Made by a program: the position numbers and the translations under genes. A stretch of DNA of 64,000 nucleotides. Origin: Pezizomycotina sp. ARF18. Its lineage: Eukaryota; Ascomycota. The stretch spans positions 28,391-92,390 of the forward strand of contig AZLU01000168.1 in the NCBI GenBank assembly GCA_002224055.1, in the 5' to 3' direction. The notes beneath the pieces were generated by a model that was not told where the DNA came from, did not search any database, and saw only the letters and a list, made by a program, of their open reading frames with translations. Positions 1 through 64,000 of this stretch are shown one piece after another (position 1 is the stretch's first letter; every line of letters starts with the position of its first letter).

Positions 1-15
1 TTCTTTGATGAGTAG

Positions 16-519
16 GTGATGAAATGGGCTCTTCTCAGCAATTCAAACTGTCTTGCGTCACATCATTTCACAAAGGCGAAAAGTTGATACATCAAACCCA
101 ACTGATTGCCTGTGACGCGGACGATGCGCCATCGAATCTCAAGGACAAAGGTATAGCTAGACTTCGCCGCAGGAAAAGAAACATTTTCTGTTTCTTAAAA
201 TACCGTACCATCTTTGAAATATCCAACGTGCGTAACCTTGCTAACTGTATATATAGATGTATATGACCTGTGCATGCTCACAGCAGACCTTTCCAATGTT
301 CCGGAGTATGAATTCGACGAATGCCAAATTGGAAACAAAACTTTCCTGCGGGCCGAATTCAGCATCGAAATGACCTTTCAAAGTGCCGAGATCAAGTTTG
401 AAACCTGGTTTAAAGGGAAGTGCTATGGAGCAGTTAAAACAAATACTAGACTGCTTGCATTTCGAATCTCCCTTACCTCGCTATCTTCAAATTATTATTA
501 TTATTATTATTATTTTTAA
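16..519 (+). CDS. Hsp70-like (actin-like ATPase) protein, C-terminal part
   Basis: This is the 3' part of a gene that probably starts before the window. A likely acceptor lies at 14-15 (TAG), and an intron at 151-256 (GTATAG...TATATAG, with CTAAC just upstream of the acceptor) joins two exons in phase 1. The joined protein contains a run such as DVYDLCMLTADLSNVPEYEF followed by a beta-rich segment ending FKGKCYGAV. That pattern is typical of the C-terminal end of fungal Hsp70-like proteins, which have an actin-like nucleotide-binding domain and are not true chaperones. The nucleotide-binding motifs themselves lie outside the window. The frame then runs through an ATT microsatellite coding for tyrosines to a stop at 517-519, so the true end may be earlier or behind another intron. 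The family call rests on remembered pattern only. Confidence 0.5.
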
Positions 520-908
520 ATTTTAATTCTAATTTTAGGTGTCATATACGTTTTGACAAAAGAATTAATCTTTCACAATTATTTTTGGGAACTTCTCTCC
601 CAGCCTTTGGTATATCTTAAAATTCAGTGGCTTCTTGTAAAACACGGTCCGCATGTACGTCCTTTTAATGTGGCTTTGTTATCTAAAAAAGGAGGGGACA
701 TCGTAAGTGGTAGAAGTGGTGTGTATAGAATTTTGTGTCATTCCTTGTTCTCATTGTTTTAGTTACAGGTCTAGGCCTCACAACAGCCAGTCTACATCGA
801 CTCTTCAACTTGGAATCATTGGAATATCTCTCTCTCTCTCTCTCTCTCTCTCTATTTTAAAAATATATATTTGCTATTTTTGTGTACATAAATGTATCTC
901 GATTTTTG

Positions 909-1349
909 TCTCATCGTCTGTCAAAACGGTATACCTAATGATAGGTCATTTAATATAATTTGCATTCAACGTCTTTAAAGTACTCAGTGGTTAGCAAATG
1001 TATGGTTTGATGAAACCGATGCCGCATCTTCTCAATGGATTCAGGTTCACGGGCAACCGCATTACAGTCAGAACCGCGTCAATCGCGACTGATAAGTATA
1101 CTGTTGTTGCATGCTTAGGCACCTAGTTCTCATCGTCTGTCAAAACGGTATACCTAATGATAGGTCATTTAATATAATTTTGCATTCAACGTCTTTAAAG
1201 TACTCAGTGGTTAGCAAATGTATGGTTTGATGAAACCGATGCCGCATCTTCTCAATGGATTCAGGTTCACGGGCAACCGCATTACAGTCAGAACCCGCGT
1301 CAATTCGCGACTGATAAGTATACTGTTGTTGCATGCTTAGGCACCTAGT
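909..1349. repeat. Tandem direct duplication, 219 + 222 bp
   Basis: Copy 1 spans 909-1127 and copy 2 spans 1128-1349, directly adjacent. Both begin TCTCATCGTCTG and end GGCACCTAGT. They are identical except for three single-base insertions in copy 2, each lengthening a homopolymer: T in AATTTTGC, C in GAACCCGC and T in CAATTCGC. No coding content is recognised. Such differences are typical of read error, so one copy may be an assembly artefact. Confidence 0.95.
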
Positions 1350-1543
1350 GGGTATTCGTGTTTACAAAGATGCAATGCATCCTTAAAGTTCTACCTATTG
1401 TAAAGGGATATCATATGTACAAGTCTAAAAATTATAGAAATGACTTGGAGCGGCTAAGTTACATGGCAGCGGCCCTGAAATAAATAATAATAACGACTAC
1501 TTGGGTTAACGTTATACATCAAAGGGGGTAGTGAAGGATCACG

Positions 1544-1617
1544 ACCCCCTCCAATAATGAAGTAACTACTTAACTACTTAACCCCCTCCAATAATGAAGT
1601 AACTACTTAACTACTTA
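1544..1617. repeat. Perfect 37-bp tandem duplication
   Basis: Two adjacent identical 37-bp copies (1544-1580 and 1581-1617) start ACCCCCTCCAATAATGAAGT and end with repeated AACTACTT words. It is a simple tandem duplication in non-coding DNA. Confidence 0.9.
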
Positions 1618-1736
1618 ACGTTCTACCGATTACCATTATCAAATAATAATATAATATTAGTAGTAGCTCTCATGTAATAAAATTTAAAATAGATAGAACC
1701 ATATATATATTATTATATACCAGTAATCCATACCTA

Positions 1737-1768
<32 letters not shown>

Positions 1769-2298
1769 CAATATATCGTTCTAACTCTTTCTTTTCCTCT
1801 ATATTTCTTTCTTACATTCTGCTTACTTATTGCTGAAAACGATACTTGAAAGATTGAATTGGTACCCGCATCATAATTAGCAAAGTAGCTGTGTTGCACT
1901 TAAGCCCTTACTTCCTTGAACAATATCGTATATTTTGGTGGAGACTCCCAACTTTAATAGATTCTAGCTCGCTCAGCAGAGAGTCTATTGCGTTACATAC
2001 CAGTAAGTGCTAGGCTGTGCAAGATTTAATAATTTCTGTCCTGGTCCCCCGAAGCTTTCAAGGGTCCTGTATACCATCTGCAGAACACCTACACGAAGCA
2101 CCCATTCGCTAACCCAATGGCTTTACCCTTCTTTGGCCTAGATTGCATTTGCCCGCCGATAAACCCGCGGGTTCCAACCAGAGGGTGGTCTCCCAGGCCT
2201 TGTCTCTCCAGATCAGGCTTACAAATTTCCCTTTTTACCTACCCAGCACAGAAGATTTCGAAACATAGACGATTCTCGACATCGATAATCAGCAGTAA

Positions 2299-3525
2299 AG
2301 CGATGGCGATGATACGCAGGCCAGGCCGCAGGCAGTCGCCGAAATGACACTCCTCCGCGATGGATCCGGCTATCTTTACGAAGACCTACCCTACTGCAGC
2401 ACCAGCATCGAAGAAGACACAAACTCGCTCTGCAGGTGCTCCCAGAACATCCTCCGGCCGTCTACAGTCTATACACGACCCTCCAAGACATTATTCCGCT
2501 TGAGAACTCTATTGACTATGAGGGCTTCACCTTCTACGTACCTCACTATCCGGACCTTCACGAAACATCCGGCTTAGGATGCCCAATCTCGGAAATCGCT
2601 CGCCATGACATTAGCCTCGAGCAAGCCGATCTGTTACTTGATATCGAAAATACCCAGAGAACGGCCTCACGGAATATTGATGCGTTGTTTACGAGGGTAG
2701 AGAGACATGCACGAGGTATAGACTACACAGGGTATATCTATATTAGAATATAAGATTAGGGCAGTACTGACAGAGTTCGTTCTTTCGTATTTGACCAGGG
2801 CATGAAAATGATTGCCAAACGACGTTCGGCCGCGGGCAACAGTATGAGGTTTAAAATGGCCGTACAGTTTATGACGTTGCCTACCATCTACCAGATACTT
2901 CCTAAAATCTCTTCGCTTGTCACTTTCCGCGAAGGCTTCGACATATGCTTCTGCCTCATCGGAAACAATAGTGTGCTCCATTATCGCCGAAACGGTAGAC
3001 GTGGTCACAATTACAATAGTCCTTACTCGTCCCCACCGCAGCAGCAACAGCAGCAGCAGCTTGGGACTTGTGGGATAGCGAAGACGAAAAGGCGCACGAA
3101 GAAGATACGGAACACTACGAGGACGGAACTATATTGATTTGAATTTGGGAATAGCCTGCGGTCAAGCGATTTCAGTCATATAAAGTCACCTCCTGGGTTT
3201 GAAGAAGCCAAAAGCACGGACGTTTCTCCGGCGTCTTCCTCAGCAGTGACGCCGGAAGATAGGTCGCCAGTTAGCCGTGAGGAAATTTTGTTACTAAACT
3301 CACCGCCTGCAGGTCTTTTTCCATCCCCAGAGCAAGATAATGACGGCCTTCCGCTGCTGGATGCCGGGTATCCACGATGATACTGACGCTGAAACGGTAT
3401 ATAGCTACACCGGGGATGACGATCATTCAATTGATAATCTCCCACGAGGTACAAAAGCCATGGCCGCCACCGGCAGTGAACAGACATCAAAGGAATCAAA
3501 TGAGGCGATCGATGAAGGCAGATGA
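2299..3525 (+). CDS. Unrecognised protein with disordered acidic tail
   Basis: I do not recognise the family. The frame is open from 2299, just after a possible acceptor (CAGCAG near 2291-2295), and a plausible methionine is at 2344. Conserved-looking pieces are spread over shifting frames: an N-terminal part with YLYEDLPYC; a middle part at 2436-2720 containing DIIPLENSIDYEGFTFYVPH; and, after an intron between about 2720 and 2800, a segment with a CAG (Gln/Ser/Ala depending on frame) repeat at 3038-3060. Next come an acidic stretch (DSEDEKAHEEDTEHYEDG) and a Ser/Pro/Asp-rich tail (SPPGFEEAKSTDVSPASSS) ending at 3523-3525. At least three frame changes are needed. Composition suggests a folded N-terminal half and a disordered tail. 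Function unknown. Confidence 0.45.
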
Positions 3526-4334
3526 TTACCGAAAGACTACAAGAAGAGAGCTAATTTGCTAAGAACTCGTTTTACGTTTTGGCTTCAGTTTTTGAGAAGA
3601 GCAGCTATGAGCTCATGGCTGTTGGTTGGATTCAGAGGACTAAGCATACCTTTTGAAATATGGACTTGGGGAAATTGTTGCTTACCTCTAAAGTACAGTC
3701 CATTATTAGCATTGTTTCGAAGATGAAATTGCTTGGGAAACCTCTCTCTCTTTTTTTTTAATATATACGGATGCAAGAAGTGCGCACTTCCTGCTTTATG
3801 GAGTACAAGCACTAATAGACCATTGTTTTTAGAAGTTTTTGGTCTTCATTCAGTACTTTAATCTCCTGTTCTGATTTTTGTTCGTTGCTGTAATTTTTTC
3901 TAGTTGGGCGCCAAAGGGCGATAATAAGTATAGTTATACTTATTCAACTTGGAAGATAATAATAGATGTCCAGGAGCCTGACCTTGTGTGATATAACTTT
4001 TGACAACATCATAGCTGTATGGAGTCGGAGGGCAACTCGGTATATCTCTCTCTACTATGAAGGTGTAGGTAAGTATGTTAGAAGGATAATTTTATAAAGG
4101 TACAAGGAGCTTTGGTAGTTTCTCATACTATATATTAGATCTCCGCTGAAAGCGGTTTCTAAAAAATCAACGATACAGAAAAATTTCCCTCGTACTGGTT
4201 CAACCAAAAAAATCAATAAATAAATCAATTAAAAAGGTCATTGAAAAAAGCCAAAAGAGAGAAAAAAAAAAAAAAAGAAAAAAGAAAAAAAAAAAAAAAG
4301 AAAGAAAGAAAGAAAGAAAGAAGAAAGAAAGAAA

Positions 4335-4365
<31 letters not shown>

Positions 4366-4546
4366 AGAAAGCCGTGATATATTAATTCCTTTTAATTTTC
4401 GCACATATATTAATCTCAATACACTATCTACTTCAGTCTAGTTATACACGGAGCTATTTTTCGATATGAAGGAGCACTAAATCAACTAAACCAAAAGCTC
4501 CTTTATATCTTCCTAGATCTCTTATTGTTGTTGGAAGCAAAAAAAA
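3526..4546. other. Intergenic with (GAAA)n microsatellite
   Basis: No gene seen. An almost pure purine tract covers about 4258-4370: first A-rich, then GAAA tetranucleotide repeats with GAA interruptions. Open frames across it encode only Lys/Glu/Arg and are microsatellite translations. Confidence 0.7.
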
Positions 4547-6699
4547 ATGTCCGACTTTAGCGGGCAGAGGCAGAAGTATCTGCTCGACGGGGTCGCCGGC
4601 CCCCCAACAGCAAGCGCGACCAGTCAATTTCTAGCGCACGTTCGTCAAGCGCCTGGACCGGCGAGACTCCGCAAACACCTCCTTCGCCGCTGCGCTTTCT
4701 CATGCAAAATGACGAACATTCAATTAACACGCCGTCGAAAGATAAAGGTATAGCGACGTTATAGACGAGTTGCACGATGTAATGTGGAGGGATGTCAGGA
4801 GGAGGAAGTCGGATCAGTACAACAACCAGGCGCCGCAAAGCGCAGCGACCGAACTGAACAGCCCGCCGCTTCTAGGGTCGGCGACGTTTACACCACAGAA
4901 GCAAAGGCAGCAAAATCCGTATCAGTATCAACATCAAATTGAGATTCGCCTAGGAGCTTTCCTTCGGGTCTAGCTCGGTAATAGTCCCATGAGTAGTCCA
5001 TTCAACAGCAGCCCGGGAGATGCTCAGCGGCCGCCAATCTCTTCACGAATAGCACCACCGTCGCACTTCTACTCTCGTTGCCAATCAGTTCAATAGGCGT
5101 ACGACCACCCGAACAGAGGCAACACCATCGCCGCAACTCCAGCATGTACAGCAGCCCTGTGGATGGAGGCGACGCGAGGTTCCGCAGGTCGCAATTGCAA
5201 ACGGCGAAGCTAACTTCATGCTGAACCGGAGCCTGTTCGGCTGCAAGGGTGAAGATCCTCGCTGCGCAGCAGGAACGTGCGCCTGCAATACTCCCGGGCC
5301 TCCCGGCGAACCGGCCGGTTCGTATTCCGTCTACGAACCTCGTTCGTTCCGCCGACAGGGAGGAAGCCTATAAGGATATCGGACGGCCTCAATCCCCACC
5401 AACCCTTTGACTTTTCCGGTTCGAACCCCCCGCGCAGGGAACTCTATCCGTTTCAAGGCTACCACATTGAGCTTGAAGATTGCGGTGCCAATTCTGGACT
5501 CGGTGTCGTAGATCAATGGCTGGCCAGGTGGCAGGAGAAGAACAGCCAGCCGTTTTCGAGGCCGGCTCAAGAGCTTCAATGGCATATTAGGATGCAAATA
5601 AGGAATTGTCAATGGATTCAAGCACCCGATCTTCCCGGAATACGACGGGCTTTTGACGCTTCCCACCTTAATCCCGGTGTCCATTTCAGAGACGTTAGGC
5701 CTGGAGAAAACAAGACTCTTCAAGGTAAGGATATCCAGATTACCATCGAAATCGTAAAACAGATTTCGAATATATATATGTTTGAATAACCGTATTTCTA
5801 ATCTTTGCAAATATTTCCTTTTTGACTAGATAACGCAATGTGGGCGAGTAGTAGGCCGAAACTGGTTACAAACGCCAACTTGAATGCTACCCCACGCCAT
5901 ATTTCGAATTTTCAAACAGTTGGCTCCGCAGGCTCCAAGGCACGATAAGCCCCGGTCCTCAATCAGATCCTCCTCGGGGATCTCAGGGAGCTCAGGCCAA
6001 CATAAATCGCCTGGTCAACGGTGAAATAGCTCCTGATGAGACGACGTTTAAGGAACATCCGGAACTTTACGTATTTAACCCAGAGGGCCTAATCCTGGAA
6101 CTCCACCGGCTCAAGGAAGGGTAGTAATCGATCTAGACCTGTTCGAAATGGAGGCCGAAATCCGATGCCAAATCTTATCTTTCGATGACCCGAGGATCAA
6201 GCAAATATTTATGGCCAAGGATGATCCGAAACCTCATACCAAGACGAACAGCATCAGTGACTCGAGAAAAACAAAACCTGGCCGATGGAGTTTGCGATCC
6301 TGAGGAGCTACAAGTACCCCGTCAACGATTGGCCGGATATGAACGTCCTAGCCCGCACCGTGGAGCAGCGCAATTGCCCCCACTTTGACGGTAAGGCGGG
6401 TTTATATACTTTGAAGAGCACACGTTCCCGAGCATCGTCGACTTATGGCTAATAAAGATCCGGTGTTGGCGCCGATGGTCCAGAACGTGACGAGCTCGGT
6501 AATGAAGAGGTGGCTCGAGATGGTAGAACCCGCTTATACCGCGTTCGAGGGAAACAGGCACATTCCTATGTCCCCTTACATCCCCACCCTCGCAACTTTG
6601 GGAGGTGGGCCGAGTTCAGGTACGTTCCTGCAACCGGACACTGGATATTATACTTCTTCCGAAGCCGCTGGACTGGAAGGGTTAAAAGAAATTAAATAA
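4547..6699 (+). CDS. Unrecognised Ser/Pro-rich protein
   Basis: The likely start is ATG 4547, and translation begins MSDFSGQRQKYLLDGV. At the C6 run near 4600 the frame must change, after which a coherent Ser/Thr/Pro-rich stretch follows (SSARSSSAWTGETPQTPPSP). A splice donor follows GATAAAG near 4747. Further pieces include LLGSATFTPQKQRQQNP, NFMLNRSLFGCKGEDPR, GRVVIDLDLFEMEAEIRC and FAILRSYKYPVNDWPDMNV. The C-terminal part is an open frame, 6445-6699, containing KDPVLAPMVQNVTSSVMKRW and ending GLKEIK. At least five frame changes are needed. The first two-thirds look disordered and the last third looks folded. I cannot assign a family. Confidence 0.5.
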
Positions 6700-7122
6700 G
6701 TTAACTTAGTATATTTGCTACTTTGGGAGGACTTTGTGTGAGGGAGAACATCTGTTTCGTTTTGTTATTCTCTTTCTATTTTGTTTTCCCATATTTTGTC
6801 CCTTTGTTTCTTCTGCTCAATATATGTAAGAAAGAGAAGGGGAGAATAACCCTCTAGAATGAAGGTCATGTAGAAGTGCAGGAGGATATATTATCGGGGA
6901 CTAGTTTGTAAAGTTGTTTCGACTTCTGTTCAGAGCGATTAGCCATGTTGGAGGAGAGATATAAGTGTTTCCTTTCCGTCTTTTTCGTTTGTTTGGTTTC
7001 TCATTCGGTTACATACTTTTGCATTTTACTCCATTTTACATTAAAGCTATCGAATGAGAGCGGCATTAGCAGGCTACGACGGTTTCCCTTCCCTTCTTTT
7101 CTCGTTTCAGTGTTGTAATTTG

Positions 7123-7161
<39 letters not shown>

Positions 7162-8080
7162 TACTTATTAGTTCGAAATCCCATCTTGAAAGCGTGTTGG
7201 TGAATGTGTAATTTGGTCGGTGCGCGGCAGAGGATACCTTGATCAGCAAAACAAAATAAAGATATAGCAACCAGCATATATATAAGTATGCGTATATATA
7301 TATATTTTTCTAATCAATTCTGTACAAGAAACAGATCAGTCCATGAACGCTAAATACTGTGGACCTGCCTAGGTACATCTTTGAATCTATCATTGAATAC
7401 TTAGTATGAATATAGCGAAACAAATCGCCAAAACATCTTTCTGGTGATCATGGGGTTTTACTTGGGATAATTTAACGTAAAGAATCGTTTATATTCGTAA
7501 TGGATAATAACAAAAGAGAACTTACGCAGCTGAATAAAAACGAAAAGAAAAAAAAAAAAAAAAAAAGACAAGCATTATTGTTAGAAACAAGTAATCTCTA
7601 GCTAGTAACATGGAAAGCACTAATCGTACTCCAGTAAGGGAAACCAAACACCAGATTGCCGCCCAGTATTAGTTCCCATGCAATTATAACATAAACAAGG
7701 ATAGAGAAATTATAAAAAGACCATTATGAACCCTATTAACCCGGGAGAAGAGAATAAACCATAATAGGTAGAATGGGATAAAACGACGTGAGTCTAAGAG
7801 GAAGTGTGAAGTAGGAAATGTGAGATCAAGAAACCGATACTGAAACCTACCAATGGAAACCATACGGAAGAAAAAAAGAATATAATGAAGATGAAGGAAC
7901 GTAAACGCTATAAGCAGGGGTACGATACGCTTATTTCCGTTTTATTGATCTTTACCCTCTTAGACCGAACCTGTTTGAGGCTCCGAGACCAGCACCTCCT
8001 CCATTTTTCGATTCCTCCACGCAAAGTGGTTGGCCTATGCTCCGTCTGCTTGACCGGGCTGTTGAGGCCTCTGGCGATTC
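6700..8080. other. Convergent intergenic region
   Basis: This separates two converging 3' ends. It contains a CTTT microsatellite (about 7120-7163), AT-rich runs and an A tract near 7549-7566. No gene, RNA gene or conserved element recognised. Confidence 0.65.
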
Positions 8081-10074
8081 CTACTCCGGAAGCTTGTTGA
8101 TGCTTCCCCGAAGACTTCCTATGCCGGTGTCCGCGACTCCTGGAACACCACCCATCGATAGCAGTTCGTCGACGGCAGAAACAAGTTCGCCCTTCTCCTG
8201 CCTTTCGACCTCCAATTCAGCCTTGAGCTCCTTCAGCTCTCGGTGACTCTCCTCGCACTTGACTTTCATCTCTTCGAGCTCCTGCTTCTGCTGCTCAAAG
8301 TCCGACGTGGAAACAACAGGCCCCGTCAGGTGTTCTTCCTTCTCTTCTTCTAGCCTATGAATCTGAGAAGAGAGCTCATTATTGGAAGCTGAAAGCTCAG
8401 AATTTCTGTTTTCGAGCTCCTTGACCCGTTTTTCCCAGCGTGCCGCATACGACTGCTTGAGCGCCCCAACCTTCTGCTCATGCTTCGACTTGTAGAGCGC
8501 ATGAAGTTCTTTAGCAACACGTTCGACTGCACTATTAATATCAGCTTCCTTTTGCTTATGAGCAGTGTCGAGGGCCTTCGCCACGGCGGCTTCAACATCC
8601 GCGCTATTGCTGGATGCAACGCTGTTCGGCCGTGAATTGCTCTCATGAGCAATGCTCAGGCTAGTCTTCGTGCGTTCCAATTCCGCTTTCGTCTGTTCGA
8701 GGTCAACCTTGACTTGTTCGAGCTCTGTTTGGGTGCGCTGCTTATCGTCCGTGACTTTGGTAAGTTCACGCTCGCGTTCTTTAACCTTCAGGCGCCAAGA
8801 CTCTGCTTCCTCCTGAGCCGCATGGGTTTCCTGACGTTCGGTCTCCAGTAGGCCGATATGCTCAGAAAGTTCTTGCTGAAGCTCGTTCATAACTCGCGCA
8901 GCATCTTGGAACTTGGTCTCGAGTAGCATGCTTCTTGCTGAGAGATCTTCGTTCTCCTCACGGACCTGCCGCAGCTCTACAATGCCGTTGGAGTAGCGCC
9001 GTTCAGCGTCGGTGAGGGAATCCTTGAGACCCTTAATGACCACATCTTTGCCTGATAGTTCAGCCTTCAGTGCTGTTAATTGGCGAGATAGCTTGACTTG
9101 AGGTTTTCCAACTCTCGTGGTGTTACTGATGGGATAGAGCGAGGGGTGGGCGGTGGCGGAATATCAAAGTCAAGGAGAAACCGCCTTTCATTAGGGGTGG
9201 CTGCGGGAAGCGGCTGTTTGCTTGGCGAGGCGTTATATTGCTTTTCGGGCGCTGCCGACTGCGAGCGACGGTGGCTCCTCGATGGGGTAGTAGGGTATGC
9301 CTTTACCGCGTTGAATTGTTGGGTAAAGTCTATTAAGTTCACGGTTTGTTCTCCGCCTGGTGTTTTGGTAGGCGTTGAACCGGGTGATTCAGAATACATG
9401 GATAGGTTTGCGATTCTCGAGCCCTAGGGTTGGAGTCGCTGATGGTTGGGTAGATCCAGCTGGGCTCTGGAATTCATTTTTGCCGGGCGTAGTAGGGCGA
9501 GAAGATGCGAGAGACTAAGTGCGAAGAGAGAGAGAGAGAGAGCAAGTTGTCAGTATATTTCTTTATACTTTGATAACTGAAGTTAAAGGTATATAATGGT
9601 TGATTCAGGCCTACCTTTCTCCTTTCGGGCCTCATGCTCTCGCGCTGCAACTGCATATCTAAAAGCTGTACCGTCGACTCATCGTTCGGGTCGTCCTCGA
9701 CAAGGCGCCTACCGAATCCCATTTCGCCTGGGCCGATGACGGTGAGATCTGAAAAACCGCTGTCGTTTCCGATCATATTATCGTCATCAAAATCATCGCC
9801 ATCATGCTCATCAACTTGGGCGAGATGGTTAGGGTTACAGTCGAAGGTGCACGGGCCGTGCGCTCATTCCTGTACTCGTACTTGGCCTTCTTAAGAACCT
9901 TTTGAGGGGAACTATTTGTGGATCTTGGGTGTTTCGCATCCAGCGACGTGAAAGTCATCGATCTCGAGATGGGACTATTCATCATGCTTTCATCCATAAT
10001 GGAGAAGTCGTTACCCTTTGTGAAAAGGTGGAGGGTGACTTGCTTCGGGGAGTGCCAGTATTGCTCTTTGACAT
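8081..10074 (-). CDS. Cut12-like spindle pole body protein
   Basis: The encoded protein is a long coiled coil typical of the Pezizomycotina Cut12 (spindle-pole-body associated) family. In fission yeast, Cut12 helps activate the mitotic kinases at the pole. The N-terminal part is Ser/Pro-rich (PSTFSQRV; SPISRSMTFTSLDAKHP) with an acidic patch (DEHDGDDFDDDN). The family hallmark at about 9080-9150 reads PPPPTPRSIPSVTPRELENL, and some 300 residues of heptad-rich Glu/Lys/Leu coiled coil follow in one clean frame (9043 down to 8081). One intron is clear: 9515-9614, GTAGGC...CTTAG, phase 0, containing a CT repeat. Frame changes are needed near 9090, 9420, 9860 and 10030. The start at 10074 (MSKSNTGTPRSKSPS) is my best guess. 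The family call rests on the TPRSIP...TPRELE motif plus coiled coil. Confidence 0.7.
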
Positions 10075-10362
10075 TGCATCGGGGAAACCGGTTGGAGTGG
10101 TCCGCCATTTCGCTTCAAGAATCTAAAGTGAACTAGATTCTTGCTTCGATATATATAATCGTGTTTACACTTGGGGAGTTTGTTGAGAAGAGGCAATCAA
10201 GTAAGTATCTGAGATGGATGTAGAATCAATTCGCGAAAATGAGGACGTGATAGTTTTCTAATGGAAGAATAGAAGTAGGACGACCTGTGTCGTGAAGAGG
10301 ATAAAGCTCTTTATTCCAAAAGGGGGGCGATTCAAGTTAAATTAAATTAAAAAGAATTTATT

Positions 10363-10394
<32 letters not shown>

Positions 10395-11069
10395 TTTTCT
10401 TTACTCCTTTTTTTTTTTTTTTTTTTTTTTTTTGGTTTCGTTCTGGTCGCTTCTGTATTTTTTTTCCTTTTTCTTGGAGTGGTTGCTACGCGGAATCCAA
10501 ACAACCTTCCCGCATAGCAACCGGTTTCTTCAACGCTAAGATCTCAATTGACGACATAGCAGCGAATGTGGATCGTGAAACAGCGATTTTAAGTAACCAA
10601 AATAAAATAAAATAAAATAAAATAAAATAAAATAAAATAAAATAAAATAAAATAAAATAAAAGGGAAAGACAAGTATCAGAGAGCAAGGGAAACAGTGAG
10701 ATATTCCATTCAACTTTGCTTAAGTATATATAAGCAATACTCGTGAGTAAGTAAGTAGCTAGAAAGTAATATTTCAGAAATGTAGGCCTGCTTTTTTCTC
10801 TTTTGTTCTTTTTTTTTTTTTCCTTTTTTTTTTTCTTTTTTTCTTTCTTTTGAGGTATCTACTGGCTAGTGGGCTTCTAGAACAAGATCATCCCGTCACC
10901 CAAAAGGTAAGCGAAGGATAACGCAATCGCAGACTCTCAATTTCACAAGTCTTAAATAAATTTTTGTAAGAGCTACCCTATTTTTGTGCATTTACTACTG
11001 CAGAGTATATCAGAATATATCGTCATCATTATTATTACTTTTGTACCATAACGTTTGACTTCTACCACC
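10075..11069. other. Divergent intergenic region with three microsatellites
   Basis: This shared upstream region holds a TTTA repeat (about 10357-10397), a long T tract (about 10407-10432), a pure AAAAT pentanucleotide repeat (about 10600-10661) and another T-rich stretch near 10807-10850. No gene is seen in either strand. Confidence 0.7.
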
Positions 11070-12038
11070 ATGTCGGCCCAATTAGACCATATCATCTTGC
11101 TTGTACCCCACGAAACCTTACTCAACCCGCCAGCATGGGTAACTAAGAACTTCACATTAGCACCTGGTGGCAGGCACGCGGACGGTAAAACGGAAAACAA
11201 GCTTATCCTTTTCAAAGATGGGACGTACCTAGAGCTCATAGCATTCGTCAACGATGACGAGAAAGCAAAGGAGGGCACTGGTGGGGTAAAAAGAAGGCCG
11301 GCTTGATAGACTGGGCCGTGACATTCCCATAGCTCGGTCGGATTCCAAGGATACTACGGAGAGCAATGTAAGCGACCTGGAACATGAGGTTGACAAGCAT
11401 TTCGAGGACCTTTCCGAACAGCTCTGGAAGCTGCAAAAGCAACCCGCAGACGAGGAAGGGAATGATGAAAAGCGTATTGCCTACGTCAATCCCGCTGCAG
11501 GTGGGAGGATACTAGCGGATGGGAGTGAGATACGATGGAAAGTAGCTTTCCCACGGGTAGGGGCTTCTTCCACGGATAATAAGCTTGCGCTGCCTTTCCT
11601 TTGCTACGATATTACCCCGAGAAAGCTCCGTTTTTCAATGTCCGATGAGAAGCTGCTGGACCACCTTGCGGTGCAACAGGAATTGATCAGGTGGGCTTGT
11701 TGGTCTCAAAGGACGAGCGACAGCTTCTCGGACCGCTTATGGCGTCCGCGCTGAATTCCGCTCGGGAGCCGCCGTGGCTCCCGAGCTATACACGACAACG
11801 CAGATGGACGTAGGTACACCTCGGCCAGCCCTAAAAATCCACCGGCCAAAGTTGTCCTAATGACGCCCCTTGCATCAACCGAGTCGAAGAAGCTAGACCA
11901 CTACGGGAACGGCTTCTTAGCGGAAGTCGTGCTACGGGTGGATCATGAAGAGAAAAGCATAGCGAGGACGATGAAGAGAACGGGGTCGTGATCAAATTCG
12001 TTCAGAGAACAGGGGCAGAGAAGGCATCAGCAGTTTAA
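11070..12038 (+). CDS. Glyoxalase-like domain protein
   Basis: The start ATG 11070 sits in a good context (CCACCATGTC). The N-terminus MSAQLDHIILLVP has the His of the vicinal-oxygen-chelate/glyoxalase fold, followed by GGRHADGKTENKLILFKDGT and YLELIAF. This is the layout of the fungal glyoxalase-like (Glyoxalase_3 type) proteins, whose substrates are largely unknown. Downstream pieces include YVNPAAGGRILADGSEIRW, VAFP and PFLCYDITPRKLR. The C-terminus is acidic (SEDDEENGVVIKFVQRTG) and stops at 12036-12038. Frame changes occur at the GGGG run near 11282 and near 11330, 11700 and 11960. No intron is evident. The cytosolic metalloenzyme role is inferred from the fold only. Confidence 0.7.
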
Positions 12039-12862
12039 AATAGCAAAATTTGCAGACGGGTAACCACCACAGCAAAGAATCAACCCCCTTTATAGCTGGC
12101 TGGACCTTAGATAAAGCGGAGATACCATGCTTTATGGTTATTGTTATTATTCCATTGATAATATTACCAAAGAAACGCAAAAGACATATCGACTCATTAC
12201 ATACATGTTCATAACCGTTTGGGATGTTTAAGAGAAGGGATATTTTTTGGTGAATTTTTGATTATGGGAAATACAGGAGAGAGATAACACAGTAGAAGTA
12301 GAGAAAAGACAGCTCATGTATGCCAAAATGCTTATTTTCGTCAGGCAGTGTATATGTGAGTATCATCGTTCGTAAATCGTTAACGACGTCAACGCTCTTT
12401 TTTATAATGAAATGAAAGAAATATACTCGCTTCATAAGCAGAGACAGGACAAAAGCAGAAAGGGACGACAGGAAATGAGTTTGAGCCGTGATTGTTAAGT
12501 GCTGTTTAACAAATTACTTTTTTTTTAAAAAAAAGAAAGAGCAACAAAAAAAAGGAATGATAAATTATTTGTTTTTGGTAATTATTTCCCCCCCCCAGAA
12601 AAAGTGCTGCGAATACCAACAAAGAAACAACAAGAAATTAAAAAGAAAGAAAGGAGAGGATTAAAGAAAAGACAAGAAATCAACACATCATCGTCATTAT
12701 AAAAAAAAACTTCGTCATATATTTATTATTCATAAAAATGGGAATATTTTGGGAACTTATATTCGAAACATGGGAGAAGGATCAAGGGAAAAATATATAT
12801 ATATCTTGTTCCATCACCTTTTACCGGTTTCTCAGACCTTTCTATTCTATCTCGAACGGCTT
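12039..12862. other. Convergent intergenic region
   Basis: AT-rich DNA between two 3' ends, with several A-rich tracts and a C9 run near 12588. No gene seen. Confidence 0.6.
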
Positions 12863-15360
12863 TCATAACAACTTCATACGATCGAGATTGTTTGGGACAT
12901 ATTTAGCGAGGATACCTAATGGATACGAATTAGCATCAGTATGATCATTCAATGAACAGTCAACGGATTGAGGTTACGTACCCTGCTGCTGGTGGATAAG
13001 TAGGCTGCGGAGGAACGCCAGTTGCAGAGTATCCGCCGTATGCAGTCGGCATTGGGATGTCAGTTCGAGGGATCTCTTCGGTGGTTCCTGTGTGCTGAGG
13101 GGAGAGGTTTCCGGGCCCCGTCGGTGTAGTGGGAACACTGTCTACTCTGGCTTCACGACTGGCTTCTTTTCCCTATTCTTTTTCTTCCTCTTGTCGTGTA
13201 GATGCTTCGCGGCGATGGCTGCACCGGCCGCGCCAGCCGCAAGTGCCTCCTTGCGGTGCCTGTCGCGGCTACGGCTACGGCTACGGCTGCGACTATGGCT
13301 TGGAGCGCGGTCCGAATAAGAAGAGCTCCGAGACTCTGATCGAGACTTGCGCTTGTCGTACTCATGTTTGGCAGCGAGTCCGGCTCCAGCGGCAAGTGCA
13401 GCGGCAGCAAGCTTACGACCTCGGCTGTGATGGTGTTCATCGTCCGAAGAAGAGGTGTACGAAGAAACTGACTGGGTGCGACCCTTGTGCTTACGATGCT
13501 TGCGCGCGGCATAGCCAGCTAGACCGGCGGCCTCTGCTAAACGACGGGCTCGGTGGTCACTGTCGCTATCGCTGTAATCACCAGACTCGCGACGCTCTTT
13601 CTTGGCCTTCTCGCGCTTCTTGTATTGGTGGATACCGATTCCGGTTGCGGCTGCTAGGCCAGCGGCAGCAGCTAGCTTCTTCCCCGGGCTATGACTTCTT
13701 GGGTACCCGTTTTCGTTTTCTCCAGCATCTGACCGACGACGGCTTCTGCTGCGCTTGCGGTACTCGTGGACCAAAGCTGCAGCGGTTCCAACTGCAGCGA
13801 CTTTCTTCAGCGCAGATCGGGATCTGCTTCTGGAACGAGACCTCGAGGTGGACCTGGATCTCGATCTAGAATACGAGTCTCTGGAGCGTGACCTATGACG
13901 GGATTGGGACTTTTTTACGCTGGTGGTGAATCGCAGCTGCGGTTCCAACAACGCCAGCTGCCAAAGCAGCCTTCTTAGCTCGGGACAAAGATCTCCTGCG
14001 CTTGGAACGGCCTTCGTCTTCGTCATTGGAATCGTAAGAAGAAACCGAAGACCTGCGTCGCTCCCTGCTCTTCCTGCGATGATGTGCAGCAGCAGCCAGC
14101 GCGCCAGCACCTGCAACCGCAGCGGCAATCTTCCTCCCCCTATGGTTCTTCGGATGGTGGCCTTCTTCGTCAGAATAGGAAGAAACGGAGCTCGATCGTC
14201 TGCTCCGGCGTTTCTTGTACTCGTGCGCACCGATCGCTGTGGCGGCGATGGCGGCGGCACCGAGAGCTGCCATCTTAGCTTTATCATGTTTCCGGCCGCG
14301 AGAAGACGAACGGGACCTAGAGCTAGACCGAGACGTTGAGGGTCGCGGGGGACGGGCGAGTACAGGGTCAATGCCGCCCCAACGGCGGCGCCTTCTGCAA
14401 AAGGTACCATTGCGGATTGAGCATGCGTTCGCCGGGGATCTACCAAGATATCTTCGTCGCGCCGCCATGCGTCAATTTCTACGACTTTGTCGGATCGGCG
14501 AGGTGGCATCGGCATGGCTTCCGAGATTCTGGTCTCCGAACGGCGGGATTCCATCTCGAACCTGTCGGCACGTTCGTTTCCTTTTCGATCTGGAGTGTTT
14601 TCTGCCTCTGGATTTCGAGCTCAAGCTCAAGCTTCCTCTCCTCCTTGGAAGGCTTGTGATGGTGGCTACGGTGATGATGGTAGTATCGCTGGCGGTGATG
14701 CCTTTCACTTCCGCGGCTGTCGGACTCAGACTTGGGCTCTGGTGGACGTTCAACTATGGTGGTAGTGGTCACCTCAACGGGCACGACTTCGGGGGCTCGG
14801 CGCCTATAGCCGTCATCGTAGCGGTCCCGCTCTTCGTACCGATCAACCTCCCGGTAACGGTACGTCCGGTCACCGTGATCGTCTCGCTCAACATCGGCGT
14901 ATCGATCTCGCTCGTACTTGCCCTGGTTCCGGTCCCTATCTATGTAGCGATCCCGCTCTTCAACACGTTCACGCTCTTCGAATCTTTCCTCAAAGCGGCG
15001 ACCATCATCGAATCGCTCGTAGCGGCCACGCTCACTAAAATTCGGTAATGAGCCGGTAGAGGAACGAGGTCCGGAAACTCTAACTTCCCTACGGTAACCT
15101 GGGCCAGTCTCGGTCATGACCCTGTAATCCGAAGACGGAGGCGATATTACGTAGTCCCGCGTTGCGTAACGGCGCCTTTCGTCTCTGAAGTTTGGGGAAA
15201 GAGGCGGACTATGAGGCCCTACAGGGATTTGAAATGGCGGCGGATCGCGTAACACTAGCGGACCTGTTCCTACTAGTGGGAAGTGTGGAGACAAAGATCT
15301 CCTCCTCTCCCGATAAAACCTGGGAGGAGGCGGAAAATCGGTGTCCAGGATAACCGGCAT
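12863..15360 (-). CDS. DUF3824-type Ser/Arg and Ala repeat protein
   Basis: This is a large low-complexity protein of the fungal DUF3824 type, function unknown. It starts MPVILDTDFPPPP (15360). A Pro-rich head is followed by an Arg/Asp/Glu/Tyr-rich region (RDRYIDRDRNQGKYERDRYA), a His-rich patch (YYHHHRSHHHKPS) and a charged helix. The C-terminal half is a tandem array of about seven modules, each combining a Ser/Arg-rich linker with an Ala/Gly helix and a basic end: KMAALGAAAIAATAIGAHEY, KKAALAAGVVGTAAAIHHQR, KKVAAVGTAAALVHEYRKR, RKLAAAALAAGAGLAAKHEY. A Pro-rich tail (MPTAYGGYSATGVPPQP) precedes a probable intron at 12916-12981 and a short last exon. Frame changes are needed near 14560, 14340, 13910 and 13150. 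The shift pair at 14340/13910 leaves a long frame open, but in that frame the middle modules read as nonsense. Confidence 0.75.
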
Positions 15361-17212
15361 ATTTTGAGTATTGGAGGTCTTTGAAACCTATAGGGACGAT
15401 GGTCCTGCATGTTCTGTTAATATATTGGTTCTTTTTCGTTTTATAGCGACAAATCGAAAGGCCAAAAGGTTTAAAATTCGATTTACTCTTCGAGATAAGA
15501 GTTTCGAATTCATTATATATTGCCTTTTCCTACGTTTATAACGCTATAACAAGGAGGAAGCAAAGAAAGGAAAGCGAAGTGTTACTCACGTTTTCTATAG
15601 CGGGGTTAAGTTTTGCTGTAGTGGGTGGGACAGCAGATGCAAGAAATTATAAGCCCGCCTCACTCGTTTAGGCGACTCCCGGCGCGCCGCTTCCTAGATT
15701 CTAAGCCTTGTTTTTTCTCTTTCTGCTTCCTTTCCTCCCTCAATTCTTTACTTTTCTTTTTTTTTTACCACACCCTCTTTTCTTTCTTGATTCTTTCTAG
15801 TTATGATCAACCTGTTATCTTACTTTGATGACTCGAGGGTTTTGGCTGACGATATCGAATTAAAGATACAAAGGCAGTTATATTTTGTTTTGCTTCTAGG
15901 TTGCTTCGGTTGTTTTATACGGTAAATTGAAGTGAGGATATCTTTGATGAATGTTCGGAATCGAATATAATACCGTCGAATACAGTAACGGAGAAGGGAA
16001 AAAAGATCAAAGGAAGAAAAAGAGCCTTTTGTATCTAATAGGAAATGAAGAGCTCTTATATAGTAGTATATCATGGCCGGCAGCTCAAGGAGGGGTGGGG
16101 AAAATAAAATACAAAAAAAAAAAAAAAAAAAAAAACTTGGAAAAAGCAAGGAAGCAGGAAGATAGGAAATTTTTTCTCTAAATTGATAATGTGGGCTGCC
16201 CTTTGGTTGAGAAAAACACAAAATGTACCAGGGTTCTACGTAACCTTTCGCGAATGGGTAATTTCGGTACTCTGACGTCCTTGGATCCGTCGAGACCAGA
16301 GCCGTCATAGACTCGACCCATACTATTTGCTTGCGGTAAATGCAGTAAATGCAGTAAGTGCTCCTTCTACGGGTTGAATGAAAGTACTTTTCCTTTCTTT
16401 TCCTTTTGTTCACTCGCATTTGAAAACGTGTAAGCACAGGGGCGTTAACTATCAGAACCGCAGAAAAATGCGCGTCGCATATAGTTGGGGAATAGGGCTA
16501 CTACTGAACCAAGATGCACTGCCTTCTAAACAGGCTCATGAGCGCTGATGACTGTTGAGTTAAGGCGAGCTTTTTTTTTTTTTTTTTTTTTTTCGAGAAG
16601 ACTAATAATTCAATACGGATTGCAAGGGTTTCCGTATTTGCTGGTTTTGTTCCACAAAACGAGGCTTATAATGTAAGAGTGGCCTTTCACCGCAGCGGGC
16701 TCATCCTTCACAGTGAGGTCCCCATACTATCACGGACTTTCGTTATGTTTCATAGCTCTATCAAAAAGCGGACTATTATTTTACCACCACCCAACAACCT
16801 CCGTTTTCACTACTGGAAAAAAGTACTGTACTGGTGCCTAGTAAGTATATAGAGAGGTGTGGCTTTCGTCCTTGCGACAGGGATTTCCGCTGGAGGGGAA
16901 CTTATCGAGCCTCATGACGTAATTTGTTCGTTGTGAATTCCACCTTCAATTATCTCATCACCAACAAGTTATTTTTCCTCCTTTACTTAGTTATTTTTTC
17001 ATTAATTTTATATATTTCTCCGCTTGATAAACGCCCCTTGCTCACATGGACTATTTTTTTTTTTTTTTACAAAAATAGATGTGTTTCTATTGTTTTCTCG
17101 GAAATTGATTGTCTACCCCAGGTATTCATCACTCTTTTGATCGCATTGAAGCTATGATGTCAGAGGACACCACCATCAAAAATTATCAACACCAACAATT
17201 GATGATTTTCTT

Positions 17213-17249
<37 letters not shown>

Positions 17250-19109
17250 CTTCTTTATGAGCTCTGCTATGCTTAGGTACGGTGACTGGAGAGGACAGAT
17301 TATGCTATCTCTAGCTATATCGATGGTCTCTGATATGATCATTCTTATGAAGTCACACTAAAAACAGTCGTGACTTGAGGATGAAGTCGTCTTTGATCGG
17401 AGGGATTGTATACTGATCTCTTATATCTTTCCATCACGATTTACATCCTCAAAGCAGAGCAAAGCCGTCTACATGCTCAAGTCCCATAGCTTTCCTAAGC
17501 TCTATGTCGCTTCATGATACATTTTTTCTTTTCCCTTACGCGAGCTTCTACGGTAGGCGGACGCAAGCTTTCCTATACATATCATCGACGAAGAGGGGAG
17601 TGACGGAACGTACCTTGAAAAGTGGTGGTAATCGTCGAGGGTATATGACGTTGGCCAAGAATTTTGCAGCCCCAACGGGGTTCAGCCAAAAAAAAAAAAA
17701 AAAAAAAAAAAAAAGGAAAAGGCCCGCTTCAACAACATGGCCAATAGAGACGGCGTTGAGCAATGACACAAAGCACACAAGAAGAAACTGGTATCTGGAA
17801 ACCGTCGCCCGTTTTTCTCTCTCGAAATTCGCTAGAAGAACATAATTATTAAACCCGGTAACTAAAGGTGAGTATTGTGCAAAATTGAACTTCTACTATA
17901 TACCTTCTAGAATTAACGAAGGATTGGCGAGCACGCGAGATAGCGATGGTCTCTTTACAAATATCGATATACGGTTTTGCAAATTATGATATACGTACGA
18001 TATACTATAATACAACTCCACGGGTAGACATATATTCATACATATATTTGAATTCAAATTAATGTTAAGTTTGGATGAACTGTCGAGTTAGGGGCAAATC
18101 TAGAGTCTCTAGACTCCAAGATCTATCGAGCATGACATCTCTTTTCTTTCTTTTTTTCCCCCCTTGACTATAAAGAATATAAGTCAAAATTGAATATAAT
18201 ACATTATCGAAATCTTCGAGGCCTGTTTATTATTATTATGACCCCCTTGTTTAGTAATACACGTGTATGGGGGGAGTATCGTCTGTAACGCCGTGAATTT
18301 TCACAAGATGTGCTGGGGCATCAGATGCAGACGAATAAGGAATAATTTTAACACAAGTAATCGTTCGAATCTTCACGGGAAAAGTACTTACTATTCCATT
18401 CCTGTGACATTTGAACAGCTAACTGTCAACTGCGAAGCTACCACCCAGGGCCTGGCTGGAGGTGCAATAACAATACGTTCGCGGCCAAAAACACTTGAAC
18501 CTGAAAATTACCTTTTGGCCTACTACAGTAGCGATCCGCTACCAGCTGAATCCATGCTGTGCGCCCTATAAATTTCTGTTGCCGTTCGGGAAGCCAGTAA
18601 AGGCAAGCTCGTCGAGGATCTCTTTTGGACGGAGAATTTAATTAATCGCTTTGTAATTACTTAGCGAGCAGATTTAGTCCTCCTGCTACGGAATCCCGGG
18701 TTCTTGTTCTCCTCCCGCGTACGTGTTTCTCTTCCTTTGCATTATTAATGGTTATTGGGGGATTACGCGGACAACGAAGGAGTGAGCGTCGTGTATTGGA
18801 AAAATAATACGAGATATTCTGCAGAAAAGGATAAAATAATAACTACCGACGCTGTGCGACCCGCATTTTCCTATCCTTCTTGCATATAACAGCCGGCATG
18901 GAAGAAATTGGATTGAAAAGAATTAAAAAGAGCCGTAAATTATATGAGCTATACTAGATATCGTGAGCGATATATTCAACGTAGAAAATAATGATATATG
19001 ATTATTCCCAGAATTGGTTTTTCGAATATATGCATTCACGGCCGTGAGATTTAACAGAACATTCGAAAGTATTACCAAACCTCAATTGAAATTCGAAGTG
19101 GTTTATTTC

Positions 19110-19142
<33 letters not shown>

Positions 19143-20065
19143 CGTTCACATATGTTTTTGTCTCGTGATGCTGCTCTTTTTTCGAAGTTTCTTTCGCTAA
19201 AAAAAAAAAGAAAAAAAAAAAAAAGGCGGAGGTTCTGGTGGGGGGAGTTTATAGTACTTTTTCCACCCCGCAAAATACCAAACTCCCTTTCCTCTTCATT
19301 TCTTACCTGGGGGTGGTGGCATTTTCTTGCATCCAATTACTGGGATGTTTAAGTAACTAACCGCTGCTGGCTTCGGCACTTGCAGGATGGCTTAGAAGGA
19401 TCTTTCTCAACGCCCAGAATTCCACTAGTAAGCTACTTGACTCCCCCCTCCTCTACTCAATCCACGTTGTCTCACCGCTCGTGTAATCCCTCGAACTAGG
19501 CCCCGCTCGTAGCCTTTGATTTAGACGTCCTCCAAGTATCTACTACGAGGCCTTTTGTCGGACTGGAGAAACATTTAAGCAAGAGCACGTTGTATAAATA
19601 GATCGTAAGAATCCTTCTCGTTTCCCTCCCTTCTCCTCGACCATTCATAGCTTAAAGCCATAGCTAGCGAGTCTACATCCTTCCATACTTGTCGAATCTT
19701 ACCCAAGCCAGTCTGCCAATTGGAGCTTCTCGTTTCAGCGTTGATATCTCCACCTTTGGCTTTTATCCCGTCGCTGTTGTGCTTCTTAATCACGCTTCTC
19801 GATCTTCTGTGAAGACCGTGAGGACAAGATTTCAATCCAACCAATTATCCTTTTCCCTCACGCTCCGTTTCAAACTTCCATTTAAGATTCTGAGCACGCG
19901 AGGTCTTCTAGACTCCTCTCTGTCTTAGACTTTGTGGGGAACTTAAACCCGTAAAGGTTGGAAGTCATCAACAGAAACACGAAAATATACTCCAGCAAAA
20001 TTACTAGCATCGTGAGGTTAATTAAGCTAACAATGAAACAGAATTTATTCCAAAGCGTCGTCGGA
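15361..20065. other. Gene-poor 4.7-kb divergent region
   Basis: I see no supportable gene in either strand. Contents: A/T homopolymers at about 16116-16134, 16571-16593, 17048-17066, 17217-17249, 17689-17714 and 19200-19224, an AAT microsatellite near 19111-19142 and AT-rich unique sequence. A 102-codon open frame at 18263-18571 (+) and an 89-codon frame at 19575-19844 (-) show no recognisable motif. The right end should hold the promoter of the GH15 gene. No tRNA-like B-box with a matching A-box was found. Confidence 0.55.
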
Positions 20066-22782
20066 ATGACCTCCAAGTGTAGTCCCCATGGCGCGGGCAC
20101 GTCCTCTCTCAGGGCCCAGACGGGTTACTTACCAATTGAGAGCTACGGTTCGTTCAAATTTTACCAGCGAAGCATTGCTGTTCTTTGGATTGGCTTGCAC
20201 TGTTTATACTGAGAATTACTCGTGATAAAGGTCTGATTGGTAATATGCATACCGCGGCACTCGTTGGTATGGATGGTGGCCTCGACAGTCTGTGTTGGTA
20301 AGGTTCAGCTGCTCGTTGAAATTTCATTTTAAATACAAAACTAAGCCCATAAGAGACGATTCCCGAGAATACTAAGAACGTTTTTGTTCGTACAGGCCAG
20401 ACTTCGATTCGCCGAGTGTGTTTGCAGGATATTGGACTGCAACAAAGGAGGCCACTTCTCGATTTCGCCATATGACGATTCCGAGAAGGCCGGAAGGACG
20501 CCTACACTCCTCCCACTTCCAAGCAGCAGTATTTGCCATCCAATAACATCTTGCAGACCAAGTTCCTCCACGAAGATGGCGTCTTGAGCCTGCTTGATTT
20601 CTTCCACAGGCCTGCCACAGATCGCCTGATGACTGGTGTGGCGGCGGGAATGGACTGAAGAAATACCTCCTCCGCCGTGTGTCCTGCATCCGAGGCGAGA
20701 TGGCGATTAACGTGGAGTGCTTCCCGGCGTTTGACTATGCCAGGGAAGGACATACTACTGAAATCCAGAATAATCTTGGGAAACATGGGGTTATTGCGAG
20801 AATTCTTTTCAAATCTGAGAGCGGTGAGTTCACATTGCTTACCTGATAAGTTCTGAACTATACGCCGTTATTAAAATATGTCCATTTCATTTTTCTAAAA
20901 CTTTCGCTAACCTTCGTAATTTTCTTTCTAAAATATAGGCAAACTCAACCTTCAGCTAGACGTCACGGCTGATTCCGGGGACAGCGAATTCGGTAACCCT
21001 GATATCGAATTTAAAGAGGAAGAGCGTGAACCACACCTTGGACCTGGAGCGACCTCTAAAATCTTGCTCAAAGAAGGGCAGAAAGTTTCTTTCGTTCTCA
21101 GAGAGATACCAGAGGACCCAATGACACCATAACGCCAAATGACGTGGAGAGATACCAGAAGGAAACCACCGCTTACTGGTTCAACTGGATCTCTCAATCT
21201 AAGTACACCGGCCGCTACCGCGAGGTTGTAGCTCGCAGCTTGATGATCCTCAAATGCTTACGTTCGAGCCCACCGGTGCGATCGTCGCGGCACCTACATT
21301 CTCGCTGCCTGAAGACGTTGGCGGCGGGAGAAACTGGGATTACCGCTTCACGTGGGTCCGCGATGCGTCCTTTACGATCTACATCCTGTTGCGTATGGAT
21401 TTACCGCCGAGGCGGAGGCATACATGGGTTTCATATCGAACAGGTTGAAGTATACCAGAACGCGGACGGGGGCTTACCGATCATGTTTGGACTCCGCGGT
21501 GAGACTGAACTCGAGGAGATTGAGCTCAGTCACTTAGACGGATATCGCGGTTCCAAGCCTGTCCGTATTGGCAACGGTGCTGCGGATCATCTCCAGCTGG
21601 ATATATACGGCGAGCTGATGGATGGAATTTATCTATACAACAAATACGAAAGCCTGTGGGTTTGATAATATGCTAAAAATCCTCCCAACCATGACACAAG
21701 GTTCACTGATATGCTTGCACAGATATCATGGGATTTATGGTTGGCGGTCCGTGGCATGTGCGACTATGTCTGCTCAGTCTGGAAAGCAAAAGGTAGCTTG
21801 CGCACGCTTATCCTCCAAAATATTCTGTAGCACTTCAAAATGCTAATTTAGAGCAGATATGTCAATATGGGAGGTTCGCTCTCGCAAACAGGACTACGTC
21901 TACTCCAAGGTGCTCATGTGGGTAGCGCTAGATAGAGGCCTTCGACTTGCCGAAAAACGGAACCTGCCTTGCCCGAACCGCGAACATTGGCTCAAGACGA
22001 AAGATACAATCTACGAATCGGTCATGGTAAACGGGTGGAATGAAGACTTCCAGTGCTTCGCACAGTCGTATGAGTCCCGAGATGTCTTGGACTCCGCGGT
22101 GCTGATAAGTATGGCTTTCGAAATATGCCTTTAAATCTTTGGTTTGCTTGTGAGTGACAATATGCTAAAATCGGTTTTTGTTATCTCAGTGCCGCTAGTA
22201 TTCTTCATCGCACCAAATGATCCTAGGTTTTTGTCGACCATCGATAGGATCCTGAGACCCCAGAGAAAGGCGGACTTACTTCGACTGGGCTGGTTTACCG
22301 CTACGATACAATGAGGGCAGAAGATGGTAAGATCACTTTATGAAACAAGTAAAACATTTCCATGATAAGACAATTGCTAACCAGAATTACCACTGTAGGT
22401 GTCGGCGGTCGCGAGGGTTCCTTCTCAATGTGTACCTTCTGGCTCGTAGAAGCTCTTACTAGGGTAAGCTGGCAAGAGAAAGTGAAAGCAAAAAAAAAGG
22501 AAATAAAGAAACGGCCTATAGAGTATTTTCTTTCATACATATATCTAACTCATGCAAAATTTGACAGGCCGGTCGATACGACAAAAATACTTGGTCAAGG
22601 CGGTTAATTTATTCGAAGGAATGCTATCGTTCTCCAACCATCTTGACATGTTCTCCGAGGAAATCGCCCGGTCCGGAGAACAACTCGGCAATACCCCCCA
22701 AGCTTTCTCGCACCTTGCTATGGTCTCTGCGGCATTCAATCTGGACCGCATTATGGCAGGAAAATATTCGGATGCGCCTTAA
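20066..22782 (+). CDS. GH15 family glycosidase with trehalase-like N-terminal domain
   Basis: This is a six-hairpin glycosidase of the bacterial-type GH15 group (glucoamylase/trehalase-like) with a TREH_N-type N-terminal domain. It is predicted to release glucose from alpha-glucosides or trehalose and has no secretion signal. The N-terminus reads [18 protein letters not shown], then [20 protein letters not shown]. Catalytic-domain landmarks include [14 protein letters not shown] (the WxRD motif), [54 protein letters not shown] and [20 protein letters not shown]. Introns fit well: 20148-20230, 20298-20395, 20824-20938, 21793-21856, 22109-22189, 22327-22398 and 22464-22567, plus one near 21656-21722. 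Each joins family sequence in phase, which argues for an active gene despite frame changes near 20425, 20510, 20640, 21140, 21250, 21440, 22290 and 22590. The start at 20066 is inferred. Substrate unresolved. Confidence 0.85.
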
Positions 22783-24254
22783 AAGACGAGGAACATATTG
22801 GAAGGTCATCAAAACTTTGGTCACTGCTAATACTTTTCTTGAATACATCGTTCTATTGCTCAATTCTCTTTGACTTTCTTTTTTAATTTTTGTGGTCTCG
22901 CGTAGCTACTGTCTGCCTTGACCGTTAGTATAGCACCTACCAAACGTGGGAAATCGGTCTCCTACAAAGCAGATGTAACCAGCCTGAATATCAAAATTTT
23001 TTATAAAAAAAACCAAAGAAAACACATATACCCGATCATATAATTAGTCGTTTAAAATGATATTTAGCTATTATACATCGCCAATTCGGCCGCGAAGAAT
23101 GATATTCTAGATCTTAGCCTTGCCCTCCGTGTATCTAGGTCAGAAAGCAATTTTAAGCGATTTTAGCCTGAATAATGGTAGTTTATGAAACACGAGCTTC
23201 GTTTTTGGGGCTTTCCCAATTGTCTATCGTCTTGATGTTATATTTTACCGCTGGACAGGTGTTCCAGGTGGGGGGTTCAGGGACGTGAGCTAGATTTCTT
23301 TCAGGTAAAGCTTAAGGTCCCTGTCGTTTTCAAATCTATATCATTGCTAGCCGCGATTCTATTTGAGAAGAGCGAAAGGAAATATTACAATCCAGATTAG
23401 GAAGACAGTATCTCGGTTTGTAATATAACACTTTTACTTTCGCAGCCTCTAAGAAGCGATATTCGAAATACCGGTTTTAGTCTTTTGAGCCTATTCATTC
23501 GCCAACAGCGAAACCTAAGCGCAACCAATTTGAACGTGGGAAAAACGAGTTGAAATGATACACACCAGTACGGCCCAATCATTCACTAAGCTTGCCTTAC
23601 CTACCTATTACTTCCGTGAAACAGTTCCATTGTTCTTTGTCATTATTATCTTGATTTTAACTATTTTCAGGCGTTGACTTGCATTTGTCGCACCTTCTAG
23701 CTAGCTTCTTTCCTAACTAAAATATATTCAGTATCTAACAGCTGGCGTGGGATGGAAAAGCATCTGTCGCAATCGTCGTTATCTTTATTTTTCCCGTTTA
23801 TCCAAGATTTCTAATCAGCAACAACCAACTAGTCGCAATCATTTCTTATGTTCCAGCATACTACATGCCTAAGAGTATTGCATGTTGTTTCTTAAACCGG
23901 TATTATAAGAAAAATTACCCCGAGACAGTGAATGGGGCTGCCCGACCTAGATGTGGTCCTTCGGATACCCGGCTCAAGTTCCAGGCAAGCTACTAAATAG
24001 CGATGAGATATGGGAGCATTGTGATATCAACATGCATATTTATGTATTATATACCCCAGGTTCTCTTAAGTGCTCTTCGTTTTTTAATAGAGCTTGCCAG
24101 GTTCAAAAGATTTGGGCCCTATCAACTTGAGATAGAGAAATCTTAAGGCCATTAGGACATCAAGAAGTACTCGCAATATATGTTTCCTACCTGTTCTCCT
24201 GTGCGTATCTTTTTTTCGAAAGCGCTTTTCTCAACGTTACTCAGAAGGTCATCA
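22783..24254. other. Intergenic, upstream of MFS gene
   Basis: About 1.5 kb without a recognisable gene; moderately AT-rich with no strong repeat. It should contain the MFS promoter. A frame-compatible upstream ATG at 24180 would add 25 residues to the transporter. Confidence 0.55.
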
Positions 24255-24745
24255 ATGGGACTCTCACCGTCGGGTTCACCCACGGGCTGGGAGACCGACA
24301 GCGGCCGCTCGAGCGACCATACGAGTGACCATGACCTCGATATCGAAGAACTTCCTCCGAGAGATAGGTTCCCCATCCGACCCATCCGGTCGACGTGGCC
24401 GCTCCCCTCGGGGATCCACTACGAGATCGCCAAGTGGGAGAAGATCCTGGAGTTCTGCAGGGACAGGGAGCACCACGTCACGCGGATGATACTAACGGAC
24501 TGGGAAGGACCCGACGACCCTTTAAACCCGAGAAACTTTCCGAGGTGGAAGAAGTGTACTGCGTTTTATAGTTGGATGATGTGCTTTATTAACAACATCG
24601 GGGCGTCGATTATATCGCTCGCGGTGCCGAAGTTAATGGAAGATTTCCATACGGAGAGGCTGGTGGTTATCCTTGGTGTTTCTTTTTACGGTGGGTCTCC
24701 TGCTCTACTGGATTCTGAAATTTTGTAGTTTATACAGCAAGGAAT

Positions 24746-24785
<40 letters not shown>

Positions 24786-26494
24786 ATGCATATTTAATAT
24801 TTTAGATCCCGCAGTGGAAAAGCAATTTCTGACATCCTACAATGAAAAAGTCCTGGGTTTAGGAATGGGTCCCTTATTACGGCTCCGTTGTCCGAAGAAT
24901 ACGGGAGGAAGAACGTATACGTCGTAACGTACACTTTGTTCATATATTCTCAGCTACCTACGGCGTATGGCGCTAGAGGGGTCTCGCTATGGGCTTGGAT
25001 TTTCATAAGATTTTTGGCGGGATGCTTTGCCAGTCCAGGGCCTGCGGTAAGCGATAGAAGCCTATTTCTAAAATTATCGAAATATAAATCCGAGGATCTT
25101 ATACTAACGGCGGCTGTGGTTGCAGGTTGGCACTGGTACCATCACAGATGTAAGTCATCCACTTGATTCAAGAAATGGATTATTAAGATTGTGACGATAG
25201 CTAATTTACTGATTCTAATAGCTTTTTCCGGTATCGATCCCTCGATCTCTCAAATAGAAAAAGGACATATTTAAATTGGACGAACGTTTAATCGACCTAA
25301 TGATATTTTAGCCAGAAGTTAGGGCCCTACCCACCCTGATACAGATAGGCTTTGCATTTGGCGGTCCATCTATGGGGCCGGTGATATCAGCCTGATAGTA
25401 CAAGACAACAATTGGCGATGGATCATTTGGACGACGCTGATCCTCGCTTTGTGTCTGTATCCATTATAATATGTATGCCCGAGACATACAAGAACACTAC
25501 TGGCGTTATAGAGCGCTTGAGAGGAACATGACCGGAGTGCCGGTCTTTGGACCGCCGCGCAGGAAATTTTGGCCTATGCTCAAAGTCACGATGAGTCGAC
25601 CGCTAGTTTTAATCGTAACCGAACCGGTATATATACTAAGAGAAGATGATCTACCCGTGCTCATATCTGCTCAAAAGCTTAAAGGATCACTAACTTCCCT
25701 ACAGATAGTACTTTTATTTGGCCTATATTCGGCCTTCGTTTATGCTCTTCTGTATGGGTGTACGTCGAGTGTAAGCTAGAGGTTCTCTGCACAATTTGAC
25801 ATACGTATATTTTTACATAAATACGAAGATTACTCATTAATAATCCTTCCAGATACCTACATATACCAGCAAGTCTACGGTTTCAGTGTGGCTCAATCCG
25901 GTCTACCATTCCTCGCAGTAGTATTCGGAGTGGCCCTCGCCGTTCCAGTATATTATTATATTTTCGAACCCCTCTACCGCAGGCAGCCGGCTCCGCAGGT
26001 GCCCGAAGCGAGGTTGCCGCCGATGATATCTGGAGCCATTGCACTACCCATAAGCCTTTTCATGTTCGGCTGGACAGCGGGAACGGGCAAACACTGGATC
26101 GCGCCGCTGATTTCAGAGGTCATTTACGGTTTCAGCACTTTAATGGTATTTTTGCCGGCGATAACGTACACGGGCGACGCGTTCCCCACAGTAGCGGCAA
26201 GCGTTTCTGGTGCGAATTCAATGCTGCGATACAGCGCGGGATTTGTATTCCCTTTGCTTTCGAGGCAAGTAAGTACCCATTACTGCTTGGCTTCCTTGTT
26301 CTCACTAAAAAAATTTTTTTTTAACGTTTCTTCAATCATGATTCAAAAGTGTTTGAAGCGCTAGGGATCAAGTGGGAATGACCCTCCTCGGCGGCCTTTC
26401 GCTACTACTCATGCCGATGCCGTTTGCCTTCATGAAATGGGGGGCAGCGCACGCGCAAGAGGAAGATACAATAGACTCCATACGATCCAGATGA
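24255..26494 (+). CDS. MFS transporter (DHA1-like, drug/polyamine type)
   Basis: A major facilitator protein with the cytosolic N-terminal tail of fungal 12-helix DHA1 proton antiporters: WEGPDDPLNPRNFPRWKK immediately before helix 1. Helices follow with LAAPLSEEYGRKNVYV-like motif A (partly out of frame), WAWIFIRFLAGCFASPGPAV, IGFAFGGPSMGPVISALI, NWRWIIWTTLILALCLY, and a PETYK signature after helix 6. Later come IVLLFGLYSAFVYALLYG, YGFSVAQSGLPFLAVVFGV, AASVSGANSMLRYSAGFVFP and GMTLLGGLSLLLMP. Intron 24691-24850 is exact (FY|VLGLGMGPL), and further introns lie near 25046-25123, 25150-25313, 25630-25705, 25771-25853 and 26270-26365. Frame changes occur near 24885, 24970, 25385 and 25490. It probably exports a drug-like or metabolic compound; the substrate cannot be read from sequence. 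Confidence 0.85.
24745..24786. repeat. Perfect T21A21 palindrome inside MFS intron 1
   Basis: Twenty-one T residues (24745-24765) are followed directly by twenty-one A residues (24766-24786), giving a 42-bp perfect inverted repeat within the 160-nt first intron of the transporter gene. The exact length is unreliable given the indel-prone assembly. Confidence 0.85.
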
Positions 26495-27268
26495 TACAAG
26501 GTACGGTATTTTGATTTTGTTCAGAGGTGAAATTGGAGCCTAGCTCCGTCAGTCGACTTCGCAATTTCTTTCTTTGTTCTGAATATGATACGTCGCAGAA
26601 CGAATATTCCGTGGTAGGGTATATTCTAGATCCCGGGATTTCTCGAAGCACCAGCTTACCATGTAGCCATTAAAGCTTAGTATAGGCGAATTATGAGCGG
26701 ATACTGTCCATCTGGTTTGGATATCAAACAGAAATCTGTCCGGAATCTTACTTGTGAACAAAGAGCGTCACACCGGGATGAAACACTCTTGAGAAACAGC
26801 TTGATGAAGCAGCTTTGAGCTTCTCGCGGAAAAAACATACAATTTTGTTTGAACCTGTCCATGACCCCGATAAGCACAAGTGCCCAAACAACAATGTCAG
26901 TTTCAAATGTGGAGAACAAAGAACACCATATATTCGCCATTATGAGACTCTTTTACCTATTATTATGCTTTCTCTTTGCATCTAAAGATCAGTGAAGATT
27001 CTCCAGGTCGAGGCGAAGTGCTATCTCACTTAGACTTCTGACATTTCGTTCTATTTATAATCCGATATATCAAGCGCATACACACAGCACTTTTATTTAT
27101 CTCATTATTTCCTGACCTTAGAATAGATTTAGTTTCGATTATCATAAGAGGTTGTTTCTTTCAATGTTTCAAGACAGTCTTCCCTAGCACGCATCAGAGG
27201 GAAGTTGAAAGCCGGTTTAAACTAAAAGTACTTCGTGTATTTCTATTATATACCGTGAGCTTTCTTCC
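26495..27268. other. Intergenic between two + strand genes
   Basis: No supportable gene. An 87-codon open frame on the minus strand (26677-26940) has no recognisable motif and no codon pattern resembling its neighbours. Confidence 0.5.
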
Positions 27269-28305
27269 ATGAATCATGAGTTCTGTAAAGCTGCCAACCC
27301 AAATTTAGAATCTAGCAAGTCCTCTAAGTGGTTATCGCCGTCAGAAGGGAAATTCTCTCTGTCGCCCTCAAGGAATCGTCCAAAACGTTTCCTCCGAAGT
27401 CCAGACCGGAACCCCTGCTGCTGCTACACCAGAGGGTCTTCAAAGTTCAGCAACTGCTTCCGGGAAATCTTCAAGAACGGCTGCTAATCACCATCGACCG
27501 CAAGATCTAACCCTATCGCTCCATCTTCGGCGGGTCATCAAAGTGGCACATCGAGATCGGACAAGGACCCGGATTGAGGCCGCGATTTCAACCCGAACCT
27601 GTGGAAAAGTCAAAGAAATCGTCTCCTAAACACGTTACTAAAGCACCTGCAAAGGTAGCAGAGGAGCTCCAACCAATTTCGAAGAAAAGGACGAAGCTAT
27701 CACGCCAGACCCAACAACAGAAGAAAAGAACCTTCCTGGAAAATTGAATATAGTCGAACCACCAAGTCCAACAGGAGACGAATTACTCAAGAGACCGTTC
27801 GCAAGAGAAGATAACAAAACGGCAAAAATCATGCCAGCGTTTACGTTTTCGCCGGACGATCCTTTCACCGTTAACCTCGGCAGGAATAATAATAATAACG
27901 CCAGGAGAGGTGACGGCGCAAGGCACAACAAATCTGAAACCGATTCTTCTTCGTCCGACGACGATGCTCCGTACCTTGACCCTGACCCTGAATTCGACGA
28001 TACCGAATACGAGGATTACCCTGCGACTTTTACGCATAAGCGAAGGAAGTTCTCGGAGCGTCTCCGCGACAGTGATAACACCTGCCGCCGCCGTTACGCA
28101 TGTAAATGTCAGTGCTCGATGACGTATGATGAGATACTGGACGAAATGGGGTGCGGACCGACGAGAAGATGGTTCGTAAATTTTTCTACTATGGCATCCG
28201 TATGTTGGGTATCTTCTTGCTGTGGAGCGCGCTCGCGAGGCGGAGATGATGCTTAGACTCGCGGCTTATGGAAATGGCGGAGCGTTTATTCTTGACGAGC
28301 TTTGA
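27269..28305 (+). CDS. Unrecognised acidic protein, possible C-terminal membrane anchor
   Basis: Family not recognised. The first part is Ser/Thr/Ala-rich and disordered. A clean frame from about 27744 encodes EPPSPTGDELLKRPFARED, an Asn run (NNNNN), SSSSDDDAPYLDPDPEFDD and a Lys/Arg patch (FTHKRRKFSERLRDSD). A Cys-rich piece (CRRRYACKCQC) follows, then TYDEILDEMGCGPTRRW. After this the frame must change: one alternative gives KFFYYGIRMLGIFLLW, which looks like a membrane segment, and the last frame ends EAEMMLRLAAYGNGG...DEL at 28303-28305. At least three frame changes are needed. The start is unresolved: an ATG at 27269 is in a frame that closes early. The disordered acidic body followed by a basic/Cys patch and a hydrophobic end suggests a tail-anchored protein, which is inference. 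Confidence 0.45.
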
Positions 28306-28779
28306 TCATTTGAGCTCTTTCATCATTCTTTCTATTCTATCTCTATAATTCTGGTTCCATCTGTAATCGTGTCAATTATATGAATATAGCCTGGCCGATT
28401 TTGCAAAACACCGATATCAGTTCACTCCAAGTCTACTCTAACGGTGGCGCATCTAATTATTATTCTGTGTGGGAAGCTGCGTGCCAGATTTTGCTGTACT
28501 TCTCGTACGTCGTTGTATCCTTGCGCGTAATCAAAATTAATAAAAATTGACCTGTGCTACTTGCGTATTCATATTTGGATCTCTGCTCGAAATAAATGTG
28601 TGCAACGGGACATAATATATATCATACAGCATAAAGAGAGTACAAGTTTCAAGCTCCGCCTGTTAAAATAAATAATCAAAAAATTCAATATAAACTTACA
28701 TTAGTTAGAAAGAAAAACAGCGAGGTACATTACAAATTCAATAGGCATTAAAGATACTCAAATAAATATGCGTGACTCA
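28306..28779. other. Convergent intergenic region
   Basis: AT-rich spacer between two converging 3' ends. Nothing recognised. Confidence 0.6.
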
Positions 28780-29203
28780 TTACAATCTTGACTTGCCCTC
28801 TGAGACTGTGATCTCGCTCACGAGTGCCTCCCAACCAGTCGCCAGCGCCATCGTCGTAACCATCGGGTTTACCCGGACGCCGTCGGGAACAGAGACGCAT
28901 CAGCGACGTAGACGCCCCGCTTACCGTAAGCTTGCCTTTATCGTCTACGACGCCGAGCTTCGAGGTACCCATGCGAGCCGTGCCCATCTGATGTGCTGTA
29001 CCGAAGGTATTCGGGTTGGGCAGGCCGTTGTACTCTACCTCCTTGATAACTTCTTGAACGCGGTGCTATCGGCCTCCTTTGTAGCATTTTCTTGCTTGAC
29101 GTAGGTCGGAGCTCCTAATATGGGTAGATTGATTTCGGTTGCACCAGCTGTCGGGTACAGTTATGCCGTTAGCCCTATCCCAATATCACAATTTGAAAGG
29201 AAC

Positions 29204-29240
<37 letters not shown>

Positions 29241-31470
29241 CTTGACGCACACCGCATGCAACATCTTGCAAGCCCCAACGAGAGTCTCTAGCATACTCTT
29301 GCGGTCCTGAGCGGAAGGGACGTAATCGATGTGGTAGTCACCCTTGGAGTCAATCCATATTCGCCCGGACCCTTGGTCGCGGTTGACGAGCACGTGGCCG
29401 GCCATTTGGTTGAAGGTAAGGAGCTTCCGCTTGTAGTCGAGGGCTCCACCCCACTGCATCGCGGTCATGCCGATGCCCGGCAACATCAGCATGCCCTCGA
29501 TCCTCGTGCCGTATCCGTTGCCCGTGTTGCCGTCGAAGTCAGTGTTAACCGCGGTGAGGATGCCACCCTCCCAAGGACGCTGCTCCTTGGCCAGACCGAG
29601 TTCATGCACATGGCTGGATGGAGGTGCAGATTTCTTCTAGATTGTAGTTCTATATACAAACGTTAGGCCATAAATGCTTATAAGGGTGAAGAAAAAGGAA
29701 TACGTATCTTACCTTAACGCCACTTCTCAACAGAAGAGCTGGGGTATTAAGAGTTCCTGAAGCTACGACAACCTTGGAAGCCTTGATGACAACGTGCACA
29801 CCTCTTTCGAATCCTGCCCTTCCTCCACCTGCCCTTGACGCCGTAAGCCTGTCCATTTTTATCAAACAGTACTTTGTCCGCCTCGAAACCTTGAATGAAC
29901 TTTGCGCCGCGGTCCCTAGCATCAAGTAAGAACGTGCGGGCGGTGCCTTGCTTGCCGCCTCCTCCAGGGAGATCAGAGTGGCCGTTCCCCTACAGCCGAT
30001 GGTACAGTAGTGTCCGCAAACCTTGGCATGTTCTCGGGATCGATAATGTTCTGGGGGACGGCTTGGACACTTTGCCCGAGCAGATGGCTCCCCCTGAGCG
30101 TGGCGTAATTCGAGACATTGTGATCTTTCTCCAGGAAATTGACCACGGACATTTTCTCGCAGACGTAATCCATGCATTCCTGGAACTCGCTCGTCTGAAC
30201 GAAGTCGAGGCCGTATTTCTCCGCCCATTCCTGGCGTACGGATGCGGGAGCTGCCAGGAAACGCTCCAGTTGATGGTACTACCACCTCCCCATGCACTGT
30301 ATTCACACGATAGCCATTAGCCATCTCCTAGGGGCTTTTTGGGGGAAAAAATTGATTTGAAAATTTACCTCCGGCTAAGACGGTAAAATTACCGTCTTCT
30401 GTTTGCGCCAGCGCTTTCTTCTCAAACAGGCGCTGTAACCCTTCTCGCTCTGTTCGTGGCAATTCGTGCGGTTCGAACCAGTATCCCTTGTCGACCACCA
30501 TGACCTGGTGGTGGGGCAGGTCCGATGCGAGACGAGACGCAATGACACCGCCGCCGGAACCAGATCCGACGACCAAGATGGAAGTCGTCAGTTCAATTGG
30601 TTCAGCTTCGCGCGAACCTTAGAGCTCTTCGAGCTTAAGGCTTCGATGTCTTCGAACTTGAAGGTTGGTTCGGCGGACGCCTTTTCAGCGGAAGCCTTCA
30701 AGGCCGCATCCGCCTCATCGAGAACGGATACCCCGGAAACTGCATGGCCTTGTGCGCGATAGGGCTGGCGCGCTGGTAGCCGAATTTCCTAATGTCTACT
30801 CGTGCACAGAGTGTTAATATATTCCAACGGCATATATCTCTTCATAGAAAGGAAAATAATTTGAAAAATAAAAAGGGTAGTTTCGAAGGCACTAGATTTC
30901 TGGGAGACACTAACAGCAAAAGTCTTGTTATTTTCTTAAAAGTGCCTGTCCGGGCTGTAGCCCACCCTCTGAGGATAACCTCGACATCCTTGCGCGGAAG
31001 CTGAGCGATGGGTGTTGAGTAGCCAGTGAAAAGTAGGGCGCCAATCCGCGTACTAAATACAAATATTAAAATGTCAACCATGTGAATATGTTTTATACGA
31101 GGACTTCCAATTGTAAAAATAATATCAAAGAAATCCACTGAAGGTTTGCAATTTGGTTGAAAGAAACGCACTTGAGAATATCGAGTAGAGTCTTAAGCTC
31201 TTTTATCTTCTCTCGGGGATATCATTATTGAAAATATTTGGACGTCCTCGACGAATTCCTTGCAATCGCTGGCGGCCTCCTTTGCGAAGGCTTCAATGAC
31301 GGCGTCATCTACGCTTTTTACGGCGAAGGCCTTGTATGCCCTTTTCAACTCCAGCGTCTCTTCTGGAGTAAGGGGGCTGATGATGGCATCAAAATATGGA
31401 AAAGTGTGTTCCACTGAGCGTCAGAGAATACACTATCCTGCGGCCGCTCGTATACTCTGATGTTCGCCAT
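28780..31470 (-). CDS. GMC oxidoreductase, long-chain fatty alcohol oxidase type, with PTS1
   Basis: An FAD-dependent GMC enzyme of the FAO group, which oxidises long-chain alcohols to aldehydes and makes H2O2. The start at 31470 gives MANIRVYERPQDSVFSDAQW; an N-terminal FAO helical domain continues in another frame (DAIISPLTPEETLELKRAYK). The FAD dinucleotide motif is VVGSGSGGGVIASRLA at about 30540. Further family pieces: ECMDYVCEKMSVVNFLEKDH, CTIGCRG, VHVVIKASKVVVASGTLNTP and MLMLPGIGMTAMQWGGALDY. The C-terminus has the conserved NPMVTTMALA then, in the same frame, ends GKSRL; SRL is a peroxisomal PTS1 tripeptide. Introns lie near 31020-31190, 30790-30950, 29630-29710 and 29155-29245 (containing a long A tract). 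Frame changes are needed near 31380, 30600, 30330, 30000, 29850 and 28920. Neighbourhood suggests a role with the carboxylase block at 38-49 kb. Confidence 0.85.
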
Positions 31471-32249
31471 CGCCACCAAAATAAAACAGTGCGCCGCTAA
31501 GGCCAAGAAGCGAAAGATCGGATGGCAAAAAAAAAAAAAAAAAAAGAGGAAATCAAGATATTACTTATCCACAAATGTATTTTCTTTCTCGTTTCTTCTG
31601 GAGTATAGGTTAATACAGGAAATAGCTCTGAAGAACAAAAGAATATCAAGAATCAGACAGGGGGAGTACAAGAGAGGGCAGTGATTGTAACAGTAGTTTT
31701 AGGTGGCACCGCTAGCGTTCAAATATATAAAAAGCGAAAGCATCTGTGAACTAATTTATACCGAGGATATTCTGGAACATCGCCGCGTGCGTGTCAGTTG
31801 TGCGATACAGTAGTAAGTTAGTCAAGGAACCACAACCCAACATTCTGGGGGGGGCGGGCGGGTAAGATAGCGGAGTTTGGAAACGCTCCGATCTTCCCCC
31901 CCCCAAAAGCATGAACTGCCGAGTTCAGGGATCATTATTTTAATCAAAGGAGAATCAATGAAATGGAGATGAAATTTTAATAAAATGGTATGACAGGCCA
32001 ATTACAACCGCTCCTGTTCAGGCCCTGTTTGAATGTCGTGCTATTCAACCTCTCTCTGATCGCTGAAGTTTTTTTTTTTTTTTTTTTTTTTTTTTCCCAG
32101 GGAAGCTCTTCTTCCAGTTGAGATAACTTTTCTGCGTAGAGACAAGCCAATGAATGTATGGCTGCAAGGGATGAAGCGAGCCATCTGTCACCTTTCATGA
32201 CTTGTATCTACTACCACTACTCAGTTATATTTGATAATCTTTATTCATT

Positions 32250-32287
<38 letters not shown>

Positions 32288-34584
32288 ATATATCTAATGA
32301 CTCTCGTGCTATTGTTTTTTTCTCTCCCCTTTTATTCCTTTTCTCTCCTTCTTTCTCATTTCTTACTGTACCGAGCATATTTTCCTCGCTTTGAGACCTT
32401 GGGATCAAAATTAATCGGGAGAAAAGAAATGTTACCATCACCCACTATGGGGAAGTAAACCCCCCAAGGTCGCGTCGAAGAGTAAAGGTAATCAAAGGCC
32501 CATGCGGTTTTTAAGCCGGGGAACGAGGGGTTCAGAGTGGGGCAAGCTGTAATTGCGGGGTTATTTTATCCTGATGCTGCCATTAGTAGTATTAGGAGTA
32601 TTGGCGAGTTGACTTTTCGGCTTGCTTCCAAAATGGACTTCAGGCAAAACTTCAGTACATTATTTTTTAGGCACAAACCTACCTAGCCTCGTGAGGAAAT
32701 GACGGGGTCCCAGCTTTTTTTTTTTTTTTTTTTTTTTTTGTGCCTATGCTCAAGTTCTTGGTGTGAAAGGAGGTAAGATCTTTTCGATATCCATAAAGAG
32801 TCCTTTGCTTAAACACTTTCTTATCTTGGATATCAGCCGTGGTAGCGTTAGAAGTGCACCAGTCTAGCTGCACTAGAGCAGCTAGATCTGCAGAAGGCGG
32901 AGCTTTGGGCCGGAAGGAAGCCGCCCCGATCCATAGGCAAGTCGGGGGTGCGTAATAGCGCTATCCGATTTTTGAGAAACGGAAGCGGAAGACCAGGGAG
33001 CACCGAGACAACACGTACCCACGTTATTATCATACGCGGCCCGCAAGTTTCGTGAGACATAGACAAGCTCTCATGCATGTAGCGTGACTTCGCTGAAGCG
33101 TTCAAACAGGGGGAAAAAAAAGTAGCTTTCCGGTATATTTTATTGAGCTTCGAGAACCAAGATAAGGAAAAGAAAAAAATTAGAGGAAAAAAAGGCAATG
33201 CACATATATAATTGCAAAGACCTGTTGGGTTCCGTAATAGACGGATATATAACGACTGATTCGAAGGTTATAGTAGTATACTCTCGAAAATGGCAAACCA
33301 TTATCAACTTAAGGACCTGTGAAATGCCAATGGTATATCTTATGAGGAAAGGTTGTTTACTTATCTGTTGTTAACCTTCCAATGCCTGCTCGCTGGTGAA
33401 TATATGCCTGTTGAATATCGTTAAGGTACATCACTCCCAATTCCATTTATTTGTATTCCGTCTAGATGGTATTATCACCGTTATTGTGAGCGCATGCAAC
33501 TTGATGATGTACAGCTGGAAGGTAACTTTGTAAGATACTTTACTGGTGGCTGTATCAGTAAAGGATCCGGATCCTTTCTAAAAGAAATCTCAAATCACCA
33601 GCTGGAATATTTTGGAATGCATTTTCTTCTAGACCTTGGGCACCTAAAAATCCCAGAGAAGATCTAGAGAAAGGACAGAGAGGAGAAAGGCGGACGGTTA
33701 TACTACCTCTTATTATTTCTAATAAATGCACACACACACAACATATATATATATATATATTCTTAGTATATATAAGCATACATCATTCAAGCAATACCCG
33801 CCCACCTAGTGGTAATGATATATCTTAACTTGATTGATTGCAGTGGATGAGTACTTACTAATAGCAATGGGCGCATCGTTACTAAGTATCTCTCTGTCAT
33901 AATGTCCCTCTATCCCTCTCGTCCCCTTCTTTTGAGTTTTCTTTTTTTTTTTTTTTTTGTCGTCGTCGTCGTCGTTGTCGTCGGTGGGCGGATACTTCTA
34001 ATTTGATATATGTATATATGAGATGTCTACCAAAATAAACTAGAAGGGAGGGAGGATGATAAAAAAAGATTATTCTCCTCTTATAAACGGACTAGAAGAA
34101 GGAGAGGAGAGAAGAAGAAAGCAGTTTTTCTCTCTCTCGTCCTCGATTTTTGGATATTTGTCGATTTCCTTCTGTAATTTGCGATCTTCTGTCTTTTTTT
34201 TTTTTCGTTCCCAAACTCTTCGTCGTCCCCGTTCCTTTTATCCATTCACCCCTTTTCGAATTTCTACCTGTTTCTATTTTAAATTCACTGCTGGCAGAGC
34301 TATCCTACTTTTGCTCATTATCTTCTCAACAAGGACCTTTCCTTTCAAATTCCTCCAGGGTATCACAGACCACATATACCGACAAGACCAGTAGTCATAG
34401 AGGTATAAACATATAAATACCTCAGAGCAGCTTCAATCACTGCTGTCTGTTCCCTTCCGAAAGGTCTGGTCCTTCTTTTATCCCAAAATCCCAAAAATGC
34501 TACAGACCTGGACAGTACTGACAATAAGTATAAATCATCTAGAAGTCCTTACTTTGCCAGTCTGGTCCGATCAAACGTGCAACA
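31471..34584. other. Gene-poor 3.1-kb divergent region
   Basis: No supportable gene. It contains A/T tracts (near 31528, 32071, 32717 and 33940), a CT microsatellite (about 32250-32284), a G-rich/C-rich pair near 31845-31905, a CA/TA repeat near 33728-33760 and a GTC repeat (about 33959-33983). Open frames here are low-complexity. It is the shared upstream region of the alcohol oxidase gene and the unknown gene at 34.6 kb. Confidence 0.55.
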
Positions 34585-37306
34585 ATGACCTCGCTCTTCA
34601 AAGGCGCACTAACAAAGAGTTCACCGGGCCGAAGAAGCCGCTTCCCCGGTAAACCGCCTTGGGGTAAGGAACGAAACAGGGGGCATAGAATTTGTCTCCC
34701 CAAATTCACCTTTTCTACCGTGCCTCTTTTGCTTTGATTCCCTGTTATGCGTTCGTTTCTGTATCATTATTGTGTCCATTCTCTCTGCCCCTATAGTCGG
34801 AAGCTAAACGAACTTGATATTGGTTGAATTGCCATGTCTTATAGCCAGATCCCGGGATCCGAATGCCAGTTTTCACGGTCCGAATTACTTCAAGACTTTG
34901 AGGATATACACGACCTCTGAGAAGACATCTTGGGAGACTGTGGTAAGATCTGTAAAAAAAAAAAAAAAAAATTATGATCAGCTCTAACTCCAACTCTCTA
35001 TTTTTCGTCAAGCGTGGCTAACTCAAATATCTTACTCTTTACAGGACGTAGTACAGCTGCAGGGGTACAGCCCTGACATCGACCGTATTATCAGAGCAGC
35101 CTTGGACAATGAGCCTGTGAGAGGGAGCATCTATCCTCTGGACCTATCTGAGCTCCGGGAGCATCTTTTCTACGGAGTCTGGCAGGTCCCGAGAGTTTTA
35201 GGTGTCCGACCAGGTTGCGTTCACAGAAAAGAAGGCTCTCGAGCGCATGTCGTTATTTTCAGTATCTGCAAAGAGCAGCCCTCCAAAAGAAAGATCTTTC
35301 AAGTCGAGGATGTCATCGTGGTCACGTCCATAGCGGCGTACTTCAACATATTCAATGACCTCACTTGCGACAAGAGCCTGGGTTTTCGTGAAACTATCGC
35401 AAAGTATCTCTCCCCCTATAGAAACGGCACCAATCAGGTACGTCGCTCGAACCCTTCGTAGTCCTTAAAAAATAGTAGAAAAAAGGAAAAGTAGAGAGGA
35501 GCCGTAGTGGTATGAATCGATCAATAGTTTATACTTGCTGATAGATTTCCCCCAAAACACAGGTGAACCTTTTTGGCCAGATTGTTAAACATCCGTCGTG
35601 TGCAGTTTTGCTGTTTGAGGGGGCAGAAGTCCTTCGTCATGAAACTTTGTTCCAGGAGGCTGGACGTATGTTGTTGGCACTTACGAACATATAAGGGATA
35701 ACCCTGACGCGTTCAAGTGGTTTCTGGAGGCAAGTAAACCCCCATCCGCCCAGCCCACACCCTTCCCAGCAGGCTCGGTCGTCAGGATTTTTCGGCATGA
35801 GGCTAATGCTTCCATTCCTGGGGGGCCTTTTTGCAGTTACTGGACAGGAATACTATCGACGCGGTTGAACTTGCCTACACGCAGGTCAAGAACTATCTTC
35901 GGTCGACCATGTGGTTCCAACTTCGGTCCTTGAATTTCGAGGATGAATTCCGCATGCGGGAGATGCTCGATGGTTCTTCGCCAACCCGTATCTCCAGGGA
36001 TTCTCTCATGAAGGCTAGATACTTCATACTGCGTACCCTTGCCGAAAGTGAAGATATTCGTCGTATGGCTGGAGACAAGGGAGGTTGGTTGCCTAAGAGC
36101 TGGTGGATAGAGGTTCCGGGAGCCGAAAAGAGATTTTCCCGAAGACTGCATATCCACCCAAGGGATCACAGTCCAGAAACCTACTTCAGACGTCAAGCAC
36201 GGGTAGAAATGGATGGTTTTAATCCCCCCCGTATCCTCCTCCCGACATGTCCTCAAGGCAATCTATTCGAACGAGGAACTCTGGCACATCATTCATGCTT
36301 CGACTCCAACGGCTCCCACAGGGAAGTCCTCCAAGCGAGACAAATTAAAGTCGCTTCTTCGAAGCGTCCCTATAGTCGGTCAGCAACTTCAGAAATGGAA
36401 AACAAGAAGGCTATAGAAAATCTAAAGGTTTCTCTGAGCGGTAAAGAGAATAAAGAAAGCCAGAACGGCAATAAGACGGGCGACTCGCAAGCCAACGTTA
36501 CTGCTCACCCATTAGACTCAGAATTGGACTTTCTCCGTGACCAGGTCGGCGTATACCTTGAACCTCTCGTGGGCGATGGCACTTTCCAAGGAACTGGTCC
36601 CGACTACCCAAATACCCGAACACTCCTTTGCGAGGCGAAAAAGGCAGTCCTATTGGCCGTGGCCCTAGAAACTCTAAAAATCCTCAGCGTCCAGCTTCCT
36701 GCAGCACCGAACGCTTAAAGCTGATGGATTCGATCAGGGGAGACTGGGGTGTTGAGTACCTCCTATGCGGCAATCTGATGGCGCCAGTTGGTTACCACGA
36801 CTCCCTGAACTCCAAAATATACTTTGGCCCGAACAAATCTACTTCCGCCTTGCAGACGAACGGCCAGGGCAGAGAAGAGTTTTCTCAGGGAAGAACAAAT
36901 CCGTCAGCCAGTTAACAGTATATAAACCGCCCCAGGATGTCTCATCTTCAAGCTCATCTGATAGGACGAGCTCCGGACTCAGTGTTGCAGATCAACTGTC
37001 TGCTAACATTGCAGATAGCATGGCTTCAGGTGCTTTCAAAACCCCCGAGGAACGTGCGCTAGATGATGGGAGGGCTGAGTCTCATCAGCAGTCTACCCAA
37101 AATACAATTAGTGATGGTGGAAGGTTCAGGAGATGGGCTTACACCAGGAGCCAGGTAGTGATAACATTATGGCAAGCCTCCCAGATCAGAGGAATGGCGT
37201 GAATTCTGAGCAGACCTCTCCGTCGACGAGATTCAAAGAGCAAAATACCACCGGCGGCCCACAGATCAATGCTCTCAACTTCAAAACCCTTGGCCTTGGG
37301 CTATAA
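34585..37306 (+). CDS. Unrecognised multi-exon protein
   Basis: Family not recognised, but gene structure is strong. The start at 34585 gives MTSLFKGALTKSSPGRRSRF. Introns at 34664-34844, 34943-35044, 35438-35562 and 35730-35836 join in phase; the last begins GCAAGT and is a GC-AG intron. The N-terminal half reads FHGPNYFKTLRIYTTSEKTS, DIDRIIRAALDNEPVRGSIY and VEDVIVVTSIAAYFNIFNDL. Then come WTYVVGTYEHIRDNPDAFKW and VELAYTQVKNYLRSTMWFQL, suggesting an alpha/beta folded core of roughly 400 residues. A basic stretch (KSSKRDKLKSLLRSVPIVGQ) follows, and the C-terminal third is Ser/Gln/Asn-rich and disordered (DVSSSSSSDRTSSGLSVADQ), ending NALNFKTLGLGL at 37304-37306. Frame changes are needed near 35200, 35640, 36225, 36420, 36640, 36790 and 37120. 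Confidence 0.6.
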
Positions 37307-38127
37307 TAAATAATCGTTTGCTGTTTACTAGGTGGACTAGGTAATTATGGAGTTGAATCGATCGAATCATCGGAAAGTTGTTTATTTGGGTTATTCAGAA
37401 ATAATTCTCAATTGAGATGGACTGTTACCACTTAACTTTTTTTCCCCTCAGAGAGAGAGAGAGAGAGAGAGGTATGGCTGTTATACGGTTTGCTTTTGTT
37501 TCCTTTACTTAATATTCAGCTTCTCCTTTTCTCTTCTTTCTTTCTATGATTCAACCGGCGTTCTAAAGATAAACATGGGATATGAGATCCATTGTATATT
37601 GGGTCTTTTCTAATAATTATTATTAAGGATGGGAAGTTGTTGGTTGTATACATTCATGTTTTGGCTTTTTTCCCTCTCAAATGCTATGTTTCAGGAGGCC
37701 CATTGTTTCCCTTTCGGCGGACGATTCATTTCTTGGTCGCGGGGGCGTTTTTTCTTTCTCTCGTTCATATTGGCTTCTTTGGATAAGTTTTGTTGTAATA
37801 CTGGGAAACAGAAAGCGGATAATTGGCATGCCTTCAGATTTCTTTTTCGCTTTTTTCTTTTGGCGGTCTATCGGGTTGACTACTATGCTCTTTGTAATTT
37901 CTTAACAATTTAAATAAATATCGTAGATATGGTCTCGGTTATTGGTACAATAGTCGAGTATCGTTAGAATCGGCAGTGGTTAAAAGCACTAGATTGGGAA
38001 TAAGCTATAAGGAAATGCTACTTCTATTGGATATCACGAACAAAACATCTGATAGATGCCGAAAATAAGACTGGAAAAGGCTTTTGTTTACAGAGTAGTA
38101 TATATTACTGTCGAAAAGTGAGCTTCT
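37307..38127. other. Convergent intergenic region
   Basis: Spacer between converging 3' ends with a GA microsatellite (about 37451-37471). Hydrophobic open frames at 37592-37913 are overlapping frames of the same T-rich DNA and carry no motif. Confidence 0.6.
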
Positions 38128-40135
38128 TTACAGCCTAGATACGCCCCTAAAGCCTCTGTTCCCTTCCACCCTAGCGCCCTTCTTGACGATCTCCAAGCAC
38201 ATCCCTAAAACCGTCCGCGTATCCCGAGGGTCGATAATGCCGTCGTCGATGATGCGGGCGCTGGTATACCAGGCCGACGACTCGTTATCGATCTGGGCCT
38301 CATAAGCGACGTCGCTTCGTTATCATTTCCTCCTCGATTTCAATCTTCGCCCTCGCCGCGGCCTCCCTGGCTATCGTCTCCATGACGCCACTAAGCTGGT
38401 CGGGCCCATGACGAGCACCGGCTTTGCGGCCACGAGAACAGGAAGCGCGGGTTGTACGCCCTCCCACACATTGCGTAGTTACCCGCTCCGTACGACGCGC
38501 GCAGATGATGCTGATATGCGGCACGCCCGAATTCGAAACCGCGTTGATAAAACTGGCTGCCCGCTTTAATAATCCCTTCCCTCTCCGTCTTCTTGCCGAC
38601 CATGAAGCCCGTGACGTTGTGCATGAAGATTATCGGCATGTTGCCGTTGTTGCAGAGGCGGATAAACTGCACCGCTTTTTCGGCTTCGGGGGTGAATATT
38701 ACGGGTGACTGGTTCGCCACGATGCCCACCAGGTGGCCGTGGACGTGCGCCCACGCGCACAGCAGCGTGGGGCCGTAGAGTGGCTTGAACGGCTGGAAGC
38801 GAGAGTCGTCGACGATGCGGGCGATTACTTCGGCCATGTTCATGGGCAGGCGAATGTTCGTGGGCACAATCCCGAGGAGCTGCTCGGGATCGTAGTGGGG
38901 TTCAAGGACCGCTGCGGGGCGCGGATCGGGTTGATCACGCCTGCGGGTACGGTCTGCGCGCGTTTATCGTGAGGACCCAGCGCCGGGCCATGTCCAGCGC
39001 CTCGAATTCGTCGATGGCTAGCGCATCGCTTACGCCGGAGACGGTGCTGTGCATGTCAGCGCCGCCGAGAGTTTCGGCGTCGGAAATTTGCCGGTTGCCA
39101 TTTGACCAGGGACTTTCGTATCATGTTAGATCTGAGTACACTCACATCACGAGAATAGACGTTCAAGATTACTTACGGGCCTCCTAAGAAAACCTGGCTC
39201 TGGTCCTTGATGAAGATCGTATAGTCACTCATGCCTATATTTTCCGAAGAAAAGTTCGATTTAGTGAAAATTCGATAGATTTAAACCTCAAAGGGTTACG
39301 TACCGGGCTGGTAAGCCCTCCTGCTGTTGAGCTGCCGAACACGACAGCACAGCTTGGAGTACCCCTTTGCGAGCGCTGCGCAAGGTCTCTGAACATTTGG
39401 CCACCTGCGCGGAGTGAGAAGCGTGTATATATCAGCGTTTCTGCGTCCTCTTTATGAAATAAAGATAGCAGAATATATTACCTCTGTGAAAGACGGCGTA
39501 CTGTTGTGGCAGGTTCGCTCCTGCAGACTGTACAAGACTGATTATGGAATATCATTTTCATAGCAATCTGCGAACTTCGCATGCTTTCAAGACAGTCATC
39601 TCGTTGGAAGAACCACCGTCGAGAGTCGGTATGTTCGCTGAGACCATCACTATTACCCCACTGAAATTGACTTTCCGTCAGCCCAAAATAAAAGTTATAC
39701 CACCGCGTAAAGGGCGGAAATAAGGCGAAGCCCGATTGCTTGCTTACTGCACAAGACCGATACCCGATACCGAGCTCGCGGACGGAGACGAATGTTTGAC
39801 TTCGTACTGCCAGAGGCGAAATTTCCAAGAACGGCGAGTCATCGTCAGCACTAAGGCTATTCTGTCTCTCGCTATAATTTAAAGAGGACACCTTCAGTTA
39901 GTGAATCCGCCGTTCGCATATGTCGGATAGCAGAAGAGCCTTTTTACCTGACAGCATCCCTCTCGCGTGGTGCTCGTGACGTATTTCTCCTCGCCTTCCC
40001 GGCAGCCCACTCCAGAGCGTCATCGAACTTCTTCAGCAGCGCAGGCCAGCTCTCCGCGTTCTCTTTGTAGGATTCCGCCGTCTCGACGACGGTGGAGACG
40101 TGCCGTGGGAATGTGCGTGGCAGCGCTTCGTCCAT
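38128..40135 (-). CDS. Acyl-CoA carboxylase, carboxyltransferase (beta) subunit, with PTS1
   Basis: The carboxyltransferase subunit of a biotin-dependent acyl-CoA carboxylase of the methylcrotonyl/geranyl-CoA group. It moves CO2 from biotin on the alpha subunit to a branched enoyl-CoA. Landmarks: SAGANLPQQYAVFHRGGQMF, FGSSTAGG, GMSDYTIFIKDQSQVFLGGP, ETLGGADMHSTVSGVSD (out of frame), VNRSPVIFTPEAEKA-like text with ANQSPVIFTPEAEKAVQFIR, HNVTGFMVGKK, YGAGNYAMCGRAYNPRFLF, GPDQLSGVMETIAREAAARA and IIDDGIIDPRDTRTVLGMCL. The protein ends RGFRGVSRL in an unbroken frame; SRL is a PTS1 tripeptide. Introns: 39113-39176, 39236-39303 and 39405-39481, plus one near 39660-39750. It lacks the FPDRxHFGRIF motif of mitochondrial MCC beta. 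The start at 40135 (MDEALPRTFPRHVSTVVETA) has no strong presequence; an out-of-frame Arg/Ser-rich extension from 40278 exists. Frame changes near 38320, 38420, 38540, 38780, 39090 and 39840. Confidence 0.88.
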
Positions 40136-40838
40136 CGTTTATTTCTGATATTTCTGATTTTCGATATATCGAGTCGAGGAAGATTGAAACACCGTGATAG
40201 TGCTGCAGGCCAGGACGTTCTCGTATACAAAGACGTTTGAGGGATGCGAGACGGGGGATACGGAAGTGGTTGGTTCAAAAGGCTGGTTAATTAGGATTGT
40301 TATTGTGATCTCAGTATAAAGCGCTTTTCAACCGCGGTAGGCAGGTCGCTCTTTTTTAGCGGGAGCTTCATGGCCCACTAAACACGCAAAACCCTCCCGG
40401 AGTCGCTGAAACAGTGCAAAGACCCCAGAGCCCCCCCCCGGGGGGAGGTCTCACGACTAAGCGGGAAGGTTGTTAAAAAAAAAAGAGCCGAGGCAAAAAA
40501 AAAAAAAAAAAAAAAAAAAGAAAGATCAACCATCGCGGAACAGAATAATAATTAATACTAATACACCACCGCCCGACTTGAACATCTCTTTTTCTCCACG
40601 GATTTCCTCCTTCCCACAAAAAATTACTTTTTTTAGCCCAAACACGGCTGAAATCTCCAGCACTTAAACGACGGAGACTTCTTTACGTTCCGACCCTCAA
40701 TGAAATTACTACTAGATCGGACCGAGCACATGTGTACTTCAAGTGTACATGTCCAGTAAAATCAACAGTAGTTCTCGTTTCTGGTAATTTTTGCAGACGA
40801 TATCATAGTAATAGCAAAAAGTTTGAGAAGCTTCGAAG
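40136..40838. promoter_or_regulatory. Shared divergent promoter, carboxylase beta / AtuA
   Basis: This region lies between divergent start codons. It contains a C9G6 run (40431-40445) that could form a short GC hairpin, the hexamer CCGAGG at 40488-40493, an A tract at about 40495-40519 and a palindromic region ACATGTGTACTTCAAGTGTA near 40728. CCGAGG matches the core bound by fungal fatty-acid regulators of the FarA/CTF1 type, but one hexamer in 700 bp is expected by chance about one time in three, so this is only a candidate. Confidence 0.4.
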
Positions 40839-42875
40839 ATGGCGAAGGATTATGTCAGGATTGGATGCTACAGGTGAGTGAGCAAAGCTGCGTTTTAATT
40901 TATTTATATTGAATAATCATGGAGCTAACACTAGATTCCTTGGTGAAGTGCATTCTGGGGCGATTCGATCCATGCTGCGAGGCAGCTCGTGGAAGCTCCA
41001 GATGCGAAGCTTGACTACTTGTGGCGGATTACCTGGCAGGTTCGGACTCTCTCTCTCTCTCACACAGCTCACTCTAGCTTTTATGATATTCCATCTTCGA
41101 GCTAAAATCTCGTTTCCTTCATAACAGAGGTCACGATGGGCCTCCTGGCCCGGGCTTCCAAGTTCAGCGGTTCGAACCGCAAAGCCCCCGGTTTTATCGG
41201 CGAGTTCGCACGCTCGTCCTCGACCCACTCCTCCGAGCATCATTTCGCAGAACATCAGGGTCGTCACCAACGCCGGCGGGCTGGATCCCGTCGGTCTGAA
41301 AACATTTATCGAAAAATTGGCGCAGAAAAAAGGTCTGCAGGACAAGGTGAAAGTCGCCGCAGTGTACGGAGATGACATGTACGATCTCAAGGACGAAATC
41401 AAGCAGAAATATGCGGGAGGCAAAGGCTTCGATCCGTTAAACGGCAAGGGGTAGCCGAGCCCGTGCTAGGTGAGACGGACAAGCTGCTATCGCTGAACGC
41501 GTACATTGGCGCCGAAGGGATAACCAAAGCGCTGGCTGCTGGAGCGAAACATAGTCGTTACGGGCCGGTGCGTGGACTCCGCGTCCGTGGTCGGGTCGCT
41601 GGCGCACGAGTTCGGTTGGTCATTTAAACCCGATAAAGATTTGGACGCTATGGCTTCCGCTTCCCTTGCCGGCCACATTTTGGAATGCGGCGCGCAGGCT
41701 ACCGGAGGTAATTTCACGGATTGGAAGCTCGGTGCGTTCTCTGAAAACGGCGGTGGGCGAACATGGGTTACCCCATCGTTGAGTTTAATAGGTCGGCTGA
41801 GTTTACCGTCACAAAGCCGGCAAAGACGGGAGGTATTGTCACGGTCAATTCGGTCGGCGAGCAGATGCTCTACGAAGTGCTAGATCCGCAGAACTACCTC
41901 TTACCCGATGTCATACTCGACCTATCTCAGGTACGCTCGAGCAGACCGGTAAAGAAAGAGTGAAAGTCAAGGGCGCTAGAGGGAAACCTCCTACGCCCTG
42001 CTCAAGTGTACTGCTATATCGACGGCAGACTGGAAAATCGCGGGAGAGCTTGTCATTATCGGCGCTGAAGCTCGAGAAAAATCGAGGTCCTCGGGGAGGC
42101 TATCGTCCAAAGAACGAATGCAATAATAGCTGCACGGAAACTTGCGCCTATCACCGAATACCGCATAGAACTCATTGGTGCCGAGCAGGCTTTTGGAAAC
42201 AGGGGTCTAATGAACGACAGCAGAGAAGTTATCATGCGATTATCTGCCCTACACTCATCTAAGGTTGCTTTGACGTCATGGTCAGGAGTTTTACTCCTTC
42301 GCGACGTCGTCGGCTCCAGGTTTCACCGGCTTAACTGCAGGGAGGCCCGCGCGAGTCCAAATTTCAGCACGGCGTCATTGCTAGTCCCTAGAGCGGTCGT
42401 CGTGCCGAAGCTGGTTAGGCGACTCTTCCTCGCCAATGTCCCTTCCATTTATGAGGAGTCTTGCGCAGCTCCCGTGCCGAATAAGACCGCTATCACTTTA
42501 AAACATTCCGCACCCCCTGCAACGCCTTCACCGCTTCGCTTACTCAGGGTAAGCTACTCTTGGACCTTTGCGTAGGAAGGTCGGGCGACAAAGGCGATAG
42601 TTCGAATGTCGCTTTTATAGCCCGCAGCCCATATCTACCCCACGATGCTAAGTGAGGTCACGCCGGAACTGGTTCAGTCTGCGCTTGGCCATTTCATCGA
42701 GGAAGTGGAGCATCACGCGGTACGAGGTCCCCGGTGTGCACGCCGTCAACTTCGTCGTCACAAAGTGCCTTGGTGGCGGTGGCCTGCGAAGCCTCAGGCT
42801 CGATAAGCAAGGAAAGGGATATGCCCAGTTGTGTCTAAGTACTCTACGTTACAGGATACTGCTGCTAAACTTTAG
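40839..42875 (+). CDS. AtuA-family (DUF1446) protein, candidate PTS1
   Basis: The acyclic terpene utilisation AtuA family has no known catalytic activity but is carried in bacterial terpene-degradation operons. The start at 40839 gives MAKDYVRIGCY; intron 40874-40948 restores the family motif SAFWGDSIHAARQLVE, and intron 41040-41127 joins ADYLA to EVTMGLLARAS. Further family text: RVVTNAGGLDP, GLQDKVKVAAVYGDDMYDLK, VTGRCVDSASVVGSLAHEFG, ASLAGHILECGAQATGGNFT, MGYPIVEFNRSAEFTVTKPA, GGIVTVNSVGEQMLYEVLDP and EYRIELIGAEQAFGN. The C-terminal ferredoxin-like AtuA domain reads CVGRSGDKGDSSNVAFIARS, then HAVNFVVTKCLGGGGLRSLR. Near the end one frame gives DTAAKL and a stop at 42873-42875; AKL would be a PTS1. 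In the frame of the preceding motif the stop is at 42919-42921 instead. Frame changes near 41018, 41210, 41455, 41760, 41930, 42120, 42290 and 42760. Confidence 0.85.
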
Positions 42876-43219
42876 AACTTTTGAAGCTTTTGAATACTTA
42901 GAAAATGTGTGTACATACTAAATTGCATACTCGTATTATACCCAAGTAAATAATTAAAGAAGTATACAAGCGAATATAAGTTTAGCTAGTTCCTCGTCTC
43001 GTGGCCACTCTACCTAGCAATATGGGAGAAGATGAATATTGGATATGCACGCATATAGTGTGGTAAACTTATATATATATAATGAAAAAATCGATATGCG
43101 ATAAATGGTATCTAGGTATCTAGTATACAAATATTTATTGCAGGCTCAATCTTTTTTTCAAGCCCACATGAAAAGTAAATAAATAAAAAGATATAAAAGC
43201 AGTAAAAACACACTCTGCT
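42876..43219. other. Convergent intergenic region
   Basis: Short AT-rich spacer between the AtuA-family gene and the isomerase gene. Nothing recognised. Confidence 0.6.
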
Positions 43220-44040
43220 CTATAACTTGCTCTTCTCCTTCTTTCTCTCTATTTGGCTTGTACAAACTGTTGTATGGCATCTAAGCTCTCCGTCTTGCAT
43301 TAAGTCCCTCAAGCCCTCGCACTCCCGTTATGTAGCCGCCAGCAGCTCATCCCGGTGGTTCTGCTTCATTAGGTTCTTCGTGAACTTGACAGGTGTCCGG
43401 ATACGACGATATTTCTGTTCGCGACCTCCATCACGTTCTCCAGAAACTCCGCGTTCGAGTTCGTACCTGTATCACCTTCGTGATCAGTCCCGCGTGGCAC
43501 AGCTCCTGCGCCGTCATCCTTTCGCCGGCTAGCAGCAGCGGCCGCTTTCTGGTGGCCCAAAATGTGCCGGAACGTCACGGACGAGCAACCCTCGGCGCAG
43601 AGTCCCCACTTCATGAATGGCGTGAAGAAGTACGCCGAGGGGACGGCGTAGACAAGATCGTACAGCGCTATGCTCGTCGTACCGTAACCCGCTGCGGGAC
43701 CGTTGACGGCCGCAATGAGCGGCTTTGGACACGTGATAAAGATCTCGTTGAGCTCCTTGAAAACCTTCAATCCAGCGTCGATTTCTTCGAGCGGGAGGAG
43801 TAAGTTTTAGAGTCCGTGAGACGTCGACGAGTTCCTTGCGGTGGTGTAGAATTTGCCTTCGCCGGTTTGCACGATCACGCGGACCTCCGGCTCGTCGCGG
43901 ACCCAGCGCATGGCGACGAGGAAGTCCTTCATTAGGTCTGGGTTGTAGTGAGTTGCGGACTTTGAGCGGGTAAATGTGACGAGGGCGACGCCATTGTTTA
44001 CGTCGATCCGGACGTTCTCGAGCTTCGGTGGGTTGACCAT
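43220..44040 (-). CDS. Enoyl-CoA isomerase/hydratase-like protein with PTS1
   Basis: A crotonase-fold protein. The start at 44040 gives MVNPPKLENVRIDVNNGVAL. Family text: GEGKFYTT followed in another frame by GKELVDVSRTL; then CPKPLIAAVNGPAAGYGTTS, SIALYDLVYAVPSAYFFTPF and GLCAEGCSSVTFRHILGHQK. The EGCSS pattern is typical of peroxisomal delta3,delta2-enoyl-CoA isomerases, which reposition double bonds during beta-oxidation of unsaturated acids. After VKFTKNLMKQNHRDELLAA the assembled frame stops at 43328. With one base added, the family-like NERECEGLRDLMQDG continues, ending KKEKSKL with stop at 43220-43222; SKL is the canonical PTS1. Other frame changes are near 43800, 43540 and 43450. No intron evident. 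It diverges from the hydratase gene at 44.6 kb and converges on the AtuA gene. Confidence 0.82.
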
Positions 44041-44588
44041 CTTGTTCTGTCTCGCTGGTGTATTGATATGTGGTAGGAAATATAGGCCCGGTTCGAGAGG
44101 TTGAGGAATCGATCCAGCCTTTGTAAGTATTTTTTTTTTTGAAAGGAGAATAGGCCGTCGCGACAACCAAACAGAACCAGGAAGACCTTGAGGGAGGGAG
44201 GGAGACCAGAGAACTGGGGAAATACTGTTCCCAAATAGACTGTCGTCCTAATAAGGAGCGTAAGCAAACAAGGGATTTGTTGAGATTCTCCACGAGGTCA
44301 CATCATTTTTATGCCTCGCAACTCAAAAAGGAGCAGCCCCTGCCCTCCCCATGGAGATGATACTCCCGGGTCCCGCGATATCTCTCCATCGTCACTAAAG
44401 CGATGGCTGATTTGCCGCGGGAGAAAAAAAGCTATGGCTCACTTTCTCCCCACACCAAAAATACCCAGGTTGTAAAATCATAAATAACCGAGACCTTCGT
44501 TGCAGTTGTTTTTGCTGCGCCTCTCCATCACCACGGCCAAAATTTCTTTTCGAATTAAGTTTCTGTTTTGTCTCACGTGACAATCCAG
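44041..44588. promoter_or_regulatory. Shared divergent promoter, isomerase / hydratase
   Basis: About 550 bp between two divergent crotonase genes. It contains a palindromic TCACGTGA (44572-44579), a CACGTG E-box of the kind bound by bHLH factors. It may also contain a short first exon of the hydratase, because that gene's first conserved codons follow a possible acceptor (CAATCCAG, 44581-44588). Co-regulation is inferred from the arrangement. Confidence 0.4.
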
Positions 44589-45446
44589 GACGTCTATCAT
44601 CCCAAATCTTATCAAGGCACAGAATTGGCATCAAAGCCGGAAGACCATCTGGTAGTGTCGCGCGATGGCAACGTCCTAACCTTAACTCTAAATAACCCCG
44701 CCAAAGCCAATTCCATGTCCCAGCCATGGTCTCACTCCTGAAATCTACTTTAGCCTCCGCAGCGACGGACCCTTCCGTCTCCGCCGTCGTCCTGACAGTA
44801 ACGGCAAGTTCTTCTGTACTGGGATGGACCTGTCCGCCTCTTCAGCGACCGTAGGCACCTCGCGCTCGGCTACCGCCTCTTCATCCCTCGAAAGCACGTT
44901 CTCCTCTTCGACTCCGTGGATAGCTTCCCCAAGCGACGATAGCCCTGATAAACGGCCCCTGCTACGCGCGGCGGTAACGGGCTAGCGTTCGTATGCGACA
45001 TCCGCGTCGCCGTCAAGGGTGCGAAATTCGGGCTGACCGAGGTTAAGCGCGGGCTGGTACCCGCTACGATATCGCGGTACATCGTCCGGGAGTGGGGCAC
45101 GGCCGTCTCGAGGAGGCCATGATCACGGGCAGGCCGGTGGGGGCGGAAGAGCTATTCCGCGTCGGGGCGATATACAGGTTGGCCGACGACCTGGAGGGTG
45201 CAAAAAAAGATTACCAAGGAGATACTGGCTAACTTGGCGTCTAGTGCGCCGAGGGCTGTGGGATGACGAAGGAACTGGTGAAGAGCGTTTACGAGGATAG
45301 CGCAGCAGAGAGGGATAGGAAGATCGGTGAGGCATACGTCGACATGTTGGGCCCAGTGAAGAGGCAGCGTACGGGATTGCGCAATTTCAAGCCGGAAACA
45401 GGGCGTGGATTGGGCCAAGTGGGCCATCGAGAAATCAAAGTTATAA
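44589..45446 (+). CDS. LiuC/AtuE-like enoyl-CoA hydratase with PTS1
   Basis: A crotonase-fold protein of the 3-methylglutaconyl-/isohexenylglutaconyl-CoA hydratase type. The N-terminal piece DVYHPKSYQG leads to HLVVSRDGNVLTLTLNNPAK and ANSMSQP. Then, in changing frames, come GKFFCTGMDLSASSATVG (the oxyanion and substrate loop) and FDSVDSFPK. GGNGLAFVCDIRVAVKGAKF and GLTEVKRGLVPATISRYIVR follow; the GLVPATIS motif marks the LiuC/AtuE/EchA7 group. The C-terminus contains SSAPRAVGMTKELVKSVYED and EEAAYGIAQFQAGNRAW; a last frame change gives AKWAIEKSKL with stop 45444-45446, again a canonical PTS1. The start is unresolved, and a short upstream exon is possible. Frame changes near 44715, 44790, 44940, 45100, 45260, 45350 and 45410. 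In bacteria this activity follows the carboxylase step, which matches the neighbours here. Confidence 0.82.
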
Positions 45447-45788
45447 GGACGTACAACAACAACCGCCTATTATTCATATATATATATATTCTAATTAGCC
45501 GTCGTGCTTTCGTAATATATCGAGATGCCTCTATCATAATGTATTCATAGCTTTTGGAATTTGCATCGGCTTATTAAATAGGGCCTGGTCTACTATTTTG
45601 ATCCATCCTGGGTACTGTAGCGCTGGGCTGGGGTGCTATTGACCTGCTATTCTTCCCGCATTTCGTATCAACCCCCCACATCACGGCAAAATTCAGCCGC
45701 GGTGTCATTATTATGCTACAGTACTGGTATTGGCCATTAACCTAGCTACCCCGCAGTTTTTTTTTTTTTTTTTTTTTTTTTTCTTCTC

Positions 45789-46094
45789 TCACTTCCCAGC
45801 CTTCTTAATGCAGCCATGAAAAGCGAGAGTTGGGAGCTCAAAAAGCAAGTCAGCGCCGGGGAGGGAAAGGGTCAAACGCACATGAAAGACAATCGAGTAG
45901 GTTTGGTTGCATGTAGCTTTGTTTAAGCTGGAAAGGTACTTCTGAACGAACGCAGCAATCTTAAGCACCGAACCTCCGAGAAGGAAGATAAAGCCCAATA
46001 GCGTCCTAGACAAGGAACTCTCTCCTTTCTCTTTCTCTCGCTGCAGAACGGACTTCTTTCGAGTAATTGGCCCCGCTGGTTCCGTCATTTTCAC
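45789..46094 (-). CDS. Possible small membrane protein
   Basis: A 101-codon open frame on the strand opposite its neighbours, in the 811-bp gap between the hydratase and alpha-subunit genes. It reads MKMTEPAGPITRKKSVLQRE, then a charged stretch, a hydrophobic segment (LLGFIFLLGGSVLKIAAFV) that would span a membrane, and a basic end (CIKKAGK). The composition is that of a small single-pass protein, but I know no matching family, and the T-rich DNA just beyond it (45758-45782) resembles other non-coding tracts. It may be chance. Confidence 0.3.
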   Translation of the reverse strand: MKMTEPAGPITRKKSVLQREKEKGESSLSRTLLGFIFLLGGSVLKIAAFVQKYLSSLNKATCNQTYSIVFHVRLTLSLPGADLLFELPTLAFHGCIKKAGK

Positions 46095-46257
46095 ATTTCA
46101 TATTTCGCCAGGTTGGCTACTAGGACGTTAGAGACGTACGAAGGCACATCTGTCGCTAGCTTTTAGCTTTTTTTTTTTGGAGGAGCCTATGGAATACGTT
46201 CAGTGCCAAAAAAAAATCCAGATTCCCGTAACGTGAACACTACCCTCGAAACAAACG

Positions 46258-48921
46258 ATGAAGCACCAGGAGACAGGAAGGGATCTCTTTGTCGCTCCTC
46301 TTGTTTTTGATGGCGAGGGCAGGCCGCGCATCTCGCGGCTGCTTATTGCGAACAGAGGGGAGATTGCCTGTAGGGTGATCCGGACATGCAAGAGGGTCGG
46401 AATCACTTCGATCGCGGTTTACGCAGACGTGTGAGTTTTGTAATTAATCTTCTAGAGAGAGAGGAAAAGGGAAGAAATGGATTCATAAACTGACAAGCGC
46501 CTTTAGTGATCGCGATGCGCTCCACGTTCAGGAAGCGGACGAATCCGTCTTGATAGGACACGTTGACGAGAGACCATACCAGGACTCGAATAAGCTCATT
46601 GATGCTGCGAAGAACTTACAAGCCGACGCGATCCATCCGGGCTATGGCTTCTTATCTGAAAACACGCGGTTCGCGAAAGCTGTGTTAGAAGCCGGCCTGA
46701 TATGGGTTGGCCCAAGCGCAGAATCGATCAATGCCCTCGGTGACAAGGTTGGTAGCCTGATATTTAGGCTTTCTATTACACTACATAGAGAAGCTGATTA
46801 TATTTTTATCACCTATCTAGAGAGAATCGAAAGCGTTTCTGGCGGAAAAATCGAATGTACCTCTGATACCTGGTTATAATGGTTTAAACCAAGACCCAGA
46901 CTCTTTAGAAAATGAAGCGGATAAGGTTGGTTATCCCGTTATGATCAAAGCCAGCGCCGGTGGCGGTGGAAAAGGCATGAGAATCGTGCACAAAAAGGCG
47001 GAGTTAGTATTATTCTTCTGCTTTATCAATCTTGCTTTGCTCTAAGGAATTTGCGACTAAGGTGCTAAACCTACGCTTTTAGCTTCAAAGATTCCTTTTC
47101 CAGGGCAAGTCTGAAGCTGAGAGATCATTTGGATCTGCTCATTGCCTTATCGAAAAGTATATTGAGCAGGGAAGCACGTCGAGATTCAAATTTTGGTGAC
47201 GGCGATACCTCCATCAGCTTTTTGACAGAGAATGTTCCGTTCAAAGCGGCATCAAAAGATCATCGAAGAGTCGCCTTGCCCGTGGCTATCATCGGCTATG
47301 CGGAAACGTATGTCCAATGCGGCGCTAGAGATCTCGAATTTACTCAGATATCAAATGCTGCGACCGTTGAGTTTATTGTGGTAGGTCTAATCCTCTTTTT
47401 TTTTTGAGGTGGACATGAATAGTCAGTAACAAGGAAGCATTTGCAACTATAGGACATTAAAGAGGAGAAGTTTTACTTCCTGGAAGTAAATACAAGAATT
47501 CAAGTAAACACCCGATCACAGAGGAAGTTACCGGAGTGATCTTGTCTCTCTCCAGTTATTCGTAGCTTCGGAGGAAAACTTAAGGATCTTCCGAAGTCCA
47601 TAATATCAGTCAGGAGGGTCACGCCATAGAGGCTCGGCTGTGTGCTGAAGACCCGTTCAATGATTTCCTGCCGTGCACCGGAAAGATTCGTTCCTTCCGC
47701 AGTGCCTCTGAGTTGCTAAAAACTACCATTGACGGCGTCCGCTACGAGACCGGAATCGCTGCCGGCTCCGAGATAACGGTATATTTGACCCTTGATCTGT
47801 AAGATCATTGTCTGGGCCAGAGATCGCACAAACGCCATCCTGAAGTTGAATAGGGTGCTAAAGGCAACAGCTTGCCTTGGTTTACAAACGAACCAGCTAT
47901 TCCTGCAAAGGGTACTGAACACCCCGCGTTCGCACGTCCAGACTATACGACATCGTTCATCTCGCTTCACGGAAAAAATTTGTTCCGCCCCATAGAACGG
48001 GGCTTGTTTTCGGAGCAAATGCCGTGCTGCCCGCGCTCGTGGTTGGGCGCGAGAAGAAGAGGAGAAAGGATTCTTTCGCAAACTCACCGTTCAAGAGCAT
48101 ACCTTCTGGATTTAGGAACCAGAGGAAGGCTAAAGTCGGCGGCACCCGGTGACGCACGTAGCCTGCGAGACCCACGCGCTCGGTTACCGCTCGGTAGAAG
48201 CTAACGTTCCTGAAGTACTGGTAGAGATTGTTTCTGCTTCCGCTGAAAGGTTCAAGGTCTGGGATTTGCCGAAGGAGGTAATCCCAACTGCGCAAGAAAA
48301 GAAAGCGTATTACAATAAGGTTGGTGGACCGTTAGTCAAGAGGTATTACGCTGCTTAGGTGCGGAGCGCACGGGCACTTCTTACGACATTCGTATCGATG
48401 ATTCAAGCCTTACCAAAATTGGCGACGGGCTTGAAGGGAAGTGAAACTTTTTGTAAACGGCAGGTCTACGACGGTGTTTGTTGCCACAGGCGATATCAAT
48501 GCTGTTGAGGTCAAGGTCTACGTGCAGGCGATCGCATCGGGAATTCCGATTGCGTACAAAGTTGCCAGCAAATTGGCATGGGCCGGAAAGCTGGAAGAAC
48601 GTCTAAAGGAGGGTTGGCGAATGCTAGTAAGTACTCGTCATTATTTCATTGTTTCTAATCTTGTTGTTCTAAAATGCTAATAATATCCCATTCAGACTCT
48701 CAAAGAACTTTCAAGTCGCCCATGCCTGTAAAATTCTCCAAATACTAGCCCAGGACGGTAGCGACGTCAAGATGGGCCAGGGCCTGCTGGTTGTCGAGAG
48801 CATGAAAACCGAAGTAAGGATGGTTGCGACGACGGAAGGGAAAGTGAAAATGCACGTTAAAGAAGGCGACATGTGCGAGGAAGGAACAGTTTTGTGCGAA
48901 GTTTTGGCAGAGGAAGAATAA
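46258..48921 (+). CDS. Acyl-CoA carboxylase, biotin carboxylase (alpha) subunit
   Basis: The biotin-carrying subunit of the methylcrotonyl/geranyl-CoA carboxylase group, partner of the beta subunit at 38.1 kb. Biotin carboxylase text: [60 protein letters not shown], the ATP-grasp loop [19 protein letters not shown], and [20 protein letters not shown] across a frame change. Then come [20 protein letters not shown] and [13 protein letters not shown]. The C-terminal biotinyl domain has [12 protein letters not shown], whose lysine is the biotin site, and ends EVLAEEE at 48919-48921. Introns: 46431-46506, 46748-46820, 47003-47103 and 48627-48695, plus one near 47380-47450. Frame changes near 47180, 47240, 47505, 47770, 47910, 48050, 48360, 48450 and 48705. 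The start at 46258 gives [20 protein letters not shown], without an Arg-rich mitochondrial presequence. No PTS1 or clear PTS2 is visible, so it might enter peroxisomes with the beta subunit. Confidence 0.88.
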
Positions 48922-49048
48922 ATCATACATCTGTGCTTCCTTTTTTTTTGTTTACTTTTTGATATAACCATATTTTTATATATATTTATTTCCTTCCATG
49001 CATTGTTTAATGCGATATTTTGATACCAGATATAAATCTTATCGACTA

Positions 49049-49122
49049 CTAGAACGCCCATACATAATGCAAATACTGATACAATTCTTGACCACGAAAC
49101 TCCAGAATTCCCTCCCCCCCCC

Positions 49123-49153
<31 letters not shown>

Positions 49154-50865
49154 AGCAGGAATCTTCGTAATCTTCATCTCATCCTCGTCTTCATATTCGT
49201 GTTCATTCTCATCATCTTCATCACTGTCTATCGTAAACTCGTCATCTTCTGACCATCCGTGCGAGCTGTTATCGTCTCCATAATCGCCATCTATAATCTG
49301 ATCCCATATATTTCCTCTGGATCTGAATCTATTACAATCGCTTCTGAAGCTGGTTGTCCCATTAACCGTGTGGAGGTTGAATACCAAAATTCAAAGTATC
49401 GCTCTCGGAAGTTTTCCGTGAAGCTGTATTTCTCTCCAGATTTCGCAGGGCCGTCTTTAGCGGCTGTTGGTTTCGAGCATTCCGGGGTAAGGTGTTTTCT
49501 TTTGCCTTTTCTTTGGAAATGCTATTTGAGCCCGTTTCTTGCTGCTCTATGTTCCGTGAGCGTTGTAGCGCGCCAGCTAGTAGGTCATGCTTGTTTCTTC
49601 CGACCGATATGCCGCTGACTGGATCGATGCGCGGAGCCTTATTTGTTTTACCGTCTTCAACAAATTTTTAGTTTTGACCATTCTAGAATAGAAAACAAGA
49701 AAGGCTTGGAGTGAATGTTCCATTTTTTTACGTACTTTTCTTGATACTCGAAAGCAGCTTCATGTCCAGATCGCCGCCCCAGCCCTTCCAAATGGAAAGC
49801 ATGGAGCCTCTCACGTCTTTCCTGATTTTATCCCGTAGCTGCTTGCTCGCGGGGCCGCCCGCGGCCCTCGGCCCGAGCTGCTCGTCGTAATCCGTGCGGG
49901 AGTGGCGTATGTACGCCCACGTGGCCAGCAGGAGCTTCGAGTCCAGCGACAGTGAGTTCTCCCGTCCAACGCGGCCGGTGTACCTCTCCCACCCCCTCTC
50001 AATTATCTTGGCGGCATCGCTATTGGGAATATGGGGAAAGAGCTGCTTGAGCCTTACCGAAGCCTCCTCGGCGATCTTGGTGTCTCGCTTGTCTCGCAGC
50101 TGCTTGCGGTCTTCGCCGACGAGACGAATTTGGCGTGGACTTCGTCGAATACCTCCTTGGGGACTTGTATGCCTAATCGCTTCTTTGGCGCCGAGGGTTT
50201 CTTGATATATTTGAAGCAGGTCGTAAGTTCTCTCTAGCCTATTAGGTCCCACCTCTCCCCGGTTCCTCGGTCGCCTAAGGGGAAGTTATAAACTTACGAC
50301 GTAGTAGTATACTGGCCGCTTCCTTTCCAAGGCCAGTGCCTTGCAATTCCTAGTCATGAATGGGATCCAGCTGGAATATGGACGTACCCCCGGATAGCGT
50401 TCTTACTAGACCTATTCTAAAAAAGATCCAACGAATCAGTATCTCTCCCTTCTCTCTCTTTCAACCCAAAAAGAGCAATGACTAACTCTCAGATGTCAAA
50501 TGGCCGCCTATGGACCACGAAAATCATACGGGTTAACGTACCCATTCCAGCCCCGAAACACGGACGTGCGTGACTTGAGAATTATGCTTCTGTTGCTGCT
50601 GCCGCGGCTTTCGTCCCACGGTTTTCCTGCCCTGCGGTTTGCGCTTGCACCAGCCGAGGTTGTTCCAGGCGGCCGCCGGCGCAGCTTCTTCTGCTCGCCG
50701 TCGACTAAAGGAGGAGCTTCTCCGGAAGCGTTTGAGATTTGACGCTGCAGCCTTACGCCTTCTTTTTCTTTCTGCGGTGCTGCTGCTGCCGTCGTCGCGG
50801 ATCACCGTCGCGATCGTGCCGGACGCGTGCATTATTGAAAGCAGGAGCCTTCTTTCCTTCGCCAT
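49049..50865 (-). CDS. DUF2293 domain protein
   Basis: A fungal DUF2293 protein, function unknown. The N-terminal region is basic (RKRRRKAAASNLKRFRRSSS), followed by RGYVHIPAG and TRNCKALALERKRPVYYYV, a donor (GTAAGT near 50297) and a second exon. The clean frame 50252-49728 carries the domain: KLQ-like text LKQLFPHIPNSDAAKIIERG, WERYTGRVGRENSLSLDSKL and LATWAYIRHSRTDYDEQL. A donor GTACGT follows SSIKK (about 49735). The next exon contains SFTENFRERYFEFW and VIDSDPEE, then a very acidic tail (SEDDEFTIDSDEDDENEHEY). The tail runs into a T tract that encodes phenylalanines, so the true stop (49049 or earlier) is unclear. Frame changes near 49590, 49480, 49300, 50130 and 50500. Confidence 0.72.
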
Positions 50866-52233
50866 ACTTTGCTCTGAAGGATCAAAAGAGTGCTTCCTTT
50901 TGAGGATCTTAAGATATAGTCAATATATTATTCCTAACATGGTGTACCTATCTAATCAAGGTATTGCACTTGGGGTAGGCAGTCAAATTCGTTCTGCTTC
51001 TGATAATATTTCCTGACGCGTTTGACATTTTCCTTTAGGTGAAGAAGAACAAGGGGAGTCGTCGTCCAAATTGGGGTCAAGAAATTCAAATTAATTGATA
51101 CAAAAGATAAAACACTACTACCAAAATTAACGCGCGGCTGTTCTAAGGTGCAGCACCGCAAGAAACAACAATAATGAAACGATAATTTTCACATTTTGGG
51201 CATAATTTTATATTACCTGTAGGATATCCTTCCTTTTCCTTTTTACGTTTGGCGTATTTGCATCACTGAGAAGCCATTCTTTCCTCTTTCCTCTTTTTTT
51301 TTTTTTTTTTTTTTTAATAAATCAACTAAGTTACGTTGGATTTCAAAGATTCGGCAGAACCAGAGTACAAGTATTGTTAGATATCAAGTCCGAACCATAG
51401 TAGTTAATTGGTATAGGATGCTGTAATAAAACTACTCATCTGTGGGATTATATTGTGAGAGATAACAAGCACCTGCTGGTGACATTAAAATTGTTTAAGA
51501 CAAATACTTGAGACTTTTAAAATCAACGAAGGAATACTACATTATTATATACATGAATAAATGCTGATATTCAAGGTGGGAAACACCCCAAAAATTAGGC
51601 CAGGAACTGCCCCAGCTGCCGAAGTTAGCAACCCAAGTCGATATGTGAGGAGATGCCTGGAAATAAACATGCTTTAAAAGGAAGGATAGAGAATGGAGTT
51701 AAGGCAGGATGGCAGTGCGAAAAAGAAACGCACACAAGTAATAGAACCATAAACTCTGGCCAACCATACCGGCCGCGGCATGATTAGCAAGACTATGCTT
51801 TTCGAAACGCAAATATGAATGTAAGTACTGAAAACGAATGATAAGCAAAGAAAAAAAAATATACGAATGGAGACAATTACTAGGCTGCAAGTGGAATGCG
51901 TAGTAGAAAATACTTTCACTGCGCTAACAGGAGTATATAAAAATCCTGGGTATATAAACGAGTGTTGGAGAGCGAATGATATCTTAGGCACGAAACAGTG
52001 ACAGCCGAGAGAGGGGGAAACAAACGAAGAAAGAGCCGAGAAAAAAGGGAAAGAAAGAAGTACGCCATCATAGCCATGAAGTGTTCCGCCCAGGCGTTAA
52101 ACTGGTGCTTCAAGAACACCCGCCGAGCCAGTCCCAAAAAAAAAAAGAAAAAAAGGCGAGCCGGCGAAAGGACATGCCATAACTTGAGAATGATGATCGA
52201 TTCATGACAAGAGAACAAAAAAAAGCGAAACTA
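50866..52233. other. Intergenic between two minus-strand genes
   Basis: Upstream of the DUF2293 gene and downstream of the regulator gene. It has a T tract at about 51296-51315 and an A-rich stretch near 52135-52155. Open frames at 51674-51991 (-) and 51998-52207 (+) are low-complexity. No gene supported. Confidence 0.55.
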
Positions 52234-55200
52234 TCAATATCGGTCGTTATCTCCGAGCCATTGTAGCCTATGAGGCCTATCGGCCGGTTTAAGAAACTGG
52301 ACATGTTTTGGAAGTCTCAAAGTCTCGGCGGACATCAGCCAGTTCGTGCTTGCATCCCACGCTATGTATTGAGAAAAATTGTGGATTAGAAAATGTAATG
52401 AATGATTGGCGTGGATGGCAAGATTACTATTATTGCTCAAATGAAATACTAAAGGGGGGAAAAATATGAAAAGAAGAGAGAAGGGCAGGCGGGAGATTTG
52501 ACGAACCTTCCCAGTCAAATCTTCCGTTGAAACATCCATCAAAAAGTCTTGGTTCTGCGCCGCTGGCGTCGCGAGACTACCTCCATGATCTTCATTCTGG
52601 CGCTGAACCTGGAAAGTCTCATATTCATATTCGCGCCAGGTGCGACAAGCAATGGGCTCCAGATTGATCCTTGAGGTCGAGCATCAGCGAAAAGGTTCAC
52701 CATCTAATGAACATGCGTTACAGATGCACTTACCACAGAAATACCAGCAACCTGTTTAGGATAAAAATAGTTCATTCCATTGTGTTCCTGGTTCATAGAC
52801 GGTGTCCCAGGAACCTGTTGCCCACCAAAGCGGGGTAACTCAGAAGGTGTTTGAGCTAACGCTCCAGTGGCTCGATCAGCTGATTGTGATTTATCCACAA
52901 ATGGACCCGGAGACGACATATCATGGTCCACACGCGGCGTCGAACCCGACAAACCCACGTTTAAGTCTGCCTGGTTGTTTGGAGTATGAACCATAGGCGA
53001 GCAGAAGCTCGAATCGTCCAAGTTTACGTGCCCGTCGTTCCGATTCGCTTCCGCTCACTGGATCTATTCACCGATCCATCCTGGTTTACCTCCAAACCAG
53101 CTTTGCGTACGCCTTCCTCCGTAACCTTCCCATCATTTTCCAAGCTTCTTTTCCACCCTCTAGGAGGGGTCGCTGGACAAAGTCATCATCTTCAGAGTCA
53201 CCAGTGTTACTCTGTTACTCTCCGGACCAAATATTGCAAAATTGATCGAGAAACATTCTCCCAGTTGCTGCTTCGGGGGAGTTCGGACGTTCAAACAGGT
53301 CAAGCAGCAGAATCATTGTCGCATGAAGGGGTTGTATAGTTCCGGGAATGAACAATGAAAGGGCGGAAGTGAGGTGATGTTGATAGATGAATGAATTTTC
53401 TCAGAAAAGAATGGCACGAGCGTAGAGCACTAGACAGATAGTTAATTAAACTCCACACGTAAAAGGAATTTGGTAATCTGTAATCTCACCATTGTCTTGC
53501 GTGATGCCACAATTTGCTCTTGGTATTCTTGAGAAACGTTGGTATAAAACCCAAAGGCTTTGTCGCACTGAAGGCTCAACATCACTCTAGCCCATCCGTT
53601 GAAATTTTCTTTCTTTTCTGGATCTGATAGTTTCTTCTGTTCGGCTTTCCGGTGGAACCAATCCCATTTCCGAACCCCTCGCGCAGGAATCCGCGCTATT
53701 CTGGCTTCTAACTTCTTATTCATTTCGAAGATAATTTCGCCCATAGCAGTAATGTTCGTGCTTTCCCGGAGGTTTGATACCAAATAAACTTGCGACCAGC
53801 TTCGGAGAACAGGTTGCTTCGTAGCGGCCGACAGCGCAATCATAGCAGGTTCGACTTGGAACCCTCCAAACTCTTAGCAGTGCCGTCGCACTTTTTGACA
53901 ATGTGCTCATCCCTCAAAATATCATCCTTCGTGATCCTAGGGCCGTCATGCCGATGAGATCATCTCGGAGTTCGCAAGGCATCCGAGTATCAAATTGCTG
54001 CCGTCACTTCCCGCCAATGCGGCAGGCCAGTTGCCACGGCAGCTGGACATCTAAATACACGATGTGCCACCAACACGCCTGCGCACCTCTCTTTCAATTT
54101 CATTAAAGCCGCGGAATAGCGCCCCGTCCTATGTAAGCCCATGCTTTGAGCAACCTCATCGCTAAGCCGATAAAAGAACAACTCGTTAATGTTCTTCTTC
54201 TCTGATCAGGCAGTCTGAAGAATGAGAAACGCAATAAGCGAAGAGATCGTAGGAGATCTAGGAAGGTTGTTATTGAAGAGTGATATTTGCGCAACAATAA
54301 ATGTGTCGTTATGGCAGATCGAGTATGGCCTTCAGCAGGAAAAACCTCCTTAACTTTTAGTTGACATTGAAAGAGCGCCAGCGTAGAGTATGGAGAAAAC
54401 CAGCGGCATGAACGACGGTCCCATGTCGAAATCGATTCCGGGACCGCATTTGTACTAGAGCCCTAGCGGCCACCACGTAAAGAAATCCTCCAATCCTTTC
54501 GAAGGTTGGTAAATGGATCAAGGGTATTACCGGATGAACACCATTCAAAAGCTTTTATACAAAGCGTTACACTGCTCGTTAGTAGGGAGAAACCTGAGAA
54601 TTTTAGGAATAACTTTACAGGCATCGCTTGCGTATGGTCGGGTGGAGTCAAATCTCTGAGTAGCGAGTATCTGAGAGCAGACCGGCGTGTATCCATCTCG
54701 AAGTTGATCGCGCCAAATACCTGCATGACAGTAGCACTCCATCAAGATGGTGGTTACATCAAGCGACCTGTCGCATATATTTGCCGTGACTGGCGAACCT
54801 TTACTTTTCTCCCGAGGCTATCTTTGCTAGATGTAGGATGACGACCGACTGGATTACAGTGGGATTCTCAAGGACGCCCGGCCATCGCCTATTCCGCTCT
54901 CTTCGGCGGCGGGGTATTTGATCACCCTGTGCACTGTGAGATCGGAGGACTTGGTTGAGTTCCGTTATCTAAGGAGAAATCAAAGAACGCAAGTTCAGTC
55001 TGTAGTTTATATCTAATCCGGCGAGGAGAATTTCAGGTGAACAATCCATACCTCGTACTTATAAAGGCCCAGAAAGTGCTTCCGACGTATCTCGATCGTC
55101 CGTGTTCCTAAATCAATGGTGTTGTTTAGAACTTGAAGTCAGGGCAAAAAGTAGGGGAAAAATTGGACATAAATAAGGCCACACCTGAATGCTCAGATGT

Positions 55201-56201
55201 CCAAGCGCTAAATCGTCCACCCCGTTGGCTTCACCGGTTTTAAGCAAACATCGGTAATAGCTGAGCCTTTCGCGTTCCTTCTCAAATTCAGAGACCGCAT
55301 TTGCTCCAGTGATACGCGGATCGATATTCGAATCGGCGGTCTCCACAGGCGACTTAGGTGATGGGATCGCATGCTTGCCATCTGTCTGAACCCTGCATCC
55401 TATTCGACGGCCGCCGATCGGGGTTTCCGTCGACGCTCGAGTTATACGTCGAGCTATACACACTGGGAGACCGTAACCCGCCAGGAAGCTCTGCCGACTT
55501 TGGTAGACTTGAAGCGTCCACTGAAAGCCCGCCCTTGAGCTTTTGGAGATCTTCAAGGTCTTTCCTTAAGCTATCGCGACCCTGCTCATCATGCCCCGTT
55601 CCCTCGGCTGTCCCTGTTGACGTACGCATCACGGTACCACCTGTCGACGATTTCAGCGAGACGGCTCATGCGAGATTCGAGTTCATTTCTCTAGCAGGGG
55701 CACTCCGTATCCTTCCGCTGCCAGGTGGAGGATGAGGCAGTACGGTGCCGTTTGCTGTATTCGGGTGAACTATGCATCATCGCCCCGCCTAGGGCTGAAT
55801 TGAGAAGCGCGACTCTTCGAGTGGAGAATCCGAGTCGTCTGACATCCTGTTGGTCGGATTTGTTCTTTGGCGTTTGTGGCCGCGGGGAGCCTTTGAAGAT
55901 ACGCCCGTATAATTATCGTGGCCAGAGTTGGCGTTGTTACTATTGCTGCCGAAGTGTTGTTGCTGATGGTTGTTGGCCTTGGAATTGCTGTTTCCGCCGT
56001 TTGTATGAGAATTGTCGCTCCATTCACATGCCACACCCATCTTGGAACAGCCGCCGCACACAGGATGCTGGCGATCGCACTTTATCTTCCGCCGCCGACA
56101 GGCAAAGCAGCTATACGAAGCTCTGTTCGATGAATTGTTTCGGCGGCGTTTTGGCGGCGGAAGCGCTGTCTGCGCAGGGGGTTCTGGTAGTGGTTATACA
56201 T
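52234..56201 (-). CDS. Zn2Cys6 fungal transcription factor
   Basis: A nuclear regulator with a canonical binuclear zinc cluster at about 56020-56120: CFACRRRKIKCDRQHPVCGG then CSKMGVAC, spacing C-x2-C-x6-C-x6-C-x2-C-x6-C. A Gln/Asn/Ser-rich linker and a short dimerisation coil (LESRMSRLAEIVDRW) follow. The fungal-specific regulatory domain is spread over several frames: ILRFLPTNEQCNALYKSF, HPVIPLIHLPTFER, RRRVWWHIVYLDVQ, FDTRMPCELRDDLIG and FNGWARVMLSLQCDKAFGF. It ends with HATMILLLDLFERPNSPEAA and a disordered tail (SSPGFVDKS-like: DMSSPGPFVDKSQSADRATG). Introns near 55128-55195, 54970-55050 and 52375-52512. More than ten frame changes are needed. The stop is 52234-52236; the start is uncertain, with 56201 (MYNHYQNP) the nearest candidate. 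The target is unknown; it lies 3.3 kb beyond the carboxylase block and could be its regulator. Confidence 0.8.
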
Positions 56202-56869
56202 ATTGGTATCCGTGGTGGGAGAGAGGTAAACCCTCCACTGCCACCGCCCCATTTAGGATTTGTGAAATGACATATCTTTATAATGTAGTTATCTATCTAG
56301 TCCTTGCTACAGATGCTAATAACGGTAAACGAAACGAAGCATCTAACTCGACCCGTCTAATCGTTCCAACCGAGGGAATTCTAAAATGCAACAACAAGAA
56401 GTGGAAAGCGAAATTAATAGGTAGCACTAGGTTTAACTATTTGAAATCAGAGCTGGATGAGAAATGTCACAGGCAATAGTTTGATGGAAACTGCAACAGA
56501 AAGGAAAACAGGTGTAGAATAGCATATGTGGTTATGGAAACTAGCAGTGATCAAATGGTTCTCGATTTTCGAACAGGTGAATTTCTTTCATGAGGCCTCA
56601 TTCCAAAAATCCTAGGCAGTATACCTTAGCAAGAGCCGACGCTCGGATACGGTTGATCAGACTGAAGGATGGTGTTCTAGGAGAAGAGGCGCTGCCCTGA
56701 TTTTACTGATGGATGATTCTGTAGATGTATACGAGGATGATACGGGTTGAAGGTGAGTTGAGAAGGAACGCAATTTTGAGGTAGGTCTTTTAACTGGTGA
56801 TGATGATCGATATAGGGTTTAAGAGTTTAGATGTTTCAAGCGGATCTGTGGGATGATAGCACGAACAAC

Positions 56870-56903
<34 letters not shown>

Positions 56904-58737
56904 TGATATAATACGAAGGGGAGTAAAAGAATTGCCGTCTTACAGACCTGCAGAATTGATTGGTGTGAAAGGTGGAAAAAAAAAATTTACGGGAAAGATA
57001 AATATCAATTAATAATAATAATACTTAGTACATACTTATTGAAGAACAAGGAAAAAAGAAAAGAGAAAAGAAAAAGAAAAAGAGAAAAGAAAGAAGAGGA
57101 AGAGGCAAATCGAACTTATCAAAGGCTCAAAGCAGGACCAATGAGCAAAGTAATTAATATGATACTTTATTATTATTATTGTTATTGTAATTTACTCCCC
57201 TGACCTAAAGTCTTAGATGACAGGCAATCCCTCACACAAAACATCTGTGCACTGATAATAATAATAATAATAATATCATCATCATCATTATCATGGATTG
57301 TATTCACTGCCATCCAGTCTTTACAAAAATAGTATCCAGAAAAACAATAACACTAAAGTACTACTATTATCAGCCCTCTCCCTTCTTCTCTTTGTATTCT
57401 TCCGATTCTATTTCTTCTCCTCCTTTTATTTCTTCCTCTTGCTCCTCTTTTTTTTTTCTTTTTAGGCAGACCCATGCCGTGAGCTGCCGTATCTCGTGAC
57501 CATGCCTGTCTCCTTTTTATCGTGGGATCGAGATTCGATTCGATAGCGGGGGTTCCTTTTTTTCCTCCTGAGGGGAAGGTTTACCCTAGCAATCACGTGA
57601 TATTACATAACCAACTAATTAAATCGTCGATTGCACTTGCCTCTTCTAAATTCTAAGGCCAAGAAGGCTATTGAAAAAAAAAAAAAAAAATTAAAGGGGG
57701 CTGCTCAACAAAAAAAAAAAAGACGATTAGCAGGACCAAGTCTCAAGCTGCCAACCCCTGGGCCGGGCCCGGGGCCACCTACGTTATCCTCCTCTGCATG
57801 CGCAAATGCGGTGGGAAAGAAAAGGAAAGGAAAGGAAAAAGAAAAAAAGCAGGGAAACTGGGGGTGAGGGGTATTATTATTCTTATTAGTGATACAACGA
57901 CTCTTCTCTTTTTTTTTTTTTGCTTGTGAATAACGACCTATTCCTTGAGGTAGTCCTTACCTCTACCCACTTACAATCAAGATACCCTCACATTTCCAAG
58001 AAACGATGTTAACGTTGATATAAACGCTATATTTACTGTTAGAGAGATACCCCTTTTATATCTAATCAAATCGAATCATATAGTTTACACATAAGTATCT
58101 AATATATATACTTCGTAACATATATATGTTATACACGGCTTTTTTGGTTTCTTCAGGATTTAGAGAAAGATACCTTCGCACACGTTTATATAAATAGACT
58201 GTATCGCTGCTTCAGGTCGTATTTGTTAACCTTACGAGATATCTAACCCTCAACCCTCGATGTTGCTTTCTCGGCGAAGAAAAGCTTAACTACTAGTCGA
58301 AAAATAAAAAGGAAGGGGAAAGCTCTGGGGAAGTTGCCCACGTTTGTCGCTATCATTTCCCACGATCAAAATACCAAGAGTCCCAAGCGTTCTCAACCGA
58401 CCAAGCCTCTCCTCTACGCTTCCTCCACCTTACATCCCCTGTTGCATGTACCTCCATTACCAAGTATATATCCTTGACCGATAAGAGCAGTAAAACCGTA
58501 CTTTATAATATATAATATATCCATTGAATGACACCCATTGAGGCATTGAATCCAAGGTAGGCAGCCCTATTTAAAGTAACTTCAACGCGTTGTCCCTTCG
58601 CGGTGCATATCTACTGATCTCCTCACAACTAAGCTGACATTTCCAAACACCGATATATTTTAGGACGATAAACCAGCGGGGGTTGTCACTCGTTTGTAAT
58701 ATCCACTTCATATCACGGTTCAGTCAATTATTCCGAC
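56202..58737. other. Divergent intergenic region, 2.5 kb
   Basis: Shared upstream region of the zinc-cluster regulator and the phosphatase. It contains an A tract (about 56872-56900), an A/G-rich tract (57050-57110), AAT/ATC microsatellites (57245-57290), a T/C-rich stretch (57360-57465), a palindromic TCACGTGA (57593-57600) and A-rich runs near 57675-57721. No gene supported. Confidence 0.55.
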
Positions 58738-60583
58738 ATGATGCGACCATTCCGAGCACGACCTCGTCCTCGCTGCGAAGCGCGGCTTGGGGCATTCGCG
58801 ATAGCTACCGTATGTTACTAATCAAATCCTATGGCTTACTTGCACTTTTACGTCCTCCTCTCAACCATTTCGTTCAGCCAGAAACGGAGCGGGGCCCCTG
58901 CTTCTCGCTAACCTCGATTGATCAAACTGGCTCTGGAGTCCTTATCATGGTCATCGATTCTCTGTTGTATACTAATCCTGAATACGGACAGGCTTCATTT
59001 CCACCTTTCTGCACTCTCAAGGCGCTTTACGGTCTCTTCAACCTCGCCAACAACCTTTGAACGCGTGTTCGAAGCAACTCACACCTATACTTTGTCAATC
59101 TCGGTCTCGATTATTTCACGACTACTTCGTCCAGGCTCTGCCGCCATCCTCTCAGCATCCAGATCGCAGAGAAAAACAACTCGCTCGGATTCCATTAAAG
59201 TCGGCAAAGCATCACTTTGGTGCCTACACGTCCAGGGGAGAGCGGGGATACAACGAGGATGCATGGCAAGCCGGCGTCGTTAATATTGCAGCCTTTGGAG
59301 ACGGTAACGATGGATCGAAAGGATTACCAAGGGAACCCATCGTCATCTCTCCGCCAGTTACTCCGGCGACAAGTGCTTCCATGACACCGCAAGCATCCGG
59401 CGCTCTGGAAAGCAATCCCTCCCACCCGGAAGCCACTTCTAATCCTGTGTTCTACTTTGGTATTTTCGATGGCACGGCGGCGATGCTTGCGCGAAATTTC
59501 TTCAACACTACTTGCATACCTATCTTGAGCTGACGTCGACCGAATTCGGCCTCTCACCTCCTCCAGGGAAGAATAAATTTCTTCCAAGAACGAGCGCCTT
59601 GCACTTCAGAACTCCCTCACTGATGCCTGAGGTCGACCGTCGGGGGTATTTTAGGCGATTCAAACCCGACTTCGATACTGCGCATGATGTCCACGGTCAC
59701 CCTCTTGAGAAGGTCAAACCGAGGAACATCCAAATGGACCAGCCGCCGACGATGGAAAATCTACTGTTCTATAGTTTCTTGCGGCTGACTATGATTTCGT
59801 GACCGGCGAAGGCCTAGCCGCTCCTAAAAGATTGAGGCCGCGGTGGAAATACGATAGATATACTTGCCAGCCAGCAGGCTCTCGAAGATATGAACCAGTC
59901 CTACCTAACTCCTATCGTTCCGTCCCAAGAGCGCCATGCTTCGGCAATCAAAGGCGGCTCGACCGCCTCGGTGGCTTTCATCACGATGCCACCGGAGCAA
60001 GTCAATTCGATTCCATTCTGGCACCCATCGGCATTCCGACGATATTAACCGGGCATGTAGGTGATACCAGGATCCTACTATGCCACACGGACAGCGGTGA
60101 GCCGCATAGCATGACAACTAACCACCACCCAAACCTACCCTCCGAAGCGAAGCGTCTGCGCCGATATGCGGCCTCTTTCGTGACGGACTCGTTCGGCGAG
60201 GAGCGTTTCGGCGTTCTCGCGAACACAAGGTCCTTCGGTGACATCCGTCAGAAGAGGCTTGGCGTTTCAGCGGAACCGGAGATGAGAAAAGTGACCTTCC
60301 AGCACAAGGCGGAATACGCTTTCCTGGTTCTCAGACGGATGGAATCAGCGGCACCCTTAGCGATCAAGAGATTGTCGACATTGTGAAGGACTCGAACACA
60401 CCGGAGCAGGCCGCCAAAGCGCTCGTAAATTTTGCCGTCGAAGTGACCAAGGAGGGAGACAATGCAACGGCTATCGTCGTGAGGCTTGGTGGTTGGGAGC
60501 AAAGAGGTTCTGGGGAAAAGACCAGGGAGCTACGCACTTGGCGGAGAAATGAAGCCGAGCAAGTCAGATCAAGACGCATGTAG
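58738..60583 (+). CDS. Mitochondrial PP2C-type phosphatase (Ptc6-like)
   Basis: A Mg/Mn-dependent Ser/Thr phosphatase of the PPM family, closest in pattern to fungal Ptc6. The start at 58738 gives MMRPFRARPRPRCEARLGAF, an Arg-rich, acid-poor leader suited to mitochondrial import, followed by a donor at 58810. Domain text: LFHDYFVQALPP, SAKHHFGAYTSRGERGYNED (first metal Asp), VFYFGIFDG then, after one lost base near 59471, HGGDACAKFLQHYLHTYLEL. Then GGYFRRFKPDFD-type text, LTGHVGDTRILLCHTDSGEP, AKRLRRYAASFVTDSFGEER, FGVLANTRSFGDIRQKRLGV, SDGISGTLSDQEIVDIVKD and TKEGDNATAIVVRLGGWEQR. The GDN motif is the last metal site. Frame changes near 59060, 59471, 59780, 59860, 59960 and 60335. The stop is 60581-60583. 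In yeast Ptc6 acts in mitochondria on pyruvate dehydrogenase and in mitophagy; the same role here is inference. Confidence 0.85.
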
Positions 60584-60742
60584 ACATGATAAATCATGCA
60601 GACCTTTTCTTTATCTTTATTATCTTTCTAGGGACATCAAAATAGCATGCATCATTATCCACAGGCATATTTTTCAACGAAATCACGACAATAATCTAAC
60701 GCAGCGCATAGGCCGTTACTTCCCTGGTTTACAATCGCGATG

Positions 60743-60775
<33 letters not shown>

Positions 60776-61199
60776 GCTCGTTTTATTTAATGGCTTATCA
60801 GCTACTTAATCTCTTAGAACAAAGGAATAATTATAATAGTAATAATACTGATTTGGGGCTTATCTCACCCCTCGGCCGGATATTTTAAGGAGTCGCACGT
60901 TGTCCGGTTATCATATATTCGCTTGCTTCATCTATAACTATTCTCCATTTATATTGAATCAGTCCCCCAGAGTTTATTTATTTATTTTTATTTTTTTTAG
61001 GAGCTCTTCTGCCTTGACTCTTGTATATATAAACCTGGTGTTGCATCTATCGTCTTTTGAGAACCAAAGGAATACCAATTTTAAGCGAATTAGGACCTAA
61101 AAAAAATACAAAATAAAAAAAAGATCCACTCCAAAAAATTTACACCTAAATTTCAACCGCTTCAGATTCAGAAAGCGCCCTCGTACACCACTAACTACC
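60584..61199. other. Intergenic between phosphatase and sideroflexin genes
   Basis: Contains a long T tract (about 60745-60772) and AT-rich DNA that should hold the terminator of the phosphatase gene and the promoter of the sideroflexin gene. No gene supported. Confidence 0.6.
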
Positions 61200-62658
61200 A
61201 TGAGCTCGAGAGAATTGCCGACTTCCCGTCACGATCTTTCTACCTACTGGGGTAGAGTTAAGCATGCGGCTGATATTCGGATCCCAGGTTCGCCTGCCCC
61301 CCATTTCTATTATCTAAGAGTCACGGACTTGCCGCTCCTCAATCTGTGAAAACGGTCATAACTTGCATTGTTCAGTCGCTAACGATCGGCGGTTTTGTCG
61401 CCTAGGACGCTGTTGGCTTCCAAAAAGCAATTACAAAGCTCGATCGATGTCATCCGAAAGTACAAATCGGGGGAGCTAAAGGTGGACGTCCCGGGGTATA
61501 CAATGGATCAGGTTTGGAGGGCGAAAAAGATCGTTGACTCGACGATTCATCCTGGTACGGTTCGCAGAATTCGGGATCGATTATCACATAAAAAAAGGAA
61601 GGAAATATATACTGACATTCCTTATCGCTTTGCTATCTATAGACACCGGCGAGCCAGTGTTCCTCCCGTTCCGGATGAGCTGCTTCGTGCTGTCCAACCT
61701 TATCGTTACGGCAGGCATGTTGCAACCCGGTCTTGGGTAAGCGAAACCACTTTATTTTTTCTCACCTTACAAATTATTCCAAAAAACTTTAGTGTCGCAC
61801 GACATATACCTCCTCGCTTTTTTTCTTTCAAGTTTACCAAAATTCTAACATCCTCATTTTCTCCCCATGCTTAAAAGACCGTGGGAACGATAGGATGGCA
61901 AGTCACGAACCAGTCGCTGAACGTCGCGATCAATTCGTCAAACGCGAACAAGTCCTCCCCGCTTTCGACGGCTGACCTGCAAAGTCCTTCGCGCTCGCCG
62001 TATCAGCTTCCTGTTCCGTTGCCGTCGGCCTGAATGCGCTCGTCCCAGGTTGACGAGGCTGCAGCCGACTACGAGACTGATCCTCTCCAGGCTCGTCCCC
62101 TTCGCTGCAGTAGCATCCGCGGGCGCGTTGAACGTTTTCCTGATGAGAGGCGGGGAGATTCGGAAGGGGATAGAAGTATTTGTTTCGAAGGGAAGGGCGA
62201 GGAAAGGGGAACAGCAGTCCCTGGGGAAGAGCAAAAAAGCAGCTCTCCTGGCAGTTGGAGAGACTGCCCTTAGCAGAGTCCTCAACGCGACCCCGATTAT
62301 GGTCCTACCGCCGTTGATACTCGTCCGTTTGCAAGAGAGAGGATCTTGAAGCCCGTCCGGGGCTGACGGTGCCGGTAAATCTTGGTAAGTAGCCCGAGTT
62401 TACCAAGCATATGCAAACCTGTCATTACACCGAGTTAAATCATTTCCTAAAATCTTTATATTATTTTTTTCCCTATGGTATCTAACAAAACTCATCTGCA
62501 AGGCTTGATATTCGCCACGTCAATTTTCGCTCTGCCATTAGCATTGGGGGCGTTCCCCGCAAAGGCAGTCCGTCGATGCGAGCTCGTTGGAACCCGAGAT
62601 CATGGAAAGGGCAAAGGCGCTTGGAGTCACGCGAGTAGAATTTAATAGAGGTATATAA
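61200..62658 (+). CDS. Sideroflexin family mitochondrial carrier (Fsf1-like)
   Basis: A sideroflexin, an inner-mitochondrial-membrane amino-acid (serine) transporter family. The start at 61200 gives MSSRELPTSRHDLSTYWGRV. The family motif ISDPRTLLAS is recovered across intron 61288-61405 if one T lost near 61275 is allowed for. Then KYKSGELKVDVPGYTMDQVW, KKIVDSTIHP, intron 61555-61642 joining exactly to DTGEPVFLPFRMSCFVLSNL, and an intron of about 135 nt after MLQPGLG. Next come GTIGWQVTNQSLNVAINSSN (family hallmark), ADLQSSFALAVSASCSVAVG, LVPFAAVASAGALNVFLMRG, TALSRVLNATPIMVLPPLIL, ARPGLTVPVNLG, intron 62392-62500 and IFATSIFALPLALGAFPQRQ. It ends VEFNRGI at 62656-62658, the expected sideroflexin C-terminus. 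Frame changes near 61275, 61860, 62000, 62350 and 62560. Confidence 0.9.
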
Positions 62659-63651
62659 GATAGTACGAAGGTTAAAAAAAAAAAAAAAAAAAAAAAAAGG
62701 ATATTTTGACATATGATAACGGGCAATTTAAGGCGTTCGTAGCTTGTTTGTTCACACGTTTGCAACAGCTAGGTGCTTTGTTGTTATGCTTTCCGTTCTA
62801 TCCTTTATATATACTTTTTGGATCTGATAATAGAGCTTTGATACATGGGAAACTAGATGATAGATAATGCTATACAGGATTTTCTTCTTTTTAAGTAAAA
62901 CAGAAAAATAATGATAACATATAGAACAAGAAACATATGTATATATATAAGAAAAATAGCAATTTGACTGCTCCAATAAGGGGCAATTACTTTCGTCTAT
63001 GTAGGTCTATTTTACACTGTAAATATTTATTGACCACGCTCACGAAAAAGGCTATACTTGGAGTATTTACGATGCAGGAACAGCAATACAGTATAATAGC
63101 GCCATATACTTATTATATATAGCGTCCTTTCGTTTACGAGACAATTTATTAGTATCCGGATACTCAAGCAGATCTAATTGACGATAATAGTAGTACAGTT
63201 TCAAATAAGCTATAATTTGCCAACTTATTCAACAAGGATGCCTGTTACCATGACTACTTACTGCTTCCCTTTCTGGGGTTAGTAGCCTGAATTATTATTA
63301 TTATTTATGATTACAAGCATCATTGGAGCTTCATCAGCTATAACCGCTGTTTGATTGATTTTTTTTAAAAAAAAAAAAAATTTGCTTTTGGTTTCCCTCC
63401 GCAAGTCAGCTGAATTCTGAAGTTACTCTCCTGGAAAAAAGACCCATTAATTTCTGCACCAATTGACGTGGACCGTTACCTCGGCACCGCCAATCGATAG
63501 TGCCCCGACAAAAAACATGTACAAAGAAGCAAAAGAAAAAAAAAAAAAAAAAAAATTTGAAAATTAATAAGGAACAACAACAACAAAAGAAAAAAAGATT
63601 TCATCGTGACAGCCAACCCCTTTAATCTCAACAACCAGAGGCCTTACCAGA

Positions 63652-63688
<37 letters not shown>

Positions 63689-63817
63689 ATCACTACATAG
63701 CACAATACTTAAACAGGACATAATAGAGTCATCATCTTCGTAATAACCCATCTTAATGTTTCCTCTGGTCTAGTGTTCCGAAAGAAATAATTTGACGACG
63801 CGCTCTTGCCCTTCACC
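62659..63817. other. Intergenic, A/T-tract rich
   Basis: Contains an A tract at about 62673-62698, a T6A13 run (63361-63380), an A tract at 63536-63555 and a T28 run at about 63658-63685. No gene supported. Confidence 0.6.
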
Positions 63818-64000
63818 ATGCCGAGACACCGCGACCATCATCGCCCGCGTTGGGTGATCCCGGCCGTCCTGACAGTGACCGCTGCTGTCGCCACTGCGTG
63901 TATACTTCTGGACGGAGATGGAGTGACCAGGAGGCGTCGGCGGGCTTCCGATCGGAGGACGAAGAGGAGGAAAGGATGCGATCCAGGGCTTGATCGAAGG
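63818..64000 (+). CDS. Unknown protein, N-terminal part (cut by window end)
   Basis: ATG 63818 in a good context (TTCACCATGCC) opens a frame that runs to the window edge, 61 codons. It reads MPRHRDHHRPRWVIPAVLTV, then a hydrophobic stretch (TVTAAVATACILL), then an Arg-rich region (RRRRRASDRRTKRRK). A short basic head, one membrane segment or signal anchor and a basic continuation suggest a membrane or secreted protein. The family cannot be named from this much, and the frame could be broken later. Confidence 0.4.
   Translation, partial: MPRHRDHHRPRWVIPAVLTVTAAVATACILLDGDGVTRRRRRASDRRTKRRKGCDPGLDRR

Follow-up and report, generated by a model that had tools for sequence, protein, structure and literature searches.

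PTS1-type C termini are concentrated in a fungal gene cluster resembling the bacterial acyclic-terpene utilisation pathway

The window analysed here, a 64-kb stretch of DNA from Pezizomycotina sp. ARF18, holds one cluster of about 20 kb with six genes, which encode a GMC oxidase, the beta subunit of a carboxylase, AtuA, an isomerase, a hydratase, and the carboxylase alpha subunit. The features are as follows, with positions counted from the first letter of the window.

28780..31470, minus strand: GMC oxidoreductase of the alcohol oxidase type, ending GKSRL (Pfam; start read by eye)
38128..40135, minus strand: biotin-dependent carboxylase beta subunit (carboxyl transferase), ending GVSRL (Pfam Carboxyl_trans, 1.3e-44; PDB relatives MCC/GCC)
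39316..39539, minus strand: specificity stretch of beta, VF-HR-GGQMF, read across one intron (rule from the accessible text of PMC4673880)
40840..42875, plus strand: AtuA (acyclic terpene utilisation) protein with an AtuA ferredoxin-like domain (Pfam; start uncertain)
43220..44040, minus strand: crotonase of the enoyl-CoA delta-isomerase type, ending KEKSKL after a frame change (Pfam ECH_1; start approximate)
44560..45446, plus strand: crotonase of the hydratase type (LiuC/AtuE-like), ending IEKSKL after a frame change (from a 56-residue piece; start uncertain)
46258..48921, plus strand: carboxylase alpha subunit (biotin carboxylase/biotin carrier), ending EVLAEEE (Pfam Biotin_carb_N, Biotin_carb_C, Biotin_lipoyl)

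The oxidase was recognised by matches to GMC_oxred_N on three pieces (E values of 3.1e-11, 2.4e-7, and 1e-5) and by a match to GMC_oxred_C marginally under its threshold (E value of 4.9e-5, 24.3 bits vs. a cut-off of 24.6), and the oxidase piece compared with the PDB gave no match up to an E value of 0.01. The isomerase matches ECH_1 (6e-11), its best PDB relatives being enoyl-CoA delta isomerase 2/peroxisomal 3,2-trans-enoyl-CoA isomerase (E value of ~8e-16). For the hydratase, the 56-residue piece matches ECH_1 (5.1e-8), its second-best PDB relative is 4zu2, a putative isohexenylglutaconyl-CoA hydratase (3.3e-7), and its second-best NCBIfam match is gamma-carboxygeranoyl-CoA hydratase (8.1e-9, far under that family's cut-off). 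AtuA, found at a single place in the genome, beside the beta gene, matches Pfam AtuA twice (8.5e-23 and 3.4e-11) and AtuA_ferredoxin at 5.2e-5, below its cut-off. The alpha subunit matches Biotin_carb_N (1.7e-19), Biotin_carb_C (at 47629-47935), and Biotin_lipoyl (6.9e-11). Several introns interrupt the beta gene, and the reading frame shifts often in beta, AtuA, and both crotonases. No family scored above its cut-off for the three open frames at 34988-36715, and no related partner was recognised among the open frames inspected by eye in the contig's upstream 28 kb. This gene content supports the proposal of the first-pass annotation that alcohol oxidation, carboxylation, hydration, and isomerisation are encoded at one locus.

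The same annotation had listed five PTS1-type C termini, for the oxidase, beta, the isomerase, the hydratase, and AtuA. All are present in the sequence, but they differ in how they connect to the conserved domains. Only the two SRL endings, both on the minus strand, are in frame with their domains: the oxidase ends in ...VNPMVTTMALATGWEALVSEITVSEGKSRL, its last codon ending at 28783, in a frame unbroken from the NPMVT motif, and beta in ...ARIIDDGIIDPRDTRTVLGMCLEIVKKGARVEGNRGFRGVSRL (ending at 38131), likewise in an unbroken frame. A frame change is needed for both crotonases. The isomerase, also on the minus strand, ends in ...KKEKSKL (at 43223), the frame changing between the last family motif and this terminus; a rival frame runs to ...QFVQAK and carries no signal. 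The hydratase, on the plus strand, ends in ...GVDWAKWAIEKSKL (SKL, at 45443) with the frame change behind its GIAQF stretch. AtuA, also on the plus strand, has a frame ending ...TAAKL (at 42872) that is not the frame of the conserved motif LGGGGLRSLRLDKQGKGYAQ. Although the distance from this motif to the end of the AKL frame is about that in 15 bacterial AtuA proteins, this is not proof, and the AKL ending is ambiguous. The alpha subunit, whose frame is unbroken from the biotin-site motif to the EVLAEEE terminus, has no PTS1.

PTS1 endings at this locus are far commoner than chance. In six frames, the window contains 4,542 stops, of which 11 are preceded by [SA][KR]L (2 SKL, 7 SRL, 1 AKL, and 1 ARL). 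Five of these 11 lie at the gene ends of the cluster, namely both SKL, the only AKL, and 2/7 SRL. When 250 nt were allowed per gene in any frame for the six genes, with anchors that were set after the endings had been seen, 5/6 genes matched; with a per-stretch chance of 0.021, the binomial probability of at least 5 of 6 is 2.7e-8, and five matches never came up in 200,000 random draws. On the stop count and the binomial value together, we reject chance or free choice of frame as the source of the signals. Since the density stays far above chance even when beta is left out (4/5, P = 1.0e-6), these findings suggest that the genes form a peroxisomal unit.

Genome-wide controls put these endings into context. 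There are two Pex14_N matches, i.e., Pex14-type import genes, so PTS1 import should be available. On a crotonase, SKL is ordinary in this genome: one on contig C251 ends WVGSKL. At six crotonase loci outside the cluster, where the sense strand behind the match was searched in any frame with the wider pattern [SAC][KRH][LM], endings were found at three (SRL after 21 open residues at L105, SKL after 61 at L109, and CRM after 23 at L114), with a clear gene end at L109 only. Malate synthase was sought as a PTS1 positive control, and its MS_C domain has no match in the genome. HMG-CoA lyase was rejected as a peroxisomal partner: HMGL-like has six matches at three places in the genome (C17, C54, and C229), and the conserved frame of the C229 gene, an HMG-CoA lyase as judged by eye, ends AKR and has no PTS1.

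The first-pass annotation took the carboxylase for an MCC, which did not hold. According to the accessible text of PMC4673880, a GCC is distinguished by a Gly at the position of MCC Phe191 and by the lack of a three-residue insertion before that position. Beta has the Gly, as in Pseudomonas aeruginosa GCC (chain 5ikl), whereas MCC has Phe, and it lacks the insertion. A canonical MCC beta subunit, with Phe191, the three-residue insertion, and a GVFRM end, is encoded separately on contig C92 of the same genome. In a tree of 80 rows, where the crystallised chain 5ikl is represented by Pseudomonas genes sharing its specificity stretch, beta falls on the Gly side (44/80 rows, SH-aLRT 98) and the C92 protein groups with MCC (36 rows, SH-aLRT 98). 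On the residue, the missing insertion, and the separate C92 gene, we reject beta as an MCC. By its specificity residue, it is of the geranyl-CoA-carboxylase type and may act on geranyl-CoA. Placement within the Pseudomonas GCC clade is unsupported: beta lies, on a long branch, in a sister clade (25 rows, SH-aLRT 100), and joining it to the GCC clade gives a marginal p-AU of 0.039. Members of its own clade come from Myxococcota, Bacteroidota, Actinomycetota, and Acidobacteriota and are uncharacterised as far as seen. By tblastn, over flanks whose lengths differ between loci, AtuA is found near the carboxylase gene in 15/15 members of the GCC clade, 4/24 of beta's own clade, 2/4 Anaerolineae, and 1/37 others. 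An in-frame stop directly upstream of the ATG at 40135 and a net charge of -3 over 30 residues give no sign of a mitochondrial presequence on beta.

How does the cluster compare to known systems? As described in the accessible parts of PMC4097962 and PMC9973270, the Pseudomonas Atu pathway comprises atuA-H, with AtuC/AtuF as geranyl-CoA carboxylase and AtuE as hydratase. The fungal locus likewise brings together carboxylase alpha and beta, AtuA, and an AtuE-like crotonase (a call made from the 56-residue piece), and its beta shares the Gly specificity residue and the lack of insertion with Pseudomonas GCC. Unlike the Pseudomonas system, it is eukaryotic with introns, has PTS1-type endings and a beta from the sister clade, and adds a GMC alcohol oxidase and an isomerase, while no AtuB, AtuG, AtuD dehydrogenase, or AtuH CoA ligase was recognised in the cluster pieces scanned. 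Within beta's own clade, some bacterial groups share the core of carboxylase and AtuA: in Mycolicibacter and Flavobacteriales, an acyl-CoA dehydrogenase gene accompanies those for beta, alpha, and AtuA, and alpha and AtuA lie within one open frame in Acidimicrobiaceae. In contrast to the fungal cluster, these groups have no GMC oxidase in the subset of open frames scanned, and no organelle. The mitochondrial 3-methylcrotonyl-CoA carboxylase of leucine degradation shares the two-subunit architecture and the gamma-carboxylating lineage, but differs from the cluster beta in the features seen in the C92 protein.

The best explanation, to which we give a probability of about one half, is that the cluster encodes a fungal version of the bacterial Atu pathway, mostly directed to peroxisomes, with alpha predicted to be imported on beta. 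The GMC oxidase would oxidise a branched isoprenoid alcohol, releasing H2O2, and the product would be activated to a 3-methyl-2-enoyl-CoA by enzymes for which no gene was recognised in the cluster. The alpha/beta carboxylase would then add CO2 onto the 3-methyl branch, and the AtuE/LiuC-like hydratase would add water. Cleavage of the product would fall to AtuA, for which a lyase role is speculated, or to an enzyme like HMG-CoA lyase, and the isomerase would help the remainder into beta-oxidation. The oxidase, beta, the hydratase, the isomerase, and perhaps AtuA would enter by their PTS1, with alpha bound to beta. The sequence itself gives the gene content, the C termini with their frame changes, the lineage and specificity residue of beta, and the separate MCC; the substrate, the order of steps, import, and the piggyback of alpha are what we infer. 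In favour of this reading are the PTS1 density, the two GCC marks of beta, the separate MCC, the AtuA neighbourhoods of related bacterial genes, the AtuE-like hydratase, the lack of a presequence sign on beta, and the Pex14-type genes. Against it stand the frame changes behind both SKL, the AKL frame of AtuA, and the long branch of beta outside the Pseudomonas GCC clade, in a clade where 4/24 bacterial members have AtuA nearby. Coding frames are often broken, so gene loss is possible.

The claim of a peroxisomal carboxylase gains from the PTS1 density and the Pex14-type genes and is weakened by beta and alpha themselves. The SRL of beta is a variant of its family's own terminus, of the type GV-x-R-x, as judged from homologous sequences: 5/80 bacterial beta homologues end ARL, and bacteria have no peroxisomes. 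Since alpha, the biotin carrier, has no PTS1, a peroxisomal carboxylase would need alpha to be imported with beta. In the crystal structure, the C-terminal segment of GCC beta touches the N domain (accessible text of PMC4673880), so the signal may be hidden once the enzyme is assembled. It is possible, if doubtful, that peroxisomes contain the oxidase, the isomerase, and the hydratase while the carboxylase is cytosolic or dually located, its SRL an inherited PTS1 lookalike and its intermediates crossing the membrane. The ordinary SKL of crotonases in this genome fits such an arrangement, but the signal density without beta is still far above chance, and 0/80 bacterial betas end SRL. A second carboxylase of the methylcrotonyl-CoA type, serving leucine or isovalerate, is an unlikely identity for the enzyme; in that case, the Gly of its clade would not imply a long isoprenoid substrate. 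The uncharacterised clade, its few AtuA neighbours, and the very weak activity of GCC on 3-methylcrotonyl-CoA (accessible text of PMC4673880) favour it; against it, a canonical MCC already exists on C92, and the single AtuA of the genome adjoins beta. It is highly improbable that the C termini are read errors, or that the cluster is decaying and its PTS1 endings are accidental: the frame changes are many, and by eye denser per base in beta than in the C92 MCC gene, but that gene has them too, so sequencing noise affects more than the cluster, two endings need no frame change, and with frames free the pattern has a chance of ~3e-8.

To our knowledge, no CO2-adding biotin enzyme is known in peroxisomes. 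In the open-licence literature, as far as its accessible text goes and with subscription literature mostly outside it, we recognised no description of a carboxylase in peroxisomes or of a geranyl-CoA carboxylase in fungi. The accessible text of Lombard and Moreira 2011 (PMC3199775) mentions fungal acyl-CoA carboxylases without function or location, reports GCC only in bacteria, and gives eukaryotic MCC and PCC as mitochondrial; in that of PMC13343957, MCC serves to normalise the Histoplasma peroxisomal proteome and is not placed in peroxisomes. Tentatively, the cluster may encode a eukaryotic biotin carboxylase of the geranyl-CoA (Gly) type acting inside peroxisomes, with alpha as cargo of beta, AtuA as a peroxisomal lyase, and a PTS1 derived through minor changes from a family terminus (GVFRM/GVARL) already PTS1-like in some bacteria. 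The caution is that a PTS1-like end can be inherited with the protein family. Should the peroxisomal reading hold, this organelle would contain a biotin enzyme that adds CO2. Such a route would show how fungi handle isoprenoids whose methyl branches block beta-oxidation. It would also suggest a role for AtuA that can be tested, and would clearly exemplify the transfer of a bacterial-type pathway to peroxisomes.

The contig, C168, belongs to a 46-Mb genome assembled in 408 contigs, and between 28.8 and 48.9 kb of the window it carries six related genes:

Minus strand: GMC (alcohol-oxidase-type) oxidoreductase
Minus strand: beta (carboxyl transferase) subunit of a biotin-dependent carboxylase
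Plus strand: AtuA, of the acyclic terpene utilisation (Atu) type
Minus strand: isomerase-type crotonase
Plus strand: hydratase-type crotonase
Plus strand: alpha (biotin-carrying) subunit of the carboxylase

Their coding sequences show frequent frame changes inside exons. Since a canonical 3-methylcrotonyl-CoA carboxylase (MCC) beta gene on another contig, C92, is likewise broken, these changes are at least partly general sequencing noise. Their density, judged by eye, is higher in the cluster's beta gene than in the C92 gene, and decay of the cluster may be a partial source. Long runs of T or A in introns and intergenic DNA of the window (e.g., 29207-29240), one of them about 30 T long within the GMC gene, are a likely source of assembly indels. 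Long open frames of up to 303 residues lie between the GMC and beta genes (34988-36915, plus strand), and three pieces of them matched no clear Pfam family. At a distance of 7 kb from alpha, a Zn(2)-Cys(6) cluster domain of the fungal type (55792-56193, minus strand) marks a possible regulator of the cluster.

The first-pass annotation held that five of these enzymes end in, or one frame change from, a C-terminal peroxisomal signal (PTS1, here [SA][KR]L). All five endings are indeed in the sequence, a real and striking pattern. For the GMC oxidase and for beta, the frame runs unbroken from conserved C-terminal motifs to SRL. The isomerase and the hydratase reach SKL, each only via a frame change downstream of the last family motif, and a competing isomerase frame stops earlier, without a signal. 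AtuA reaches AKL in a frame different from that of its LGGGG...GKGYAQ motif; this frame is plausible, no more, because its motif-to-end distance is similar to that in the 15 bacterial AtuA proteins compared. Alpha, which was not part of the earlier finding, ends EVLAEEE, with no PTS1, in a frame unbroken from its biotin-site motif. In all, four of the six proteins carry a signal, or perhaps five with AtuA, and for two of these the frame is intact. Crotonases ending in SKL are not unusual for the genome; one on contig C251 ends in WVGSKL.

Translated in six frames, the window has 4,542 stops preceded by three or more residues, of which 11 come after [SA][KR]L; the cluster supplies both of the SKL endings, the one AKL, and two of the seven SRL. 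With an anchor set in each gene's last motif and 250 nt of sense strand read from it in any frame, five of the six stretches contained such an ending (per-stretch chance 0.021; binomial P = 2.7e-8), or four of five without beta (P = 1.0e-6), in a test that is somewhat generous because the anchors were placed once the endings were known. The carboxylase beta family mostly ends in GV-x-R-x. Among 80 bacterial homologues, taken by similarity to the window from the matches listed, 36 end in FRM, five in ARL, and none in SRL. The five ending in FGVARL (L046, L067, L069, L071, and L081) come from Alcanivorax, Pseudomonas, and Marinobacter and fall in the geranyl-CoA carboxylase (GCC) clade. Since bacteria have no peroxisomes, a PTS1-like end can come by descent in this family, which makes beta's SRL weaker evidence than it appears; the case rests on the whole cluster.

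By the sequence rules of PMC4673880, Phe191 after a three-residue insertion marks MCC beta, and Gly without the insertion marks GCC beta. The numbering in that paper follows human MCC, as stated there for a different residue, and residue 191 of the human MCC chain is F as aligned. The window beta, read across an intron as VF-HR-GGQMF, has Gly and no insertion. The C92 protein has the MCC form (VFPDKEHFGRIF in the 80-row alignment); this canonical MCC beta, with Phe191, the insertion, and a GVFRM end, lies at C92:28126-31536. C92 also carries, at a distance of about 54 kb (C92:85071-85372), another biotin carboxylase gene, perhaps the alpha of that MCC. Four rows of the window beta's own clade have Tyr instead of Gly; these Flavobacteriales proteins (L031, L043, L054, and L059) also lack the insertion, a combination unlike that of GCC and unlike that of MCC.

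The tree has 80 rows, made up of both fungal proteins and 78 bacterial ones, since two of the bacterial genes were too short. All 80 bacterial loci had been picked, among the matches listed, because they resemble the window beta, a selection that biases the sample. The window beta lies on the Gly side (44 rows, SH-aLRT 98), within a 25-row clade with Myxococcota, Bacteroidota, Actinomycetota, and Acidobacteriota (SH-aLRT 100). Adjoining it is a 15-row clade of Pseudomonas, Alcanivorax, Marinobacter, and Moraxellaceae (SH-aLRT 100), whose specificity stretch resembles that of the crystallised Pseudomonas aeruginosa GCC. The MCC side (36 rows, SH-aLRT 98) holds the C92 protein. Trees with the window beta forced into the GCC clade (p-AU 0.039) or onto the MCC side (p-AU 0.041) were rejected by a narrow margin only, on 78 rows from which L033 and L038, both with long branches, had been removed beforehand. 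Its own branch is long (1.51), perhaps partly through frame noise.

AtuA was found at one place only in the ARF18 genome (two matches, both in the cluster gene), about 0.7 kb from beta, provided its start is read correctly. By tblastn, the window AtuA pieces matched 22 of the 80 bacterial loci: all 15 of the GCC clade, 4 of the 24 in the window beta's own clade, 2 of the 4 Anaerolineae, and 1 of the other 37, with flank lengths unequal between loci. In Pfam scans AtuA was confirmed together with both carboxylase subunits in L022 and L023, where an acyl-CoA dehydrogenase follows, and in L029. In L029, from an Acidimicrobiaceae genome bin, alpha and AtuA share a single 1,227-residue open frame (4137-7817), which suggests joint working. 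The window AtuA pieces recognised no AtuA in L014 or L008, both scanned in part; downstream of the L014 carboxylase lie a crotonase, a 3-keto-acid cleavage-type enzyme, and an acyl-CoA dehydrogenase.

The best readable hydratase piece (56 residues) matches crotonase 3i47 (6.5e-9) and 4zu2, a putative isohexenylglutaconyl-CoA hydratase (3.3e-7). Against NCBIfam, gamma-carboxygeranoyl-CoA hydratase came second (8.1e-9; 35.5 bits vs. a cut-off of 426). These results make the hydratase AtuE/LiuC-like, with no firm assignment. The isomerase is closest to enoyl-CoA delta isomerase 2, including an entry named peroxisomal 3,2-trans-enoyl-CoA isomerase. Elsewhere in the genome, Pex14_N matched twice (C317:17401-17517 and C249:43750-43851), and two Pex14-like proteins are typical of filamentous ascomycetes. 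Like the Zn(2)-Cys(6) domain of the window, these matches fit a fungal source. Malate synthase is expected in a fungus; its C-terminal family (MS_C) had no match in the whole genome, which may reflect introns, frame noise, or true absence. The only HMG-CoA-lyase-like gene recognised, by eye, lies on C229 (39846-40769), and its conserved frame ends AKR, without a PTS1.

The Pseudomonas pathway oxidises and activates the alcohol, after which AtuC/F carboxylates geranyl-CoA, AtuE hydrates the product, and LiuE splits it (PMC4097962); AtuA has been speculated to be the acetate lyase (PMC9973270). Of this pathway, AtuA, AtuC, AtuE, and AtuF have counterparts in the fungal cluster, which adds an alcohol oxidase and an isomerase. 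An alcohol oxidase of this type makes H2O2, and its presence beside an isomerase suits peroxisomes. Because the C229 lyase, as read by eye, lacks a PTS1, a lyase in peroxisomes would more probably be AtuA, and alpha, without a signal of its own, would need to be imported together with beta. The carboxylase had been read as MCC in peroxisomes. With Gly, no insertion, and a place apart from the C92 MCC, that reading should give way to a putative Atu-type, GCC-like pathway in which four of the six proteins, or perhaps five, carry predicted peroxisomal signals.
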